Positions 1-64,000 of a stretch of DNA of 64,000 nucleotides are shown here, piece by piece. Source of the DNA: Streptomyces tateyamensis (GTDB taxonomy: Bacteria > Actinomycetota > Actinomycetes > Streptomycetales > Streptomycetaceae); NCBI RefSeq assembly GCF_003205575.1, contig NZ_PYBW01000070.1, positions 21,334 through 85,333 of the forward strand, given 5' to 3'. Below the pieces are notes generated by a model that ran no database searches, was not told the origin of the DNA, and saw nothing but the letters and a program-made list of their open reading frames with translations. The translations under genes were made by a program, and so were the position numbers. Every line of letters starts with the position of its first letter. Positions within the stretch are counted from its first letter, which is position 1.

Positions 1-26
1 CGCGGGCCCTCGTGCGTACCCGGGCG

Positions 27-698
27 CTACAGCGCGCCGGGGCGCACCAGCCCGCTCTCGTAGGCGAACACCGCCGCCTGCACCCGGTCGCGCAGCCCCA
101 GCTTGGTCAGCACGTGTCCCACGTGGGTCTTCACCGTGGTCTCGCTGACGAACAGTTCGGCGGCGATCTCCGCGTTCGACAGGCCCTTGGCGACCAGCCG
201 CAGCACCTCCATCTCCCGCTCCGTCAGCGTGTTCAGCGCGGGGGAGGAGGTCTCCTCACCGGTCGGCAGCCGGGTGGCGTACATGTCCAGCAGCCGGCGG
301 GTGATCGAGGGCGCCAGCATCGCCGCCCCGTCCGCCACCACCCGGATCGCCTGCACCAGCTCGTCGGCCGGCACGTCCTTGAGCAGGAAGCCGCTGGCCC
401 CCGCCCGCAGCGCCTCCACCACGTACTCGTCCAGGTCGAAGGTGGTCAGCACCAGCACCTTCACCGGACCGTCCCGGCCCGGGCCGGCGATCCGTCTGGT
501 CGCCTCCACCCCGTCCATCCGCGGCATCCGGATGTCCATCAGCACCACGTCCGGCTGCAGCGCCCGCACCTGCTCCAGCGCCTGCTGACCGTCCCCGGCC
601 TCGCCCACCACCACCAGGTCGGACTCGGCCTCCAGGATCATCCGGAAGCCGGTACGCAGCAGTGGCTGGTCGTCGACCAGCAGCACTCGGATCGTCAC
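27..698 (-). CDS. NarL/FixJ-family response regulator (REC + LuxR HTH)
   Basis: A 223-residue two-component response regulator. The N-terminal receiver domain (about 1-120) shows the acidic pair LLVDD, the phospho-acceptor Asp55 in VVLMDIRMP, the conserved Thr in LTTFD and Lys in FLLKD. The C-terminal LuxR helix-turn-helix (about 155-215) has LTEREMEVLRLVAKGLSN and ETTVKTHV. It should activate or repress promoters when phosphorylated by a partner kinase. The GTG start at 698 directly abuts the stop of the RecB-like gene (TAG then GTG), and an AAGGAG lies six bases before it, so the two are probably translated together. No histidine kinase is visible nearby. It may lie beyond the left edge, or this may be an orphan regulator. 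Confidence 0.93.
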   Translation of the reverse strand: MTIRVLLVDDQPLLRTGFRMILEAESDLVVVGEAGDGQQALEQVRALQPDVVLMDIRMPRMDGVEATRRIAGPGRDGPVKVLVLTTFDLDEYVVEALRAGASGFLLKDVPADELVQAIRVVADGAAMLAPSITRRLLDMYATRLPTGEETSSPALNTLTEREMEVLRLVAKGLSNAEIAAELFVSETTVKTHVGHVLTKLGLRDRVQAAVFAYESGLVRPGAL

Positions 699-1589
699 CT
701 ACGACTCCTTGCTCGTCATGCCCGTCACACTCTCCTGCTCCTGCGACGCCGTCCGCTGCACCGGCAGCGGGTACGGGGGCGGCGTCCCCCCGAACTCCGG
801 ACAGCTGGCCTGGTGGTCGCACCAGTCGCAGAGCCGGTTGCGGGTGGCCGGGAACTCCCCGGTGGCCACCGCGCGGCTGATCGTCTCCCACAGTGCCAGC
901 AGCTTGCGCTCCACCGCGCGCAGGTCCGCCTCGTCCGGGTCGTACGTGACCACGTCCCCGCTGCCGCCCAGGTACACCAGCTGCAGCCGCTTGGGCAGCA
1001 CGCCCTTCCAGCGCCAGACCACCAGGGCGTAGAACTTCATCTGGAACATCGCCTTGCCCTCGAAGTCCCGCGAGGGCGCCCGGCCGGTCTTGTAGTCCAC
1101 CAGGCGCACCTCGCCGGTGGGCGCCACGTCGACCCGGTCGATGTAGCCGCGCAGCTTCAGGCCCGACTCCAGCTCCGTCTCCACGTACAGCTCCCGCTCC
1201 ACCGGGTGCAGCCGGGTCGGGTCCTCCAGGGTGAACCAGCGCTCTGTCAGCTTGCGCGCGTCCGCCAGCCAGCCGGCCAGCTCGGTACCCTGCGCGTCCT
1301 CGGGGAAGAGCTCGGCCAGCTCCGGGCGCTCGCCCAGCAGCCGCTCCCACTGCGGGGCCAGCAGCTCCAGCGCCTGCGCCACCGTCCGCTCGGCCGGCGG
1401 GTGGTCGAACAGCCGCTCCAGCACGGCGTGCACCAGGGTGCCCCGGGTGGCCGCCTTGCTCGGCGGCTCCGGCAGCTTGTCGATCACCCGCAGCCGGTAC
1501 AGCAGCGGGCAGGTCAGGAAGTCCCCGGCACGGGAGGGGGAGAGCCCGGTCGGGGCGGCGGCCCGGCGCTCGGTGTCGGTCTGCGGCAT
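699..1589 (-). CDS. RecB-like PD-(D/E)XK nuclease with Fe-S cluster cysteines
   Basis: A 296-residue single-domain nuclease of the RecB/AddB C-terminal type. Visible motifs are GTLVHAVLERLF (the His motif), LRGYIDRVD (motif II Asp) and VRLVDYKTGRAP (motif III D-YK). An early Cys in FLTCPLLYRLR and the C-terminal LCDWCDHQASCPEF form the four-cysteine set that holds a 4Fe-4S staple in AddB, Cas4 and related enzymes. It probably acts on single-stranded or broken DNA; its exact substrate is unknown. The ATG at 1589 was chosen because the protein then begins just before the first conserved block; an open frame continues upstream but only as antisense to the protease gene. It lies directly upstream of, and abuts, the response regulator. 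Confidence 0.88.
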   Translation of the reverse strand: MPQTDTERRAAAPTGLSPSRAGDFLTCPLLYRLRVIDKLPEPPSKAATRGTLVHAVLERLFDHPPAERTVAQALELLAPQWERLLGERPELAELFPEDAQGTELAGWLADARKLTERWFTLEDPTRLHPVERELYVETELESGLKLRGYIDRVDVAPTGEVRLVDYKTGRAPSRDFEGKAMFQMKFYALVVWRWKGVLPKRLQLVYLGGSGDVVTYDPDEADLRAVERKLLALWETISRAVATGEFPATRNRLCDWCDHQASCPEFGGTPPPYPLPVQRTASQEQESVTGMTSKES

Positions 1590-1787
1590 ACCCAAGACCC
1601 TAGGGGGTCGCACTGTCATCCGGCTGTCAGACCACCGGTATATACGCGATCCGACCGCCCGAAACGGGTATGAGGACGGTGTGGAGGGGGCGTCCCGGCA
1701 ACCGCAGCCGAGATCACGTAGCGTGGGCAGCCACCCGTCCAGCTGGGCCGGGGCAGCCGGCGGGGGCGACGACCTGAAGGGGTCAGG

Positions 1788-3002
1788 GTGAGCGACACCA
1801 CAGGGCAGCAGGCCTCGCAGCAGCAGCCGACGCCACCGCCGGACAGATCCCCCCGGGAACCCGACCGCCCCGGCGGCGGCATCCTGATGGGCCGTCCGTT
1901 CGGCGTGCCGATCTACGTCACCCCCACCTGGTTCCTCATCGCCGCCCTGATCACCTGGCTCTTCGGCGACCAGCTCGACGGCGTACTGCCCGAACTCGGC
2001 TTCACCCGCTACCTGGTCGCCTTCTCCTTCGCCGTCGCCTTCTACGCCTCCGTCCTGGTGCACGAACTCGCCCACACCCTGGTCGCGCTGCGTTACCGCC
2101 TCGGCGTGCGCCGGATCCAGCTGCAGTTCTTCGGCGGCGTCTCCGAGATCGAGAAGGAGGCCGAGACCCCCGGCAAGGAGTTCTGGCTCGCCTTCGTCGG
2201 CCCGCTGCTCTCCCTGGTGCTCGGCGGCCTGTGCTGGCTGCTCACCCTGACGGTCCGACTGGAGACCGTCCCCGGCGTGCTGCTGGCCGGCCTGATGGTG
2301 GCCAACCTGGTGGTCGCCGTCTTCAACCTGCTGCCCGGCCTGCCGCTGGACGGCGGGCGGATGCTGCGCGCCGTCGTCTGGGGCATCACCAAGCGCCCGA
2401 TGAGCGGCACCCTGGCCGCCGCCTGGACCGGCCGGATGCTCGCGGTGCTGGTCCTGTTCGGCCTGCCGATGTTCGCCGCCGCCCGCGGCGGCAGCGCCCG
2501 CTCGGCCGGCGACTCGCTGCTCGACGCGGCGCTGGCCGCCGTGCTCGCGGTGGTGATCTGGAACGGCGCCGGCAACGCGGTGCGCAATGCCCGGCTCAAG
2601 GAGGCGCTGCCCGGCCTGACGGTGCGCAGCCTGACCCGGCGCGCGGTCTCGGTCGCCGCCGACACCCCGGTCGGCGAGGCGCTGCGCCGGGCCCGCGAGG
2701 CACAGGCCGGCGCCGTGGTGGTCGCCGACGCCAACGGCACCCCGATCGCCCTGGTCAAGGAGGCCGCGGTGCTCCGGGTCCCGGAGCACCGACGCCCCTG
2801 GATCGCGGCCGGCGCGCTGGCCCGCTCGCTGGAACCGGGCCTGACCCTGACCGCCGACCTCGACGGCGAACAGCTGCTCGCCGCCCTGCGCACCACCCCC
2901 GCCAGCGAGTACCTGGTGCTGGAGGCCGACGGCACCCTGTACGGCGTGCTCGCCGTCGCCGACGTGGAACGCCGCCTCAGCGCCGCGCTGACCCGCCGCT
3001 AG
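1788..3002 (+). CDS. site-2 protease family (M50) zinc metalloprotease with CBS-like C-terminus
   Basis: A 404-residue polytopic membrane protease that cuts substrates within or next to the membrane. Zinc ligands are visible as HELAH (about residue 88) in the transmembrane segment beginning FYASVLV, and NLLPGLPLDGG (about 184) supplies the third ligand Asp. At least five hydrophobic segments are evident. The last 130 residues (from about 275) look like a pair of CBS modules, as in the Rip3/SpoIVFB-type S2P subgroup, where they may sense nucleotides. The GTG start follows a GAAGGGG Shine-Dalgarno. It is divergent from the RecB-like gene and is followed after 43 bases by trmI. The substrate, often an anti-sigma factor in this family, is unknown. 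Confidence 0.92.
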   Translation: MSDTTGQQASQQQPTPPPDRSPREPDRPGGGILMGRPFGVPIYVTPTWFLIAALITWLFGDQLDGVLPELGFTRYLVAFSFAVAFYASVLVHELAHTLVALRYRLGVRRIQLQFFGGVSEIEKEAETPGKEFWLAFVGPLLSLVLGGLCWLLTLTVRLETVPGVLLAGLMVANLVVAVFNLLPGLPLDGGRMLRAVVWGITKRPMSGTLAAAWTGRMLAVLVLFGLPMFAAARGGSARSAGDSLLDAALAAVLAVVIWNGAGNAVRNARLKEALPGLTVRSLTRRAVSVAADTPVGEALRRAREAQAGAVVVADANGTPIALVKEAAVLRVPEHRRPWIAAGALARSLEPGLTLTADLDGEQLLAALRTTPASEYLVLEADGTLYGVLAVADVERRLSAALTRR

Positions 3003-3030
3003 CAGGTGGTCAGCCGGTGCCCGGCGCCCC

Positions 3031-3038
3031 TATAGGAT
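3031..3038 (+). promoter_or_regulatory. -10 element of trmI, leaderless transcript likely
   Basis: TATAGGAT ends seven bases before the trmI ATG at 3046 and no Shine-Dalgarno lies in between. Transcription starting 6-8 bases after this hexamer would begin at the ATG itself. No convincing -35 hexamer is seen. Confidence 0.45.
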
Positions 3039-3045
3039 TGTCCGC

Positions 3046-4002
3046 ATGTCCGAACCGACCGGTGCCACCCGCAGGCGGGGGCCATTCAAGGTCGGGGACC
3101 AGGTTCAGCTGACCGACCCCAAGGGCCGTCACTACACGTTCACGCTCGAAGCCGGGAAGAACTTCCACACCCACAAGGGTGCGTTCCCGCACGACGAACT
3201 GATCGGCGCCCCCGAGGGCACCGTGGTGCGCACCACGGGCAACGTGCCCTATCTGGCGCTGCGACCCCTGCTCCCCGACTACGTCCTGTCCATGCCGCGC
3301 GGAGCGGCCGTGATCTACCCGAAGGACGCGGGGCAGATCCTGGCCATGGCCGACATCTTCGCCGGCGCCCGCGTGGTCGAGGCCGGCGTCGGCTCCGGCG
3401 CCCTCTCCACCTACCTGCTGCGCGCCGTCGGCGACACCGGCCTGCTCGCCTCCTACGAGCGCCGCCAGGACTTCGCCGACATCGCCCGCGGCAACGTGGA
3501 GCGCTACTTCGGCGGCTCGCACCCGGCCTGGAAGCTCACCGTCGGCGACCTCCAGGACAACCTGGTGGAGACCGACGTCGACCGGGTCATCCTGGACATG
3601 CTGGCGCCCTGGGAGTGCCTGGACGTGGCCGCCGAGGCCCTCGTCCCCGGCGGGCTGATCTGCTGCTACGTGGCCACCACCACGCAGATGTCGCGCACCG
3701 TCGAGGCGCTGCGCGAGCACGGCTGCTTCACCGAGCCGCAGGCCTGGGAGACCATGGTGCGCACCTGGCACCTGGAGGGCCTGGCGGTGCGCCCGGACCA
3801 CCGGATGATCGGGCACACCGGCTTCCTGCTCACCAGCCGCCGGCTCGCCGACGGCGTCGAGCCGCCGCTGCGCCAGCGCCGCCCCGCCAAGGGCGCCTAC
3901 GGCGAGGAGGCGGACAACGACTCGCCCAGGCTCAGCCTGGCCGAGCGCGCCGCCGCCCGGGCCGCCGTCAAGGCCGTCACCCCGGTCATCGACCAGGACT
4001 GA
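3046..4002 (+). CDS. trmI: tRNA (adenine-58-N1)-methyltransferase TrmI
   Basis: A 318-residue SAM-dependent methyltransferase that makes m1A58 in the T-loop of tRNAs. The N-terminal beta domain (about 1-75) includes RRGPFKVGDQVQLTDPKGRHY cut into the typical FKxGDxVxL pattern. The Rossmann domain carries the SAM-binding VVEAGVGSGALSTYLLRAVG (about 110-130), an acidic SAM-ribose contact in YERRQDF, and DRVILDMLAPWECL, which holds the catalytic-region Asp. The length matches the mycobacterial Rv2118c group. In actinomycetes this gene regularly lies just upstream of arc, as here. The last 40 residues form a charged tail typical of actinobacterial homologues. A strong hairpin follows the stop codon. 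Confidence 0.96.
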   Translation: MSEPTGATRRRGPFKVGDQVQLTDPKGRHYTFTLEAGKNFHTHKGAFPHDELIGAPEGTVVRTTGNVPYLALRPLLPDYVLSMPRGAAVIYPKDAGQILAMADIFAGARVVEAGVGSGALSTYLLRAVGDTGLLASYERRQDFADIARGNVERYFGGSHPAWKLTVGDLQDNLVETDVDRVILDMLAPWECLDVAAEALVPGGLICCYVATTTQMSRTVEALREHGCFTEPQAWETMVRTWHLEGLAVRPDHRMIGHTGFLLTSRRLADGVEPPLRQRRPAKGAYGEEADNDSPRLSLAERAAARAAVKAVTPVIDQD

Positions 4003-4018
4003 CCGTCCACCAGACCCT

Positions 4019-4047
4019 GAGGGCCCGTCGGATTCCGGCGGGCCCTC
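4019..4047 (+). terminator. terminator hairpin after trmI
   Basis: A perfect nine-base-pair GC-rich stem (4019-4027 with 4039-4047) encloses an 11-base loop 17 bases after the trmI stop. There is no T-tract, which is common for streptomycete terminators. Confidence 0.75.
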
Positions 4048-4138
4048 GGTACGTCCGGGCCCGCCCACCCCGTTGCCGACAGCAGCGCGCTGATGTGCGA
4101 CGATGCTCCCCACACCCACGAGCCTGAGGGGACCTGCT

Positions 4139-4762
4139 TTGTCGGACGCCGCGGCCACAAGGCCCCCGATGAACGCGCCGGTGAGTGACGAACCGGCCCG
4201 GTCCGCGGCCCAGGCCCGCTCCGGTCCGCTGCGCTGGGGGGCCGTCGCCCTCGGCTGCGCCGCCCTGGTGGCCGGCTCGATAGCCGCCGCCCCCGGCGCG
4301 CGGCCGGCCGGCACCGCCCCCACCGCCGTCGGCACCCCCAGGAGCCTGCCCGCCGCCGGCGCCCCCGACGCGGGCCGGGCCCAGCTGCCGCTCGACTGCG
4401 GCCCGCTGCCCACCGCCGTCTCGGTCAGCTTCGCCGCCGACCTCGGCGACGGCACCCCCGCCACCGTCGCCGCCGCCCACTGCCAGGCCGGCAGCGGCAC
4501 CGCCCCCGACGGCGTCTTCGTGCTCACCGCCGGGCCGGGCGGCGCCCCCACCGTGCACGACACCCTGGTCGACTGGAAGGAGGGCCTGACCGTCACCCGC
4601 CTCGCGCTGCGCTCCGACGGCACGCTGACCGCCGAGGCCAAGGGCTACTCCACCCCGGACGTCCCGCGCTGCTGCCCGGACCTGGCCGTCCAGCTCAGCT
4701 GGACCCGCCACGGCGCCCAGTGGAGCCGCACCCAGCAGAGCACCCCGACCGCCAGCACCTGA
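4139..4762 (+). CDS. hypothetical membrane-anchored or secreted protein
   Basis: About 207 residues with one hydrophobic segment near the N-terminus (WGAVALGCAALVAGSIAAA, about 31-49), so it is probably an anchored or secreted extracellular protein. The outer part has a conserved-looking LDCGPLPTAVSVSFAADL and a late GYSTPDVPRCCPDLAV, and several cysteines that could form disulphides. The TTG at 4139 is preferred because GAGGGGA lies seven bases upstream; an in-frame ATG at 4103 has no ribosome site. I recognise no catalytic motif. Similar proteins of unknown role occur next to trmI/arc in streptomycetes. A long inverted repeat follows and probably ends transcription from both sides. Confidence 0.7.
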   Translation: MSDAAATRPPMNAPVSDEPARSAAQARSGPLRWGAVALGCAALVAGSIAAAPGARPAGTAPTAVGTPRSLPAAGAPDAGRAQLPLDCGPLPTAVSVSFAADLGDGTPATVAAAHCQAGSGTAPDGVFVLTAGPGGAPTVHDTLVDWKEGLTVTRLALRSDGTLTAEAKGYSTPDVPRCCPDLAVQLSWTRHGAQWSRTQQSTPTAST

Positions 4763-4765
4763 CCC

Positions 4766-4819
4766 TGTTCGACTGTCACCTGGCGCGGCGTCAGGCCGCT
4801 TTCGGGAAGCAGTCGAACA
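4766..4819. terminator. inverted repeat between convergent genes
   Basis: Ten-base arms (4766-4775 and 4810-4819, TGTTCGACTG against CAGTCGAACA) enclose 34 bases containing a second GC-rich hairpin. It sits exactly between two convergent genes, so a bidirectional terminator is likely. Confidence 0.55.
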
Positions 4820-4834
4820 CCGCGCCGGGCCGGC

Positions 4835-5137
4835 TCAGTCCGCGTCCGGGCCGTGCACCTCGACCCCGTCACTCGCCCGGCGGACGTGGATGCAGTCACC
4901 CGGGCAGTCCCGCACCGAGTCGACCACGTCCTGAAGCAGCGTCAGCGGGACCGGCACCGTCTCGCCCGGCGACTGGCGCAACTCCTCGTCCGCGCCCTTC
5001 ACATAGGCCAGACCGTCGATGTCCAGCTCAAAGACCTCCGGCGCGTACTGGGCGCAGATCCCGTCCCCGGTGCACAGGTCCTGATCGATCCACACCTCGA
5101 GCTGCTCCGAGGCGCCCGCCTCACTGGTCACTGACAT
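4835..5137 (-). CDS. small [3Fe-4S]/[4Fe-4S] ferredoxin
   Basis: A 100-residue cytosolic ferredoxin. The cluster ligands are visible in LCTGDGICAQYAPEVFEL (C-x5-C) and in the C-terminal VRDCPGDCIHV, the usual layout of the Streptomyces ferredoxins that pass electrons to cytochromes P450 and other oxidases. An Asp occupies the position between the first two cysteines where 4Fe-4S proteins have a Cys, which favours a 3Fe-4S cluster. The ATG at 5137 is chosen for its AGGCAGGA ribosome site; a GTG 24 bases upstream has none. It is divergent from arc. No P450 or reductase is encoded nearby, so its partner is unknown. Confidence 0.88.
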   Translation of the reverse strand: MSVTSEAGASEQLEVWIDQDLCTGDGICAQYAPEVFELDIDGLAYVKGADEELRQSPGETVPVPLTLLQDVVDSVRDCPGDCIHVRRASDGVEVHGPDAD

Positions 5138-5294
5138 CGGTTCCTGCCTAGCAACGGTCACGATCGGATATTTACTCGCCCGACCCTACCCCCCGGCCGC
5201 TTTCCGAGCGTGTGCGGTGGGTATCCCTCTGCCGAGGGGAAGCACACTCGGGTGAAGATCGGACACACCCCTTCCGTCTTTCTTGATCTAGGGG

Positions 5295-5322
5295 TTTACA
5301 CGACCCCTGGTGCAGGTAGGGT
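5295..5322 (+). promoter_or_regulatory. candidate arc promoter
   Basis: TTTACA (5295-5300) and TAGGGT (5317-5322) are separated by 16 bases, a good match to vegetative streptomycete promoters, and lie 37 bases before the arc start. Short inverted arms AGGGGT/ACCCCT (5290-5295, 5303-5308) overlap the -35 hexamer. Confidence 0.5.
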
Positions 5323-5358
5323 CTGGAAGCATCCCGCTCCCCGGAGGAGGTGAGGACC

Positions 5359-7125
5359 GTGGCAGCCCACGATGACGACTACAACCGCAGTGCCGGCAAG
5401 CCCGCGCGTGGTTCCGACGAGGCCGCACAGGTCTCGTACCTGGAGCAGGAGATCGCCGTGCTGCGACGCAGGCTGGCAGAATCGCCCCGCTCTTCGAGAG
5501 TTCTTGAGGACCGGATCACCGAGCTGCAGACCAACCTGGCCGGAATGACCGCGCAGAACGAGCGGCTGGTCGCCACCCTGCGCGAGGCCCGCGACCAGAT
5601 CGTGGCCCTCAAGGAGGAGGTCGACCGGCTCGCGCAGCCGCCCGCCGGATTCGGCACCTTCCTCGCCAAGAACGAGGACGGCACCGCCGACATCTTCACC
5701 GGCGGCCGCAAGCTTCGGGTCAACGTCAGCCCCACCCTCGAGCTGGACGAACTGCGCCGCGGCCAGGAAGTCCTGCTCAACGAGGCCATGAACGTGGTCG
5801 ACGCCTTCGCCTTCGAGTCCATCGGCGACCTGGTCACCCTCAAGGAGGTCCTGGAGGACGGCGAGCGCGCGCTGGTCGTCGGCCACACCGACGAGGAGCG
5901 GGTGGTGCGGCTGGCCGAACCGCTGCGCGAGGTCACGCTGCGCCCCGGCGACGCGCTGCTGCTGGAGCCGCGCTCCGGCTACGTCTACGAGGTCGTGCCC
6001 AAGGCCGAGGTCGAGGAACTGGTCCTCGAAGAGGTCCCGGACATCGACTACCGCCAGATCGGCGGCCTGGCCAACCAGATCGAGCAGATCCGCGACGCGG
6101 TCGAGCTGCCCTACCTGCACGCCGACCTGTTCAAGGAGTACGAGCTGCGCCCGCCCAAGGGCGTCCTGCTCTACGGCCCGCCCGGCTGCGGCAAGACGCT
6201 GATCGCCAAGGCGGTGGCCAACTCGCTGGCCAAGAAGGTCGCCGAGGTCACCGGCCGCCCCCAGGGCAAGAGCTACTTCCTCAACATCAAGGGCCCCGAG
6301 CTGCTCAACAAGTACGTCGGCGAGACCGAGCGGCAGATCCGCCTGGTCTTCCAGCGGGCCCGCGAGAAGGCCAGCGAGGGCACCCCGGTCATCGTCTTCT
6401 TCGACGAGATGGAGTCGCTCTTCCGCACCCGCGGCTCCGGCGTCAGCTCGGACGTGGAGAACACCATCGTCCCCCAGCTGCTCGCCGAGATCGACGGTGT
6501 CGAGGGCCTGGAGAACGTCATCGTGATCGGCGCCTCCAACCGCGAGGACATGATCGACCCGGCGATCCTGCGCCCGGGCCGGCTCGACGTCAAGATCAAG
6601 ATCGAGCGCCCGGACGCCGAGGCCGCCAAGGACATCTTCTCCAAGTACCTCAAGAACTCGCTGCCCTTCCACCCCGACGACCTCAAGGAGCACGACGGCT
6701 CGGTGGACACCACCGTGGTCGCCATGATCCAGGCGGTGGTCGAGCGGATGTACACCGAGACCGAGGAGAACCGCTTCCTGGAGGTCACCTACGCCAACGG
6801 TGACAAGGAGGTCCTGTACTTCAAGGACTTCAACTCCGGCGCCATGATCCAGAACATCGTGGACCGGGCCAAGAAGATGGCGATCAAGGACTTCCTCGAC
6901 CACGGCCAGCGCGGCCTGCGCGTCTCCCACCTGCTCGCCGCCTGCGTGGACGAGTTCAAGGAGAACGAGGACCTGCCCAACACCACCAACCCGGACGACT
7001 GGGCCCGGATCTCCGGCAAGAAGGGCGAGCGGATCGTCTTCATCCGCACCCTGGTCACCGGCAAGCAGGGTGCCGAGTCCGGCCGCTCCATCGACACCGT
7101 CGCCAACACCGGTCAGTACCTCTAG
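5359..7125 (+). CDS. arc: proteasome-activating AAA ATPase ARC/Mpa
   Basis: A 588-residue hexameric unfoldase that recognises pupylated proteins and threads them into the 20S proteasome. An N-terminal coiled coil (about 20-95, [16 protein letters not shown] onward) captures Pup. Two OB-fold segments follow (to about 240). The AAA domain has Walker A GPPGCGKT, Walker [13 protein letters not shown], pore loop KYVGETE, and sensor/arginine-finger regions in [10 protein letters not shown] and RPGRLDV. The protein ends in GQYL, the C-terminal motif that docks into PrcA pockets and opens the gate. The GTG at 5359 has GGAGGAGG eight bases upstream; the in-frame GTG at 5350 overlaps that site and is rejected. 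It is first in the proteasome locus, followed by dop. Confidence 0.98.
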
Positions 7126-7239
7126 CACTCTCCCGAGCCGCCACACCAGGCTCGAACCGCGGCTGGCGGAGCCGACGCTCCGTCAGCCGCGGCGCATACC
7201 GCAGCAACTCGGTGGTCAGACGGGCATATGGAGGGCCGC

Positions 7240-8751
7240 ATGACCGTAAGGCGCGTGATGGGCATCGAGACCGAGTACGGGATCTCCGTACCCGGGCACC
7301 CCAACGCCAACGCCATGCTCACCTCGTCCCAGATCGTCAACGCCTACGCGGCGGCGATGCACCGGGCGCGCCGCGCCCGCTGGGACTTCGAGGAGGAGAA
7401 CCCGCTGCGCGACGCCAGGGGCTTCGACCTGGCCCGCGAGGTGGCGGACGCCAGCCAGCTCACCGACGAGGACATCGGCCTGGCCAACATCATCCTGACC
7501 AACGGCGCCCGCTTCTACGTCGACCACGCCCACCCCGAGTACTCCTCGCCGGAGATCACCAACCCGCGCGACGCGGTGCTCTGGGACAAGGCCGGCGAGC
7601 GGATCATGGCCGAGGCCGCCGCCCGCGCCCTGGAACTGCCCAACGGGCAGACCATCCACCTGTACAAGAACAACACCGACAACAAGGGCGCCTCCTACGG
7701 CACCCACGAGAACTACCTGATGCAGCGGGCCACCCCGTTCGCCGACATCGTGCGCCACCTCACCCCCTTCTTCGTCTCCCGCCAGGTGGTCACCGGCGCC
7801 GGCCGGGTCGGCCTCGGCCAGGACGGCTCCGCCAACGGCTTCCAGATCAGTCAGCGGGCCGACTACTTCGAGGTCGAGGTCGGCCTGGAGACCACCCTCA
7901 AGCGCCCCATCATCAACACCCGCGACGAACCGCACGCGGACGCCGAGAAGTACCGCCGGCTGCACGTCATCATCGGCGACGCCAACCTCTCCGAGATCTC
8001 CACCTACCTGAAGCTGGGCACCACCGCGCTGGTGCTCACCATGATCGAAGAGGGCTTCATCGCCGTCGACCTCGCCGTCGACCAGCCGGTGCGCACCCTG
8101 CACCGGGTATCCCACGACCCCACGCTGCAGCACCTCGTCACGCTGCGCAACGGCCGCAAGCTGACCGCCGTCCAGCTCCAGATGGAGTACTACGAGCTGG
8201 CCCGCAAGTACATCGAGGACCGCTACGGCCACGACGCCGACGAGCAGACCATGGACGTGCTCACCCGCTGGGAGGACGTGCTCGGCAAGCTGGAGCGCGA
8301 CCCGATGAGCCTGTCCAAGCAGCTCGACTGGATCGCCAAGCGCGAACTGCTCGAGGGCTACCGCCAGCGCGACGGCCTCGACTGGGACAACCCGCGGCTG
8401 CACTTGGTCGACCTCCAGTACAGCGACGTGCGGGCCGAGAAGGGCCTGTACAACCGGCTGGTGGCCCGCGGGCGGTTCGAGCGGCTGGTCACCGAGGAGG
8501 ACGTGCTGCGCGCGGTGCACCAGCCGCCGGACGACACCCGGGCCTACTTCCGCGGCCGCTGCCTGGAGCAGTACGCCGAACACGTCGCCGCGGCCTCCTG
8601 GGACTCGGTGATCTTCGACCTGCCCGGCCGGGACTCGCTGCAGCGGGTCCCCACCCTGGAGCCGCTGCGCGGCACCCGCGCCCACGTCAAGGACCTGCTG
8701 GACCGCTGCCGCACCGCCGAGGACCTGGTCCGGGTGCTCTCCGGCGGCTGA
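7240..8751 (+). CDS. dop: depupylase / Pup deamidase Dop
   Basis: A 503-residue enzyme of the glutamine-synthetase-like Pup ligase family. Dop converts the C-terminal Gln of Pup to Glu and also removes Pup from conjugates. The hallmark GIETEYG near the N-terminus supplies metal/ATP-binding glutamates, and a long insertion (about residues 38-75) is the Dop-specific loop that distinguishes it from Paf[20 protein letters not shown] and [22 protein letters not shown] are the conserved ATP and Pup contacts. The ATG at 7240, preceded by GGAGGG, is chosen over ATG 7228 because all close relatives begin [14 protein letters not shown]. It lies between arc and pup, and its substrate pup here ends in Gln, so deamidation is needed. 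Confidence 0.97.
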
Positions 8752-8889
8752 GCGCCGGCTCCGTCATGACAGGTTCGTTGCGTGAGTGATCCGCTACCTT
8801 GGGTGAAAGGTCCGCTGACGGGGAATCATCCCAGTGCGGGTCGAACGTTCCACTACTAGACCGACCGACGATGCAGAGGGGTGAGGGAC

Positions 8890-9108
8890 ATGGCGACCAA
8901 GGACACCGGCGGCGGCCAGCAGCGGGCGAACCGCTCCACCGAGGAGACCGAGGAGCAGGCGGCGGAGGCCCAGCAGTCCGAGGAGCTCAAGGAGCGCCAG
9001 GAGAAGCTGGGCGACGACGTGGACGCGGTGCTCGACGAAATCGATGATGTGCTCGAGTCCAATGCCGAGGATTTTGTTCGAGGATTTGTCCAGAAGGGTG
9101 GGCAATAG
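8890..9108 (+). CDS. pup: prokaryotic ubiquitin-like protein Pup
   Basis: A 72-residue intrinsically disordered modifier. The acidic middle and C-terminal half (EETEEQAAEAQQSEEL, then DDVDAVLDEIDDVLE) forms the helix that pairs with the ARC coiled coil. The C-terminus reads FVQKGGQ, so Dop must deamidate the last Gln before PafA can ligate Pup to lysines. The ATG at 8890 has an AGAGGGG upstream; an in-frame GTG at 8881 overlaps that site. The 3' part is noticeably less GC-rich than its surroundings. Confidence 0.98.
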   Translation: MATKDTGGGQQRANRSTEETEEQAAEAQQSEELKERQEKLGDDVDAVLDEIDDVLESNAEDFVRGFVQKGGQ

Positions 9109-9114
9109 TCCTAA

Positions 9115-9795
9115 ATGTCCGATTCTGAAAGTCGGGCATGGTGCAGCAGGTGCCAGCAGTGGCTCGAACGTGATTCGTTCGCGCGCAACAAAGCCATGAA
9201 GAGCGGTCTTCAGGCTTATTGCCGGAACTGTTCGGCCCAGTACTACGACGCGCGGCAGCGGGCGAAGGGGAAAATCCCGCGGCCGCGCGTCGAAGTGCCT
9301 GCAGGGCACAAGCGCTGCCCGAAGTGCGAGCAGATCAAGCCGCATTCCGAATGGGACCGGAATCGTCGCTCGCCCGACGGGTGCTCGGCGTACTGCAAGG
9401 CCTGCAAGAAGGTTTACCAGCGGGGCCTCCATTTCATGAAGAACTACGGCCTCACCGAGGCCGACCTCGCCGTCATGCTCGAAGCCCAGGCCGGGACTTG
9501 CCCGATCTGTCTCGACAGACCGGCCGAGCATGTGGATCACGACCATGAAACGGGTAGGGTCCGTGGCATCCTCTGCTTCGCCTGCAATGCGGCGCTGGGA
9601 CAGATGCGGGACCGGCCCGACGCACTTCGGCGGGCTGCCGACTACCTGGAAGGAATCGTGTGGAAGCCAACACTCGTGGCACCGGGCGTCTACCGGCTGC
9701 CTTCCTCACCCCGGGATCCTCGTCGTTCATCGAGTTCCTGGCCGAGCACTCGCCCGATCTGCTCCCGGGGCGCCGTGCGCTTCCCGCTGGGCTGA
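9115..9795 (+). CDS. recombination endonuclease VII-like HNH nuclease, 3' end overlaps prcB
   Basis: A 226-residue protein with several zinc-knuckle CxxC pairs ([30 protein letters not shown]) followed by the endonuclease VII core [19 protein letters not shown] and [11 protein letters not shown] (about 128-165), which carries the His/Asp active site and structural zinc. T4 endonuclease VII resolves branched DNA; the role here is unknown. It starts six bases after the pup stop without a clear ribosome site, so coupling to pup translation is plausible. The last 45 codons (9660-9795) overlap the prcB propeptide in another frame and lie beyond the nuclease fold. GC content at its start is lower than in neighbours. 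A nuclease in this position is common in streptomycetes. Confidence 0.85.
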
Positions 9796-10502
9796 CCATC
9801 GAGGCGCCGCACGGCACCACCATCGTGTCGGCGGTCTTCGACGGCGGCGTGGTGATCGCCGGTGACCGGCGCGCCACCATGGGCAACGTGATCGCCCAGC
9901 GCGACATCGAGAAGGTCTTCCCGGCCGACGAGTACAGCGCGGTCGGCATCGCCGGCACCGCGGGCCTGGCCGTCGAGATGGTGCGGCTGTTCCAGCTGGA
10001 GCTGGAGCACTACGAGAAGATCGAGGGCGCCGTGCTCTCACTGGAGGGCAAGGCCAACCGGCTGACCACCATGATCCGGGGCAACCTCGGCATGGCGATG
10101 CAGGGCCTGGCCGTGGTGCCGATGTTCGCCGGCTACGACCTGGACCTGGGGCGCGGCCGGATCTTCACCTACGACGTGACCGGCGGCCGGTCCGAGGAGC
10201 GCGGCTTCGCGGCCACCGGCTCGGGCTCGGTCTTCGCCCGCGGTTCGCTGAAGAAGCTCTACCGCAGCGACCTGACGGGTGATCAGGCGGCCATGCTGGT
10301 GGTGCAGGCGCTGTACGACGCCGCCGACGACGACTCGGCGACCGGCGGCCCGGACCTGGCCCGCGGCATCTTCCCGATCGTCAGCCTGATCACCGAGGAG
10401 GGCTTCCGCCGGCTCTCCGAGGACGAGGTGTCCGAGATCGCGATCTCGATCACCAACCAGCGCCGCCACCAGCCCGACGGCCCGCAGGCCCCCCTCCTCT
10501 AG
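9660..10502 (+). CDS. prcB: 20S proteasome beta subunit PrcB
   Basis: A 280-residue catalytic subunit of the proteasome core. A propeptide of about 52 residues is cleaved between Gly and Thr in [12 protein letters not shown], exposing the N-terminal Thr nucleophile (Thr53 of the precursor). The mature part shows the conserved [12 protein letters not shown] with the catalytic Asp and Arg region, [18 protein letters not shown] containing the Lys, and [15 protein letters not shown] with the Ser/Gly cluster. The GTG at 9660 has AAGGA five bases upstream and falls inside the preceding nuclease gene, so the propeptide is encoded in a 136-base out-of-frame overlap. It is followed after 33 bases by prcA. 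Confidence 0.97.
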
Positions 10503-10535
10503 TCCGCCACCCCAATCCAGAAGGGACGACCGCCG

Positions 10536-11345
10536 GTGTCGACACCGTTCTACGTCTCGCCCCAGCAGGCCATGGCGGACCGCGCGGAGTACGCCCGCAA
10601 GGGCATCGCGCGCGGCCGCAGCGTGGTCGTGCTCACCTATGCCGACGGCATCGCGTTCGTGGCGGAGAACACCTCCCGGGCGCTGCACAAGGTGTCCGAG
10701 ATCTACGACAAGATCGCCTTCGCGGCGGTCGGTCGCTACAACGAGTTCGAGAACCTGCGGATCGGCGGCGTGCGCTACGCCGATCTGCGCGGATACTCGT
10801 ACGACCGGGCCGATGTGACGGCCCGTGGGCTGGCCAACGTCTACGCCCAGACGCTGGGCACCATCTTCTCCTCGGTCGGTGAGAAGCCGTACGAGGTGGA
10901 GCTGATCGTGGCCGAGGTGGGCCGCACCACCGACGACGACCAGATCTACCGGCTCACCCCGGACGGTTCCGTGGTGGACGAGCAGAACTCGGTGGTGGTC
11001 GGCGGCAACGCCGACTCGATCGGCAACTACCTGGGGCAGCGCCACCGGCCCGGGATGGGCCTGGCGGAGGCGCTGAGCCTGGCGGTGGAGTCGCTGGCCC
11101 GGGACCCCAACGGCGGCACGCCACGGGCGCTGACGCCGGAGCAGCTTGAGGTGGCGGTGCTGGACCGCGCGCGGCCCCAGCAGCGCAAGTTCAAGCGGGT
11201 GCTGGGCAGCCAGCTGGCCCGGCTGCTGGCGGGTGACGAGGCGGCAGCTGACGCCGAGTCGGACGAGGAGCTGCCGGACGCTCCTGCCGGGGCCCAGGCG
11301 CCCGCGGTGCCGGAGGAGTCCGAGGAGTCCGCGGAGCAGGAGTAG
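10536..11345 (+). CDS. prcA: 20S proteasome alpha subunit PrcA
   Basis: A 269-residue structural subunit that forms the outer rings and gate of the core particle. The N-terminus [23 protein letters not shown] is the gating segment and H0 helix when read in two parts. [20 protein letters not shown] and [20 protein letters not shown] are the typical alpha-subunit strands with the lysine that docks the ARC C-terminus. The last 40 residues are an acidic Glu/Asp/Pro-rich tail, as in other streptomycetes. The GTG start has AGAAGGGACG upstream. A very long hairpin directly follows and should end the arc-dop-pup-prcBA transcript. Confidence 0.97.
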
Positions 11346-11350
11346 CTCGC

Positions 11351-11397
11351 CACGGCGAAGGGGTGCGGCGCGCAGTGCGCCGCACCCCTTCGCCGTG
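11351..11397 (+). terminator. strong terminator after prcA
   Basis: A perfect 21-base-pair stem (11351-11371 with 11377-11397) with a five-base loop begins five bases after the prcA stop. It separates the core-particle genes from pafA. Confidence 0.85.
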
Positions 11398-11450
11398 CCG
11401 TTTCGCGGTGCAGGCGGTGGATCGTGATCCGATTGGCTCAGCGAAAACGG

Positions 11451-11478
11451 TTTCAGAAGCCCGCTAAAAGCGTAAAGT
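11451..11478 (+). promoter_or_regulatory. candidate leaderless pafA promoter
   Basis: TTTCAG (11451-11456) and TAAAGT (11473-11478) are 16 bases apart, and the -10 ends six bases before the pafA ATG. The stretch is AT-rich for this genome, and no Shine-Dalgarno precedes the ATG, so a leaderless transcript is likely. Confidence 0.45.
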
Positions 11479-11484
11479 CCAGGC

Positions 11485-12846
11485 ATGGATCGCCGAATTT
11501 TCGGGCTGGAGAACGAGTACGGCGTCACGTGCACGTTCCGGGGACAACGGCGTCTGTCTCCGGACGAGGTGGCCAGGTACCTCTTCCGTCGCGTAGTTTC
11601 CTGGGGCCGGAGCAGCAATGTGTTCCTGCGCAATGGCGCACGCCTCTATCTGGACGTCGGTTCGCACCCCGAGTACGCCACTCCGGAGTGCGACGACGTC
11701 ACCGAGCTGGTGACCCACGACAAGGCGGGCGAGCGGATCCTCGAGGGTCTGCTCGTGGACGCGGAGCGGCGGTTGCACGAGGAGGGCATCGCCGGCGACG
11801 TCTACCTCTTCAAGAACAACACGGACTCGGCCGGCAACTCCTACGGCTGCCACGAGAACTACCTGGTGGCCCGCCACGGGGAGTTCTCCCGGCTGGCGGA
11901 CGTGCTGATCCCCTTCCTGGTGACCCGTCAGCTGATCTGCGGGGCGGGCAAGGTGCTGCAGACGCCGCGCGGCGCGGTGTTCTGCGTCAGCCAGCGGGCC
12001 GAGCACATCTGGGAGGGCGTCAGTTCGGCGACCACCCGCTCGCGTCCGATCATCAACACCAGGGACGAGCCGCACGCGGACGCCGAGCGGTACCGCCGCC
12101 TGCACGTGATCGTCGGCGACTCGAACATGTCGGAGACCACCACGCTGCTCAAGGTGGGGGCGACCGACCTGGTGCTGCGGCTGATCGAGGCCGGCGTGGT
12201 GATGCGGGACCTGACGCTGGAGAACCCGATCCGGGCGATCCGCGAGGTCAGCCACGACCTGACGGGCCGTCACCAGGTGCGGCTGGCGAACGGCCGCGAG
12301 GCGAGCGCGCTGGAGATCCAGGAGGAGTACTACTCCAAGGCGCTGGAGTTCGCGGACCGCAAGGGGCTGAACTCGGGCACGATCGGCCAGGTGCTCGAGC
12401 TGTGGGGCCGCACCCTGGAGGCGGTGCGGACGGAGGACTTCGCGAAGGCCGGCACCGAGATCGACTGGATGATCAAGTACCGGTTGATCGAGCGGTACCG
12501 CGAGAAGCACCAGATGAGCATGAGCAATCCGCGGGTCGCCCAGATCGACCTAGCGTACCACGACATCCACCGTCGCCGGGGGCTGTTCTACCTGCTGCAG
12601 AACAAGGGGCAGGCGGCCCGGACGACTACGGACCTGAAGGTCTTCGAGGCGAAGTCGGTGCCGCCGCAGACGACTCGGGCGCGGCTGCGCGGGGATTTCA
12701 TCCGCCGGGCGCAGGAGCAGCGGCGCGACTTCACGGTGGACTGGGTGCACCTGAAGCTGAACGACCAGGCGCAGCGCACGGTGCTGTGCAAGGACCCGTT
12801 CCGTTCGGTGGACGAGCGGGTGGAGAAGCTGATCGCCGGCATGTGA
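11485..12846 (+). CDS. pafA: Pup--protein ligase PafA
   Basis: A 453-residue ligase that uses ATP to join the C-terminal glutamate of deamidated Pup to substrate lysines. The metal/ATP motif GLENEYG is at residues 7-13. [40 protein letters not shown] and [14 protein letters not shown] match the conserved Pup ligase active site, and the short N-terminal region lacks the Dop loop. The C-terminal domain (about 400-453, [13 protein letters not shown]) is the small domain that helps bind Pup. It is separated from prcA by a strong terminator and probably has its own promoter. A 12-bp hairpin ends the gene. Confidence 0.98.
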
Positions 12847-12887
12847 GCCCGCGTGTGACCCGGCCGGTGACCCGGCGTCCTGATTGC

Positions 12888-12914
12888 GGCCCCGCCTCCC
12901 ACGGAGGCGGGGCC
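12888..12914 (+). terminator. terminator after pafA
   Basis: A perfect 12-base-pair stem (12888-12899 with 12903-12914) with a three-base loop lies 41 bases after the pafA stop. Confidence 0.75.
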
Positions 12915-12977
12915 CGCTGCATTTACGCTGGGGCGGATCCGCTGATCCGTATATGTGACTGACAGTGAGGACCCGTC

Positions 12978-13961
12978 GTGCGTCGCACCGCCGGACTGCT
13001 CGTACTCCTGCCGATGCTGGTGCTGGCCGCCTGCAGCAGCGGCTCGCACGTGAAGAGCGGGCCCTCCGCGGCGCCGTCGAGTTCGGCGCCGGCCGTGCCG
13101 ACGCCGGTGGCCTCGGCCTCGCCGATGCCGACGGTGGGCGGCAGTTTCGGCAGCAAGGCGACGATCACCATCCCGCCGGGGCAGCCGAGCGGGCAGTACG
13201 TGGTCACGGCGGTGTCCGAGGGTGACGGGGCGACGGTCAACAAGGGCGACTGGGTGACCGTCAACTACACCGCGAAGGACTGGACGAGCGGCAAGGACCT
13301 GTCGAGTTCCTACGACGCGGGAGCCAAGCCGCAGCTGTACCAGGCGGGCAGCGGGCAGCTGGTGCCGGCCTTCGACCAGAGCGTGCTGGGGCGCAAGGTG
13401 GGCAGCCGGCTGCTGGTGGTGGCGCCCCCGTCGGCGGGGTTCGGCAGCACCGGCAGCCAGCAGCTGGGCGTGGGCAAGGACGACACGGTGGTGTTCGTGC
13501 TGGACCTGGTGCAGGCGGTGCCGCAGGACTCGGTGGTGCCGGGTACGGACGCCGCGCTGCAGGCCAACCAGCCGCAGGTGAAGGAGAACGGCAAGGCGGC
13601 GCCGACGATCACCATCCCGGCGAACACGCCGGCACCGACCGACCTGCAGACCAACGTGCTGATCAAGGGTGACGGCAAGACGGTGCAGTCGGGCCAGTCG
13701 GTGGTGCTGCAGTACACCGGCGTGCTGTGGAGCAACGGCCAGCAGTTCGACTCCTCGTGGAACCACGGCGGGGCGCAGGTGCTGCAGATCGGCACCGGCA
13801 GTGTGATCGCCGGCTGGGACAAGGGGCTGGTGGGCCAGCCGGTGGGCAGCCGGGTGCAGCTGGTGATCCCGCCGGCGCTCGGGTACGGCGCAACAGCACA
13901 GAACGGTATCCCTGCGAACTCGACCCTGGTCTTCGTGATCGACATCCTGGAAGCTGTGTAG
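12978..13961 (+). CDS. lipoprotein FKBP-type peptidyl-prolyl isomerase, two domains
   Basis: A 327-residue exported lipoprotein. The signal peptide ends in the lipobox LAAC (LLVLLPMLVLAACSS), placing the mature protein on the outer face of the membrane. After a Ser/Pro/Ala linker come two FKBP folds. The C-terminal one (about 215-327) keeps the active-site pattern FDSSW, VIAGWDKGLVGQPVGSRV and IPPALGYGA. The N-terminal one (about 70-180) lacks the Trp and is probably inactive, acting as a chaperone. It is likely to help exported proteins fold. The GTG start is 63 bases after the pafA terminator. A longer paralogue follows. Confidence 0.9.
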   Translation: MRRTAGLLVLLPMLVLAACSSGSHVKSGPSAAPSSSAPAVPTPVASASPMPTVGGSFGSKATITIPPGQPSGQYVVTAVSEGDGATVNKGDWVTVNYTAKDWTSGKDLSSSYDAGAKPQLYQAGSGQLVPAFDQSVLGRKVGSRLLVVAPPSAGFGSTGSQQLGVGKDDTVVFVLDLVQAVPQDSVVPGTDAALQANQPQVKENGKAAPTITIPANTPAPTDLQTNVLIKGDGKTVQSGQSVVLQYTGVLWSNGQQFDSSWNHGGAQVLQIGTGSVIAGWDKGLVGQPVGSRVQLVIPPALGYGATAQNGIPANSTLVFVIDILEAV

Positions 13962-14126
13962 CGGTTGCCGAGGCCCGCAGGGGCCCGGGTGCCGGGCGCG
14001 ACGTCACGCGGGCGGGTGTTCGCGGTGTGTCATGCACACTCGATGAATGCCCGCCCTCATGGCAAGCTGCCATACTGCTGCCGATTCGCAGAGCGGCGAG
14101 ACACCTGAGGGCGAGGATGGGGAGAA

Positions 14127-15437
14127 ATGGCTGAGAATCCGACCGGGCCGACCGAGGCCGACACCGCGAGTGGTGCGGTTCCCGACCCGGCGGCCTCTCG
14201 GCCCGGGGGCCCGCTGCCGGGCCAGGGCGAGTCGATCGTGATTCCGCCCTCCCTGGTTTCGCCGCAGGCCGGCTGGGTGCAGCCGGGCGAGGCCCCGCAG
14301 ATCGCGCCCGGGCCCAAGCCCGAGGAGCCGCAGATCTTCGCCTCCACGGTGCGCAAGCAGACCACCTCCGAGGCCAACTACGAGAACGTGGGCGAAGGCG
14401 GCAAGCTGGGCGTGGTGCTCGGGGCGATCCTGGCGGTGCTCCTGGTGGGCAGCGGCATCGGCCTGTACGTGGTGAACCAGAGCCACGACTCGACGACCAA
14501 GGCGGCCGATCCGGCCACCAGCGCGCCGCCCAAGCCCAGCCAGGCGGCGGTGCCGCCGATCAAGGACAGCGCCAAGGTGCTGCCGACGGTCTCGGGCGAC
14601 TTCGGCAAGAAGGCGACCATCACGCTGCCCTCGCAGCAGCCGGACGGCACCTTCGTGGTGAAGTCGCTGAGCGAGGGCGACGGGGCCAAGGCCGACAAGG
14701 GCACCTGGGTGACCGCCGACTTCACCCTGAAGGACTGGAACACCGGCAAGGACATCCAGGGCTCCTACGACAGCGGCAAGCCGCAGCTGTTCCAGGCGGG
14801 CCTGGGCAAGCTGATCCCGGCGCTGGACGCCGCGGTGGTGGGCCACAAGGCGGGCAGCCGGCTGCTGGTGGTGGCCCCGCCGGCCGCGGCCTTCGGTGAC
14901 CAGGGCAACTCGCAGCTGGGCCTGGGCCCGACCGACAGCCTGGTGCTGGTGGTCGACGTCCAGCGGGTGAACAGCGCCAACTCGCGGGTCAGCGGCGACA
15001 TGGTCAACCCGCCGGCCGACTTCCCGAGCGTGAAGGTGCAGGGCGACGGCAAGGCCGACCAGATCACCCCGCCGGCCAACGTGACCGACCCGACCGACCT
15101 GAAGACCGCGGTGCTGGTCCAGGGCAAGGGCCCGAAGGTCGAGTCCGGCGAGAAGGTGGTCGTGCAGTACAGCGGCGCACTGCTGAAGGACGGCAAGGCC
15201 TTCGACTCCTCGCTCACCCGCAAGCAGGCGTTCAGCTTCGTCACCGGTGGCGGCAGCGTCATCGAGGGCTGGGACAAGGGCATCGTGGGCCAGAACGTGG
15301 GCAGCCGGATCGAGCTGGTGATCCCCGCGTCGATGGCCTACAAGGACCAGGCGCAGAACGGCATCCCGGCCAACTCCTCGCTGGTGTTCGTGGTCGACAT
15401 CCTGGATGCCGGGCTCGGTTCGGCCGACCAGGGATGA
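14127..15437 (+). CDS. membrane-anchored FKBP-type peptidyl-prolyl isomerase, two domains
   Basis: A 436-residue relative of the preceding lipoprotein. A Pro-rich cytosolic N-terminus (1-90) is followed by a single transmembrane helix (LGVVLGAILAVLLVGSGIGL, about 94-113), leaving two FKBP folds outside. The shared block SGDFGKKATITLP and DGTFVVKSLSEGDGA parallels that of the first paralogue. The C-terminal FKBP keeps FDSS, VIEGWDKGIVGQNVGSRIEL and ANSSLVFVVDIL, and the N-terminal domain is degenerate. The two genes look like a duplication that diverged in the way the protein is anchored. The start ATG has a GGATGGGGAGAA upstream. Confidence 0.9.
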   Translation: MAENPTGPTEADTASGAVPDPAASRPGGPLPGQGESIVIPPSLVSPQAGWVQPGEAPQIAPGPKPEEPQIFASTVRKQTTSEANYENVGEGGKLGVVLGAILAVLLVGSGIGLYVVNQSHDSTTKAADPATSAPPKPSQAAVPPIKDSAKVLPTVSGDFGKKATITLPSQQPDGTFVVKSLSEGDGAKADKGTWVTADFTLKDWNTGKDIQGSYDSGKPQLFQAGLGKLIPALDAAVVGHKAGSRLLVVAPPAAAFGDQGNSQLGLGPTDSLVLVVDVQRVNSANSRVSGDMVNPPADFPSVKVQGDGKADQITPPANVTDPTDLKTAVLVQGKGPKVESGEKVVVQYSGALLKDGKAFDSSLTRKQAFSFVTGGGSVIEGWDKGIVGQNVGSRIELVIPASMAYKDQAQNGIPANSSLVFVVDILDAGLGSADQG

Positions 15438-15468
15438 CAAGATAGGGCGACCGGCACCGGGGAGTTCC

Positions 15469-15488
15469 GCCCCGCCTTCGGGCGGGGT
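15469..15488 (+). terminator. hairpin with TTCG tetraloop
   Basis: CCCCGCC and GGCGGGG (15470-15476, 15481-15487) close a TTCG loop, with a G-T pair extending the stem, 32 bases after the exported FKBP gene. It probably ends or attenuates that transcript before the cytosolic FKBP gene. Confidence 0.65.
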
Positions 15489-15610
15489 GACCCCCACGGC
15501 CGGGCCTGATCAGCACGGGCGGCGGGCCGTCGTACGGTGGTTCCTGACGGAGCCACAGGTGCGGTGGTCCGCCGCCGTGTTGTGTGTTGAGACGATGAGA
15601 TGAGGCAGTT

Positions 15611-15985
15611 GTGAGCCAGAAGACGAAGCCGGAGATCGACTTCCCCGAGGGCAAGGCCCCGGCGGAGCTGGAGATCACCGACCTCGAGGTCGGCACCGGC
15701 GAGGAGGCCAAGCCGGGCCAGGTCGTCGAGGTCCACTACGTGGGTGTCACCTTCGAGACGGGCGAGGAGTTCGACGCGAGCTGGAACCGCGGCTCGACCT
15801 TCAAGTTCCCGCTCGGCGGCGGCCGGGTCATCAAGGGCTGGGACCAGGGCGTGGCCGGCATGAAGGTCGGCGGCCGCCGCAAGCTGGTCATCCCGCCGCA
15901 CCTGGGCTACGGCAACCAGTCGCCGACCCCGGCCATCCCGGCGGGCTCGACGCTGATCTTCGTGGTCGACCTGATCGGCGTCTGA
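15611..15985 (+). CDS. cytosolic FKBP-type peptidyl-prolyl cis-trans isomerase
   Basis: A 124-residue single-domain FKBP without signal peptide. All active-site elements are present: VHYVGVTFETGEEFDASW, FPLGGGRVIKGWDQGVAGM, GGRRKLVIPPHLGYG and STLIFVVDLIGV. It should catalyse prolyl isomerisation in the cytoplasm. The GTG start follows GAGGCAGTT-like purines. It is the last of three consecutive FKBP genes between pafA and pafB, an arrangement that in streptomycetes usually involves one exported and one cytosolic protein. Confidence 0.95.
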   Translation: MSQKTKPEIDFPEGKAPAELEITDLEVGTGEEAKPGQVVEVHYVGVTFETGEEFDASWNRGSTFKFPLGGGRVIKGWDQGVAGMKVGGRRKLVIPPHLGYGNQSPTPAIPAGSTLIFVVDLIGV

Positions 15986-16135
15986 CCAGTCGTCGGCAGG
16001 ACAGCGCGCTGCGGCCGCGCCCGGTGCTCCCGGGTGCGGCCGCCTCGGCTTTCGCCGCAGGTCCCGCTACCGGTACGGTCAAGGCGCCAGGTCCCCCGGG
16101 GTGGGGTGACGAAGCGGGTCACGGAAGGGTCAGCG

Positions 16136-17116
16136 ATGGCGATCGCCAAGGCGGAGCGGCTGATGAATCTCGCCCTGTGCCTGATGAACACCAGACGTCC
16201 GCTCTCCAAGCGCGAGCTGCGGGAGTCCGTCGAGGCGTACCGGGAGGCCTGGGCCAACGGCAGCGAGGACGCCTTCAACCGGATGTTCGAGCGGGACAAG
16301 GACGACCTGCGCGAGCTGGGCCTGGTGATCGACGTCGACGAGAACACCCTGGACGGCGAGGCCGGCTACCTGGCCCGCCCGGACCGCAACCGGCTGCCGG
16401 AGATCGCGCTGGACGCCGAGGAGGCGGCCGCGCTGAGCCTGGCGGCCAAGGTGTGGCAGCAGGCCCGGCTGTCGGGGGCGGCCAGCGGCGCGCTGCAGAA
16501 GCTGCGGGCGGCCGGCGTGCCGTTCAGCGAGGGGGCGCCCGGCACCGCGCTGGAGCCCTACATCCCGGTGCGCGAGGCGGCGTTCGAGCCGCTGCTGCTG
16601 GCCGCGCGCGACCGGCGCCCGGTCAGCTTCGAGTACCGCAAGGCGGGGGCGGCCGAGACCTCGGCGCGCTCGGTGGAGCCGTGGGCGCTGGAGTGCTGGC
16701 GCGGCCACTGGTACCTGGCGGGCTGGGACCGTGACCGCGGCGCCTCCCGGGTGTTCCGGCTGAGCCGGATCGCCGGCAAGGTGCGCTCGCGCCAGGGCGC
16801 GTTCACCGCGCCGGTGCCCGAGCACGTGGACGTGCGGGCCACCGTGGCCCGGTTCGCCGGCGAGGGGGCGACCGCGACCGCGACCGTGCGGCTGCGCCGG
16901 GACAGCGCCTACCCGCTGCGGGCCAAGGCGGTGACGGTGGCTCAGCTGGACGCCGACTGGGACGAACTGACCATCCCGTACGGCTTCGGCCTGGACGCGG
17001 AGCTGGCCGAGTACGGTCCGGACGTGGTGGTGCTGGCGCCGCAGGAGCTGCGCGCCGAACTGATCGGGCGGCTGCGCGCGGTGGCCGGTCTCGCGGACCA
17101 GGGGGCGGCGGCATGA
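16136..17116 (+). CDS. pafB: WYL-domain transcription regulator PafB
   Basis: A 326-residue regulator with an N-terminal winged HTH (about 1-85, ERLMNLALCLMNTRRPLSKREL) and a WYL domain (about 145-245) that shows RPVSFEYRK, the hallmark HWYLAGWD and VFRLSRI. In mycobacteria PafB and PafC form a heterodimer that activates the LexA-independent DNA-damage response; damage-derived single-stranded DNA is sensed through the WYL domains. The ATG at 16136 has GGAAGGG six bases upstream, so upstream in-frame codons are not used. Its stop overlaps the pafC start by four bases, which supports equimolar production. Confidence 0.95.
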   Translation: MAIAKAERLMNLALCLMNTRRPLSKRELRESVEAYREAWANGSEDAFNRMFERDKDDLRELGLVIDVDENTLDGEAGYLARPDRNRLPEIALDAEEAAALSLAAKVWQQARLSGAASGALQKLRAAGVPFSEGAPGTALEPYIPVREAAFEPLLLAARDRRPVSFEYRKAGAAETSARSVEPWALECWRGHWYLAGWDRDRGASRVFRLSRIAGKVRSRQGAFTAPVPEHVDVRATVARFAGEGATATATVRLRRDSAYPLRAKAVTVAQLDADWDELTIPYGFGLDAELAEYGPDVVVLAPQELRAELIGRLRAVAGLADQGAAA

Positions 17117-18066
17117 GCAACGCGATCGACCAGACCCGGCGGATGCTGTCGCTGGTCACCTACCTGCGCGAGCGGCCCGGCGCCGAGGTGGCGGAGGTGG
17201 CCCGCGCCTTCGGCATCAGCGAGCGCGAGCTGATCGCCGACCTGAACGTGCTGCCGATGTGCGGCACCAGCTTCCGCGGCGGCGACCTGCTCGACATCGA
17301 CACCGACGGCGAGCGGATCTGGTGGCACAACGTGGACGACGTCGCCCAGCCGCTGCGGCTGGCCGCCGACGAGGCCACCGCGCTGCTGGTGGCCGCCCGC
17401 GCGGTGGCCACGCTGCCGGGCCTGCGCGAGCGGGACCGGCAGGCGCTGACCCGGGCGGTGGCCAAGATCGAGAACGCGGCGGGGGAGAGCGCCGAGGGCA
17501 GTGCCCGGGTCGGGGTGACCTTCGAGGGCGAGGGCCAGGTCTTCGCCGACATCGACCGGGCGCTCAGCGAGGGCCGGCGGATCTGGTTGCGCTACTACTC
17601 GCACGGGCGCGGCGGCATGACCGAGCGCGAGGTGGACCCGATCCGGCTGCTCACCGAGGGCCACACCTACCTGGACGGCTGGTGCCGCACCTCGGAGGAC
17701 CGCCGGCTGTTCCGGCTGGACCGGGTGGCCGAGATCAAGGTGCTGGACGAGCCGGCCGACCCGCCGCGGCTGGAGCCGCGCGACCTGTCCCAGGGGCTGG
17801 TCAACCCGGGGGCCGACGACCCCGAGGTGGTGGTCGAGGTGGGCCCGGGCGGGCGCTGGGTGGCCGAGTACTACACCCACGACCTGGCCGAGGAGATGCC
17901 CGACGGCGGCCTGCGGATCACGCTGCGCAGCTCCGACCCGTCCTCGCTGCGCACGCTGGCGCTGCGGCTGGGCCGCGACGGGCGGATCACCGCCCCCGCG
18001 CCGGTGGCCGAGCAGGCCCGGCAGTCCGCGCTGGCGGCGCTGGCCGCCTACGGGGACGCCGAGTGA
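17113..18066 (+). CDS. pafC: WYL-domain transcription regulator PafC
   Basis: A 317-residue partner of PafB with the same layout: winged HTH (about 1-80, VAEVARAFGISERELIADLNVL) and WYL domain (about 145-230, RRIWLRYYSH, TYLDGWC, LFRLDRVAEI). A C-terminal extension (WCX) follows. ATGA overlap with pafB indicates translational coupling. It lies in the conserved position between the FKBP genes and tatAC. A further GTGA overlap at its own stop couples the next small gene to it. Confidence 0.95.
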   Translation: MSNAIDQTRRMLSLVTYLRERPGAEVAEVARAFGISERELIADLNVLPMCGTSFRGGDLLDIDTDGERIWWHNVDDVAQPLRLAADEATALLVAARAVATLPGLRERDRQALTRAVAKIENAAGESAEGSARVGVTFEGEGQVFADIDRALSEGRRIWLRYYSHGRGGMTEREVDPIRLLTEGHTYLDGWCRTSEDRRLFRLDRVAEIKVLDEPADPPRLEPRDLSQGLVNPGADDPEVVVEVGPGGRWVAEYYTHDLAEEMPDGGLRITLRSSDPSSLRTLALRLGRDGRITAPAPVAEQARQSALAALAAYGDAE

Positions 18067-18317
18067 CCGAGCAGGAACGGGGAGGCGCACCGGGTGCCAC
18101 CCGGTTCAAGGTCTACTGCTCGCAGTGCCGGGAGAAGGTGGAGCTGCCGGTGGCGGCCTTCCGGCTGGCGCTGGGGCGGACCAGGGAGCGCACCTTCTAC
18201 AGCTTCACCTGCCCCGAGTGCGGGGCGGCGGTGCGCAAGCCCGCCGGGGAGAAGATCGTGGCGGCGCTGACCGGGGCCGGGGTGTCGACCATCCGGCTCG
18301 TGGCGATCGAGGGGTAG
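18063..18317 (+). CDS. small zinc-ribbon protein coupled to pafC
   Basis: An 84-residue protein with two CxxC knuckles (VYCSQCREKV, about 19-22, and FTCPECGAAVRKPAG, about 51-54), consistent with one bound zinc. No enzymatic motif is seen. The GTG start overlaps the pafC stop (GTGA), so it is translated with pafBC. It probably contacts nucleic acid or protein through the ribbon; co-translation with a DNA-damage activator suggests, but does not prove, an accessory role there. Confidence 0.8.
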   Translation: MTEQERGGAPGATRFKVYCSQCREKVELPVAAFRLALGRTRERTFYSFTCPECGAAVRKPAGEKIVAALTGAGVSTIRLVAIEG

Positions 18318-18326
18318 GAGCGAGCG

Positions 18327-18500
18327 ATGCCGTGGACGCTGATGGCGGCGGTCGGCCTGGCCACCGCCGGGCTGCTGGTGCTCGGGGTGCTGGTGGTGCG
18401 GCTGTGGGTGGACGTGCGGGCGCTGGCCGTGCAGGTGGACGGGGCCGCCCGGGCGCTGGCCGCGGCCGGCGAGCAGTTGGTGCCGCCCTCGTCCGAGTGA
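18327..18500 (+). CDS. 57-residue single-pass membrane protein
   Basis: ATG at 18327 with a GGAG 8 bases upstream opens a 57-codon frame ending TGA at 18498-18500. The product has one strong transmembrane helix (LATAGLLVLGVLVVRLWV, about 11-28) followed by an Ala-rich amphipathic helix and an acidic end. It begins nine bases after the zinc-ribbon gene and precedes tatA. A short membrane protein at this site is common in streptomycetes; its function is unknown. Confidence 0.65.
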   Translation: MPWTLMAAVGLATAGLLVLGVLVVRLWVDVRALAVQVDGAARALAAAGEQLVPPSSE

Positions 18501-18625
18501 TCCGCCAGGTGACGGCCGCCCAATCTTCACCGGTCTGTGAGGCCCCGCGGCCTGCTCGGCGCTGATCGCGGGGGTTAGGCTCTGATCGTGGTGCCCCCGG
18601 CCCCGTACCCGAAAGGTGGCAGTCC

Positions 18626-18895
18626 ATGGGCAAGGTCCTGGCCGTCGTGCTGATCATCGCCATGGCGGCGGTGTTCTACGGCGGGAAGCGGCTGCCCGAC
18701 CTGGCCCGCGCCTTCGGCCGGTCGATGCGGATCCTCAAGAGCGAGACGACCGCGCTCAAGAAGGAGTTCGCGGAGGAGTACCAGGGGCCGGCGAACTCGG
18801 CCCTGACGGACTCGACGCCGCTGATCAAGGCCGCCCCCGGTGATGCCTCCACCGCGCGGCCTGGCGCCGAGCAGCACCGCGACCGCGTGCAGTAG
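18626..18895 (+). CDS. tatA: Sec-independent protein translocase TatA
   Basis: An 89-residue TatA/E protein. One N-terminal membrane helix (VLAVVLIIAMAAVFYGGKRLP) is followed by the amphipathic helix LPDLARAFGRSMRILKSE, with the usual G-x-x-x-LP hinge and the Phe-Gly of the family. TatA oligomers form or weaken the membrane for export of folded proteins with twin-arginine signals. The ATG has GAAAGGTGG upstream. tatC follows after 67 bases, so they are probably one operon. Confidence 0.93.
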   Translation: MGKVLAVVLIIAMAAVFYGGKRLPDLARAFGRSMRILKSETTALKKEFAEEYQGPANSALTDSTPLIKAAPGDASTARPGAEQHRDRVQ

Positions 18896-18962
18896 CGCGG
18901 CCGCACCGCCCCGTGGCCGCCGTCCGGCGGGCACGTCGCACGAGTTACCCAGAGGACCGGGG

Positions 18963-19913
18963 TTGAGCAAGTCTTCCAAACCGCCGAAGAGCCCCGACGG
19001 ACGGATGTCCCTCGGTGATCACCTGCGCGAGCTGCGCAACCGGCTGGTCAAGTCGGTGCTGGCGATCGTGGTCTGCACGATCGCGGCGGCGTTCTTCAAG
19101 GACAAGCTGCTGCACTTCCTGATGACCCCGCTGCCGGCCTGCGCGGCGAACGGCCAGCCCCCCGCCGGGGTCAAGCACTGCGCCCAGATCGCGGTCATCG
19201 GTGTCACCCAGCCGTTCAGCCTCACCCTGAAGGTCTGCCTCACCGCGGGCCTGGTGGCGGCCGTCCCGATCTGGCTGTACCAGCTGTGGGCCTTCATCTC
19301 GCCGGGCCTGCACAAGCACGAGCGGCGCTACTCGCTGGCCTTCCTGACCGCGGGCACCCCGCTGTTCCTGGCCGGCGTCACCTGCGCCTACCTGCTGATG
19401 CCCACCACCATCGAGGTGCTGGGCTCGTTCACCCCGATCGGCGCCCAGCAGATCCTGCCGGTGGACGGCTACCTGAACATCGCCACCCGGATGCTGCTGG
19501 TCTTCGGCCTGGCCTTCGAGTTCCCGCTGCTGCTGGTGATGCTCAACTTCGGCGGAGTGCTCTCGGCCAAGCGGATGGCGGGCTGGTGGCGCGGCATGGT
19601 CATGGGCATCACCGTCTTCGCGGCGGTGGCCACCCCCAGCGCCGACCCGATCAGCATGCTGGCGCTGGCCGCGCCGATCTGGCTGCTGTACTTCGTGGCG
19701 GTCGGCGTCGCGCAGCTGAACGACCGGCGCCGGCGCCGCAACAACCCCGACGCGGACCTGGACGACGAGGAAGCCTCGCACGTGGACCTGTCGGTGGACG
19801 CGGTCGAGGGCGCCGAGTCGGTGGCCGCCTCCGGCCCGGCGGTGGCCTCGCCCACCCCGCGCGCCTCGGTCCCGTCCGCGCGCGCCGAGCAGGTGGACGA
19901 CGACATCACCTGA
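18963..19913 (+). CDS. tatC: Sec-independent protein translocase TatC
   Basis: A 316-residue receptor of the twin-arginine pathway. The signal-binding N-terminal motif SLGDHLRELRNRLVKS is present at residues 16-31, followed by six predicted membrane helices, including FSLTLKVCLTAGLVAAVPIW and YLLMPTTIEVL. The C-terminal tail (from about 265) is long, acidic and disordered, as in other actinobacteria. The TTG at 18963 is chosen for its GAGGACCGGGG site; upstream in-frame codons overlap the tatA end. A 14-bp terminator follows, ending the conserved block. Confidence 0.95.
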   Translation: MSKSSKPPKSPDGRMSLGDHLRELRNRLVKSVLAIVVCTIAAAFFKDKLLHFLMTPLPACAANGQPPAGVKHCAQIAVIGVTQPFSLTLKVCLTAGLVAAVPIWLYQLWAFISPGLHKHERRYSLAFLTAGTPLFLAGVTCAYLLMPTTIEVLGSFTPIGAQQILPVDGYLNIATRMLLVFGLAFEFPLLLVMLNFGGVLSAKRMAGWWRGMVMGITVFAAVATPSADPISMLALAAPIWLLYFVAVGVAQLNDRRRRRNNPDADLDDEEASHVDLSVDAVEGAESVAASGPAVASPTPRASVPSARAEQVDDDIT

Positions 19914-19931
19914 GTCCGATCCACCCCGCGA

Positions 19932-19967
19932 AACGCCCCGGTCCGACTTCCCCCGGACCGGGGCGTT
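19932..19967 (+). terminator. terminator after tatC
   Basis: A perfect 14-base-pair stem (19932-19945 with 19954-19967) encloses eight bases, 19 bases after the tatC stop. It marks the end of the conserved block before the accessory region. Confidence 0.8.
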
Positions 19968-20019
19968 CCGTTTCCGCAGCTCGGGCCCGGCGGACTTCGC
20001 GGGTACGCGGTCAAGTGGC

Positions 20020-20050
20020 TTGGCGAACGTCTGGCAATGTGACATATTAC
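20020..20050 (+). promoter_or_regulatory. hydroxyproline operon promoter with GTGACAT operator
   Basis: TTGGCG (20020-20025) and CATATT (20043-20048) are 17 bases apart, and the GTG start at 20055 is six bases downstream, so a leaderless transcript is likely. The element AATGTGACATATTAC (20036-20050) covers the -10, and its core ATGTGACAT is a palindrome around the central G. Related elements occur at 23086-23098 and 28398-28410 in the same cluster. A repressor bound here would block transcription. Confidence 0.5.
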
Positions 20051-20054
20051 TGCC

Positions 20055-21206
20055 GTGCTCACGAGACCAACCCACGATGTGGTGGTGATCGGCGCCGGCG
20101 TGGTCGGTGCCGCCTGCGCGTTCTACGCCGCCCGGGCCGGGCTGACCGTCGCCGTGCTGGACCGCGGCCCGGTGGCCGGCGGGACCACCGGCGCGGGGGA
20201 GGGCAACCTGCTCGTCTCCGACAAGGCGCCCGGACCCGAGCTCGAACTCGCGCAGCTGTCCAACCGGCTCTGGCGCGAGCTCGCCGAGGAGCTGCCGGCC
20301 GCCGTCGAGTACGAGGCCAAGGGGGGCCTGGTGGTGGCGGGGGAGCCGGCCGGGCTGGCGGCGCTGGCCTCCTTCGCCGACAGGCAGCGGGGCGCCGGCG
20401 TGCGGGCCGAGGCGGTGGCCGCCGACCAGCTGGCCGGCCTGGAGCCGCACCTCGACCCTGAGCTGGCGGGCGGCTTCCACTACCCCGAGGACTCCCAGGT
20501 GCAGCCGGCGCTGGCCGCCGCTCACCTGCTGCGCGCCGCGCGCAGGGCGGGCGCCGTGCTGCACCTGGGCGAGGCCGTCGAGGCGCTGCGCACCGGCGCC
20601 GACGGCCGGATCACCGGCGTGCGCACCGCCCGCCGCGAGCTGGCGGCCGGCGCCGTGGTCAACGCCGCCGGCACCTGGGGCGGTGAGATCGCCGCGATGG
20701 CCGGCGCCCACCTGCCGGTGCTGCCCCGGCGCGGGTTCGTACTGGTCACCGAGCCGCTGCCGCGCGTGGTGCGGCACAAGGTGTACGCCGCCGACTACGT
20801 GGCCGACGTGGCCAGCGGCTCGGCCGCACTGCAGAGCTCCGCCGTGGTGGAGGGCACCCCCTCTGGCCCGGTGCTGATCGGTGCGACCCGCGAGCGGGTC
20901 GGCTTCGACCGCACCCTGTCCACCGAGGCGGTGCGCCTGCTGGCCGCGCAGGCCGCCCGGCTCTTCCCGGTGCTGGCGCAGGTGCGGGTGATCCGCACCT
21001 ACCGGGGCTTTCGTCCCTACCTGCCGGACCACCTGCCGGCGATCGGCGCCGACCCGCGCGCGCCGGGCCTGTACCAGGCCTGCGGGCACGAGGGCGCGGG
21101 CATCGGGCTGGCCCCGGCCACCGGACAGCTGATCGCCCAGCAGCTGACCGGCGCGCTCCGGTACGACCTCGCCCCCTTCGCCCCGGACCGCTTCACCGCC
21201 CACTGA
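20055..21206 (+). CDS. FAD-dependent oxidoreductase, D-hydroxyproline dehydrogenase beta-like subunit
   Basis: A 383-residue DAO-superfamily flavoprotein. The FAD dinucleotide fold is visible at residues 8-33 (VVVIGAGVVGAACAFYAARAG), and GTTGAGEGNLL contacts the cofactor. The C-terminal GHEGAGIGLAPATGQLIAQ closes the flavin site. It resembles the HcnC/LhpB-type subunit that oxidises the C-N bond of cis-4-hydroxy-D-proline to 1-pyrroline-4-hydroxy-2-carboxylate. The next two genes encode the matching 2Fe-2S and alpha subunits, which supports the assignment over a simple amino-acid oxidase. It is first in the operon and follows a leaderless-type promoter. Confidence 0.8.
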   Translation: MLTRPTHDVVVIGAGVVGAACAFYAARAGLTVAVLDRGPVAGGTTGAGEGNLLVSDKAPGPELELAQLSNRLWRELAEELPAAVEYEAKGGLVVAGEPAGLAALASFADRQRGAGVRAEAVAADQLAGLEPHLDPELAGGFHYPEDSQVQPALAAAHLLRAARRAGAVLHLGEAVEALRTGADGRITGVRTARRELAAGAVVNAAGTWGGEIAAMAGAHLPVLPRRGFVLVTEPLPRVVRHKVYAADYVADVASGSAALQSSAVVEGTPSGPVLIGATRERVGFDRTLSTEAVRLLAAQAARLFPVLAQVRVIRTYRGFRPYLPDHLPAIGADPRAPGLYQACGHEGAGIGLAPATGQLIAQQLTGALRYDLAPFAPDRFTAH

Positions 21207-21261
21207 CCACGGCCCACCGAGAAGCCGCTGAGCACGGCTCACCGACAAAGGACACCGCCCC

Positions 21262-21576
21262 ATGCGCCGAACCCCCGCCGCGCTGGCCGAAGCCTCGCCA
21301 GGGCCGGCCCACACCATCGAGTTCGACGGCCGTGCCCTGACCGCGCTGCCCGGTCGGAGCATCGCCGCCGTGCTCTGGTCGCACGGCATCCTGGCCTGGC
21401 GCACCACCCGGGTGGACGGCCGCCCGCGCGGCGCGTTCTGCGGCATCGGCGCCTGCTACGACTGCCTGGCCACCGTCGACGGCCGCCCGAACCAGCGCAC
21501 CTGCCTGGTGCCGGCGCTGCCCGGCACCCGGGTGACCACCCAGGAGGGCAACGGCCGTGCCGACCTCGCCGTCTGA
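21262..21576 (+). CDS. (2Fe-2S)-binding subunit of D-hydroxyproline dehydrogenase
   Basis: A 104-residue HcnA-like ferredoxin subunit. Cluster ligands lie in AFCGIGACYDCLATV (C-x4-C-x2-C) and QRTCLVPALPG, the classic plant-type 2Fe-2S pattern. The N-terminal strand TIEFDGRALTALPGRSI is also typical. It should relay electrons from the flavin subunits to the respiratory chain. The ATG has AAAGGA upstream. Its last 20 bases overlap the following subunit gene. Confidence 0.85.
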   Translation: MRRTPAALAEASPGPAHTIEFDGRALTALPGRSIAAVLWSHGILAWRTTRVDGRPRGAFCGIGACYDCLATVDGRPNQRTCLVPALPGTRVTTQEGNGRADLAV

Positions 21577-22981
21577 GCCCGACTACCAGCTGGCCGTGAT
21601 CGGCGCCGGCCCGGCCGGCCTGGCCGGGGCGGTGGCCGCCGCCGACCGGGGGCTGCGCTGCGTGCTGCTGGACGCCGGCGCCCGGCCGGGCGGCCAGTAC
21701 TACCGCCACCCCGCCGAGGAGCTCGGCGCCCGGCGCCCGGACCGCCTGCACCACCACTGGTCGACCTTCACCGACCTGGTGCGGCGACTGGACCGGCACC
21801 GGGCGGCCGGACGCATCAGCTACCTGGCGCACCATCACGTCACCCTGCTGGAGCGGGCCGAGCCGTGGCGGCTGCACGCCGTCACCGGCGCGGACGGCTC
21901 GGGCACGGCCGCCGTGCGGGCCGACGCGGTGCTGCTGGCCACCGGCGCCCACGAGCGCCAACTGCCCTTCCCCGGCTGGACGCTGCCCGGGGTGGTCACC
22001 GCCGGCGGCGCCCAGGCGATGCTCAAGGCCGGCCTGGTGCTGCCCGGCAAACGGGTGGTGGTGGCCGGCAGCGGCCCGCTGCTGCTGGCCGCGGCCGCCT
22101 CGCTGACCGCCGCCGGGGCCAGGGTGCCGGCCGTCGTGGAGGCCGGGAACTACCTCGGCTACGCCCGTCGGCCCGGCGTGCTGGCGCAGGTGCCCGGCAA
22201 GCTCCGGGAGGGCGTTACGCACGGCGCCGCGCTGGCCCGCCATGCGGTACGGCTGCACCGGTCCAGTGCCGTGGTCGAGGCGCACGGCACCATGGGGGTC
22301 CCCCCGGCCGGAGGCTGGGGGAGGGTCACCGGCGTGACCCTGGCCCGCCTGGACGCCGACTGGCGCCCGGTGCCCGGCACCGAGTGGCGGATCGCCTGCG
22401 ACGCGTTGGCGGTCGGCCACGGCCTGGTCCCGCAGCTGGAGCTGGCCGTCGAGCTGGGCGCGGACACCCGCCACGTGCCCGACGGCACGCTCGCCCTGGT
22501 GGTGGACCGGCGCCAGCGCACCACGGTCGACGGGCTCTGGGCGGCGGGCGAGGCCTGCGGGGTGGGCGGGGCCGAACTGGCTCTGGCCGAAGGCGAGTTG
22601 GCGGCCCTGGCGATCGCCGGGGCGGACCGGGTACCGGCCGGGCTGCTGGGCCGGCGCCGCCGACTGCGGGCCTTCGCCGAGCTGATGGCCGCCGCGCACC
22701 GGCCCGGCGCCGGCTGGAGCGACTGGCTGCGGCCCGACACCGAGGTGTGCCGCTGCGAGGAGGTGCCCGCCGAGCGGATCACCGAGGCGGTCCACGAGCT
22801 CGGCGCGAGCGACGCGCGCACCGTCAAGCTGCTCACCCGGGCCGGCATGGGCTGGTGCCAGGGCCGGATGTGCGGGGCGGCGGTGGCCTGCCTGGCCGGC
22901 CAGGACGCGCCCGCGCCCGACCGGCGCCCGTTCTCCTGCCCGGTCCCGCTGGGCCGGCTGGCCGAGCTGCCGACCGACTGA
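21557..22981 (+). CDS. NAD(P)/FAD-dependent oxidoreductase, D-hydroxyproline dehydrogenase alpha-like subunit
   Basis: A 474-residue HcnB-like subunit. The N-terminal FAD site is VIGAGPAGLAGAVAAADRG (about 11-29), followed by PGGQYYRHPAEE. A second dinucleotide fold is seen in KRVVVAGSGPLLLAAAASL. The C-terminal 90 residues carry a BFD-like cysteine set (VCRCEEVPAERI and GWCQGRMCGAAVACLAG) that holds another 2Fe-2S cluster. The GTG start lies within the 2Fe-2S gene. Together with the two genes before it, it makes a three-subunit membrane-linked dehydrogenase for D-hydroxyproline or D-proline. Confidence 0.85.
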   Translation: MPTSPSEPDYQLAVIGAGPAGLAGAVAAADRGLRCVLLDAGARPGGQYYRHPAEELGARRPDRLHHHWSTFTDLVRRLDRHRAAGRISYLAHHHVTLLERAEPWRLHAVTGADGSGTAAVRADAVLLATGAHERQLPFPGWTLPGVVTAGGAQAMLKAGLVLPGKRVVVAGSGPLLLAAAASLTAAGARVPAVVEAGNYLGYARRPGVLAQVPGKLREGVTHGAALARHAVRLHRSSAVVEAHGTMGVPPAGGWGRVTGVTLARLDADWRPVPGTEWRIACDALAVGHGLVPQLELAVELGADTRHVPDGTLALVVDRRQRTTVDGLWAAGEACGVGGAELALAEGELAALAIAGADRVPAGLLGRRRRLRAFAELMAAAHRPGAGWSDWLRPDTEVCRCEEVPAERITEAVHELGASDARTVKLLTRAGMGWCQGRMCGAAVACLAGQDAPAPDRRPFSCPVPLGRLAELPTD

Positions 22982-22988
22982 GGCCCGG

Positions 22989-23017
22989 CGGCGGGACCGG
23001 CCGATGCCGGCCCGCCG
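22989..23017 (+). terminator. hairpin between dehydrogenase genes and deaminase gene
   Basis: CGGCGGG (22989-22995) pairs with CCCGCCG (23011-23017), with an inner CCGG/CCGG extension after one bulged A. It begins just after the stop and before a second promoter, so it may end the first transcript of the cluster. Confidence 0.5.
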
Positions 23018-23063
23018 ACCGACTGAACCTGTGGGCGGTACCAGGGCTGGTGTGCTCATGCCC

Positions 23064-23098
23064 TTGTGCCGCCACTGGGGCTACCTATAAAATGTCAC
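23064..23098 (+). promoter_or_regulatory. second cluster promoter with inverted TGTGACAT operator
   Basis: TTGTGC (23064-23069) and TATAAA (23086-23091) are 16 bases apart. On the minus strand 23098-23086 reads TGTGACATTTTAT, matching 11 of 13 positions of TGTGACATATTAC at 20038-20050. The element overlaps the -10 and the transcription start. The deaminase start follows 24 bases later. Confidence 0.55.
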
Positions 23099-23121
23099 AC
23101 CTCATAAAGGAGAGACGAACC

Positions 23122-24024
23122 GTGACCCAGCAGAACCGCACCCACCCCTGGCGCGGCATCATGGTCGCCACCACGCTGCCGCTGCGTGAGGACTTCTCGG
23201 TCGACTACGACGCCTACGCCGAGCACGTGCGCCGGCTGATCGACGCCGGCTGCGACGGCGTGGTCCCCAACGGCTCGCTGGGCGAGTACCAGACCCTCAC
23301 CGCCGAGGAGCGCGCCAAGGTCGTCGAGGTGGCCGTCGAGGCCGCCGGCGACGGCTCCCGGGTGATGCCGGGCGTGGCCGCCTACGGCAGTGCCGAGTCG
23401 CGCCGCTGGGCCGACCAGGCCGCCGAGGCCGGGGCCGGCTCGGTGCTGCTGCTGCCGCCCAACGCCTATCGCGCCGACGCCGACTCGGTGCGCGCCCACT
23501 ACGCCGAGGTCGCCAAGGCCGGCCTGCCGATCGTGGCGTACAACAACCCGATCGACACCAAGGTCGACCTGGTCCCCGCGCTGCTGGCCGAGCTGCACGC
23601 CGCGGGCTCGATCGTGGCCGTCAAGGAGTTCAGCGGCGACGTCCGCCGGGCCTACGAGATCGCGGAGCTGGCCCCGGGCCTGGACCTGCTGATCGGCGCC
23701 GACGACGTGCTGCTGGAGCTGGCCCTGGCCGGTGCGGTCGGCTGGATCGCCGGCTACCCCAACGCGCTGCCCGAGGCCTCGGTCGCGCTCTACAAGGCTG
23801 CCGTGGCGCAGGACCTGGACACCGCGCTGCCGCTGTACAAGGCGCTGCACTCGCTGCTGCGCTGGGACTCCAAGACCGAGTTCGTCCAGGCGATCAAGCT
23901 CTCCCAGGACATCGCCGGGATCCCCGGCGGCCCGGTGCGCCCGCCGCGCCGGCCGCTGTCGCCCGAGATCGAGGCGGCCGTGCGGGCCGCCACCGAGAAG
24001 GCGCTGGCCGAGGGCCTGAGCTGA
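23122..24024 (+). CDS. DapA-family lyase, probable 1-pyrroline-4-hydroxy-2-carboxylate deaminase
   Basis: A 300-residue TIM-barrel enzyme of the DHDPS/NAL family. PNGSLGEYQTLT (about 43-54) replaces the usual G-T-T-GE substrate loop. The Tyr in IVAYNNPID (about 138) and the Schiff-base Lys in IVAVKEFSGD (about 166) are present. In hydroxyproline operons this family converts 1-pyrroline-4-hydroxy-2-carboxylate to 2-oxoglutarate semialdehyde and ammonia. The neighbours (D-hydroxyproline dehydrogenase, epimerase, aldehyde dehydrogenase) fit that role, not lysine synthesis. The GTG start has AAAGGAGAG upstream. Confidence 0.85.
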   Translation: MTQQNRTHPWRGIMVATTLPLREDFSVDYDAYAEHVRRLIDAGCDGVVPNGSLGEYQTLTAEERAKVVEVAVEAAGDGSRVMPGVAAYGSAESRRWADQAAEAGAGSVLLLPPNAYRADADSVRAHYAEVAKAGLPIVAYNNPIDTKVDLVPALLAELHAAGSIVAVKEFSGDVRRAYEIAELAPGLDLLIGADDVLLELALAGAVGWIAGYPNALPEASVALYKAAVAQDLDTALPLYKALHSLLRWDSKTEFVQAIKLSQDIAGIPGGPVRPPRRPLSPEIEAAVRAATEKALAEGLS

Positions 24025-24030
24025 GCGCCC

Positions 24031-24065
24031 GGGGGTCCGCCGCCCCCCTCGCGCGGCGGCCCCCC
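24031..24065 (+). other. intergenic hairpin between deaminase and epimerase genes
   Basis: CCGCCGC (24037-24043) pairs with GCGGCGG (24053-24059), and after a T-C mismatch GGGGG pairs with CCCCC, making a long stem seven bases after the stop. It could be a partial terminator or an RNA-processing site that lowers downstream expression. Confidence 0.45.
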
Positions 24066-24106
24066 GGCCCGTACCCGTCCATCCACCAGTTGACGAAGGG
24101 TCACCG

Positions 24107-25111
24107 ATGCGCACCCGCCACGTCTTCCACGCCGTCGACTCGCACACCGAGGGCATGCCCACCCGGGTGATCACCGGCGGGTTCGGCGTCGTCCCCGGGG
24201 CCACCATGGCCGAGCGCCGGGTCCACTTCCAGCTGCACCTGGACCACTTCCGGACCCTGCTGATGTACGAGCCGCGCGGCCACGCCTCGATGAGCGGGGC
24301 GGTCCTGCAGCCGCCGACCCGGCCCGACGCCGACTTCGGGGTGCTGTTCATCGAGGTCTCCGGGCTGCTGCCGATGTGCGGCCACGGCACCATCGGGGTG
24401 GCCACCGTGCTGGTGGAGACCGGCATGGTCCCGGTCGTCGAGCCGGTCACCACGGTGCGCCTGGACACCCCGGCCGGCCTGGTGGTGGCCGAGGTGCGGG
24501 TGGAGAACGGCGCCGCCACCGCCGTCACCATCCGCAACGTGGCCTCCTACTCGGTGGCCCTGGACCGCAAGGTCGAGGTCCCCGGCTGGGGCACCGTCAG
24601 CTACGACCTGGCCTTCGGCGGCAACTTCTACGCGATCCTGCCGCTGGCCGAGTTCGGCCTGCCGTTCGAGCGCGAGCGCAAGCAGGACATCCTGGCCGCC
24701 GGGCTGGCCCTGATGGACGCGATCAACGCGGGCGAACAGCGCCCGGTGCACCCGGTGGAACCGTCCTTCCACAGCGTGCACCACGTCTACCTGGCCGCCC
24801 CCGGCTCCGACGCCGTCCACTCGCGGCACGCGATGGCGATCCACCCGGGCTGGTTCGACCGCTCGCCCTGCGGCACCGGCACCTCGGCCCGGATGGCCCA
24901 GCTGCACGCCCGTGGCGAGCTGGCGATCGGCCAGGACTTCCGCAACGACTCCTTCATCGGCACCACCTTCACCGGCCGCCTGGTCGAGCAGACCGAGGTG
25001 GCCGGGCTGCCCGCCGTGGTGCCCACCGTCACCGGCCGGGCCTGGGTCACCGGCACCGCCCAGTACTTCCTCGACCCGACGGACCCCTTCCCCGGAGGCT
25101 TCCTGCTGTGA
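24107..25111 (+). CDS. 4-hydroxyproline 2-epimerase (proline racemase family)
   Basis: A 334-residue cofactor-independent epimerase. Both catalytic cysteines are visible: LLPMCGHGTIGVA (about 90) and FDRSPCGTGTSARMA (about 256). The Ser/His signature HAVDSHTEGMPTRVITGG is at the N-terminus. It should convert trans-4-hydroxy-L-proline into cis-4-hydroxy-D-proline, the substrate of the dehydrogenase upstream. It is the first of two family members in this operon. Its stop overlaps the aldehyde dehydrogenase GTG start (GTGA). Confidence 0.88.
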   Translation: MRTRHVFHAVDSHTEGMPTRVITGGFGVVPGATMAERRVHFQLHLDHFRTLLMYEPRGHASMSGAVLQPPTRPDADFGVLFIEVSGLLPMCGHGTIGVATVLVETGMVPVVEPVTTVRLDTPAGLVVAEVRVENGAATAVTIRNVASYSVALDRKVEVPGWGTVSYDLAFGGNFYAILPLAEFGLPFERERKQDILAAGLALMDAINAGEQRPVHPVEPSFHSVHHVYLAAPGSDAVHSRHAMAIHPGWFDRSPCGTGTSARMAQLHARGELAIGQDFRNDSFIGTTFTGRLVEQTEVAGLPAVVPTVTGRAWVTGTAQYFLDPTDPFPGGFLL

Positions 25112-26460
25112 GCACCACCCTGAGCTCGTACAACCCCGCCGACCCCGCCGACCTGGTGGTCCAGCTGGAGACCGCCGGCGCCGAGGGGACGGCGGCCGCC
25201 GTCGAGCGCGCCCGGGCCGCCCAGCCGGGCTGGCTGGCGGCCGGGGCCGGCGCCCGCTCGGCCGCGCTGACCCGGGCGGCGGCCGCCGTGGAGGGCGCCG
25301 CCGAGGAGCTGACCGCGCTCGTCGAGCGCGAGGTCGGCAAGCCGCGCGGCGAGGCGGCCGGCGAGCTGGCCCGCACGGTGGCGATCCTGCGCTACTACGC
25401 CCAGGCCCCCTACGCGCCCACCGGGGCGGTGCACGAGCCGGCCGCCGGCGCGGGCCTGCTGCTCACCCGCCGCCGCCCGCACGGGGTGGCCGGGCTGATC
25501 ACCCCGTGGAACTTCCCGCTGGCCATCCCGGTCTGGAAGCTCGCCCCGGCGCTGGCCACCGGCAACACCGCGGTGCTCAAGCCGGCCCCCGAGGCGACCG
25601 CCTGCGCGCTGCGGCTGGCCGAGCTGCTGGCGCTGCCCGAGGGCGTCCTGGAGGTGGTGCCCGGGGCCGCCGAGGAGGGGACGGCGCTGCTGGACGGCGC
25701 CGACGTGGTCTCCTTCACCGGCTCCACCGCCACCGGCGGCGCGGTGGTGCGGGCCTGCGCGGCCCGCGGCGTCCCGGTGCAGGCCGAGATGGGCGGGGTG
25801 AACGCCGCCCTGGTGCTCCCCGACGCCGACATCGAGCAGGCCGCCGCCCACCTGGCCTACGCCGTCGCCGGCTACGCGGGCCAGAAGTGCACCGCGACCA
25901 GCCGGATCATCGCGGTGGGAGCGGCCTACCAGCCGCTGCGCGAGGCGCTGGCCAAGGCGCTGGCCGGGCAGGCCGAGGTGGTGATCAACCAGGGTGCGCG
26001 CGAGCGGCTGGCCGGGGCGATCGACTCCGCACTGGCGGGCGGCGCCCAGCTGGTGGCGGGCGGTCAGCTGCCGCAGCGTCAGGGCTGGTTCATCGAGCCC
26101 ACCGTGCTGGACCAGGTGCCCGCCGACCACCCGCTGCTGGCCGAGGAGTTCTTCGGCCCGCTGGCGGTGCTGCTGCCGGCCGCCGACCTGGACGAGGCGA
26201 TCGCGCTGGCCAATGCCAACCGGCACAGCCTGGCCTGCTCGGTTCACTCGCGCGACCTGGACGCTGCGCTGGCCGCCGCCGACCGGCTGACCGCCGGGAT
26301 GATCCGGATCAACGCGCCGTCCAGCGGGGTCGACTTCCACCTGCCGTTCGGCGGGGCCAAGGCCGCCTCCTTCGGTGCCCGCGAGCAGGGGCAGGCGGCG
26401 CTGGAGTTCTACACCGCGAGCCGCACCGTCACGCTGCTGCCGGGCGGGGGCGCGCGGTGA
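25108..26460 (+). CDS. aldehyde dehydrogenase, probable 2-oxoglutarate semialdehyde dehydrogenase
   Basis: A 450-residue NAD(P)-dependent aldehyde dehydrogenase. TPWNFPLAIPVWKLAPALATG (read in parts), the NAD-loop FTGSTATGG, the general base Glu in AEMGGVN and the nucleophile Cys in AGQKCTATSR are all present. In this setting it should oxidise the semialdehyde made by the deaminase to 2-oxoglutarate, feeding the TCA cycle. Four-base overlaps at both ends show tight translational coupling. The C-terminal SSGVDFHLPFGGAKAAS is the usual bridging region. Confidence 0.87.
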   Translation: MSTTLSSYNPADPADLVVQLETAGAEGTAAAVERARAAQPGWLAAGAGARSAALTRAAAAVEGAAEELTALVEREVGKPRGEAAGELARTVAILRYYAQAPYAPTGAVHEPAAGAGLLLTRRRPHGVAGLITPWNFPLAIPVWKLAPALATGNTAVLKPAPEATACALRLAELLALPEGVLEVVPGAAEEGTALLDGADVVSFTGSTATGGAVVRACAARGVPVQAEMGGVNAALVLPDADIEQAAAHLAYAVAGYAGQKCTATSRIIAVGAAYQPLREALAKALAGQAEVVINQGARERLAGAIDSALAGGAQLVAGGQLPQRQGWFIEPTVLDQVPADHPLLAEEFFGPLAVLLPAADLDEAIALANANRHSLACSVHSRDLDAALAAADRLTAGMIRINAPSSGVDFHLPFGGAKAASFGAREQGQAALEFYTASRTVTLLPGGGAR

Positions 26461-27434
26461 CCGTGCTGGAGGTCGCCACCGTCGACTACCACACCGCCGG
26501 CGAGCCGTTCCGGATCGTGCCCGCCGGGCTGCCGCCGGTGCCCGGCGACACCGTCGCCGAGCGGCGGGCCATCGCGCTGGGCGCCGGCGGCACGGCGACC
26601 AGCCCGCGCCCGAGCGCACTGGACACCGTGCGCCAGCTGCTCACCCGCGAGCCGCGCGGGCACGCCGGCATGTACGGCGGCTTCGTGGTGCCGGCGGACG
26701 ACAGCGAGGCCCACTTGGGCGTCCTGTTCTTCCACAAGGACGGCTACTCCACGGCCTGCGGCCACGGCACCATCGCGCTCGGCGCCTGGGCCGTGGACAG
26801 CGGCCTGGTCGCCGCCCCCGAGGACGGCACGGCCCAGGTGCGGATCGACGTGCCGTCCGGCCGGGTCACCGCGCTGGTCCACCGGGTGGGCGGTCGGACC
26901 ACCGCGGTGACCTTCCGCAACGTCCCGACCAGGGTGCTCGCCCGCGCGGTGGGCGTCGACACCTCGGCCGGGAGGGTCGCGGTGGACCTGGCCGACTCCG
27001 GCGCCGTCTACGCCTCGGTGGCCGTGCCGGAGGTCTCGCCGGCCACCCTGGACGAACTGACCGCCCGCGGCCGCGAGATCCGGGCCGCACTGCTGGGCAG
27101 CCACGACCTGTACGGGGTGATCTTCCACCAGGAGTTGGCGGCGGGCCCCGAGGGGCAGCGGCGCCAGCGCAACGTCACCGTCTTCGCCGACGGCCAGATC
27201 GACCGCTCGCCCTGCGGCTCCGGCACCTCGGCCCGGCTGGCCCTGCTGGCCGCCGACGGCTGGCGCGGCGAGCTGCTCCACGAGTCGGTGATCGGCACCG
27301 TCTTCACCGGCCGGGTCACCGGCGAGCGGGACGGCGGCCTGGTCACCGAGGTCACCGGCCAGGCGCACCGCACCGGCGAGCACCGCTTCGTGCTCGCCGA
27401 GGCGGACGCGCTCGGCACGGGGTTCCTGCTGTGA
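26457..27434 (+). CDS. second proline racemase-family epimerase
   Basis: A 325-residue paralogue of the epimerase two genes upstream. It retains both cysteines (YSTACGHGTIALG, about 102; IDRSPCGSGTSARL, about 252), so a two-base racemase or epimerase is expected. Trans-3-hydroxyproline dehydratases usually replace the second Cys by Thr, which is not the case here. Candidate substrates are proline or another hydroxyproline isomer. The GTG start overlaps the aldehyde dehydrogenase stop, and its own stop overlaps the next start. Confidence 0.8.
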   Translation: MTVLEVATVDYHTAGEPFRIVPAGLPPVPGDTVAERRAIALGAGGTATSPRPSALDTVRQLLTREPRGHAGMYGGFVVPADDSEAHLGVLFFHKDGYSTACGHGTIALGAWAVDSGLVAAPEDGTAQVRIDVPSGRVTALVHRVGGRTTAVTFRNVPTRVLARAVGVDTSAGRVAVDLADSGAVYASVAVPEVSPATLDELTARGREIRAALLGSHDLYGVIFHQELAAGPEGQRRQRNVTVFADGQIDRSPCGSGTSARLALLAADGWRGELLHESVIGTVFTGRVTGERDGGLVTEVTGQAHRTGEHRFVLAEADALGTGFLL

Positions 27435-28327
27435 GCCTGCCCGAGCCGGCCGTGGAGCTGACGCCCCGGCAGGCGGCGGCGGCGATCGAGGCGGTGCTGC
27501 TGGGCGGCCTGGACCCGGAGGGGTGTCCGGCCCGGCTGGGGGTGCCGGTGCCGGCCGGAGAGCTGCTGGTGATGCCGGCCGCCACCGAGCGGTACGCCGG
27601 GGTCAAGGTCGCCGGGGTCGCGCCGGCCAACCCCGGGCGCGGGCTGCCCCGGATCACCGGCAGCTACCTGCTGCTGGACGGGGCCACCCTGGTGCCGCTG
27701 GCCCTGCTCGACGGCATGGCGCTCACCACGCTGCGCACGCCCGCGGTGACCGCCCTCGCGCTGGACCGGCTCGCCGCCCCGGACGCCGCGCACCTGGTGC
27801 TGTTCGGCGCCGGGCCGCAGGCGTACGGGCACCTGGCCGCACTGGCCGCGGTGCGCCCGCTGCGCCGGGTCACCGTGGTGGCCCGGCGCCCGGTGCCCGA
27901 GCTGCTGGCCTTCGCCGCCTCGCTGGGGCTTGCGGCCGAGCAGGGCGGTCCGGACGCGGTGGCCGGGGCGGACCTGGTGGTCTGCTGCACTACGGCGCAC
28001 GAGCCGCTCTTCGACGGGGCGCTGGTCGCCGACCACGCGGCGGTGGCGGCGGTCGGCTCGCACTCGCTGACCGGGCGCGAGGTGGACACCGTGCTGGTCC
28101 AGCGGTCCGCCTGCTACACCGAGGCGCGGGCGGTGGCCCGGCGGGAGGCGGGCGACCTGGTGCTGGGCGGCGCCGACTGGGCCTCGGTGGCCAACCTGGC
28201 CGAGCTGGTGACCGGCACCGCCGCGGTGCCGACGGACCGGCCGCGCTTCTTCAAGAGCGTCGGCATGGCCTGGGAGGACCTCGCGGTGGCCGCGGCGGTG
28301 CACGAGCGCGCAGCTGCCGGGGCGTGA
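27431..28327 (+). CDS. ornithine cyclodeaminase/mu-crystallin family, probable 1-pyrroline-2-carboxylate reductase
   Basis: A 298-residue NAD(P)-dependent enzyme. The Rossmann motif LVLFGAGPQAYGHLAAL is at about 117-133, and KVAGVAPANPGRGLP holds the conserved substrate Lys. Ornithine cyclodeaminase itself is less likely given the neighbours. In hydroxyproline loci this family reduces 1-pyrroline-2-carboxylate to L-proline, the step needed for trans-3-hydroxyproline or D-proline use. The GTG start overlaps the preceding stop. It is the last enzyme of the operon. Confidence 0.8.
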   Translation: MSLPEPAVELTPRQAAAAIEAVLLGGLDPEGCPARLGVPVPAGELLVMPAATERYAGVKVAGVAPANPGRGLPRITGSYLLLDGATLVPLALLDGMALTTLRTPAVTALALDRLAAPDAAHLVLFGAGPQAYGHLAALAAVRPLRRVTVVARRPVPELLAFAASLGLAAEQGGPDAVAGADLVVCCTTAHEPLFDGALVADHAAVAAVGSHSLTGREVDTVLVQRSACYTEARAVARREAGDLVLGGADWASVANLAELVTGTAAVPTDRPRFFKSVGMAWEDLAVAAAVHERAAAGA

Positions 28328-28380
28328 ATCGGGGCCCCGGCGTTCCCTGATGAGGCGTCACGCGGCATGATGGACCGATC

Positions 28381-28410
28381 CTGACCTTTTGAAGAAACGT
28401 GACATTGTAC
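28381..28410 (+). promoter_or_regulatory. GntR gene promoter with GTGACAT element
   Basis: CGTGACATTGTAC (28398-28410) matches the elements at 20038 and 23098 and overlaps a possible -10 (CATTGT, 28403-28408) 16 bases after CTGACC. It lies 32 bases before the GntR start, so autoregulation is likely. Confidence 0.5.
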
Positions 28411-28442
28411 GCTGGTGCCTCCGCACCATCCGGAGGACCCCA

Positions 28443-29153
28443 GTGACCGAGTCGAAGCCCCGCCCCCTCATCTCCGTCCAGGAACGCCTGCGCGACCAGG
28501 TCGCGCACGCCCTGCGGGCCGCGCTGATCTCGGGTGAGCTGCGCCCCGGAGTGGTCTACTCCGCGCCTGCCCTGGCGGCCGACTTCGGGGTGTCGGCCAC
28601 CCCGGTGCGTGAGGCGATGCTCGACCTGGCCCGCGAGGGCCTGGTCGAGGCGGTGCGCAACAAGGGCTTCCGGGTCACCGAGATGACCGAGCGCGACCTG
28701 GACGACTACACCGAGATCCGCGCGCTGATCGAGGTCCCCACGGTCGGCCGGGTCACCCGTACCGCCACCGCCGAGCAGCTGGAGGCGCTGCGCCCCGACG
28801 CCGAGGCCATCGTGGCCGCCGCCCGGGCGCACGACCTGATCGGCTACCTGGAGGCGGACCGCCAGTTCCACCTCTCGCTGCTGGCCCTGGCCGGCAACGC
28901 CCGCCTGGTCGAGGTGGTCGGCGACCTGCGCAAGCGCTCCCGCCTCTACGGCCTGACCCGGCTGGACCAGCGCGGCGAACTGGTCTCCTCCGCCGAGGAG
29001 CACCTGGAACTGCTCGACCTGATGCTCACCGGTGACGCCGAGGCCGCCGAGTCCTGCATGGCCCGCCACCTCGGCCACATCCGCTCCCTGTGGGCCGAGG
29101 GCCGCGAGGAGGAGGCGGCCGAGAAGCCGGCGCTGCGGCTGGGGATGCGGTAG
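28443..29153 (+). CDS. GntR-family regulator (FCD/VanR subfamily), likely controls the hydroxyproline cluster
   Basis: A 236-residue regulator with an N-terminal winged HTH (about 10-75, RDQVAHALRAALISGEL and FGVSATPVREAMLDL) and an all-helical FCD ligand domain. The FCD metal ligands are visible as the Asp/His in ADRQFHLSL, the His in AEEHLELLD and the His pair in ARHLGHI. Such proteins bind carboxylate effectors and usually repress catabolic operons until the substrate appears. The GTG start has GGAGG nine bases upstream. The related operators at 20036, 23086 and 28398 suggest that it controls the whole cluster and itself. Confidence 0.9.
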   Translation: MTESKPRPLISVQERLRDQVAHALRAALISGELRPGVVYSAPALAADFGVSATPVREAMLDLAREGLVEAVRNKGFRVTEMTERDLDDYTEIRALIEVPTVGRVTRTATAEQLEALRPDAEAIVAAARAHDLIGYLEADRQFHLSLLALAGNARLVEVVGDLRKRSRLYGLTRLDQRGELVSSAEEHLELLDLMLTGDAEAAESCMARHLGHIRSLWAEGREEEAAEKPALRLGMR

Positions 29154-29229
29154 CCGAACCCGATCGGGCGAAGCGGCGGTGATTGCCTACCATGCTGTGA
29201 GCGATACCTGGCCCTTACGGAGGTTGCCG

Positions 29230-29822
29230 ATGTCCGCCGCTGCTTTGGGACACCCGCTCCACGAGCCGACGCTTCTTGAGATGGCGGACGAGATCTCGGA
29301 CAAGTACCCGGGCCATCGCGTCGAGATCCTCGGGAGCCAGATCACCGTGAGGCCCCCCGCCGACGGGCCCCATGGCCGGTCTCTCACCCGCCTGATGAGG
29401 CCTCTCCTGGCAGCCGGCCTGGACGATGACGACACCAACGTGATCCAGGCCATGGGGGGCTCCCGGGCGGTCCTTCGGACTTCGCAATCCCGGACCTGGT
29501 GGTGGTCGAGTCCGATTTCGAGGACCACCTGGTCAAGAACAACAGCTACGACCCGGCGGTCTTCCGGATGGTCTTGGAGGTGACGTCCTCCAACTACAGC
29601 ACCGATCTCTCGCTCAAGCGAGCGCTCTACGCCGGTGCCGATATCCCCGTCTACGTCATCGTAGACCGCAAGAACCGCCTGGTCCGCGTCCTGACCGAGC
29701 CTCAGGACGATGACTACGGCGTGCACGGCATCCACCGCCCCGGGGAGTCCGTCACCCTCCCCGCCTCCCTCGGTGCCGAGGTGACCCTAGAGGTCGACGC
29801 CGTGCTCGGCCCCGAGAAGTAG
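29230..29822 (+). pseudogene. Uma2-family (DUF820) nuclease gene with a frameshift
   Basis: The ATG at 29230 has GGAGG upstream and starts a Uma2 reading frame (LGHPLHEPTLLEMADEISDK, then VEILGSQITVRPPADGPHG). At the six-G run 29454-29459 the frame is lost. The other frame continues as GGLPGGPSDFAIPDLVVVES, which contains the usual conserved P-D, then DFEDHLVKNN, YSTDLSLKRALYAGADIPVYVI and so on to the stop at 29822. One more G in the run would restore a normal 197-residue protein. Either a recent one-base deletion or a sequencing error explains this. Its 3' end overlaps the convergent ABC gene by 36 bases. Confidence 0.8.
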
Positions 29823-30515
29823 CCGCCCGTCCGCCATCTCCACCACCCGGTCGACCCGGTCCAGCTGGGCCCGGTCGTGGGTGACCATCACGGTGGCGGT
29901 CGCGTGGTCGCGGGTGACGGCGGCCAGCAGCTCGACGATCTGGGTGCCGCGCTCGTGGTCCAGCGCCGAGGTGGGCTCGTCGACCAGCAGCACCGAGGGG
30001 CTGCCGAACAGCGCCCGGGCGATGTTGACCCGCTGGCGCTCGCCGCCGGACAGCTGGTGCGGGCGGCGCTGCTGCTTGGGGCCGTTCAGGCCGACCGAGG
30101 CGAGCAGCTCCGCGGCCCGCTCCCGCGCCGCGCGCGGGCGCTCGCCGCGCAGGTCGGCCAGGACCAGCAGCTGCTCCACCGCGGTCAGCGAGGCCAGCAG
30201 GTTGGACTGCTGGAAGACGATCCCCAGCTTCTCCCGGCGCAGCGCCGTGCGCTCGCGCGGGCTGAGCGCGCCGGTGTCCTGACCGTCTATCAGCACCTGC
30301 CCCCGGTCGGGGGTGAGCAGGGTGGCCGCGACCGCCAGCAGGCTGGACTTGCCGGAGCCGGACGGGCCGGCCACCGCCAGGAACTCGCCGGGGGCAACGG
30401 TGAGCGAGACCTCGTCCAGCGCGGTGAGCCGCGCCTCGCCGTCGGGGTAGGTCAGGGTGACCTCGCGCAGCGCCAGGCCGGTGCGGGTGGAGACGGCGGA
30501 CAGGGTGGCGGTCAT
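29787..30515 (-). CDS. ABC transporter ATP-binding protein (MacB/HrtA type)
   Basis: A 242-residue ATPase with Walker A GPSGSGKS, Q-loop IVFQQSNLLASLT, signature LSGGERQRVNIARAL, Walker B VLLVDEPTSALD and switch His in VMVTHDRAQ. It belongs to the LolD/MacB-like group that pairs with FtsX-type permeases. ATGA overlap with the permease gene shows they are co-translated. The position opposite a NarL-type two-component system suggests control by that system. It would power efflux or extraction of a lipophilic compound; see the permease for the haem suggestion. Confidence 0.9.
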   Translation of the reverse strand: MTATLSAVSTRTGLALREVTLTYPDGEARLTALDEVSLTVAPGEFLAVAGPSGSGKSSLLAVAATLLTPDRGQVLIDGQDTGALSPRERTALRREKLGIVFQQSNLLASLTAVEQLLVLADLRGERPRAARERAAELLASVGLNGPKQQRRPHQLSGGERQRVNIARALFGSPSVLLVDEPTSALDHERGTQIVELLAAVTRDHATATVMVTHDRAQLDRVDRVVEMADGRLLLGAEHGVDL

Positions 30516-31576
30516 CGGGCTGCTCCCAGAGCGGTGATCGGGTCGACGGAGGTGATGCGGCGCACCGCGAGGGCGGCGCCGAGCAGGCCGAGCAGCACCA
30601 TGACGGCCACCGGCACCGCGACGCTGGCCGCGCTCAGCTCGAACGGGACGCCGCCCGAGGCGATCACCCCGCCGACGGCGCCCGCCGCGCCGCCGAGCAG
30701 CGCGCCGGCCAGCAGCACGGCGGCGGCCTGGGCGAGCGCGTCGCGCACCAGGTAGGCGCTGCTCGCGCCGACCGCCTTGAGCACCGCGATGTCGGGCTTG
30801 CGCTGCACCGTCCAGACGGTGAAGAAGGCGCCGACCACCAGGGCGCTGACCGCGAACAGGAAGCCCTGGATCAGCTGCAGGCTGCCCTGCTCGGCGGCGA
30901 ACCCGTCGATCCCGGCCAGCGCGTCGGCGAGCGGGACCGCCTTGGTGCCGGGCACGGCGCCGGCCCCGGCGCCGGAGGCCAGGTCGAGGGCGAGCGCGGT
31001 GGGCTGGCTCTGGCCGCTGACGGTCTGCCAGGTGCTCTCGGTGGTCCACACGGTGGGCGCGTGGGCGTAGGAGCGGTCGGTGGTGATCCCGGAGACGGTC
31101 AGCGTCCGCGGCCCTATCCGGACCTGCTGACCGACCGACAGGTGGTTGTTTGCGGCGGTGGTGGCGCCGACGGCGACCTCGCCGTCCTGCGGGGCCCGCC
31201 CGCCGGCCAGCGGCGGCAGCAGGGCCGGGTCGGTGCCGACCACGCTGACCGCGGTGGCCGCGCCCGCCCCGGTCAGCCGGGTCATCGACAGGCCCAGCGG
31301 GTGCGCGGCCGTCACGCCGGGGGCCGCCGACCAGCGGCCCGCCTGGTCGGGCGAGATGCTGCTGGAGCTGAACGAGACGGTCGGGTCGGCCCCGGCGGGG
31401 GCGCCGAAGACGATCCGGTCCGCCGGCAGGTCGGCGATGGTGGCGGAGGCGGCGGCGGCCAGCCCGCCGGTGAGTCCGTAGAGGAACACCACGAGGGTGG
31501 TGATCATCGTGACCACCGCGCCCATCAGGGCGAAGCGGCCCCGGGCGAAGCGGATGTCCCGCAGAGCGACGAACAC
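30512..31576 (-). CDS. FtsX-family ABC permease, HrtB/DevC-like
   Basis: A 354-residue permease with four membrane helices: one near the N-terminus (FALMGAVVTMITTLVVFLYG) and three near the C-terminus (from about 235), with a long extracellular domain between. The opening VFVALRDIRFARGRFALMGA closely resembles the start of corynebacterial HrtB haem exporters as I remember them. The GTG at 31576 is chosen because AGAAGG lies just upstream; an upstream in-frame start would add an unrelated polar stretch. It is divergent from a histidine kinase, as hrtBA is from chrSA in corynebacteria. The substrate is inferred, not shown. Confidence 0.82.
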   Translation of the reverse strand: MFVALRDIRFARGRFALMGAVVTMITTLVVFLYGLTGGLAAAASATIADLPADRIVFGAPAGADPTVSFSSSSISPDQAGRWSAAPGVTAAHPLGLSMTRLTGAGAATAVSVVGTDPALLPPLAGGRAPQDGEVAVGATTAANNHLSVGQQVRIGPRTLTVSGITTDRSYAHAPTVWTTESTWQTVSGQSQPTALALDLASGAGAGAVPGTKAVPLADALAGIDGFAAEQGSLQLIQGFLFAVSALVVGAFFTVWTVQRKPDIAVLKAVGASSAYLVRDALAQAAAVLLAGALLGGAAGAVGGVIASGGVPFELSAASVAVPVAVMVLLGLLGAALAVRRITSVDPITALGAAR

Positions 31577-31761
31577 GGGGAAGTACCTTCTGGGTCGGGG
31601 GCGGCTGAGCGGTGCCCCTCCACCGTCGCGGTTTCCCGGCGTCTTTCCATCGGGGAGAGGAGCGGCTTCGCAGCCCGCCCGCCGGTGGAGCCGGGAATCC
31701 ATCGAACGGTTGATGCCGCGGCGGGCGGGTCCGGTCCGCCCAGCCCGTAACCTCGGATGGC

Positions 31762-33030
31762 GTGAACCGTCTCGACCTGCCGGAGCCCGCCACCGGCCCG
31801 CCGCCGGCGCCCGTGGACCATGGTGCCGCCACCCCCGCCCTGCGCTGGTTGAACCTCGCCCTGCACGGGCTGTTCTTCACCCTGCTGGCGGTGCTGGTGC
31901 TGCGCGGCCTGCTCGGCGGTCGGCTGGCCGGCGCGGCCCTGGGCCTCGCGCTGGTGCTCGGCGCCGGGTACGCGCTGGGCGCGGTGCTGCCCGGGCTCCG
32001 CTCGGACCGCCGCCGGGCGCTGGGCTGGCTGGGAGCGGTGCTCGCGGTGTGGGCCGCGCTGGTGCTGCTGCGGCCGGAGTTCGGCTACCTCGCCTTCCCG
32101 CTGTACTTCGTCTGCCTGCACCTGCTGAGCACCCGCTGGGCACTGGCGGCGGTGTTCGGGGTGACCGCCGTGGTGGTGCTGGCCCAGGCCGGCACGGACG
32201 GCGGGCTGACCACCGCCAAGGTGCTCGGCCCGGTGGCCGGGGTACTGGTCGCGCTGCTCACCGCGTACGGCTACGCCGCGCTGTACCGGGAGAGCCGCCA
32301 GCGCCAGCAGCTGATCGACGACCTGGTGGTCACCCGCGGCGAACTGGCCGCCAGCCAGCGCGAGGCCGGGCGGCTGGCCGAGCGGCAGCGGCTGGCCGCC
32401 GAGATCCACGACACCCTGGCCCAGGGCCTGTCCAGCATCGTGCTGCTGGCCCGCTCGGCCGAGTCCGCGCTGCCCGCCGACCCGGGCACGGCCGCCGAGC
32501 GGATCGCCGAGGTGAGCCGCACCGCCGCCGAGAACCTGGCCGAGGCGCGCAGCTTCGTGCACGCGCTCACCCCGCCCGCGCTGCAGGGCAGCACGCTGAG
32601 CGAGGCGCTGCGCCGGCTGGCCGGGCGGTCCGGAGCCGGCTTCCACCTGGACGGCGAGCCGTACCCGCTGCCGGTGGAGGCCGAGGTGGCGCTGCTGCGG
32701 CTGACCCAGGAGGCGCTGGCCAACGCGGTGCGGCACGCCGCCGCGCAGCGGATCGCGGTGACCCTCAGCTACCTGGACGACGCGGTGACCCTGGACGTCT
32801 TCGACGACGGCGTGGGCTTCGACCCGCTCGCCGCCGCCCGCGGCACCGCCCGCCCCGGCGGCTTCGGCCTGCACGGGATGCGCGAGCGGATCGCCGCGCT
32901 GGGCGGCCACCTGACGGTGGAGTCCGCGCCGGGCGAGGGCACGGTGGTGGCGGTCTCGCTGCCGCTGGCGGGTGCGCTGCCACCGGTGGCCGGTGCGGTA
33001 GATGTGGTCGGCGCGGGGGAGGCGCGGTGA
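31762..33030 (+). CDS. sensor histidine kinase (HisKA_3, NarL-partner type)
   Basis: A 422-residue membrane kinase. Five or six hydrophobic segments fill residues 27-172, with very short outer loops, so the signal is probably sensed in the membrane. The phospho-acceptor His216 is in LAAEIHDTLAQGLSSIVLLA (read LAAEIHDTLAQGL). The ATPase domain has the N-box EALANAVRHA, the G1 box DDGVGFDP and the GFGLHGMRERIAALGG box. TAACCT at 31748-31753 ends eight bases before the GTG and no Shine-Dalgarno is seen, so it is likely leaderless. The response regulator overlaps its stop. Confidence 0.92.
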   Translation: MNRLDLPEPATGPPPAPVDHGAATPALRWLNLALHGLFFTLLAVLVLRGLLGGRLAGAALGLALVLGAGYALGAVLPGLRSDRRRALGWLGAVLAVWAALVLLRPEFGYLAFPLYFVCLHLLSTRWALAAVFGVTAVVVLAQAGTDGGLTTAKVLGPVAGVLVALLTAYGYAALYRESRQRQQLIDDLVVTRGELAASQREAGRLAERQRLAAEIHDTLAQGLSSIVLLARSAESALPADPGTAAERIAEVSRTAAENLAEARSFVHALTPPALQGSTLSEALRRLAGRSGAGFHLDGEPYPLPVEAEVALLRLTQEALANAVRHAAAQRIAVTLSYLDDAVTLDVFDDGVGFDPLAAARGTARPGGFGLHGMRERIAALGGHLTVESAPGEGTVVAVSLPLAGALPPVAGAVDVVGAGEAR

Positions 33031-33671
33031 TCCGGGTGCTGCTGGTGGACGACCACCCGGTGGTCCGGCGCGGCCTGCGCGCCCTGGTGGACGAGCTGCC
33101 CGAGCTGACCGCGGTCGGCGAGGCCGGCGACGGGGCGGCGGCGCTGGCGCTGCTCGCGGAGCTGGCCGAGCGCGGCGAGCCGCGCCCGGACGTGGTGCTG
33201 ATGGACCTGCAGATGGGCACCGGCATGCACGGGGTGGAGGCGACCAGGCGGATCACCGCGCTGCCCGACCCGCCCGCCGTGCTGATCCTGACCACCTACA
33301 GCACCGACGCCGACATCCTGACGGCGGTGGAGGCCGGAGCCACCGGCTACCTGCTCAAGGACGCGCTGCCGCAGGACCTGGTGGCCGCCGTACAGGCCGC
33401 CGCCCGCGGTGAGACGGTGCTGGCGCCGCCGGTGGCGGCCCGGCTGCTCGGGCGGGTGCGGGCCGGCCGTCCCAGCCTCTCCCCCCGGGAGGCCGAGATC
33501 CTCCAGCTGCTGGCCGCCGGGCTGGCCAACCGGCAGCTCGCCAAGCAGCTGTTCATCAGCGAGGCGACGGTCAAGACCCACCTGGTGCACATCTACGAGA
33601 AGCTCGGGGTCGACAGCCGCACCGCGGCGGTCGCCGCCGGCCTGAGCACCGGTCTGATCCGCCCCAACTGA
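33027..33671 (+). CDS. NarL-type response regulator, partner of the preceding kinase
   Basis: A 214-residue regulator with receiver domain (LLVDDHPVV, phospho-acceptor Asp60 in DVVLMDLQM, Thr in ILTTYS, Lys in YLLKDALP) and C-terminal LuxR HTH (LSPREAEILQLLAAGLANRQ, then EATVKTHLVHIYEKL). The GTG start overlaps the kinase stop (GTGA). It probably regulates the divergent ABC transporter genes, as in similar loci. The downstream gene is convergent. Confidence 0.93.
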   Translation: MIRVLLVDDHPVVRRGLRALVDELPELTAVGEAGDGAAALALLAELAERGEPRPDVVLMDLQMGTGMHGVEATRRITALPDPPAVLILTTYSTDADILTAVEAGATGYLLKDALPQDLVAAVQAAARGETVLAPPVAARLLGRVRAGRPSLSPREAEILQLLAAGLANRQLAKQLFISEATVKTHLVHIYEKLGVDSRTAAVAAGLSTGLIRPN

Positions 33672-33752
33672 GCGGGCGGGCCGGCCGGTGGTGGTCCGGC
33701 CGGTCCGGCTGACGCGTGGTCGAGCCGGGCCGGCCGGACGTCTGGTGGGGCG

Positions 33753-34685
33753 TCAGCCCTTGGTGACGCAGGCGTTGGCCGAGTTGGACCACAGGCCCTG
33801 CAGGTCGAAGCTGCCGGTGGACAGCTTCACGAAGGAGTCCATGTTCTGGCAGGCGTCGCCGATCTCGCCGCTGCCGCCGTTCCAGCCGATGCTGGGCCAG
33901 AAGTCGGTGACGGTCTCCGCGTACTCGTGCGTCTCGGTGGACTCGATCCCGGACAGCGCCCGGCCGTCGCTGAGCGTGGTGCAGCCGTCGACGCCGGTGT
34001 CGGGCACGTAGGGCAGGTTGGTGTAGGCCAGCGTGCCGTAGGGGCTGCTGGTCTTGTCGTGCCAGGCGCAGAAGCCGCTGCTCGGGAAGCCGTCGGGGTG
34101 GGTGCCGGTCGCCGAGACCACCACGTACTGGGCGTTCAGGTTCGGCGCCTGGGTGGTGTTGCCGAAGTGCTGGGCGGCCTTGGCCGCCTCGGCGGCTATC
34201 TGGCTGGCGGTGGCGCTGCTCGGGGCGGCGGCGCTGTTGTCGAACCAGGTTCCGGCCAGCGGCGAGCTGGTCGGGTGCTGCACGTGGGTGCCGCTGCTGC
34301 CGCAGGTGACGGTGCCCTTGGCGACGCCCTCGCAGTACTGGCTGAGGATGGTGCCCCAGGTGTCCTGGGAGCCGTACAGACCGCGGAACATCGCCTGCAT
34401 GTCGGGGGCGACGCCGGCCGGGTCCTTGGACCACTGCGACCCCCAGAAGACCAGGTAGACCTTCGGGGTCGGCGAGACCACGCCCTGGGTGGCGCTGGAT
34501 CCGACCTTGAGGGTGCTGGTCGAGCGGGCGGCGGTCGATGCCGCGAGCACGCCCTGGTGCTGCGGCTTGACGCCGAAGTGGGTGGCGGCCGGGCCGGCCG
34601 AGGCGGGGGTGGCGCCGGCGAAGCCGAGGGCGGCCAGTGCGGCGGTGCCGAGCAGGGCGACGGCGGAGCGGGGGCGGATGGGCAT
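33753..34685 (-). CDS. secreted protein with HEyaE motif, EXORDIUM-like / putative zincin
   Basis: A 310-residue secreted protein. A signal peptide (about 1-33, SAVALLGTAALAALGFAGA then ASAGPA) is followed by a domain opening KVYLVFWGSQW, with six cysteines. The motif STETHEYAETVTDFWP (about 252-267) places H-E-x-x-E in a helix, followed by a Gly-rich EIGDAC. Bacterial relatives of plant EXORDIUM proteins and some secreted metallopeptidase-like proteins carry a similar HExxE-x-x-TD pattern. The catalytic role is unproven. The ATG at 34685 has GGAGGAC upstream. It is convergent with the response regulator. Confidence 0.7.
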   Translation of the reverse strand: MPIRPRSAVALLGTAALAALGFAGATPASAGPAATHFGVKPQHQGVLAASTAARSTSTLKVGSSATQGVVSPTPKVYLVFWGSQWSKDPAGVAPDMQAMFRGLYGSQDTWGTILSQYCEGVAKGTVTCGSSGTHVQHPTSSPLAGTWFDNSAAAPSSATASQIAAEAAKAAQHFGNTTQAPNLNAQYVVVSATGTHPDGFPSSGFCAWHDKTSSPYGTLAYTNLPYVPDTGVDGCTTLSDGRALSGIESTETHEYAETVTDFWPSIGWNGGSGEIGDACQNMDSFVKLSTGSFDLQGLWSNSANACVTKG

Positions 34686-34864
34686 GGGGGAGTCCTCCCG
34701 GCGTGACGGTTCACGGGATGTCGGACGTGCGGGGGTGCGGGGGAGTGCGGGGGGTGCGCCGCTACCCAAGCAGTTCGGCCGGGAGGCCGTCCATACCTCG
34801 AACATGACAAGACAAAAGATTTTACTGACCCGACATCAGCTGACGGTGGTTTATCCTGGGAAAA

Positions 34865-34896
34865 CGGCCCGCACCAGCAGAAACTGGTGCGGGCCG
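34865..34896. terminator. 13-bp hairpin
   Basis: A perfect 13-base-pair stem (34865-34877 with 34884-34896) and six-base loop lies between two minus-strand genes. It probably ends transcription of the gene that stops at 34947. The remaining part of the gap from 34686 contains AT-rich sequence (34803-34865) that may hold the promoter of the HEyaE protein gene. Confidence 0.7.
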
Positions 34897-34917
34897 CCTG
34901 CGGGGTGAGACCCGCGG

Positions 34918-34958
34918 CTCAGCAGACCGGCCTCAGCAGACCGGCCTCAGCAGACCGG
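34918..34958. repeat. 14-base unit repeated three times across a stop codon
   Basis: CCTCAGCAGACCGG occurs at 34931-34944 and 34945-34958, and 13 of 14 bases at 34918-34930. On the minus strand each copy reads GGTCTGCTGAGG, so the stop TGA of the gene ending at 34947 is repeated in frame-shifted copies behind it. It looks like a recent slippage duplication. Confidence 0.75.
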
Positions 34959-35969
34959 GACGAGCACGGTCAGGACGAACTGGTGCGGATCCGGGTTGGC
35001 CGGGGCCTGCATGGTGAGCGTCACCGGAATGCTGCTGCCGGGGGTGGCGGCCGGGTCCACCTGCAGCGCGAGGCCGCGGTTGTAGTTGGCCCAGGTGTTG
35101 TTCACGATGTCCGCGCAGGTCGCGGTGGTGCCGTCGGCCGAGATCCGGCACGGGTTGGAGGCCGGCGCCGAGCTCAGCCACTTGGAGCCGGGCGGCAGCT
35201 GGGCGACCAGTTGGCCGCGCCACGGGTAGTCGGTGGACGGCCCGAGGTTGCGTTCCAGCACCTCGAAGTCGGCCGGGTTGCCGGGCGCGGCCGGCTTGGG
35301 CGGGCGCCACAGCTCCAGCACCGCGTCGGTCACCGGCGCGGAGGTGGCGAAGGCCCAGTCGGCCGAGTTGTCGTCCGGGTTCTGCGCCGGGTCCCAGCTG
35401 ACCACCGCGGTGCCGCCCGGGTAGTCGGCCGGGCCGGGGGTGGTGCTCAGCGTGTTGGCGAAGACCGTCTCGGTCTCGCAGCTGGCCGGGGCGAGGTTCT
35501 GCGCGACCGGGAACCGGATCCAGTTCCAGCCGCCGTCGACCGGACCGGCGTGGCTGGTGCTCAGGGTCAGCCCGGGGTTGCCCGGCCCGTTGACCACCAG
35601 GGTGGCCGAGCTCGGCGTCTCGGTGCCGTTGTTGCAGACCGTCACCAGCACCGTGCCGACCGCGCCGGGCGCGGTCGGGAACGAGGGCGGGCTGACCGTC
35701 ACGCTCAGATCCTTGGCGTAGGCCGACCGGTGCGCGGCGCCGGCCGAGCGGACCGCAGGGCCGACGTACTTGTGCGGCATCTGGGAGACGATCGCGGGCA
35801 GCGTGGCGGGCCGGCCCGCCTGGGCGGGCGACTGCGAGGGCGCGGCCGGGGCCTGCGCGGCGAGCGGGGCGGGGGCATCGGTCCGGGCGGTGGGGGCGGC
35901 GGCCTGGGCGGCCTGGGCGAGGGGTAGCGGCAGCAGCAGGGCGGCCGCGAGCAGAGCGGGAATCCGCAT
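34947..35969 (-). CDS. secreted protein with DUF11/Ig-like region
   Basis: A 340-residue exported protein with signal peptide (about 1-24, LLAAALLLPLPLAQAAQA), an Ala/Pro-rich linker to about 60, then beta-rich sequence (LSVTVSPPSFPTAPGAVGTV, TVLVTVCNNGTETPSS) typical of Ig-like or DUF11 modules in cell-surface proteins. Paired cysteines at SCETE, NPCRI, TCADI and the C-terminal PVC could form disulphides. No catalytic motif is seen. The ATG has GGAGTACC upstream. It is divergent from the TetR gene. Function unknown. Confidence 0.65.
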   Translation of the reverse strand: MRIPALLAAALLLPLPLAQAAQAAAPTARTDAPAPLAAQAPAAPSQSPAQAGRPATLPAIVSQMPHKYVGPAVRSAGAAHRSAYAKDLSVTVSPPSFPTAPGAVGTVLVTVCNNGTETPSSATLVVNGPGNPGLTLSTSHAGPVDGGWNWIRFPVAQNLAPASCETETVFANTLSTTPGPADYPGGTAVVSWDPAQNPDDNSADWAFATSAPVTDAVLELWRPPKPAAPGNPADFEVLERNLGPSTDYPWRGQLVAQLPPGSKWLSSAPASNPCRISADGTTATCADIVNNTWANYNRGLALQVDPAATPGSSIPVTLTMQAPANPDPHQFVLTVLVPVC

Positions 35970-36142
35970 CGGGGGTACTCCGGGATCGGGCGGGGAGGTC
36001 CTGTCGGACGGGAGTGTCGGACTGGGGCGGTCGGACGGGGATGAACGCCGTCCTCCGCTGTGAAGCTACGCACAGTCAGGGCGGATCGCGCTGCGGAGTT
36101 ACTCCGCCCGGTGGGCGTGTCGGACTGTGGGAGGATCGTGCG

Positions 36143-36826
36143 ATGCCCGCCAACGAGCCGAGCTCGGCCACGCCCACCACCAGTGCCTCGCCCCGGGGCG
36201 CCGCCGCCCGTGCCCAGGTGCTGGCCGCGGCCGCCGAACTCTTCACCCGCGACGGGTACGCCGCCACCACGACCCGCGCCGTGGCCGAACGCGCCGGGCT
36301 GCGCCAGGGCACGCTGTACCACCACTTCGCGGCCAAGGAGGACATCCTGGCCACCCTGCTGGAGGCCACCGTGGCGCCCTCGCTGGCGTACGCGCGCCGG
36401 CTGCTGGAGCCGGCCGAGCCGGTGCCGGGCGCCCGGCTGTGGGCACTGGTGCGGTTCGACACCGAGCTGCTGCTGGGCGGTCTGTCGAACGTGGGCGCGC
36501 TCTACCAGCTGCCCGAGGTGCGCGGCGAGCGGTTCGCCGAGTTCCGGCAGGTCCGCTGCGACCTGGCCGGTGCCTACCGGACGGTGCTCGCCCCGCTGGA
36601 CGAGCTGCCCGAGGACCAGCTGCGGCTGCGCGCCCAGCTGGTGCTCGGCCTGGTCGAGGGCGCGGTGGCGGTGGCCCGCGAGTGCGCCGAGCAGGAGGCG
36701 GCCGTGGTCCCGGCGGCGGTCGCGGACGCGGCCGTCCGGCTGGCCTCGCCGCAGGGGTGCACCGAGGAGCGGCTGGCCGCGGTGCGGGAAGCAGCGCTGG
36801 AGCTGGCGGTGCTCGCCGGACGGTGA
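36143..36826 (+). CDS. TetR-family transcription regulator
   Basis: A 227-residue one-component regulator. The N-terminal HTH (about 20-66) shows RAQVLAAAAELFTRDGYAAT and QGTLYHHFAAKEDILATLL. The ligand domain is divergent. The ATG at 36143 has GGGAGGA upstream. It is divergent from the secreted Ig-like protein gene and precedes the nitronate monooxygenase gene, either of which may be its target. Most family members are repressors relieved by a small hydrophobic ligand. Confidence 0.9.
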   Translation: MPANEPSSATPTTSASPRGAAARAQVLAAAAELFTRDGYAATTTRAVAERAGLRQGTLYHHFAAKEDILATLLEATVAPSLAYARRLLEPAEPVPGARLWALVRFDTELLLGGLSNVGALYQLPEVRGERFAEFRQVRCDLAGAYRTVLAPLDELPEDQLRLRAQLVLGLVEGAVAVARECAEQEAAVVPAAVADAAVRLASPQGCTEERLAAVREAALELAVLAGR

Positions 36827-36866
36827 GCCACCGGGGCCGGCGATCGGCCGCGGGGCCTGCCCCGGG

Positions 36867-36937
36867 GCGGACCTGACGGCCCGTGGCGTGCCGCGCTCCT
36901 GGGCGCGGACCTGACGGCCCGTAGGGTGGGCCGGGTG
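36867..36937 (+). promoter_or_regulatory. 18-base direct repeat and -10 before nitronate monooxygenase gene
   Basis: GCGGACCTGACGGCCCGT is repeated exactly at 36867-36884 and 36905-36922, with a start-to-start distance of 38 bases. The second copy runs into TAGGGT (36922-36927), a good -10, which places transcription start at about the GTG at 36935. The repeats could be operators, for instance for the adjacent TetR protein. Confidence 0.45.
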
Positions 36938-37966
36938 CTGACCCTGACGGACCTCGCCCTGCCCGTGCTCGCCGCCCCCATGGCCGGCGGCGCCTCCACA
37001 CCCGAGCTGGTCGCCGCCGTGAACGCGGCCGGCGGCCTGGGCTTCCTGGCGGCCGGCTACCGCAGTGCCGCCGCGCTGGGCGAGCAGGTCGCGCGGACCA
37101 GGCAGCTCACCGACCGTCCGTTCGGTGTCAACCTGTTCGTCCCCGCCGCCAGCGACCCGGCCGCGCTGGCCGCGCTGCCCGCCTACCGGGAGCGGCTGCG
37201 CCCCGAGGCCGCCGCGCTCGGCGCCGAGCTGCCCGAGTCGATCCCGGCCGACGACGAGGACTGGGCGGCCAAGATCGAGGCGCTGCTGGCCGACCCGGTG
37301 CCGGTGGTCTCGTACACCTTCGGCCTGCCCGGCCCCGCCGAGGCGGCGGCGCTGCGGGCGGTGGGCACCGCGCAGGTGGCGACGGTGACCAGCGTGGCCG
37401 AGGCGCGGGCGGCCGCGGCGCTGGGGATGGACGCGCTCTGCGTCCAGGGCCCCGAGGCGGGCGGACACCGCGGCACCTACCAGGTGGCCGCCGAGCCGGG
37501 CCGCGAGCCGCTGACCGCGCTGCTGGCTGCCGTCGGCGCGGCGGTCCCGCAACCGCTCGTCGCGGCCGGCGGGCTCGGCGACGGGCCCGCGATCGCCGCC
37601 GCGCTGGGCGCGGGCGCGGCGGCCGTCCAGTTGGGCACGGCGTACCTGCTGGCGGCCGAGGCGGGCACCTCGGCGGGCCACCGCGCCGCGCTCACCGACC
37701 CGGCGTTCACCGGGACGGCGCTGACCCGCGCCTTCACCGGCCGTATTGCCCGGGGCCTGCGCAACGCGTTCATGGACCGGCACGAGGGCCGGGCCCCCCT
37801 GGCCTACCCCGAGGTCCACCACCTCACCGCGCCGCTGCGGGCGGCCGCCGCCCGGGCCGGCGAGCCGCAGTCGATGCACCTGTGGGCGGGCACCGGGTAC
37901 CGCATCGCGCGCCGGGGTTCGGCGACGGAGCTGACACTGGCGCTGTGGCGCGCCGCGCAGGGCTGA
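36935..37966 (+). CDS. nitronate monooxygenase (2-nitropropane dioxygenase family)
   Basis: A 343-residue FMN-dependent TIM-barrel enzyme that oxidises alkyl nitronates or related toxic nitro acids. Features are APMAGGASTPELVAAVNAAGGLGFLAAG (read in parts), FGVNLFVP, the catalytic-region His in GPEAGGHRG and the phosphate-binding AAGGLGDGPAIAAALGAGA. The start at 36935 is taken because TAGGGT overlaps the alternative GTG at 36926, making a leaderless message likely. It is preceded by a TetR gene on the same strand. Confidence 0.9.
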   Translation: MLTLTDLALPVLAAPMAGGASTPELVAAVNAAGGLGFLAAGYRSAAALGEQVARTRQLTDRPFGVNLFVPAASDPAALAALPAYRERLRPEAAALGAELPESIPADDEDWAAKIEALLADPVPVVSYTFGLPGPAEAAALRAVGTAQVATVTSVAEARAAAALGMDALCVQGPEAGGHRGTYQVAAEPGREPLTALLAAVGAAVPQPLVAAGGLGDGPAIAAALGAGAAAVQLGTAYLLAAEAGTSAGHRAALTDPAFTGTALTRAFTGRIARGLRNAFMDRHEGRAPLAYPEVHHLTAPLRAAAARAGEPQSMHLWAGTGYRIARRGSATELTLALWRAAQG

Positions 37967-38138
37967 AGGCAGGGCTGAAGGGCGGTGCCCACACGCTGGA
38001 TTGACGGGTAGTCAGTTCGCCTGCGAATCCCGCTCGCACGCTGGACGGCGTGCCGGCGGGGCAGCAGACTCGTGCAGGCGCTCCCACCGCACCGGTACCG
38101 CCCTGACCCGCCGCGCCCGCGTGCATCGGAGCTGATCC

Positions 38139-39488
38139 ATGACCACACCCACCGCGCTGGACCTCCTCTTCACCGCCGGCCGGTCCGGCAGCGGCCCCGC
38201 GACCTGGGGCCAGCAGGCCATCTGGTCCACTCTCGCCGCCCTGGACCCCGCCGACACGCCCCGCTACAACGTGGCGGCCGCCGCCCCGCTGGAGCCGGGC
38301 CTGCCCCGGGCCGTGGTGCTCGCGGCGCTGCAGCAGCTCCTGCACCTGCACGACGCCTTGCACACGCGGCTGGTGGCCGGCCCGGACGGCGGTCTGCGCC
38401 AGGTGGCCGACCCCGCGGGCAGCGTCCCGGTGCAGGTGGTGACGGCGGACGGGGCGGACCAGGTCCGGGCCGTCGAGGAGCTGCACCGCGAGCTGGCCGG
38501 GCAGCCCTTCGACACCGCCCGGCAGTGGCCGATCCGGGTGGGCCTGGTCGAAGCAGGCGGACTGGTGCGGCAGATGAGCTTGGTGCTGGCCCACACCGCC
38601 GTCGACGGCACCGCGTTCGGCACCGTGGTGGCGGACCTGGCCGCACTGGCCGGCGGTGCCGACCGCGCCGAGCTCGAACGGCGGCGCAGCGGGACCAGGC
38701 AGCCGCTGGCCGAGGCCGAGGAGCAGGCGGGGGAGCGGGCCCGGCGGCGCGACCGCGCGGCCCGCGAGCAGTTCCTGCGCAAGCTGCGCCTGGGCCCGCC
38801 GCGCCAGTTCCCGGCCGCCCCGGCCGCCGGCGCACCGTTCCCGAACGCCGTCCTCAGCTCGCCCGCGCTGGGCGTGGCGGTGGACGCGGTGGCGGCCCGG
38901 CACCGGGTCAGCTCCTCCTCGGTGCTGCTGGCCGCCACGGCGGCGACGACCGCGCGGCTGGCCGGGCGGTCGGAGGCGGTGTTGCTGGTGGTGGTCAACA
39001 ACCGCTTCCTGCCGGGGCTGGCCGAGGCGGTGAGCACCGTCTCCAACCAGGTGCTGCTCCACCTGCCCGCGGCCACGGGGGAGTTCGGCGAGCTGGTGCG
39101 CCGTACCCAGGGTGCGGCGCTCGCCGCCTACCGCCACGGCTACTACGACCGGCGGCAGTTGGTGCGGCAGATCGACCAACTGGCCGCGACCGGGGTGCCG
39201 CTGGCCGACCGCTCCTGCGTCTTCAACGACACCCGCGACCTGCTGCCGGCCGAGCTGGCCGCCGAGGCCGCGGCCCCGGTCCTGCCGGACCGGGGCCGCA
39301 CGGTGCTGGAGTGGCCGGGCGAGTTCGCACCCCGCCCCGGGCTCAGCTACGCGCTGGACGTGCTGCCCGGCACCGAGGCGCTGCGGCTGGCCATGACGGC
39401 GAACCCGGCCGTGCTGCCTCGACCCGCGATGGAGCGGTTCCTGTACGGGATCGAGGAGTTGGTCGTCACCGAGGCGCGGCGGCCCTGA
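38139..39488 (+). CDS. stand-alone NRPS condensation-domain protein
   Basis: A 449-residue protein with the fold of a peptide-synthetase condensation domain. The core motif appears as LAHTAVDGTAFG (about 147-158). The second, catalytic His and the DG of HHxxxDG are kept, while the first His is Ala. Further C-domain blocks are WGQQAIWSTL near the start, SSSSVLLAATAATTARLAGR and FNDTRDLL. There is no adenylation or carrier domain here or nearby. It may make an ester or amide between free substrates or act with a carrier protein elsewhere. The 172-base gap before it has TTGACG (38001-38006) but no clear -10. A terminator overlaps its end. Confidence 0.8.
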   Translation: MTTPTALDLLFTAGRSGSGPATWGQQAIWSTLAALDPADTPRYNVAAAAPLEPGLPRAVVLAALQQLLHLHDALHTRLVAGPDGGLRQVADPAGSVPVQVVTADGADQVRAVEELHRELAGQPFDTARQWPIRVGLVEAGGLVRQMSLVLAHTAVDGTAFGTVVADLAALAGGADRAELERRRSGTRQPLAEAEEQAGERARRRDRAAREQFLRKLRLGPPRQFPAAPAAGAPFPNAVLSSPALGVAVDAVAARHRVSSSSVLLAATAATTARLAGRSEAVLLVVVNNRFLPGLAEAVSTVSNQVLLHLPAATGEFGELVRRTQGAALAAYRHGYYDRRQLVRQIDQLAATGVPLADRSCVFNDTRDLLPAELAAEAAAPVLPDRGRTVLEWPGEFAPRPGLSYALDVLPGTEALRLAMTANPAVLPRPAMERFLYGIEELVVTEARRP

Positions 39489-39510
39489 CCGGGCCGCCGC
39501 GCCTCGGTGA
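39466..39510. terminator. 20-bp hairpin with the stop codon in its loop
   Basis: A perfect 20-base-pair stem (39466-39485 with 39491-39510) has the loop TGACC, whose TGA is the stop of the condensation-domain gene. The left arm therefore encodes the last residues. It sits between convergent genes and can end transcription from both. Confidence 0.8.
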
Positions 39511-39532
39511 CCGGGCCGGGCCGGCCTCGGGG

Positions 39533-40027
39533 TCAGGCGGCGGGCAGCTGGGCCTCGATCGCGGCCACCACGGCGGCGTCCTCCGGCTCGGTGCGCGGGC
39601 GGAACCGGGCCACCACCTCGCCCTCGGGGGAAAGCAGGAACTTCTCGAAGTTCCACTGCACGTCGCCCGCGGTGCCCTCGGCATCCGCGAACGCGGTCAG
39701 CTCGGCGTAGAGCGGGTGGCGGCCCTCGCCGTTGACCTCGATCTTCTCCAGCAGCGGGAAGGAGACCCCGTAGGTGGTGGAGCAGAAGGTCTGGATCTCC
39801 TCCGCGCTGCCCGGCTCCTGCCCGAGGAACTGGTTGCACGGCACCCCGAGGACGGTGAAGCCGCGCTCGCCGTACTGCTGCTGCAGCCGCTCCAGCCCGG
39901 CGTACTGGGGGGTGAGCCCGCACTTGGACGCCACGTTGACCAGCAGCACGGCCTTCCCCTTGTACGCGGCGAGCGAGGTCGGCTGCCCGGTCAGGGTGTG
40001 CACGGGGATCTCGGTGAGCGCGGTCAT
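39533..40027 (-). CDS. glutathione peroxidase-family thiol peroxidase
   Basis: A 164-residue peroxidase. The peroxidatic Cys is in VNVASKCGLTPQY (about 37), the resolving-region Cys in GVPCNQFLGQEP, and the third active-site residue pair in VQWNFEKFLL, giving the Cys-Gln-Trp triad. Actinobacteria lack glutathione, so reduction by thioredoxin or mycothiol systems is expected. The ATG at 40027 has AAAGGA upstream. It reduces hydrogen or lipid peroxides. It is divergent from the AhpD-like gene. Confidence 0.93.
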   Translation of the reverse strand: MTALTEIPVHTLTGQPTSLAAYKGKAVLLVNVASKCGLTPQYAGLERLQQQYGERGFTVLGVPCNQFLGQEPGSAEEIQTFCSTTYGVSFPLLEKIEVNGEGRHPLYAELTAFADAEGTAGDVQWNFEKFLLSPEGEVVARFRPRTEPEDAAVVAAIEAQLPAA

Positions 40028-40225
40028 GGCGGTCCTTTCGACGAGGGATTCGGCGATCACCGTAACGCGGGCCGGTCCGCTTTTGTGCCCGCACCGCTGG
40101 CTGCGCGAGAGCGTCCGGGAGGCGGCCCGCTAGAGTGACGCAGGTCACATTTCGCTTCGTGTCACGTTCGGGCGGGCCGTTCGGTCAAAGCAGTGCAACG
40201 GTCCACCACGGCAAGGAGAACCACC

Positions 40226-40699
40226 ATGGACGCCCGTCTCAACCTGTTCGCCAACCCGGTCGCGGCGAAGTTCCTGCGGCACATCAACACCGCCGGCAAG
40301 GTGGTCACGGACTCGGGGGTGCCGCACGCCGTCCAGGAGCTGGTGAAGCTGCGGGCCAGCCAGATCAACGGCTGCGGCTTCTGCACCGACATGCACAGCA
40401 AGGACGCCCTGCACGCCGGCGAGTCCCAGACCCGCCTCAACCTGGTCGCCGCCTGGCGCGAGGCCACCGTCTTCACGGAGGCCGAGCGGGCCGCCCTGGA
40501 GCTGACCGAGCAGGGCACCCGGATCGCGGACGCGGCCGGCGGAGTCACCGACCAGGCCTGGGCGAACGCCGCCAACCACTTCGAGGAGGACCAGCTGGCC
40601 GCGCTGGTCTCGCTGATCGCGCTGATCAATGCGTACAACAGGCTGAACGTGATCGTCCAGCAGCCCGCCGGCGAGTACCAGCCGGGCATGTTCGGCTGA
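40226..40699 (+). CDS. carboxymuconolactone decarboxylase / AhpD-family protein
   Basis: A 157-residue all-helical protein with the redox pair C-x-x-C in NGCGFCTDMHSKDALHAG (about 51-54) and the nearby His, as in AhpD-like peroxidase reductants. The ATG at 40226 has AAGGAG upstream. Pairing with a divergent glutathione peroxidase suggests a shared oxidative-stress role. The upstream region has TAGAGT (40131-40136) and the imperfect dyad GGTCACATTTCGC-TTCGTGTCACG (40143-40166), which may bind a regulator. Confidence 0.85.
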   Translation: MDARLNLFANPVAAKFLRHINTAGKVVTDSGVPHAVQELVKLRASQINGCGFCTDMHSKDALHAGESQTRLNLVAAWREATVFTEAERAALELTEQGTRIADAAGGVTDQAWANAANHFEEDQLAALVSLIALINAYNRLNVIVQQPAGEYQPGMFG

Positions 40700-40798
40700 C
40701 GGAAAGTCAGGTGCGGGGGCCCGGTCGGCCCGCGGTGGCGGCCCGGCCGGCCGTCCCCGCGGGCCCTCGGGGCGGCCGGTGGCTCGCACGCGATCCGC

Positions 40799-40804
40799 TA
40801 GTCT
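40799..40804 (+). promoter_or_regulatory. -10 element of acyltransferase gene
   Basis: TAGTCT ends six bases before the GTG at 40811 and the sequence between them (CCCTCC) has no purine-rich site. A leaderless transcript is likely. No clear -35 is visible in the GC-rich upstream stretch. Confidence 0.4.
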
Positions 40805-40810
40805 CCCTCC

Positions 40811-42190
40811 GTGAATCTGATAACAGCCCGTTCGGGCTTGCGCGGCCGTCGGACCGACGGCGGACAGCGCACCGGCAGCGGGCAGTCCCGCCTCGGCTGG
40901 CTGGACGGCCTGCGCGGGATCGCGGCCCTGGCCGTGGCCCTGCAGCACTTCGACATCACCACCCTGGTCTCCTGGGGCGGTGACGTGCGGCAGAACTTCG
41001 ACTTCGGCCTGTACGGCGTGATGGCGTTCTTCCTGGTCAGCGGCTACATCATCCCGGCCTCGCTGGAGCGCCGGGGCGACGTGCGGGCGTTCTGGGTCGG
41101 CCGCGTCTTCCGGATCCACCCCGCGCTGATCGCCACCATCGTGGTCTGCCTGCTGGTGCTGCCGGCCGACAAGCAGGCGGTGGCGATCTTCCAGTCGAAG
41201 CACCCCTCGCTCGACCTGCTGGCGAACTCGCTGATGCTGCAGGACCTGATGGGCGTGACCAGCGGCCTGCGGGTGATGTGGACGCTCACCTACGAGATGA
41301 TCTTCTACTTCGTGGTCAGCGCGCTGTTCGTGCTCGGCTGGCACCGGCGCAGCGCCGGGGTCGCGATGCTGAGCGCGGGAGTGGCCCTGCTCTTCGGCAC
41401 CGCCATCGCCACCTCGACCATCACGGTGAGCCTGGCCTCGACCAAGCACCTGGTGCTCGCGGTGGCCGTGATCGTGGTGACCGCGCTGGCGCTGATCCTC
41501 ACCGGCGGCAAGTCGGCGATCCGGACCGGCGCGCTGATGCTGGCCGGGGTCGCGCTGACCCTGGTGCTGCTGAACGGCCGGGCGCCGGCCTACGAGACCT
41601 TCATGATCTTCGCCACGATGTTCGCGGGCACCGTGATCTACCGGGCCGAGCAGGGGCAGATCGACCGCGTGCTGGCCTGGGTCTGCTGCGGCTTCGTGCT
41701 GCTGGCCGGCGTCCTGGTCGGCCCGCTGTACAACCACGACGGCTACCAGAACCAGACCTGGACCACCGGCTGGGTCTCCTGGAGCTCCTCGTACGCGCTG
41801 GCCTGGGGGTCGTTCGGCCTGTTCATGCTGCTGCGCAAGCGCCGGATCCCGCGGGTGCTCACCTGGCTGGGGGCGATCAGCTTCTCGGTCTACCTGGTGC
41901 ACGTGCCGGTGCTGATGGCGATGGGCGGGCCGGCCGAGCGGCCGACCTTCACCGCCCCGCTGTCGCAGAAGGTGCTGTGGACCGTCGGCTTCTTCGTCTT
42001 CGTACTGATCTCCAGTGAGCTGCTGTACCGCCTGGTGGAGATGCCGATGCAGAAGGTGGGCCGACGGGTCGTCAAGGCGCTGGACCGGCGCACCGCCACG
42101 CCGCCCGCGGCGCCGGTGCTGCCCGCGCAGCCGGGCCCGGGCGAGCCCGAACTGCTCCCGGCCGGCGCGGGCGGGCCCAGCGCCGGGTAG
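40811..42190 (+). CDS. acyltransferase 3 (OafA/YrhL-like) membrane protein
   Basis: A 459-residue integral membrane acyltransferase with about ten helices. The family signature WLDGLRGIAALAVALQHF (about 29-46) holds the R-G and catalytic His, and GVMAFFLVSGYII and FWVGRVFRIHPAL follow. VYLVHVPVLM and LVEMPMQKVGRR are the typical C-terminal motifs. Such enzymes O-acylate cell-surface polysaccharides, lipids or secondary metabolites. The C-terminal 50 residues are a Pro/Ala-rich cytosolic tail. The next gene is convergent, with only 14 bases between them. Confidence 0.9.
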   Translation: MNLITARSGLRGRRTDGGQRTGSGQSRLGWLDGLRGIAALAVALQHFDITTLVSWGGDVRQNFDFGLYGVMAFFLVSGYIIPASLERRGDVRAFWVGRVFRIHPALIATIVVCLLVLPADKQAVAIFQSKHPSLDLLANSLMLQDLMGVTSGLRVMWTLTYEMIFYFVVSALFVLGWHRRSAGVAMLSAGVALLFGTAIATSTITVSLASTKHLVLAVAVIVVTALALILTGGKSAIRTGALMLAGVALTLVLLNGRAPAYETFMIFATMFAGTVIYRAEQGQIDRVLAWVCCGFVLLAGVLVGPLYNHDGYQNQTWTTGWVSWSSSYALAWGSFGLFMLLRKRRIPRVLTWLGAISFSVYLVHVPVLMAMGGPAERPTFTAPLSQKVLWTVGFFVFVLISSELLYRLVEMPMQKVGRRVVKALDRRTATPPAAPVLPAQPGPGEPELLPAGAGGPSAG

Positions 42191-42204
42191 CGGTCCGGTC
42201 CGGA

Positions 42205-42831
42205 TCAGTACGGCGTGTCGAAGCAACTGGTCTGCTGCCAGGCCGACACGCCGTACTGGTTCACCGCACGCATCGTGACGCAGATGTGGTCGCCGGAGGA
42301 CGGACTGTTGATCACGTAGCTGGTGCCGGTGGCGTTGTAGACGGTGTTGATCTTCTTGGTCTGGTTGTTGTACTGGATGTCGTAGCTGGTCGCGTCCGAC
42401 TGCTTCTGCCACTCCATGGTCAGCGGCATCTGGGCGCAGTAGCCGACGCAGCTGTTGTAGAAGTGCGCGCCGTAGCCCGCCATCGTGGCGGGCGGCGAGC
42501 CCTTCGGGGACTGCGGCGGCGCCTGGGTCGGGGCTTGGGTGGGCGCCTGGGTGGGGGCCTGGGTCGGGTTGGAGACCGTGCCGCCGTTGCTGCCGCCCGA
42601 GGAACTGCCGCCGCTGGTCCGGCCGGGGGCCTTGCTGGTTCCGGTGCTCGTGCCGCTGTCCGGGGTGGTCGGGGCGTCGCTGGGTGGCGTGGTCGAGGGG
42701 GCCGCCGAGTTGGGCGGCGCCACCCCGTCGCGCCGCCCCAGGTACACCTTGCCCATGCCGCCCGCGCCGAGCACCCCGAGCAGCTCGTACGGTCCGACTC
42801 GCAGCGGATCGCCGTCCTGAAGCGCCTTCAC
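42205..42831 (-). CDS. Ser/Thr kinase relic: kinase N-terminus fused to Fn3-like domain
   Basis: A 208-residue open frame. Residues 1-33 are the standard start of a streptomycete Ser/Thr kinase (PLRVGPYELLGVLGAGGMGK, then VYLGRR) ending after the glycine loop. The catalytic Lys, HRD and DFG segments and the membrane helix are absent. From residue 36 the sequence is a Pro/Ser/Thr linker with four TQAP units, then a beta-rich domain (MEWQKQSDATSYDIQYNNQT) like a fibronectin type III module with Cys pairs. An in-frame internal deletion of about a kinase domain explains this. The frame is open and has a GTG start with GGGGGG upstream, but the product cannot be a kinase and has no export signal. 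Confidence 0.7.
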   Translation of the reverse strand: MKALQDGDPLRVGPYELLGVLGAGGMGKVYLGRRDGVAPPNSAAPSTTPPSDAPTTPDSGTSTGTSKAPGRTSGGSSSGGSNGGTVSNPTQAPTQAPTQAPTQAPPQSPKGSPPATMAGYGAHFYNSCVGYCAQMPLTMEWQKQSDATSYDIQYNNQTKKINTVYNATGTSYVINSPSSGDHICVTMRAVNQYGVSAWQQTSCFDTPY

Positions 42832-43061
42832 CGCACCACCCCCCTCGGTGAGTCCGCATCCGTCGGAAACCGGTTGTGCAGCACGGTGAGCAGGCCTCTC
42901 GCAGGTGGCGGCCCCGTGGACGCGCGGGCAGGGGCGATGCTCGCGCGGCGGGTGGCGGGTGTCTTGTCGAAATCTGACTCACCTGTAGCGACGCGGCCGG
43001 ACGTGTGGACTCGCGCTCGACCGCACGTCAGACTGCGGGCTGACGGCGAGTGCGAACACGT

Positions 43062-43772
43062 TCAGCCGCTCTGACGGGACGGTTCCCAGACCGAGCAGTC
43101 GTGTGCGAAGAGCACGCGTCGCGGGTCGAAGTCGGCGAGCCGCTCCAGCCACGGCTGGTAGGTCGGAAGCGGCTGTTCCAGGCCCTGCAGCGTGGCGTGG
43201 CGGGAGAGCTGGTCCGAAGCGAACTGCGACGCGAAGTCGTATGCCTGGCCGGCCAGGACCATCGTCCCGTCGCTCTTGCTGACCACCAGCGACTGGTGTC
43301 CTTCGGTATGCCCGGGGGTCGGGACGATCCGGACTCCCGGCCAGACCTCGGCCTCGCCGGTGATCTGCTCGTAGGTCGCACCGGGGAAGTCGATGAGTTC
43401 GTCGATCGTGTAGTCACCCTGGCGAGCGGTGGCCAGCTCCACGGCCTGCACCAGGATCGGCTTGCCGGCCAGCGAAGGGTTCCCGCCGCAGTGGTCGAAG
43501 TGAAGGTGGCAGTTCACGACCAGCGAGACATCCGCGAGGGTGACGCCGACCGCCGCGAGGGCGCCTTCCAGCGGCCGCCGTTGGGGGCGGTAATGGGCCT
43601 CGGTCTCAGGATCGGCGGCTCCCACACCGGTGTCGAACAGGATCAGCCCTTCATCCCGCCGCACCAGGTACGCGAGCACGGGTTCAACCCGCGGGTGCGG
43701 GCCCCCGGTCTCGGATGCGGGTCGGACGAAGTACCCGAGGTCGAGTCGGTGTACCGCTGTGCTCTGCTCCAT
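43062..43772 (-). CDS. MBL-fold metallohydrolase, N-acyl homoserine lactonase-like
   Basis: A 236-residue metallo-beta-lactamase-fold hydrolase. Zinc ligands lie in NCHLHFDHCGG (HxHxDH, about 88-93), PTPGHTEGHQS and the late FAHDC. The position usually held by a bridging Asp reads LAGQA, as in many actinobacterial lactonase-like proteins, so metal binding may be altered. It could open lactone rings or hydrolyse another ester. The upstream gap 42832-43061 holds no gene that I can support. Confidence 0.82.
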   Translation of the reverse strand: MEQSTAVHRLDLGYFVRPASETGGPHPRVEPVLAYLVRRDEGLILFDTGVGAADPETEAHYRPQRRPLEGALAAVGVTLADVSLVVNCHLHFDHCGGNPSLAGKPILVQAVELATARQGDYTIDELIDFPGATYEQITGEAEVWPGVRIVPTPGHTEGHQSLVVSKSDGTMVLAGQAYDFASQFASDQLSRHATLQGLEQPLPTYQPWLERLADFDPRRVLFAHDCSVWEPSRQSG

Positions 43773-43859
43773 CCGGTCATTCTGGCGCGCTGGGGTGCTC
43801 TTTTCGCGGTGTCCACTGACAGCGGACGCGGCCGGTTCGCTCCCGCTGCTGCTTGAGCG

Positions 43860-44300
43860 TCAGTCCCGCCATCTGCCCCAGAACAGCCAGGTCAACCGCT
43901 CCGTGAAGTGCTGCCGCCAGAGCCACCACGGAAGCCGTCGGTGGGCAACGAAGGACCACAGGTCGTCATCGGCTTCGTTGCCACGCGGGCAGCTGCGCAG
44001 GAGGTCGAGAGACCGCTGATCGACGGTCCGGTGCAGACGGGCGACGTGGGCCAGAGCGATGACACCTTGGCGGCGGATCTCCGTATCCTGCGACTCCAGT
44101 GCTTTGCCCACTCGGGGCAGAATCGCTTCCGCGTCCGGGTGATTCAGGGCGAGAAAGATCACGGCCACTCCGACGAGCGGCTCGCCCCGGTCGAACGCGG
44201 CATCGACCTCCTCAGGCTGATCGGTCCAGCGCAACGTCGAGCCGTCCTGCCAGTTCAGGACAGGTGCCGGGCCGGCAGGGTCGCTCGCATCACGGTGCAC
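43860..44300 (-). CDS. small HEAT-like hypothetical protein
   Basis: A 146-residue soluble protein whose middle part looks like HEAT-type helical repeats (VGVAVIFLALNHPDAEAILP, then IRRQGVIALAHVARLH). It ends in a Trp-rich stretch (RLPWWLWRQHF and LTWLFWGRW). Proteins of this kind occur as single genes in streptomycete accessory regions, sometimes as immunity proteins; no toxin is next to it here. The GTG start at 44300 has a weak ribosome site. Confidence 0.55.
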   Translation of the reverse strand: MHRDASDPAGPAPVLNWQDGSTLRWTDQPEEVDAAFDRGEPLVGVAVIFLALNHPDAEAILPRVGKALESQDTEIRRQGVIALAHVARLHRTVDQRSLDLLRSCPRGNEADDDLWSFVAHRRLPWWLWRQHFTERLTWLFWGRWRD

Positions 44301-44330
44301 GGCCCGACCCTACCGAGCCGCCCCGAGGCG

Positions 44331-45179
44331 TCAAGGCCTCCATGACGGAGCGCGATCGCGGGCCCGGGTGGCTCGGCGCTCCCTGGCCTGTGCGAGCACT
44401 GCGGCTCTGGCTTCCTCCCCGGGATCGAATGGTGCGGGGGAGAAGCGGTTGCAGGCCCTGGCGTGGCGTTCCCAGCCGTCCTGCCAGAACTCGACCGTCC
44501 AGCCCGGCCACAACTCCGGTACCTGGTAGGCCTGGGGGGAGGAGCAGAGGGACCACCAGCCCAAGCGGCGGCGCTCCGGATCGAGGTGGATACCGGCGTT
44601 GGTGTGCAGTCGGCAGACTCCGTGCTCAGGCGCAGTCGCCAAGCGCTCGAGCAGGGACAGCCCCTCGCGGACGGGGTGGTCGAAAACGCCGGAGGCGACG
44701 TGGCAGCTGCCGGCGCTGACCGTGACCACCACGCCGTCCGGGTCGGGCCAGGCCAGGTCCTCGTCCTCGGGAGCGAGGAACGGGGCGACAGCGAGACCCG
44801 AGTCGCGGCACCGGACGTACTCCGGGTCCAGCCCGAGGTGCTCGCGCAGTTCGGCCGCGCCGTCGTACAGCCAGCGGACCTCCCAGCCCGGCCACGACGC
44901 TCGGATCAGCTCGAACATGGCTGAACGGTGGCGGAGTTCAGTGCTCGGCCCCTCCCAGGCGAAGAACAGGAGCAGCTTCCGACCGAGGTCGAGCAGTACC
45001 CCGCCCTGGGCCATGACGTCGTCCAACCACCAGCCGTCCTGGCGGAGTCCGGGAAGCATCGCGAGAACCGCCGCCGGCCCCTCCAGCAAGTCGAGGTCAA
45101 TGCCGACCGCCCAGCCGGTCCGGTACAGCTCATGTGTGCTGTCCTCGCGGACCACGATGACGTTGGCTCTGTCTCCCAT
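44331..45179 (-). CDS. hypothetical protein, MGDRANVIV family
   Basis: A 282-residue soluble protein. The start MGDRANVIVVREDSTHELY resembles a family of streptomycete proteins of unknown function that open with a short beta strand and a Tyr/Trp-rich region (TGWAVGIDLDLLEGP). Two Trp-rich repeats (WPGWEVRWLYDG and LWPGWTVEFWQDGW) suggest an internal duplication. No catalytic motif is visible. The ATG at 45179 gives the conserved-looking N-terminus; an upstream in-frame start at 45215 has no better ribosome site. It precedes the HEAT-like gene on the same strand. Confidence 0.55.
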   Translation of the reverse strand: MGDRANVIVVREDSTHELYRTGWAVGIDLDLLEGPAAVLAMLPGLRQDGWWLDDVMAQGGVLLDLGRKLLLFFAWEGPSTELRHRSAMFELIRASWPGWEVRWLYDGAAELREHLGLDPEYVRCRDSGLAVAPFLAPEDEDLAWPDPDGVVVTVSAGSCHVASGVFDHPVREGLSLLERLATAPEHGVCRLHTNAGIHLDPERRRLGWWSLCSSPQAYQVPELWPGWTVEFWQDGWERHARACNRFSPAPFDPGEEARAAVLAQARERRATRARDRAPSWRP

Positions 45180-45605
45180 GGGGTCAGGATGACCAGGTGG
45201 GGAGCGGTCGGCCAATCGTTTTCCGCCGAGTTGAGTTGCAGGTCATGAGCGGCATCACGGCCGTGTCGGTGAGAGACACGACTCCGGGGTCCACCCCGAA
45301 GCCGCCGTTGGCGACCTGGCCGCAGATCCTCCGCAGCGGTGGCGGCATCGGACACCGGCGTCATCGGGCTTCGGGCGGCGGCTCTTCCTATTGGGTGAGC
45401 AGGAGAAGAAGTGTGCCCAGGACCAGCGTTGCCGCGATCGAGACCGCATAGGCGTGCTGCGTGGGGGTCACGAGGCAGGTCGTGGCGGAGTACAAGGATT
45501 GACCGGCGGTCCGTCGAAGCGCCGGTGCGAGTGGGTCACCTCGGCGCAACGTGACTGCGGCGCCCACCGTCCGGTGGGCGCCGCAGTCATGCGATTCGAC
45601 TCTTC
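45180..45605. other. 425-base gap with a long hairpin and a possible tiny membrane ORF
   Basis: An 18-base-pair perfect stem (45552-45569 with 45572-45589) lies downstream of the secreted protein gene at 45606-46088 and should be its terminator. On the minus strand 45388-45500 could encode a short peptide ending in IAATLVLGTLLLLLTQ, a membrane-like helix, but no good start or ribosome site supports it. Nothing else is evident. Confidence 0.55.
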
Positions 45606-46088
45606 TCAGGTGCAGATCGGGGCGCTCTCGACGTCCCCGACGACCGTCTGGCCGCTGTTCGTCGCCCAGGCCCGGGCCCACCAGCAGCCCGCGGTGGTGT
45701 CGACGGAGCCGTTCGGCTGGGCGATGTAGTGCCAGTTGGAGTCGGGGCCGACGACCTGGCTCACGGCCGGGCCGTCCCAGCTGATCGGCGAGGTGGCGGT
45801 CTGCGACCAGCCCTGCTGCATGTAGAACCGGATGTCGGTCCGCGGCGAGTACACCGAGGCCTCGGCCTGCCAGACCCAGTCGTTGGCGCCGTCGTAGCCC
45901 CAGATGTAGTGGATGCACGGGTTGATGGCGATGCCGTCGTAGTTGGAGTAGTAGGCCCCGCCGGTGCGGCACATCGTGGTGGGCCAGGCCTGGGCGGCCG
46001 GGGCGGTGACGGCGGTGAAGGTGAGCATCGCGGCCACGGCGGCCAGTCCGGCGCCGAGGCGGGTGGTGGTGCGGCGGGTCAGCTTCAT
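45606..46088 (-). CDS. small secreted hypothetical protein
   Basis: A 160-residue exported protein with a signal peptide of about 33 residues (AGLAAVAAMLTFTAVTAPA, cleaved after AQA). The mature part is rich in Trp and Tyr (YYSNYDGIAI, WVWQAEASVY) and has four cysteines spaced for two disulphides. Similar small secreted proteins of unknown role are common in streptomycetes. The ATG at 46088 has AGGAG upstream. A strong hairpin follows. Confidence 0.7.
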   Translation of the reverse strand: MKLTRRTTTRLGAGLAAVAAMLTFTAVTAPAAQAWPTTMCRTGGAYYSNYDGIAINPCIHYIWGYDGANDWVWQAEASVYSPRTDIRFYMQQGWSQTATSPISWDGPAVSQVVGPDSNWHYIAQPNGSVDTTAGCWWARAWATNSGQTVVGDVESAPICT

Positions 46089-46513
46089 GGCGGTGTGCTC
46101 CTGTCGATGACGGCAAGTCAGATGGCGGATCAGTACGGGAAGCCGGTGACCGAGACCCCGTTGCCTGGACGGTGGCCGCACCCGCGTCGCGGAGAGGTTT
46201 TCGCGGGAACACCAGAAGCATCGCCCGCCTGCCGGGGCGCTGTCAGCGTCCGGGTCCTGGCACGTAGGTGCCTGGCGCGTAGCGGTCAGCTCGGGCGGTG
46301 CGCGATCATGGGCACGCTCTCCTCGTCGGTGGTCACCCAGCGGCTGTCGGCCCGCACCAGGCAGCAGGAGCTCGCCGCGCAGCGGGCGGACGCAACTCGA
46401 TCGCGATGCGCAAGGTGATGCGCACCGACCTCGGCCTCGCGCCCTGAGGACCCGCAGGAGCGCAATGCGTCCGGGCCACCCGGGGCGGAAACCCCAGTCA
46501 GTCTGACGCCACG
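46089..46513. other. 425-base gap with possible gene debris
   Basis: Holds the promoter region of the secreted protein gene. On the plus strand 46308-46418 encodes MGTLSSSVVTQRLSARTRQQ and a little more before an early stop, while another frame continues NSIAMRKVMRTDLGLAP to a stop at 46447. It could be the remnant of a frameshifted small gene; evidence is weak. Confidence 0.3.
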
Positions 46514-47965
46514 TCAGCCCAGCAGCCCGTCCATCCACTCCTCGATGTCCGCCACCGAGCGCGGCAGCGCGCCCGACATCAGCCGGGCGCCGTCCTCGGT
46601 GATCACCAGGTCGTCCTCGATCCGCACCCCGATGCCGCGCAGCTCGGGCGGCAGCGTGTCGTCGTCGGGCTGCAGGTACAGGCCGGGCTCGACGGTGAGC
46701 ACGTGGCCCGCCTCCAGCACCCCGTCCAGGTAGGTCTCGCTGCGCGCCTTGGCGCAGTCGTGCACGTCCATGCCGAGCATGTGGCCGCTGCTGCACAGGG
46801 TGTACCGCCGGTACAGCCCGGACTCGGTGGCCATCGCCTCGTCCGCCGAGACCCGCAGCACGCCCCAGTCGGCCAGGCCCTCGGCGATCACCCGCATGCC
46901 GGCCCGGTGGAAGTCGCGGAAGCTGGCGCCGGGCTTGAGCGCCGCGATTCCGGCGTCCTGGGCGGCCAGCACCAGCTCGTAGACGTCGCGCTGGACGGGG
47001 GAGAAGCGGCCGCTGAGCGGCAGGGTGCGGGTGATGTCGGCGGTGTAGAGGGTGTCGGTCTCCACGCCCGCGTCCAGCAGCAGCAGGTCGCCCCGGTCGA
47101 GCCGGCCGTCGTTGCGGATCCAGTGCAGCACGCCCGCGTGCGCACCGGAGGCGGCGATGGTCTCGTAGCCGGTCCCGTTGCCCTCGGCCCGCGCGCGCAG
47201 GTTGAAGACGCCCTCGACCCAGCGCTCGCCGCGCGGGTGGCGCAGCGCCTCGGGCAGCGCCCGGACCACGTCCGCGAAGCCGGCGGCGGTGTGGTCCACG
47301 GCGAGCTGCAACTGCTCGACCTCCCAGGCGTCCTTGACCAGGCGCAGCTCGCTGAGCACGGTGGCCAGCCCGTCGGAGAGGTTGAGCAGCGAGTCCACCA
47401 GCGGGTCGACCCCGGCCAGCACCCGCACCCCGGCGGCGGGTTGGGCACCGGTGAGCAGCTTCTCCAGGTCGTCCAGGTGCGCGGTGCGCACGCCCGTCAG
47501 CCGCTCGGCCTCGGCCAGGTCCGGCCGCCGCCCGACCCAGAACTCGCCGTACCGCCGGTCCCGGAAGAACTCGCCGTTGCCGCCGTCGCGCGGCGAGCGC
47601 GGCCGCAGGTAGAGCACCGGCTCGTGGCCCTCGGGTCCGCTGGGCTCCAGCACCAGCACGTGGCCCACCTGGTCCTCGCCGGTCAGCCCGGTCAGCCAGG
47701 CGTAGGCGGAGTGCGGGCGGAACCGGTAGTCGCAGTCGTTGCTGCGCACCTTCAGCCGGCCGGCCGGAACCACCAGGCGCTCGCCGGGAAAGGCGGCGGA
47801 GAGCCGGGTCCGACGCCCGGGCAGGGCGGCGTAGCCGGGCACCCGCTGCTCGGCCGGCAGCGGGGTGGGGGCCCAGTTGGTGCCCATGAAGGCGGACAGG
47901 GCGGCGGAGACGGGCAGGTCGTGGCTGCCGGTGTTCAGCGGCCTGGAGGCCTGGGAGGAGATCAT
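46514..47965 (-). CDS. pepP: Xaa-Pro aminopeptidase (aminopeptidase P, M24B)
   Basis: A 483-residue dinuclear metallopeptidase that removes the N-terminal residue from peptides with proline in position two. The N-terminal domain (to about 185) contains RSNDCDYRFRPHSAYAWLTG. The catalytic pita-bread domain has metal ligands Asp in LLLDAGVETDTLYTADITRT (read LLLDAGVETD and TADITRT), His in GHMLGMDVHD, Glu in LTVEPGLYLQ and Glu in GVRIEDDLVIT. The ATG at 47965 has AGGAGC upstream. It is divergent from a dipeptide transporter operon, consistent with hydrolysis of imported X-Pro peptides. Confidence 0.93.
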   Translation of the reverse strand: MISSQASRPLNTGSHDLPVSAALSAFMGTNWAPTPLPAEQRVPGYAALPGRRTRLSAAFPGERLVVPAGRLKVRSNDCDYRFRPHSAYAWLTGLTGEDQVGHVLVLEPSGPEGHEPVLYLRPRSPRDGGNGEFFRDRRYGEFWVGRRPDLAEAERLTGVRTAHLDDLEKLLTGAQPAAGVRVLAGVDPLVDSLLNLSDGLATVLSELRLVKDAWEVEQLQLAVDHTAAGFADVVRALPEALRHPRGERWVEGVFNLRARAEGNGTGYETIAASGAHAGVLHWIRNDGRLDRGDLLLLDAGVETDTLYTADITRTLPLSGRFSPVQRDVYELVLAAQDAGIAALKPGASFRDFHRAGMRVIAEGLADWGVLRVSADEAMATESGLYRRYTLCSSGHMLGMDVHDCAKARSETYLDGVLEAGHVLTVEPGLYLQPDDDTLPPELRGIGVRIEDDLVITEDGARLMSGALPRSVADIEEWMDGLLG

Positions 47966-48055
47966 GCGGGGCTCCTGAGCTGCAGCGATTTCTCTGGGTG
48001 CAGGGCGAGTTGACGGTCCGTTCGGACACAGGTGGGTAACGAGACCGGCAGTCTC

Positions 48056-48084
48056 TTGCTAGTGCAATTTCACATTACTATGTT
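48056..48084 (+). promoter_or_regulatory. dipeptide transporter promoter with ATTTCACA in the spacer
   Basis: TTGCTA (48056-48061) and TATGTT (48079-48084) are 17 bases apart. ATTTCACA (48067-48074) in the spacer equals eight bases of the operator dyad at 57949-57964, and GGGTCACAC follows at 48087-48095. The site is shared with the divergent aminopeptidase gene, so one regulator could control both. Confidence 0.5.
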
Positions 48085-48182
48085 ACGGGTCACACCTCAG
48101 AAGCGGCTAGTCCCAGCCCGGCACCGGTGCCACACCCCGGATCCACCCGTGGACACCCAGTCCTCCCAGCACGGAGTTGCAC

Positions 48183-49925
48183 ATGACCAGGCGTACCCAC
48201 GTCGCCCTCGCGGCGGCGATCACGGCGGCACTGACCCTCTCCCTCGGAGCGTGCACCAGCAGCAAGAGCGGCAGCGGCGACGGAAACGGTGACGGCAAGG
48301 GCATCACCACGGCCGGGAACGGGATCATCGGTGGCACGCCGGTCAAGGGCGGCACCCTGCACATCCTGTCCAACCAGGACATCTCCCAGCTCGACCCGGC
48401 GCGCAACTGGACCGAGCCCGAGATGGACTTCGGCATCCGGCTGCTCTACCGCACGCTGACCACCTTCAAGGCCGCGCCGGGCAAGGACGGCCTGCAGATC
48501 GTCGGCGACCTGGCCACCGACACCGGCCAGTCCAGCGACGGCGACAAGACCTGGACCTTCCACCTGAAGGACGGCGTCAAGTACGAGGACGGCACGCCGA
48601 TCGTCTCGCAGGACATCAAGTACAACGTCGAGCGCTCCTTCGACCCGGACCTGTCCGGCGGCCCGGACTACGCCAAGAACTACCTGGTCGCCCCGGCCGG
48701 CTACAAGGGCCCGCTGAAGGGTGCCGAACTCGGCAACGACTCGGTCGAGACCCCGGACGCGAAGACCATCGTCTTCCATCTCAAGCGCCCGGTGGCCGAG
48801 TTCGGCTACACCGTCACGCTGCCGACCTTCGCCCCGGTACCCAAGGCCCACGAGGGCGGCACCACCTACGGCAACCACGTCTTCTCCTCCGGCCCGTACA
48901 AGGTGGAGGCCTACGACCGCGGCAAGCAGCTGACCCTGGTCCGCAACACCAACTGGGACCAGTCCACCGACTCGGTCCGCAAGGCCTACCCGGACAAGAT
49001 CGTGATGGACCAGTCCGGCAGCCCGGAGGGCATCGCCGACCGCATGATCGCCAACCAGGGCGACGACCAGAGCGCGGTCATGTACGCCGACCTGTCGCAC
49101 GCCAAGGTCGCCGACGTGATCACCAACCCGGACGTCAAGGCCCGCCTGGTCAGCGAGAACGAGAACTGCACCGCCATGGTCACCATGGACACCCAGAAGG
49201 CGCCGTTCGACAACGTCAACGCCCGTCTCGCGGTCGAGTACGCGATCGACAAGGAGGCCTACCAGTCGGCCGCCGGCGGCCCGGCGCTGGCCGACTTCGC
49301 CACCACCTTCCTGCCGCCGGCGCTGACCGGCGGCACCGCGGTCGACCACTTCAAGATCCCGACCGCCGGTGACCCGGACAAGGCCAAGGCCTATCTGGCC
49401 AAGGCCGGCCTGCCGAACGGCTTCTCCACCGAGATCACCGTCTCGAACGGCGGGAAGGCCCAGGCCGAGGCGGTCCAGGCCGGGCTCAAGCGGGTCGGCA
49501 TCAACGTCACCATCAACGCGGTCGACGCGAGCGTGGCCACCTCCACCATCGGCGACAAGAACAAGCAGACCGGCCTGTCGCTCAACGGCTGGTGCCCGGA
49601 CTACCCGTCCGGCGCCACCTTCCTGCCGATGCTCTTCGACAGCCGGATCATCTCGGACACCGGCAACAGCGGGAACTCCAGCCGCCTGGCCGACCCGGCG
49701 GTGGACGCGGAGATGGACCGGATCGCGACCCTGACCGACTCGACCGCGGCCGACCAGGCCTGGAACGCGCTGGACGCCAAGATCATGGACGCGGCACCCG
49801 CGGTCCCGGTGACCTGGCAGAAGAAGCCGCTGCTGGTCGGCTCCAACGTGGCCGGCGCCTTCGGCAGCCCGATCTGGTCCGCGCAGATCGACTACGCCAC
49901 CGTCGGCCTCAAGTCCGTCAAGTAG
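48183..49925 (+). CDS. dipeptide/oligopeptide ABC transporter substrate-binding lipoprotein (SBP family 5)
   Basis: A 580-residue extracellular binding protein. The signal peptide ends in the lipobox LGAC (ITAALTLSLGACTSS). The family 5 signature is visible as GGTLHILSNQDISQLDPARN and WTFHLKDGVKYEDGTPI, with SSGPYKVEAYDRGKQLTL further on. It captures peptides and hands them to the two permeases. The ATG at 48183 has GGAG six bases upstream. It is first of five genes (binding protein, two permeases, two ATPases). Its gene is divergent from an Xaa-Pro aminopeptidase gene. Confidence 0.92.
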   Translation: MTRRTHVALAAAITAALTLSLGACTSSKSGSGDGNGDGKGITTAGNGIIGGTPVKGGTLHILSNQDISQLDPARNWTEPEMDFGIRLLYRTLTTFKAAPGKDGLQIVGDLATDTGQSSDGDKTWTFHLKDGVKYEDGTPIVSQDIKYNVERSFDPDLSGGPDYAKNYLVAPAGYKGPLKGAELGNDSVETPDAKTIVFHLKRPVAEFGYTVTLPTFAPVPKAHEGGTTYGNHVFSSGPYKVEAYDRGKQLTLVRNTNWDQSTDSVRKAYPDKIVMDQSGSPEGIADRMIANQGDDQSAVMYADLSHAKVADVITNPDVKARLVSENENCTAMVTMDTQKAPFDNVNARLAVEYAIDKEAYQSAAGGPALADFATTFLPPALTGGTAVDHFKIPTAGDPDKAKAYLAKAGLPNGFSTEITVSNGGKAQAEAVQAGLKRVGINVTINAVDASVATSTIGDKNKQTGLSLNGWCPDYPSGATFLPMLFDSRIISDTGNSGNSSRLADPAVDAEMDRIATLTDSTAADQAWNALDAKIMDAAPAVPVTWQKKPLLVGSNVAGAFGSPIWSAQIDYATVGLKSVK

Positions 49926-49945
49926 CCACGAGGGACTGCGAAAAG

Positions 49946-50896
49946 GTGACCACCACCGTTCCTGCCGTGCAGGAGCCGACCGAGCGTCAGGGCCAGGTCC
50001 CGGCCTCGCCCTGGCGCTCGGCCTGGCGCCGCCTGCGCCGCCGCCCGATCGCCCTGGTCGGCCTCGGCCTCATCGTCTTCTTCGTGCTGGCCGCGCTGCT
50101 GGCTCCGGTGCTGACCGCGATCTCCGGCCACGGGCCGACCGACACCGACAAGCTGGCCGTCGACCGCTTCCTGGGCGGCCTGCCCAAGGGCAGCCTCGGC
50201 GGGGTGAGTTCGCAGCACTGGCTGGGCGTCGAGCCGGGCCTGGGCCACGATATCTTCGCCCGGCTGCTCTACGGGGCCCAGATCTCGCTGCTGGTGGCGT
50301 TCAGTGCCGCACTGCTGATCACCGTGGTGGGTGTGGCGCTCGGCGTCACGGCCGGCTACTTCGGCGGCAAGGTCGACATGGTGATCAGCCGCTTCATGGA
50401 CATCATGATGTCCTTCCCGAGCCTGATCTTCATGATCGCGCTGCTCTCGGTGGCCAAGGACGTCAACCGGGTGCTGCTGCTGATCATCGTGATGTCGCTG
50501 TTCACCTGGCCCTACATCGCCCGGGTGATCCGCGGTCAGACGATCTCGCTCAAGCACCGCGAGTACGTCGAGGCGGCCCGGGCCGGCGGTACCAGCAGCA
50601 CCCGGATCGTGCTCACCGAGATCCTGCCCAACCTGACCAGCACGATCATCGTCTACATCACCCTGGCGATCCCGGGCCTGATCGGCTCCGAGGCGGGCCT
50701 GACCTACCTGGGCGTCGGCGTCCAGCCGCCCACCCCGTCCTGGGGCCAGATGATCGCCGACTCCGAGCTCTACTACAAGCTCGACCCGATGTTCTTCGTC
50801 CTGCCCTGCGCCTGCCTGTTCCTGGTGGTGCTCGGCTTCACCCTGCTCGGCGACGCGCTGCGCGACGTCCTGGACCCGAAGGGCGGCAACGGGTGA
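49946..50896 (+). CDS. dipeptide ABC transporter permease, DppC type
   Basis: A 316-residue membrane protein with six helices. The N-terminal RRLRRRPIALVGLGLIVFFV is the OppC/DppC start, HWLGVEPGLGHDIFARLLYGA the following periplasmic loop, and EYVEAARAGGTSSTRIVLTEILPN (read in parts) the EAA loop that contacts the ATPases. The GTG start is 20 bases after the binding protein stop. The stop overlaps the next permease start. Confidence 0.92.
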   Translation: MTTTVPAVQEPTERQGQVPASPWRSAWRRLRRRPIALVGLGLIVFFVLAALLAPVLTAISGHGPTDTDKLAVDRFLGGLPKGSLGGVSSQHWLGVEPGLGHDIFARLLYGAQISLLVAFSAALLITVVGVALGVTAGYFGGKVDMVISRFMDIMMSFPSLIFMIALLSVAKDVNRVLLLIIVMSLFTWPYIARVIRGQTISLKHREYVEAARAGGTSSTRIVLTEILPNLTSTIIVYITLAIPGLIGSEAGLTYLGVGVQPPTPSWGQMIADSELYYKLDPMFFVLPCACLFLVVLGFTLLGDALRDVLDPKGGNG

Positions 50897-51882
50897 TCGG
50901 CTACCTGATCCGCCGGCTCGCCGGAATCGCGCTCACCCTGCTGGTGATCTGCGCGGTCACCTTCACCATCTTCTACCTGCTGCCCTCCGACCCCGCGCAG
51001 GCGTTCTGCGGCAAGGACTGCACGCCGGACCGGGTGGCCGAGGTGCGCCGGCAGATGGGCCTGAACGCCCCGCTGATCGTGCAGTTCGGCCGCTACGTGC
51101 TGGCCATCTTCGCCGGCCGCACCATGGGTACCGGCAGCTACGCGGTGCACTGCGACTTCCCCTGCTTCGGCTACTCCTTCCAGACCGGCCTGCCGGTCTG
51201 GAACATGATCACCGACCGGCTGTCGGTCAGCATCTCGCTGGCCATCGGCTCGGCCGTGCTCTGGCTGGGCATGGGGCTGCTCACCGGCGTGGTCTCCGCG
51301 CTGCGCAAGAACAGCTGGGTGGACCGCACCCTGATGATCGGCACCATCGGCGCCGCCGCCATGCCGGTCTACTTCACCGCGATGCTGCTGCTCTACTTCT
51401 TCTGCGCGCAGACCAATCTGATCCCATACCCGCGCTACGTCGACTTCACCGCCGATCCGCTGGCCTGGTCGCAGAACATGCTGCTGCCCTGGCTCACCCT
51501 GGCGCTGGCCACCGCGGCCATGTACGCCCGGATGACCCGCAGTTCGGTGATCGAGACGCTCGGCGAGCCGTTCGTGCGCACCGCCAGGGCCAAGGGCCTG
51601 CGTGAGCGCCGGGTGGTCAGCAAGCACGGCCTGCGACCCGCGCTGACCCCGGTGGTCACCATGCTCGGCATGGACCTCGGCGGCCTGCTGGCCGGCGCCG
51701 TGATCACCGAGCAGCTGTTCGGACTGCCCGGGGTCGGCAAGCTGTTCGCCGACGCCCTGCACAAGTCCGACCAGCCGGTGGTCATGGGCGTCACGCTGGT
51801 CGCCTCCTTCTTCATCGTCACGTCCAACCTGGTGGTCGACGTGCTCTACGCCTGGATCGACCCGCGAGCGAGGCTGTCGTGA
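50893..51882 (+). CDS. dipeptide ABC transporter permease, DppB type
   Basis: A 329-residue membrane protein of the DppB/OppB class. The start GYLIRRLAGIALTLLVI and the conserved FYLLPSDPAQ are typical, as is the EAA loop FVRTARAKGLRERRV. A four-cysteine region (FCGKDCTP and HCDFPCFG) in the first outer loop is unusual and may form disulphides. GTGA overlaps at both ends couple it to the neighbours. Gene order C before B is reversed relative to E. coli dpp. Confidence 0.92.
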   Translation: MIGYLIRRLAGIALTLLVICAVTFTIFYLLPSDPAQAFCGKDCTPDRVAEVRRQMGLNAPLIVQFGRYVLAIFAGRTMGTGSYAVHCDFPCFGYSFQTGLPVWNMITDRLSVSISLAIGSAVLWLGMGLLTGVVSALRKNSWVDRTLMIGTIGAAAMPVYFTAMLLLYFFCAQTNLIPYPRYVDFTADPLAWSQNMLLPWLTLALATAAMYARMTRSSVIETLGEPFVRTARAKGLRERRVVSKHGLRPALTPVVTMLGMDLGGLLAGAVITEQLFGLPGVGKLFADALHKSDQPVVMGVTLVASFFIVTSNLVVDVLYAWIDPRARLS

Positions 51883-52856
51883 CACTGCTCGAAGTCCGCA
51901 ACCTCGCGGTGGAGTTCAACACTCCCGACGGCGCGGTCCAGGCGGTCAAGGGGGTCGACTTCGCGGTCGACCGCGGTCGGGTGCTCGGCCTGGTCGGCGA
52001 GTCCGGCTCGGGGAAGTCCGTCACCTCACTGGCCGTCATGGGCCTGCACCGCGGCGCCAAGGTGACCGGCTCGGCGGTCTTCGACGGCACCGAGCTGATC
52101 GGCGCCGACCCGGAGGCGGTCCGGCGACTGCGCGGACGCCGGATGGCCATGGTCTTCCAGGACGCGCTGACCGCGCTGCACCCGTACTTCAGCATCGGCG
52201 ACCAGATCGCCGAGGCGCACCGCGAGCACTTCGGCTCCAGCCGCAAGCAGTCCTGGGCCCGCGCGGTCGAGGTGCTGGGCGAGGTCGGCATCCCCGAACC
52301 GGCGCGCCGTGCCGGGGAGTTCCCGCACCAGTTCTCCGGCGGCATGCGCCAGCGCGCGATGATCGCGCTGGCGCTGTCCTGCGAGCCCGAGCTGGTGATC
52401 GCCGACGAGCCGACCACCGCGCTGGACGTCACGGTGCAGGCCCAGGTGCTGGACCTGCTGATGCGGCTCAAGGACGACCGCGGCCTGGGCATCATCATGA
52501 TCACCCACGACCTCGGCGTGATCGCCCGGGTGGCTGACGAGGTGCTGGTGATGTACGGCGGCTCGGCCGTCGAACAGGCAGGCGTGGACACGCTGTTCAC
52601 CGCACCCCGGCACCCCTACACCCGAAGCCTGCTGGACTCGCTGCCTCGGTTGGAGAGCGCCGAGGGCGAACCGCTGCGGGCCATCCCCGGCAGCCCGCCC
52701 TCGCTGCTCACCCCGCCGGCCGGCTGCGCCTTCCACCCGCGCTGCCCGGTCTACGCGGCCGCCCCGCACGACGGCTGCACCGCGCAGCGCCCGCCGCTGC
52801 TCGCGGTGGCCGCCGCCCACCGCAGCGCCTGCAGCCACCCCGAGGTGACCGAATGA
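51879..52856 (+). CDS. dipeptide ABC transporter ATPase, DppD type
   Basis: A 325-residue ATPase with Walker A GESGSGKS, signature FSGGMRQRAMIA, Walker B LVIADEPTTALD and switch His in MITHDLGV. The C-terminal oligopeptide-family domain has the cysteine set CAFHPRCPVY...C...C that binds a 4Fe-4S cluster in some relatives. The GTG start overlaps the permease stop, and its stop overlaps the next ATPase start. It energises peptide import with the DppF-type partner. Confidence 0.93.
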   Translation: MTLLEVRNLAVEFNTPDGAVQAVKGVDFAVDRGRVLGLVGESGSGKSVTSLAVMGLHRGAKVTGSAVFDGTELIGADPEAVRRLRGRRMAMVFQDALTALHPYFSIGDQIAEAHREHFGSSRKQSWARAVEVLGEVGIPEPARRAGEFPHQFSGGMRQRAMIALALSCEPELVIADEPTTALDVTVQAQVLDLLMRLKDDRGLGIIMITHDLGVIARVADEVLVMYGGSAVEQAGVDTLFTAPRHPYTRSLLDSLPRLESAEGEPLRAIPGSPPSLLTPPAGCAFHPRCPVYAAAPHDGCTAQRPPLLAVAAAHRSACSHPEVTE

Positions 52857-53818
52857 CGACTCCCCTGATGCAGGTCACCGACCTCGGCATGACCTTCGCC
52901 GCCCGCCGGCGCGGCCCCGGGATCAAGGCGGTCGACGGCCTGGACTTCGAGGTCCGGGCCGGCGAGACGCTGGGCCTGGTCGGCGAGTCCGGCTGCGGCA
53001 AGTCCACCACCGGGCGGATGCTGGTGCGCCTGCTCGACCCGACGGCCGGGCAGGTGCACTTCCGCGGCCAGGACATCAGCACCCTGAGCCAACGCCAACT
53101 GCGCCCACTGCGCAGCAAGTTGCAGATCATCTTCCAGGATCCGTTCGCCTCGCTGAACCCGCGGCAGACGGTCCGCCAGATCATCAGCGCCCCGCTGCGG
53201 GCCCAGGGGGCGGGGAAGGCCGAGATCCAGCGCGAGGTGCGGGAGCTGGTGGGCCTGGTGGGCCTGACCGCCGAGCACCTGGACCGCTACCCGCACCAGT
53301 TCTCCGGCGGCCAGGCTCAGCGGATCGGCATCGCCCGCGCCCTGGCCACCCGCCCCGAACTGGTGGTGGCCGACGAGCCGGTCTCCGCGCTGGACGTCTC
53401 CATCCAGGCCCAGATCGTCGGCCTGCTGGAGCGGCTGCAGCGCGAACTGGGAGTCGCCTACGTCTTCATCGCGCACGACCTGGCGGTGGTGAAACACATC
53501 AGCCACCGGGTCGCCGTGATGTACCTGGGCCGCATCGTCGAGATCGGCGCCAAGGAGCGGGTCTACGCCGAACCGGCGCACCCGTACACCAAGGCCCTGC
53601 TGTCCGCGGTGCCGCTGCCGGATCCGGCGGCCGAGCGGGCCAGGGAGCGGATCGTGCTGCTCGGCGACCCGCCGAGCCCCGCGAACCCGCCCAGCGGGTG
53701 CACCTTCCACCCCAGGTGCCCCAAGGCCCAGGAGATCTGCCGCAGCGAGCCACCCCTGCTGCAGCTCACCACCGGCCCGGGGGAGCGGCAGGTCGCCTGC
53801 CACTTCCCGCAGGCGTAG
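52853..53818 (+). CDS. dipeptide ABC transporter ATPase, DppF type
   Basis: A 321-residue ATPase with Walker A GESGCGKS, Q-loop IFQDPFASLNPRQT, signature FSGGQAQRIGIARAL, Walker B VVADEPVSALD and the switch His in FIAHDLAVV. The C-terminus has CTFHPRCPKAQEIC and a last Cys, as in oligopeptide ATPases. ATGA overlap with the preceding gene. A 13-bp terminator follows. Confidence 0.93.
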   Translation: MTTPLMQVTDLGMTFAARRRGPGIKAVDGLDFEVRAGETLGLVGESGCGKSTTGRMLVRLLDPTAGQVHFRGQDISTLSQRQLRPLRSKLQIIFQDPFASLNPRQTVRQIISAPLRAQGAGKAEIQREVRELVGLVGLTAEHLDRYPHQFSGGQAQRIGIARALATRPELVVADEPVSALDVSIQAQIVGLLERLQRELGVAYVFIAHDLAVVKHISHRVAVMYLGRIVEIGAKERVYAEPAHPYTKALLSAVPLPDPAAERARERIVLLGDPPSPANPPSGCTFHPRCPKAQEICRSEPPLLQLTTGPGERQVACHFPQA

Positions 53819-53829
53819 CGCCGCGGGTG

Positions 53830-53862
53830 GGGCCCGGCCGGTCAACCGCACCGGCCGGGCCC
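53830..53862 (+). terminator. terminator after the dipeptide transporter operon
   Basis: A perfect 13-base-pair stem (53830-53842 with 53850-53862) with a seven-base loop begins 12 bases after the last ATPase stop. Confidence 0.75.
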
Positions 53863-53953
53863 GGACCCGGCTCCCGGACCATGCCGAACCCGCGTCACCG
53901 TCAACCGCTTCCCGGTGGCGCGGGTCCGGGGTCGCCCGGCGGCCGCATCGACT

Positions 53954-54001
53954 CCCGGTCGGGTGCAGTGGGGAACCCTGCGAGGACTGCACCCGACCGG
54001 G
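53954..54001. promoter_or_regulatory. 16-base inverted repeat before the alpha-galactosidase gene
   Basis: CCCGGTCGGGTGCAGT (53954-53969) and ACTGCACCCGACCGGG (53986-54001) are exact inverted copies separated by 16 bases and end 30 bases before the GTG start. It may be a double operator for a dimeric regulator or, in RNA, a 16-bp hairpin limiting leader transcription. Confidence 0.6.
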
Positions 54002-54031
54002 TCCAAGTGCTGTGCGGAGAGGAACGAGTGC

Positions 54032-55801
54032 GTGGCAACGCTGAGTTGGGACGGCAGTGCGCCGCCCTCGGGGCGGACCGAGACCAGCCGCGAGGTGGCG
54101 CTGCCGGTGGCGGTGGCGGTGTCGGACGCGGAGGCGGCGTCCGGGACGGTGGCCGGTCTGCGGGTGCGGGCGACCGCGATCGGGGCCGCGGACCTGCGGG
54201 TGGAGGTCTCGCCGGCCGGACCCGGGGTGTGGCTGATCGCGGTCGCGCCGCTCGGCGCGGTGGATGCCGACCCCGCGCGGGTGCGGGTCGAGTGGCGCCT
54301 GCCCTGCGCCGGGGCCACCGCGTTGTGGCGGCCCGACACCGATGCCCGCTGGTTGCCGCCGTCCTGGAGCCGGCCGCGGGTCGCCTCCTTCGCCCAGGGC
54401 GTGCCGGTCGGCTGCCTGGTCGGCGCCGGCGACGCCGCGCTGGTCGGCTACGCGGTGGCCGAGCGGGTGCTGCCGGTCAGCATCGGGGAGGGCACGGTCG
54501 AGGAGACCGGGGACTTCGCCTGCTGGGTGGAGCAGGAGGGGGAGCTGCTGCTGCGGCTGGATCTGAGTGGCCGTCAGTTCAGCGATGCGGTGCAGGAGAT
54601 GGCCCGGTGGTGGGCCTCGTCGCACGGGTCGGCGATCGAGGTGCCGGCCGGTGCCTTCGAGCCGGTCTTCTGCACCTGGTACGCGCGGCACCTGGAGATC
54701 ACCGCCGGGGAGGTGGAGCGGCTGGCCGCGCTGGCCGCGCCGCTCGGGTTCACCGGGCTGATCGTGGACGACGGATGGCAGACGGCGGAGACCTCCCGCT
54801 CCTACGCCACCACCGGCGACTGGGAGCCCGCCTTCCCGGACTTCGCCGCGCACGTGGCAGGGGTGCAGGGGCTGGGCCTCGCCTATCTGCTGTGGTGCGC
54901 CCCGCCGTTCGCCGGCGACCGGAGCGCGGCCGGACAGCGGTTCGGGAAGCAACGGCTTGAGTACCGCGAGGAGTTGGAGACCTCGGTGCTCGACCCCGCG
55001 GTACCCGGGGTGCGGGCGCACCTGGTGGCGCGGCTGGCCGTCCTGGTCGAGGAGTACGGGTTGGACGGCCTGAAGGTGGACTTCGTCGACACCTTCGCGC
55101 GCTACGGCGGGGACGCGGCGGCGATCCGGCAGCTGCTCGCCGAGCTGGCCAGGGCGCTGCCGCCCGGCCTGCTGATCGAGCACCGGCAGCCGTACGTGGG
55201 TCCCGGGTTGTGGCCCTACGCGACCATGGTGCGGGCCACCGACTGCCCGCACAACGCGGCCGAGAACCGCCAGCGCACCGCCGACCTGCGGCTGACCGCC
55301 GGGCCACTGGCCGTGCACGCGGACCCGCTGACCTGGCATCCCGCGGAGTCGCCGGCCGGGATCGCGGCGCTGATCCAGAACGTGCTGTTCGCCACCGTGC
55401 AGGTCTCGGTGGACCTGGGTGTGCAGCGCGAGGAGCAGTTGGCCGCCCTGCGGTTCTGGCTTTCCGTCAGCCGGCAGTACGTGGACCTGTTGCAGAAGGG
55501 CGAGTTCCGCGCGCACCGACCGGACCTCGGGTACCCGCTGCTGTCCGCCTCGCTCGGGGCGCAGCGGGCGTACGGGCGGTACGGGCCGGTGCCGATCGCG
55601 GGGGACGGGGACTGGAGCCTGCTCCTGGTGGCGAACGCGGACCCGGACCCCCTGGTGCACCTCGGCTTCCCGCAGCCGCTCGGCCCCACCACCCTCCTGG
55701 TCCAGGACCCGACCGGAGCCACCCTGACCCGCACCACGGTCCGGAGCGACACCCTCCAGGTCCGGGTCCCCCGGGGCGGGTTGCTGACGCTGACGCGGTA
55801 G
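54032..55801 (+). CDS. alpha-galactosidase (GH36-like, melibiase)
   Basis: A 589-residue glycoside hydrolase. The barrel begins near residue 200: FEPVFCTWYARH, GLIVDDGWQ (about 245), LLWCAPPFAG, and the nucleophile Asp in GLDGLKVDFVDTF (about 348). A later Asp in VRATDCPHNAAENRQR fits the acid/base. No signal peptide is seen, so it is probably cytosolic and acts on imported galactosides or on related substrates. The GTG at 54032 has GAGAGGA upstream; upstream in-frame codons run into the inverted repeat. No sugar transporter is next to it. Confidence 0.83.
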   Translation: MATLSWDGSAPPSGRTETSREVALPVAVAVSDAEAASGTVAGLRVRATAIGAADLRVEVSPAGPGVWLIAVAPLGAVDADPARVRVEWRLPCAGATALWRPDTDARWLPPSWSRPRVASFAQGVPVGCLVGAGDAALVGYAVAERVLPVSIGEGTVEETGDFACWVEQEGELLLRLDLSGRQFSDAVQEMARWWASSHGSAIEVPAGAFEPVFCTWYARHLEITAGEVERLAALAAPLGFTGLIVDDGWQTAETSRSYATTGDWEPAFPDFAAHVAGVQGLGLAYLLWCAPPFAGDRSAAGQRFGKQRLEYREELETSVLDPAVPGVRAHLVARLAVLVEEYGLDGLKVDFVDTFARYGGDAAAIRQLLAELARALPPGLLIEHRQPYVGPGLWPYATMVRATDCPHNAAENRQRTADLRLTAGPLAVHADPLTWHPAESPAGIAALIQNVLFATVQVSVDLGVQREEQLAALRFWLSVSRQYVDLLQKGEFRAHRPDLGYPLLSASLGAQRAYGRYGPVPIAGDGDWSLLLVANADPDPLVHLGFPQPLGPTTLLVQDPTGATLTRTTVRSDTLQVRVPRGGLLTLTR

Positions 55802-55820
55802 GGGGGCGGCATGGCCTCGC

Positions 55821-55861
55821 GCGGGCGGGCCCGCCTCCCCTGCGGGGACGGGCCCGCCCGC
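55821..55861. terminator. bidirectional terminator
   Basis: A perfect 13-base-pair stem (55821-55833 with 55849-55861) with a 15-base loop lies between the convergent alpha-galactosidase and S9 peptidase genes. Confidence 0.75.
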
Positions 55862-55870
55862 GGGGCGCCG

Positions 55871-57934
55871 TCAGCCCAAGGCCTCCCGCAGGAACGCGAG
55901 TTCGGCGCTCACGATGCGCTCGTTCGCCCCGTACGGGGTCAGGTGGGTGATGCCCGGGAGTGCGAGCAGGTTGTGCGGGCGGCCCGCCCGGTGCAGGGCC
56001 TGCGACAGCCGCAGCGTGTGCGAGGGGTGCACGTTGTCGTCCGCCAGGCCGTGGATCAGCAGCAGCGGCCGAGAGAGTGACGGAGCATCAGGCAGCAGGC
56101 AGTCCGCCAGGTAGCCGGCCGCGTTCTCGGCCGGCAGGCCGAGGTACCGCTCCGTGTAGGCGGTGTCGTAGCACCGGAAGTCCGTGGGTCCGGCCCCGGC
56201 CGAGGCCGCGTGGAACACGTCCGGGCGTCGCAGCACCGCCATCGCGGCGAAGTACCCGCCGTACGACCAGCCGCGGACCCCGACCCGGGCCAGGTCCAGG
56301 TCCGGCTCCCGCTCGGCCAGCGCGTGCAGGGCTGCCACCTGGTCCTCCAGGGTGACCTTGGAGAAGCCCCGGAACATGGCCCGGGTGAAGGACGGCGACA
56401 CGAACGGCGTCCCCCGGTTGTCCGTGGTCACCACCGCGAAGCCCTGGTCGGCCCACCACTGCCGCAGCTGCCAGCGCCGCGGCTCGTTGGCCACCGCCTG
56501 GTAACCGGGCCCGCCGTAGACGTCCAGCAGCACCGGAAGCTTGCGCCCGGCCACGTGCGCGCGGGGGTACACCACGGCCGTGGGCAGGCCCAGTTCGGTG
56601 ACCCGGGCCAGCTTCGGGCGCACCAGGTAGGGGAACGGCTCGGCGAGGTCGGCGAGTTCGATCCCGGTGCCGAGGATCCGGCGGCGGATCCCCTCGGGGG
56701 TCGCGGAGACCAGCAGCACGTGCGCCCCGCCGGCCAGCGCCGCGTGCACGCCGGGACCCTCGCTGAGCTCCTCGAGCGTGCCGTCCGCCGGGTCGAGGGC
56801 GAAGACCTGCTGGTCCGCCGGGTCCCCCTGGCCGGCCTCGATCAGCAGCTTCTCGCCCAACCGCCCGACCACCCGCCGCACCTGGAGCGTGGACGGGGTC
56901 ACCACCCGCCCGTCCACCGCCAGCCCGCGCGCCGCGCCGTCGGCCGTGTCGGTGGCGGTGAGCAGTCGGCCCCCGGTCAGCCGGGCGGGCGTGCCGGGCA
57001 CGTCGTCCACCCAGAACTCGTCGCGGGTACGGGAGAGTTCGACGGTCTTGCCGGTCCGGGGGTCGGCGCTCAGCAGCAGCACCGTCTGCTGCAGCCGGTC
57101 GGCGACGGTGAGCAGGATCTCGTCGGCGCGGTCCCACTCGGCGGCGCAGAGGTACGGGTGGCGCTCGGCGTCCCAGTCCAGGCGGACCCGGCCGCCGTCC
57201 AGGCCGAGCACCCAGAGCTGGACGTCCGCGTTGGCCCCGCCCACCAGGGGGTAGGCGAAGGACTCGGCGGGGCGCTCGGGGTGGGCGGCGTCGGCGAACC
57301 AGCGCAGCGGCAGGGCCGACTCGTCGACCCGGGCGGCCAGCACCGACCGGCCGTCCGGCGCCCACCAGTGCCCGTGGTGGCGGTTGAGCTCCTCGGCGGC
57401 GGCGAACTCCGCCACGCCCCAGCGCGCGCCGTCGGCGGGGCTGAGCGGTTCGTCCCGGCCGGTCAGGTGCAGCGCGTCGGCGGTCACGTAGGCCACCACC
57501 GAGCCGTCGGGGCTCGGCTGCGGATCGAAGGCGGGTCCGGCCGTGGGCAGTTCCTCGGCGGCGCCGTCCGCGACCCGGAACAGCCGCCCGTCCAGCGCGA
57601 AGACGGCGGTCCGCGCGTCCGGCGTGGCGGCGAAGCTGCCGATGCCGCGGGCGACCAGCCGGCTGCGCTCGCGCAGCCGGCGTTCCAGCACCGGCAGTTC
57701 GTCCCGGTCGCCGGTGCGGCCCGTGACCAGCGCGGTGGGGTCGGCCAGCAGGCGCTCCTGGCCGGTGGCCGGGTCCAGCTCCCAGAGCCGGTCGAAGGGG
57801 TCGCGCGGCCCGGCCGAGCGCAGGAAGAGGAGGCGGGAGCCGTCGGCGGCGAAGCTGAAGGCGCGCGGCGCACCGTAGCTGAACCTTCCGCTGGCGGCAC
57901 TGAGCGCGAGAAACTGTTCATCGAGATCGGTCAC
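55871..57934 (-). CDS. S9 family peptidase, dipeptidyl peptidase IV-like
   Basis: A 687-residue serine peptidase with an N-terminal beta-propeller (to about 430) and an alpha/beta-hydrolase domain. The catalytic triad is Ser557 in GWSYGGY, Asp632 or Asp633 in HGLADDNVH and His664 in GITHL. The double Glu (181-182) in VAEFAAAEELNRHHG corresponds to the DPP-IV motif that holds the free N-terminus of the substrate, so release of X-Pro dipeptides is expected. No signal peptide is seen, so it should be cytosolic. The GTG at 57934 is likely leaderless, six bases after CATACT. Divergent from the aminotransferase gene. Confidence 0.88.
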   Translation of the reverse strand: MTDLDEQFLALSAASGRFSYGAPRAFSFAADGSRLLFLRSAGPRDPFDRLWELDPATGQERLLADPTALVTGRTGDRDELPVLERRLRERSRLVARGIGSFAATPDARTAVFALDGRLFRVADGAAEELPTAGPAFDPQPSPDGSVVAYVTADALHLTGRDEPLSPADGARWGVAEFAAAEELNRHHGHWWAPDGRSVLAARVDESALPLRWFADAAHPERPAESFAYPLVGGANADVQLWVLGLDGGRVRLDWDAERHPYLCAAEWDRADEILLTVADRLQQTVLLLSADPRTGKTVELSRTRDEFWVDDVPGTPARLTGGRLLTATDTADGAARGLAVDGRVVTPSTLQVRRVVGRLGEKLLIEAGQGDPADQQVFALDPADGTLEELSEGPGVHAALAGGAHVLLVSATPEGIRRRILGTGIELADLAEPFPYLVRPKLARVTELGLPTAVVYPRAHVAGRKLPVLLDVYGGPGYQAVANEPRRWQLRQWWADQGFAVVTTDNRGTPFVSPSFTRAMFRGFSKVTLEDQVAALHALAEREPDLDLARVGVRGWSYGGYFAAMAVLRRPDVFHAASAGAGPTDFRCYDTAYTERYLGLPAENAAGYLADCLLPDAPSLSRPLLLIHGLADDNVHPSHTLRLSQALHRAGRPHNLLALPGITHLTPYGANERIVSAELAFLREALG

Positions 57935-57940
57935 CGGTAG

Positions 57941-57969
57941 AGTATGCGGTGTGAAATGTCACACTTCAA
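57941..57969 (-). promoter_or_regulatory. S9 peptidase promoter with GTGTGA-n4-TCACAC operator in the spacer
   Basis: On the minus strand TTGAAG (57969-57964) and CATACT (57946-57941) are exactly 17 bases apart. The spacer contains the perfect dyad GTGTGA-AATG-TCACAC (57949-57964), which includes TGTGACAT on the minus strand, as in the hydroxyproline operators at 20038 and 23098. A plus-strand -10 (TAGAGT, 57938-57943) serves the aminotransferase gene. Confidence 0.6.
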
Positions 57970-59132
57970 TGGATCTGCCGGACCCGATTCCCGGAGCCGC
58001 CGAGCTGTTCGCCCTGGACCCGGCGGTGGCCCACCTCAACCACGGCTCCTACGGCGCGGTGCCCGACGAGGTGCGGCAGGCCCAGGCGGCGCTGCGCGCC
58101 GAGCAGGAGGCGGACCCGGACGGGTTCTTCCTCCAGCTGCCCGGGCGGATCGCGCAGACCCGCGCCGCGATCGCCCCGCTGCTCGGCGCCGACCCGGCGG
58201 GGCTGGCCCTGCTGAGCAACGTCACCGAGGCCGTGGCGGTCGCGCTGGACAGCATCCCGTTCGGGCCCGGCGAGGAGATCCTGGTCACCGACCACGGGTA
58301 CGGGGTGGTCAACCGGGCCGTCGAGCGCCGGGCCGCCGAGTGCGGGGCGACGATGCGCACCGTCCCGGTCGCGCTGGACGCGGTCGACCCGGGCGCGGCG
58401 GTGCTGGCGGCGCTGGGCCCGAGCACCCGGGCGGTGGTCCTGGACCGGATCACCTCGCCCACCGCGCGCGAGTTCGCCACCCGGGAGCTGGTGGCCGCGC
58501 TGGCCGCTCGCGGCGTGATCACCCTGGTGGACGCCGCCCACGCGCCCGGCATGCTCGACTCCCACCTGGACTCCCAGCTGGACCAGGAAGTCGGCGGGCC
58601 CGACTTCTGGTTCGGGAACCTGCACAAGTGGGCCTTCGCGCCGCGCCCGACCGCGGTGCTGGCGGTGGCCCCGAAGTGGCGCGCGCGGGTGCGGCCGCTG
58701 ACCTACTCCTGGGAGCACGAGGGCGGCTACCCGGGCAACGTGGAGTGGCGCGGGACGGCGGACTACACCGGCTGGCTGGCCGCACCGGCGGGCCTGGCGC
58801 TGCTGGCCCGGCTGGGCGTGTCCCGGGTGCGCGAGCACAACGAGCGGCTGGCCGCCTACGGGCAGGCGCTGCTGGTGGAGCGGGCGGGCCTGGTCGCCCT
58901 GCCGGCCTCGCCCGGGGTGTCGATGCGCGCGGTGCGGCTGCCCGCGGGCACGGCCGAGCGCGAGGAGCAGGTGCGGCCGCTGATGGCGGCGGTGCTGGAG
59001 CAGTTGGGGACCAGGATCGCGGTGCGGCCGTGGGCCGGGGGCGGGGTGCTGCGGATCAGCGCCCAGGTCTACAACCGCCCCGCGGAGTACGAGCGGCTGG
59101 CCGAGGGGCTCCGGGGAGTGCTCGGATCCTGA
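57951..59132 (+). CDS. class V aminotransferase-fold PLP enzyme (isopenicillin N epimerase-like)
   Basis: A 387-393-residue PLP enzyme. HLNHGSYGAVPDEV near the start, LDRITSPTAREF, the PLP-contacting Asp in ITLVDAAHAPGM and the Schiff-base Lys in WFGNLHKWAFAP (about 227) are present, a pattern shared with isopenicillin N epimerase and some desulfurases. It may epimerise or cleave an amino acid. The GTG at 57951 is eight bases after TAGAGT and would be leaderless; ATG 57969 is the alternative, and neither has a Shine-Dalgarno. It shares a regulatory region with the S9 peptidase, so it may act on released amino acids. Confidence 0.82.
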   Translation: MKCHTSMDLPDPIPGAAELFALDPAVAHLNHGSYGAVPDEVRQAQAALRAEQEADPDGFFLQLPGRIAQTRAAIAPLLGADPAGLALLSNVTEAVAVALDSIPFGPGEEILVTDHGYGVVNRAVERRAAECGATMRTVPVALDAVDPGAAVLAALGPSTRAVVLDRITSPTAREFATRELVAALAARGVITLVDAAHAPGMLDSHLDSQLDQEVGGPDFWFGNLHKWAFAPRPTAVLAVAPKWRARVRPLTYSWEHEGGYPGNVEWRGTADYTGWLAAPAGLALLARLGVSRVREHNERLAAYGQALLVERAGLVALPASPGVSMRAVRLPAGTAEREEQVRPLMAAVLEQLGTRIAVRPWAGGGVLRISAQVYNRPAEYERLAEGLRGVLGS

Positions 59133-59145
59133 GTGCGGCGAGCCG

Positions 59146-59520
59146 TCAGATCTCCAGTACCGCTTCGATCGTCCGCAGCTGGTGCCGGGCCATCGCCAGG
59201 TTGGCCCGGCCGCGGTTCAGCGCCAGGTAGAGGAAGAGCCCCCGGCCGGTCTGCTTGGTCAGCGGCCGGATCAGGTGGTACTGCCCGGTGAGGGTGATCA
59301 GGATGTCCTCGATCTCGTTGTCGTGCAGGTTGAGCAGCTCCATGGTGCGCATCTTGGCCCGCACCACGTCCGTGTTCCCGGCCGCGGCCACGTTCAGGTC
59401 CAGCTCGCCCTCGCCGCCGAGCGAACCCAGCGCCATGCCGCTGCCGTAGTCGACCAGGGCCACCCCGACCGCCCCTTCGATGGTCATCGCTTCCTTGAGG
59501 GAGGTCTCCAGGTTCGCCAT
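59146..59520 (-). CDS. roadblock/LC7-like small protein
   Basis: A 124-residue soluble protein with the alternating alpha/beta pattern of the roadblock/LC7 fold (GAVGVALVDYGSGMALGSLG, then EDILITLTGQYHLIRPL). Such proteins in streptomycetes regulate small GTPases, but no GTPase gene is adjacent. The ATG at 59520 has GGAG upstream. It is convergent with the aminotransferase gene and divergent from the helicase gene. Confidence 0.6.
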   Translation of the reverse strand: MANLETSLKEAMTIEGAVGVALVDYGSGMALGSLGGEGELDLNVAAAGNTDVVRAKMRTMELLNLHDNEIEDILITLTGQYHLIRPLTKQTGRGLFLYLALNRGRANLAMARHQLRTIEAVLEI

Positions 59521-59685
59521 TGCACAGCTCCAATCGGTGGGATTGCCACGACTGTAGGCAGCGCGGTCACGGTGGGTTGACGAATGATCACAGCTGTGCG
59601 AAGTCGACCGCCAAGGATCGCAAGCGACCGGTCCTGACTGCGGTAGAACGGGGAAAACGGTGCGATCAATGTCGGTGCTGCCGGG

Positions 59686-59691
59686 TAACCT
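59686..59691 (+). promoter_or_regulatory. -10 element of helicase gene
   Basis: TAACCT ends nine bases before the helicase ATG at 59701, with no Shine-Dalgarno between. The same hexamer stands before the leaderless-type histidine kinase gene at 31748. Confidence 0.4.
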
Positions 59692-59700
59692 CAGGCTGAG

Positions 59701-62568
59701 ATGACACAGCAGCAGGACCCCCAGACCAGGAGCAGCGCCCTGTCCGAGGACGAGATCAGCCCCGCCGAGGCCTATGCCGCCGCGCGTCGCCGCAGCCAGG
59801 AGCAGGCCACGGCGCTGTACGGCTTCCGGCAGTTGTACGACTTCCCGCTGGACGCGTTCCAGTTGGAGGCCTGCCAGGCCCTGGAGGGTGGCGAGGGCGT
59901 GCTGGTCGCCGCGCCCACCGGCTCGGGCAAGACCATCGTGGGCGAGTTCGCCGTGCACCTGGCGCTGGCCGCCGGGCGCAAGTGCTTCTACACCACGCCG
60001 ATCAAGGCGCTCTCCAACCAGAAGTACGCCGACCTGGTCAAGCGCTACGGCGCTGACAAGGTCGGCCTGCTCACCGGCGACAACTCGGTCAACGGCGACG
60101 CCCCCGTGGTGGTGATGACCACCGAGGTGCTGCGCAACATGCTCTACGCCGGTTCGCAGACCCTCGGCGGCCTCGGCTACGTGGTGATGGACGAGGTGCA
60201 CTACCTCGCCGACCGGTTCCGCGGCGCGGTCTGGGAGGAGGTGATCATCCACCTGCCCGAGTCCGTCACCCTGGTCTCGCTCTCCGCCACCGTCTCCAAC
60301 GCCGAGGAGTTCGGCGACTGGCTGGACACCGTGCGCGGCGGCACCAAGGTGATCGTCGCCGAGCACCGCCCGGTGCCGCTGTGGCAGCACGTGATGGCCG
60401 GCAACCGGATGTACGACCTCTTCTCCAACCCGGACGTGGACGGGCGCCCCAAGGGCAACCAGAAGAACCCCGCCAAGGCGGTCAACCCCGAGCTGGTCCG
60501 GCTGGCCCGCTCCGAGGCCGACCGCAACCCGCGGTTCGCCGGCCGCGGCCGCGGCCGCTCGCTGCCGAACGGCCGGCCCAGCCGGGTCTGGACCCCGGGC
60601 CGGGCGGACGTGATCGAGCGGCTGGACGCCGAGGGCCTGCTGCCCGCGATCACCTTCATCTTCAGCCGGGCCGGCTGCGAGGCCGCCGTGCAGCAGGTGC
60701 TCCACTCCGGCCTGCGGCTGAACGGGGAGAACGAGCGGCTGCAGGTGCGCTCGATCGTGGAGGACCGCTGCGCGGCCATCCCGGACGAGGACCTGCACGT
60801 GCTCGGCTACTTCGAGTGGCTGGACGCGCTGGAGCGCGGCGTCGCCGCCCACCACGCCGGGATGCTGCCGCGGTTCAAGGAGGTCGTCGAGGAGCTCTTC
60901 CTGCGCGGCCTGATCAAGGTGGTCTTCGCCACCGAGACGCTGGCCCTCGGCATCAACATGCCGGCCCGCTCGGTGGTCATGGAGAAGCTGGTCAAGTGGA
61001 ACGGCGAGGCGCACGCCGACATCACCCCCGGTGAGTACACCCAGCTCACCGGCCGGGCCGGGCGCCGCGGCATCGACGTCGAGGGCCACGCCGTGGTGCT
61101 CTGGCAGCGCGGGCTCGACCCGGAGGCGCTGGCCGGCCTGGCCGGCACCCGCACCTACCCGCTGCGGTCCTCGTTCCGGCCGTCCTACAACATGGCGGTC
61201 AACCTGGTCGCCCAGTTCGGCCGGCACCGCTCGCGCGAGCTGCTCGAGACGTCGTTCGCGCAGTTCCAGGCCGACCGCTCGGTGGTCGGGGTGGCCCGCC
61301 AGGTGCAGAAGAACGAGGAGGGCCTGGCCGGCTACCAGGAGGCGATGACCTGTCACCTCGGTGACTTCACCGAGTACATGGAGCTGCGCCGCAAGCTCAA
61401 GGACCGGGAGAACGAGCTGGCCCGCGAGGGCAGCAGCCAGCGCCGGGCCGCCGCGGTCGAGTCGATCGAGGCGCTCAGGCCGGGCGACGTGATCCATGTG
61501 CCGACCGGCAAGTTCGCCGGGCTGGCGCTGGTGCTGGACCCGGGCCTGCCGCCGGTCAGCCGCTCCCCGCGCGGCGGCCCGCGCCACCCGGACTTCCAGG
61601 ACGGGCCGCGCCCGGTGGTGCTCACCGCCGAGCGGCAGGTCAAGCGGCTGGCGATGATCGACTTCCCGCACCCCGTGACGGCGCTCGACCGGGTGCGGAT
61701 CCCCAAGTCCTTCAACCCGCGCTCCCCGCAGTCCCGGCGCGACCTGGCCTCCGCGCTGCGCACCAAGGCCGGCCACCTGGAGCCGGAGCGGTACCACAAG
61801 TCCCGCGCGGCCGCGGCCGACGACCCGGAGCTGGCCCGGCTGCGCACCGCGCTGCGGGCCCACCCCTGCCACGGGTGCGCCGAGCGCGAGGACCACGCCC
61901 GGTGGGCCGAGCGGTACCACCGCCTGCACCGGGACACCGACGTGCTGGAGCGCAAGATGCGCTCGCGCACCCACACCATCGCGCGCACCTTCGACCGGGT
62001 GTGCGGGCTGCTCACCGACCTGGGCTACCTCCATGGCGACACCGTGACGGACGACGGCAAGCGGCTCGGCCGGCTCTACGGCGAGCTGGACCTGCTGGCC
62101 TCCGAGTGCATCCGCGAGGGCGTCTGGGACGACCTGGCCGCCGCCGAACTCGCGGCCTGCGCCTCGGCCCTGGTGTACGAGGCGCGGCAGGCGGACGACG
62201 CGGCCTCGCCCAGGCTGCCCGAGGGCAAGGCCAAGGACGCGATGGGCCGGATGGTGCGGATCTGGGGCCACCTGGACGCGTTGGAGGAGCAGCACCGGAT
62301 CAACACCGCGGAGGGCGTCGGCCAGCGCGAGCCGGACCTCGGGTTCGCCTGGGCCGCCTACCGCTGGGCGCTGGGCCACAGCCTGGACCAGGTGCTGCGG
62401 GACGCCGAGATGCCGGCCGGCGACTTCGTCCGGTGGACCAAGCAGCTGATCGACGTGCTCGGCCAGATCCAGGACGCGGCGGCCGAGGACCCGCAGCTGC
62501 GCAGCACCGCCCGCAAGGCGGTGGACGCGCTGCGGCGCGGCATCATCGCCTACTCGTCGGTGGCCTGA
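59701..62568 (+). CDS. Ski2/Mtr4-like DEAD/DEAH-box RNA helicase
   Basis: A 955-residue superfamily 2 helicase. Motif I is APTGSGKT, Ia TTPIKALSNQK, II DEVH in VVMDEVHYLADRFRG, III SATVSNAEEF, and V/VI are ATETLALGINMPARSVV (in parts) and QLTGRAGRRGIDVEG. A cysteine pair CHGC and long helical regions follow (LDALEEQHRINTAEGVG), as in the DSHCT end of Ski2/HelY proteins. It probably unwinds structured RNA in decay or ribosome assembly. In streptomycetes it is usually close to tatC, here 40 kb away. Confidence 0.92.
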   Translation: MTQQQDPQTRSSALSEDEISPAEAYAAARRRSQEQATALYGFRQLYDFPLDAFQLEACQALEGGEGVLVAAPTGSGKTIVGEFAVHLALAAGRKCFYTTPIKALSNQKYADLVKRYGADKVGLLTGDNSVNGDAPVVVMTTEVLRNMLYAGSQTLGGLGYVVMDEVHYLADRFRGAVWEEVIIHLPESVTLVSLSATVSNAEEFGDWLDTVRGGTKVIVAEHRPVPLWQHVMAGNRMYDLFSNPDVDGRPKGNQKNPAKAVNPELVRLARSEADRNPRFAGRGRGRSLPNGRPSRVWTPGRADVIERLDAEGLLPAITFIFSRAGCEAAVQQVLHSGLRLNGENERLQVRSIVEDRCAAIPDEDLHVLGYFEWLDALERGVAAHHAGMLPRFKEVVEELFLRGLIKVVFATETLALGINMPARSVVMEKLVKWNGEAHADITPGEYTQLTGRAGRRGIDVEGHAVVLWQRGLDPEALAGLAGTRTYPLRSSFRPSYNMAVNLVAQFGRHRSRELLETSFAQFQADRSVVGVARQVQKNEEGLAGYQEAMTCHLGDFTEYMELRRKLKDRENELAREGSSQRRAAAVESIEALRPGDVIHVPTGKFAGLALVLDPGLPPVSRSPRGGPRHPDFQDGPRPVVLTAERQVKRLAMIDFPHPVTALDRVRIPKSFNPRSPQSRRDLASALRTKAGHLEPERYHKSRAAAADDPELARLRTALRAHPCHGCAEREDHARWAERYHRLHRDTDVLERKMRSRTHTIARTFDRVCGLLTDLGYLHGDTVTDDGKRLGRLYGELDLLASECIREGVWDDLAAAELAACASALVYEARQADDAASPRLPEGKAKDAMGRMVRIWGHLDALEEQHRINTAEGVGQREPDLGFAWAAYRWALGHSLDQVLRDAEMPAGDFVRWTKQLIDVLGQIQDAAAEDPQLRSTARKAVDALRRGIIAYSSVA

Positions 62569-62585
62569 GCCGGTACCGCTGCGAC

Positions 62586-62625
62586 GGGTCGGCCCCGGGG
62601 GACCGCGGTCCCCCGGGGCCGACCC
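62586..62625. terminator. 40-base perfect palindrome, bidirectional terminator
   Basis: Bases 62586-62605 and 62606-62625 are exact reverse complements with no spacer. It lies 18 bases after the helicase stop and 11 bases before the stop of the convergent phosphodiesterase gene. In RNA it forms a long GC-rich hairpin. Confidence 0.8.
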
Positions 62626-62635
62626 TGACCGGGCG

Positions 62636-63676
62636 TCAGCCCAGCTGGAAGGTGGCCTCGACCGGGTAGTGGTCGCTGGGCGACCTGGTGTCCAGCAGGC
62701 CGGCGGTCCAGCCCGCCTGCGGGTCCAGGTCGGCCGTCACCTTGGGCAGCGCGACCGGGGCGGGGCGGCCCGGCGCGTTCAGGTAGCCGAGGTAGTCCAG
62801 GTCGTCCCGGTAGTCCGCCGGGAAGGTCTCCACGCCCGCCATGTACTGGCACCAGGCCGAGACGGTGCAGTCCATCGTGGTCAGCGTCTGGGCCGGGTCG
62901 AGCGCGGGGGTGCCGAGCACGCCGCCGACCGCGGCCTGCGCGTTGGCGTAGTCGCCGCGGGACTGCCCGTGGTAGTACTCCACGTTCAGGTCGCCGCCGA
63001 ACAGCACCGGGGCGGAGCTGCCCACGATGCCGTTCACCCAGGACTTGACCTCGCCCAGCTGGGCCAGCCGGGTGGCCTGGGTGGTGTTGGTGGAGGTGCC
63101 GTCCTGGTCGGCCTGCAGGTGGGTGCCGGCCACCCAGGTCTGCACGCCGCCCTTGTTGATCTTGGCCAGCACGGCGCCCTTGTTGGCGTTGTAGTCCCAG
63201 GTGCCGCTGGTGGACGCGGTGTAGACGTGGGCGTACTGGGCCGCGATCGGGTACTTCGACAGGATCATCGTCCCGCCGTTGATCACGAACCAGGAGTTGG
63301 AGCAGTTGCCGCTGATGCCGTTCCAGCCGCCGCCCGAGCAGGTCTGGCCCACCACGGGAGTGTGGTACGGGTACAGGTCGGCGAGCTTGGCGACGATGTC
63401 GTCGGTCGACGTGTGGTTGAACAGCTCGTCCAGCACGACCACGTCGTCGTTGTGCTGACGGATGATTGACTCGACCACGGGGGTGCGGGTCGAGGCCTGC
63501 TCGTTCTGGCTCCAGTCGACGGCGGCGGTGCCGAGGTCGACGTTCCAGGCCAGGACCGACAGGGTCGAGCCGCCGGCCGCGGAGGCGGGGGTGGCGGCAG
63601 CGACGGCCGTGCCGCTGAGCAGCGCGGACGCAACGACGGCCGAGCCGAGTGCGGCGGCAGTACGGCGCAGAGTCAT
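62636..63676 (-). CDS. secreted endonuclease/exonuclease/phosphatase-family enzyme, sphingomyelinase C-like
   Basis: A 346-residue exported hydrolase. The signal peptide (about 1-35, SAVVASALLSGTAVAAATPA) is followed by the EEP fold: metal-binding Asn/Asp in VLAWNVD, Glu in VVVLDELFNH, catalytic His in VAGTHLQADQDG, DLN in LFGGDLNVEYYHG and the final SDHYPVEATF. The layout fits bacterial neutral sphingomyelinase C or a related secreted phosphodiesterase rather than a DNase I. The ATG at 63676 has AGGAG upstream. Phosphate-limited expression is common in this family but no PHO box was recognised. Confidence 0.8.
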   Translation of the reverse strand: MTLRRTAAALGSAVVASALLSGTAVAAATPASAAGGSTLSVLAWNVDLGTAAVDWSQNEQASTRTPVVESIIRQHNDDVVVLDELFNHTSTDDIVAKLADLYPYHTPVVGQTCSGGGWNGISGNCSNSWFVINGGTMILSKYPIAAQYAHVYTASTSGTWDYNANKGAVLAKINKGGVQTWVAGTHLQADQDGTSTNTTQATRLAQLGEVKSWVNGIVGSSAPVLFGGDLNVEYYHGQSRGDYANAQAAVGGVLGTPALDPAQTLTTMDCTVSAWCQYMAGVETFPADYRDDLDYLGYLNAPGRPAPVALPKVTADLDPQAGWTAGLLDTRSPSDHYPVEATFQLG

Positions 63677-63805
63677 GGAGGGTACTCCTGAGACGGAATC
63701 AGATGATGGTCCGACGCGGAGCGACGGACCGCCGGAAACCGTAGCTACCCGCGGGTACATCCGAACGAACAGCAGGAAGATGGCTGTACAACCTTCTGGG
63801 TGTGC

Positions 63806-64000
63806 TCAGTCGTCCAGCGCCCCGTGCGCGAGCTCGTCGGCGATGGTGGCCAGCACCTCGGGCGCCGAGTCGCCGGTCAGGTAGAAGTGCCCGCCCGGGA
63901 ACACGTGCAGCGAGCCTGGCCCGGTGCTGACGGTCCGCCAGCGCTCCAGCTCCTCGACCGTGACGGTGTCCTCGGTGCCGCCCAGCATGGTGACCGGGCA
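63806..64000 (-). CDS. type II thioesterase, C-terminal fragment (runs off the window)
   Basis: The last 64 residues of an alpha/beta-hydrolase thioesterase. The catalytic Asp lies in PVTMLGGTEDTVTVEELERW, read in parts, and the His in HVFPGGHFYLTGD, which matches the GrsT/RifR family that removes aberrant acyl groups from NRPS/PKS carrier domains. The start and the Ser lie beyond the right edge. It suggests that a secondary-metabolite gene cluster may lie to the right. Confidence 0.85.
   Translation of the reverse strand, partial: CPVTMLGGTEDTVTVEELERWRTVSTGPGSLHVFPGGHFYLTGDSAPEVLATIADELAHGALDD

Follow-up and report, generated by a model that had tools for sequence, protein, structure and literature searches.

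A perfect two-fold dyad between two divergent genes of Streptomyces tateyamensis is very likely an operator of HypR, the repressor of hydroxyproline (Hyp) catabolism; a HypR dimer bound there is predicted to block both genes until L-Hyp is available, so that they would be induced jointly with the Hyp programme. The dyad, GTGTGA-AATG-TCACAC (GTGTGAAATGTCACAC), occupies positions 57949-57964 of the window, the whole stretch of 64,000 nucleotides that was analysed, and is common to the genes of a DPP-IV-type serine peptidase and a class V PLP-dependent enzyme. It is a genuine operator. The initial annotation had suggested that a dimer bound at the dyad could silence both genes, which is supported as a prediction derived from footprinting, a weight matrix built without DPP sites, and the published HypR footprint (PMC6608401).

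The dyad and the divergent promoters

The leftward gene (55871-57934, minus strand) encodes the DPP-IV-type peptidase, a protein of 687 residues with Peptidase_S9 and DPPIV_N domains. An obvious signal peptide is absent, as judged by eye, which is in line with a role of the enzyme after uptake. The rightward gene (57969-59132, plus strand) encodes the class V enzyme of 387 residues, which is aminotransferase/C-S-lyase-like and has C-S lyases and PvdN as its nearest solved relatives. Between the DPP-IV gene and the oligopeptide transporter operon described below lies the gene of a melibiase-like protein (54095-55801), with a Pfam Melibiase match below the curated cut-off.

The gap between the DPP-IV and aminotransferase starts is 34 bp long and contains the perfect dyad that had been claimed. 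GTGTGANNNNTCACAC is matched there with 0 mismatches and has no second exact copy in the window or in the genome (7,455,770 bases, 7.46 Mb), where three further places with different centres are one mismatch away. From base composition at 72% GC, the expected number of perfect copies is 0.12 for a genome and 3e-7 for a gap of 34 bp. The half sites GTGA and TCAC look like those of a CRP/FNR-family or Rex-type global regulator (TGTGA...TCACA). CRP and Rex operators, however, need GTGA-N6-TCAC, whereas the dyad has the spacing GTGA-N4-TCAC, and for a global regulator numerous sites would be expected, not a single exact copy. A site of this kind was therefore rejected as extremely improbable.

Positions 57941-57969 run from the proposed -10 to the proposed -35 of the DPP-IV gene, which read TTGAAG-17-CATACT on the minus strand. 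The putative -10, CATACT (57941-57946), lies 6 nt upstream of the GTG start codon at 57934 and is fairly conserved, with CATA(C/G/A)T in 14 of the 23 divergent loci introduced below. The putative -35 slot, TTGAAG (57964-57969), drifts among the same loci and is not conserved in relatives. Since each hexamer has only four of the six consensus bases (8/12 overall) and a promoter scan with a cut-off of 9/12 listed no promoter at this position, the earlier description as near-ideal was overstated, and the promoter is an ordinary one. The hexamers are 17 bases apart, and the dyad between them shares one base with the -35 hexamer. With a -10 only 6 nt from GTG 57934, the DPP-IV mRNA could be leaderless in S. 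tateyamensis. Rightward transcription of the aminotransferase gene may start from a putative TANNNT element, TAGAGT, at 57939-57944 on the plus strand. The dyad had further been said to cover the start region of this gene, and a possible start codon, GTG 57951, is indeed inside it; this codon was rejected in favour of ATG 57969, just outside the dyad, which fits the alignments of the relatives and is most likely the true start.

A DNA search of 61 genomes revealed 30 loci, including that of S. tateyamensis, 23 of which carry both genes in divergent orientation and were picked by their genes, not by the motif. TGTGAAATGTCACAC is kept in all 23 genomes with the pair, although the gaps between the aligned gene ends vary from 34 to 235 bp. 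Fifteen of the 16 dyad bases are invariant across these genomes, whereas the flanks have drifted. The perfect 6-bp stem and 4-nt loop would also allow the dyad to act as RNA, forming a small hairpin in the leader of an mRNA; alternatively, the palindrome might have arisen by chance. Arguing against both is that the invariant bases include the loop and show no covariation. Moreover, DPP-IV starts downstream of the dyad, and the same element recurs at other promoters, several with only one strong half, so that it is not a stem that is being preserved. The invariant loop and the recurrence of the element led to the rejection of the hairpin, and both possibilities are considered highly improbable.

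The association of the predicted HypR operator with DPP-IV extends beyond the divergent pair. The regions upstream of DPP were scanned in 80 loci, 78 of which were assessable (L203 and L231 were left out). In 59 of the 78 the motif was found at 0-3 mismatches, all of them in Kitasatospora and Streptomyces (Streptomycetaceae) except for two in Nonomuraea. The remaining 19, from Micromonospora, Dactylosporangium, Longispora, Planotetraspora, one distant Streptomyces and MAGs, have only matches with 5-7 mismatches, which is the chance level. An adjacent aminotransferase gene is present in 22 of the motif-bearing loci and absent from the vicinity in 37, including loci of Streptomyces and Nonomuraea, which indicates that the operator follows DPP and not the aminotransferase. 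Among three inspected loci with the aminotransferase but without DPP, a site with two mismatches occurs in L030 but not in L009 and L016. In Streptomyces, OppA and hypR are mostly no more than about 8-12 kb away from DPP, and the DPP sites vary in the same way as HypR sites.

The probable HypR and its predicted sites in the window

The window contains a gene for a GntR regulator with an FCD domain (28443-29153, plus strand; 236 residues), 29 kb from the dyad. The domain matches are 2.3e-16 for GntR and 7.3e-26 for FCD, and all five DNA-contact, six metal-site and four ligand residues named for S. coelicolor HypR in PMC6608401 are retained at a constant offset of +1, one residue being common to the metal-site and ligand sets. 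The gene is linked to the Hyp catabolic operon, and its promoter contains the exact footprinted 11-mer TACAATGTCAC, in a single copy in the window. By synteny and by these residues, the protein is the predicted HypR orthologue.

The Hyp catabolic cluster (20055-28327, plus strand) encodes DAO, a 2Fe-2S protein, an FAD oxidoreductase, a DHDPS-like protein, Hyp epimerase, an aldehyde dehydrogenase, a second proline-racemase-family protein and an OCD/mu-crystallin protein; the 2Fe-2S protein and the aldehyde dehydrogenase were assigned by sequence only. The last three genes, at 25108-28327, belong to the Kitasatospora Hyp operon and perhaps represent a trans-3-hydroxyproline branch. The aldehyde dehydrogenase is perhaps an alpha-KGSA dehydrogenase, which is absent from the S. 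coelicolor operon. Upstream of the cluster, at 5350-12846, are Pup-proteasome-like genes (ARC ATPase, Dop, Pup, PrcB, PrcA and PafA, named from their sequences).

Sites of the same type as the dyad are found at three promoters of the cluster: at the start of the Hyp operon (ATGTGACATATTACTG, 20037-20052, plus strand), upstream of the DHDPS-like deaminase gene (GTGTGACATTTTATAG, 23085-23100, minus strand) and in the hypR promoter (ACGTGACATTGTACGC, 28397-28412, plus strand), where the reverse complement holds the 11-mer, the core of the published footprint. A further HypR-like site (ATGTGAAATTGCACTA, 48060-48075, minus strand) lies between the gene of an aminopeptidase P (46514-47965, minus strand; 483 residues, AMP_N and Peptidase_M24) and OppA, in front of an oligopeptide ABC transporter operon (48183-53818, plus strand), of which SBP_bac_5 and one ABC ATPase were identified by Pfam and the rest by sequence. 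All eight window matches to RTGTGAMATKTCACAY with at most four mismatches are intergenic: the dyad, 20037, 23085, 28397, 48060 and 48080 (both aminopeptidase P/OppA), and 40135 and 40142, which share one other gap and have low matrix scores. RYGTGAMATWKYAY, a pattern drawn from the five window sites, matches exactly those five in the whole genome, compared with 0 for the control.

The relation of the dyad to these sites was assessed with a weight matrix trained solely on the Hyp-cluster promoter sites of relatives, the S. tateyamensis genome and all DPP sites having been left out. In the window the three Hyp-cluster sites score 31.0, 29.8 and 23.9, followed by the dyad in fourth place (22.4), the aminopeptidase P/OppA site (18.8) and the next match at 11.2. 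This bears out the initial remark that one dyad half resembles the hydroxyproline operator. The maximum did not exceed 12.4 in 30 order-1 simulated windows. In 30 simulations of 64 kb with intergenic composition, far more than the 8.3 kb of real intergenic sequence, the maximum was on average 11.8 and at the highest 21.1, which is close to the score of the dyad and above that of the OppA site. The latter would thus not stand on its score alone; it is conserved in 41 of the 42 assessable OppA promoters, a count that leaves out seven rows whose start lay outside the locus. Within the genus, 34 loci that surround the GntR orthologue were compared: 32 have a site in the hypR promoter and 32 in the DHDPS promoter, and a site precedes DAO in all 24 whose DAO promoter falls inside the stretch.

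Similar sites also precede genes of secreted proteins. M9 collagenase genes of relatives (L084, L088 and L093, by Pfam M9) have sites with one mismatch upstream. In 17 loci (L183-L189, L191, L193-L197, L200, L203, L238 and L239), ATGTGAAATATTACNN lies upstream of a gene just after DPP whose secreted product has about 700-815 residues. The sole such protein scanned with Pfam (L102:339-2705) is an M6 immune-inhibitor-A-type peptidase, and the M6-type gene with ATGTGAAATATTACNN is a probable further HypR target. ATGTGAAATGTCATAT adjoins a LysR gene in L080, L086, L096 and L098, three of which also have a second oligopeptide ABC transporter. In L166 (G028), hypR and its own site are kept, but the gene does not have the Hyp operon directly upstream of it. 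A HypR paralogue with 68% identity (G000:C154:15342-15995, L173) lies away from Hyp genes, and no HypR-like site with at most four mismatches was found near it.

Proposed control and a probable second regulator

We infer that, as long as Hyp is absent, HypR represses DPP-IV and probably also the aminotransferase. Bound to the two-fold symmetric site, a HypR dimer would span the DPP-IV promoter from -35 to -10 as well as the initiation region of the aminotransferase gene, and would thereby block RNA polymerase. L-Hyp, or a metabolite of Hyp, would relieve HypR, relief by L-Hyp having been published for S. coelicolor; the Hyp operon would then be turned on together with DPP-IV and the aminopeptidase P/Opp pair, and probably with the aminotransferase. 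In this scheme, peptides rich in Pro and Hyp, derived from collagen or plant wall proteins, would be imported and cut next to proline, with Opp, aminopeptidase P and DPP-IV furnishing the catabolic operon with free Hyp and with Pro/Hyp peptides, and Hyp would be burned to alpha-ketoglutarate.

It is unlikely that the dyad is instead owned by another dimeric regulator, one that in other Kitasatospora recognises ATGTGAAATGTCACAT ahead of genes for small secreted proteins and alpha-galactosidases, the DPP site then being no more than HypR-like. Such sites do exist outside the DPP locus, and a reversed-pattern control gave 0 in the 61 genomes. In G027, ATGTGAAATGTCACAT or sites with one mismatch from it precede small secreted protein, alpha-galactosidase and TAP-like hydrolase genes. 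This genome has no HypR orthologue (best match 33%), which indicates that another regulator probably uses a near-identical operator. The DPP site, however, was predicted by a matrix trained on Hyp-cluster sites only, and in Streptomyces it varies as HypR sites do, mostly in the neighbourhood of OppA and hypR noted above. Many of the ATGTGAAATGTCACAT-type sites have longer symmetric arms that are missing at the DPP site, and G027 itself yielded, among the matches listed, only stray ones of 27-31 bp to the DPP/aminotransferase promoter region. An ArsR-like gene, assigned by sequence only, is often beside ATGTGAAATGTCACAT targets and occurs near DPP in L010 and L103; its product is a weak rival for the dyad. 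In principle, DPP might also come under the control of the second regulator.

The genes with ATGTGAAATGTCACAT or a near copy close upstream include those of secreted proteins of about 150 residues (L064-L068, L070, L071, L075-L077, L082, L083 and L089), at which the longer arms and the neighbouring ArsR-like gene are frequent; the one protein scanned gave no Pfam match. Sites are also present upstream of secreted glycoside hydrolases of the alpha-galactosidase or ricin/CBM35 type (L069, L091, L087, L090 and L094, only L091 and L090 by Pfam).

If HypR binds the dyad, as we consider very likely, peptide import and Pro-specific cleavage would be tied to hydroxyproline catabolism, and the small known regulon would grow into a whole programme for the use of collagen and plant hydroxyproline-rich proteins in Streptomycetaceae. 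For structural studies, too, the dyad is predicted to be a strong site, and it might serve in a Hyp-inducible bidirectional promoter. A more far-reaching proposal is tentative and rather doubtful: the class V PLP enzyme would be a dedicated step in the use of Hyp/Pro-rich peptides, co-switched with DPP-IV by one HypR dyad; the HypR regulon would span secreted collagenase and M6 proteases, Opp import, Pro-specific peptidases and the conversion to alpha-ketoglutarate; and a second, unrelated regulator with an almost identical operator would serve secreted proteins and alpha-galactosidases.

Comparison with known HypR systems

The best solved-structure matches of the window HypR are TM0439-type FCD regulators (PDB 3fms and 3sxy, which we take to be TM0439), from another organism and with other targets. 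The closest known system is that of S. coelicolor, in which HypR (SCO6294) represses the Hyp operon, an M9 collagenase gene and SCO5281. There, induction of the HypR-controlled promoters by L-Hyp is seen in the wild type and lost in a hypR deletion mutant, zinc abolishes binding, and HypR was modelled on TM0439, a metal-binding dimer (PMC6608401). The predicted S. tateyamensis system shares with it a repressor of the GntR/FadR-FCD type whose DNA-contact and metal residues are the same, the Hyp gene order, the 11-mer, which is identical in the autoregulatory site, the position of sites over -10 and start regions, and, in relatives (L084, L088 and L093), M9 collagenase genes with a site. HypR of Sinorhizobium meliloti, as described in the same paper, is likewise a FadR-like GntR repressor of Hyp genes.

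The targets and the site differ. The passages of PMC6608401 drawn on here name neither DPP-IV nor the class V aminotransferase, aminopeptidase P or Opp as a target. A search of open-licence PubMed Central papers gave PMC6608401 as the one paper on the Streptomyces HypR operator and nothing that pointed to control of DPP-IV, aminopeptidase P or Opp by HypR. The DPP/aminotransferase site, unlike the S. coelicolor sites, is a perfect two-fold dyad, which bears on the operator symmetry that the HypR paper called 'not clear' (PMC6608401); compared by eye, its plus strand matches 11 of the 13 defined positions of the published 14-nt consensus, CTNTGC(A/C)ATGTCAC. The regulator and the pathway are known; what appears to be new are three predicted targets, DPP-IV, Opp and aminopeptidase P, and an operator of clear two-fold symmetry.
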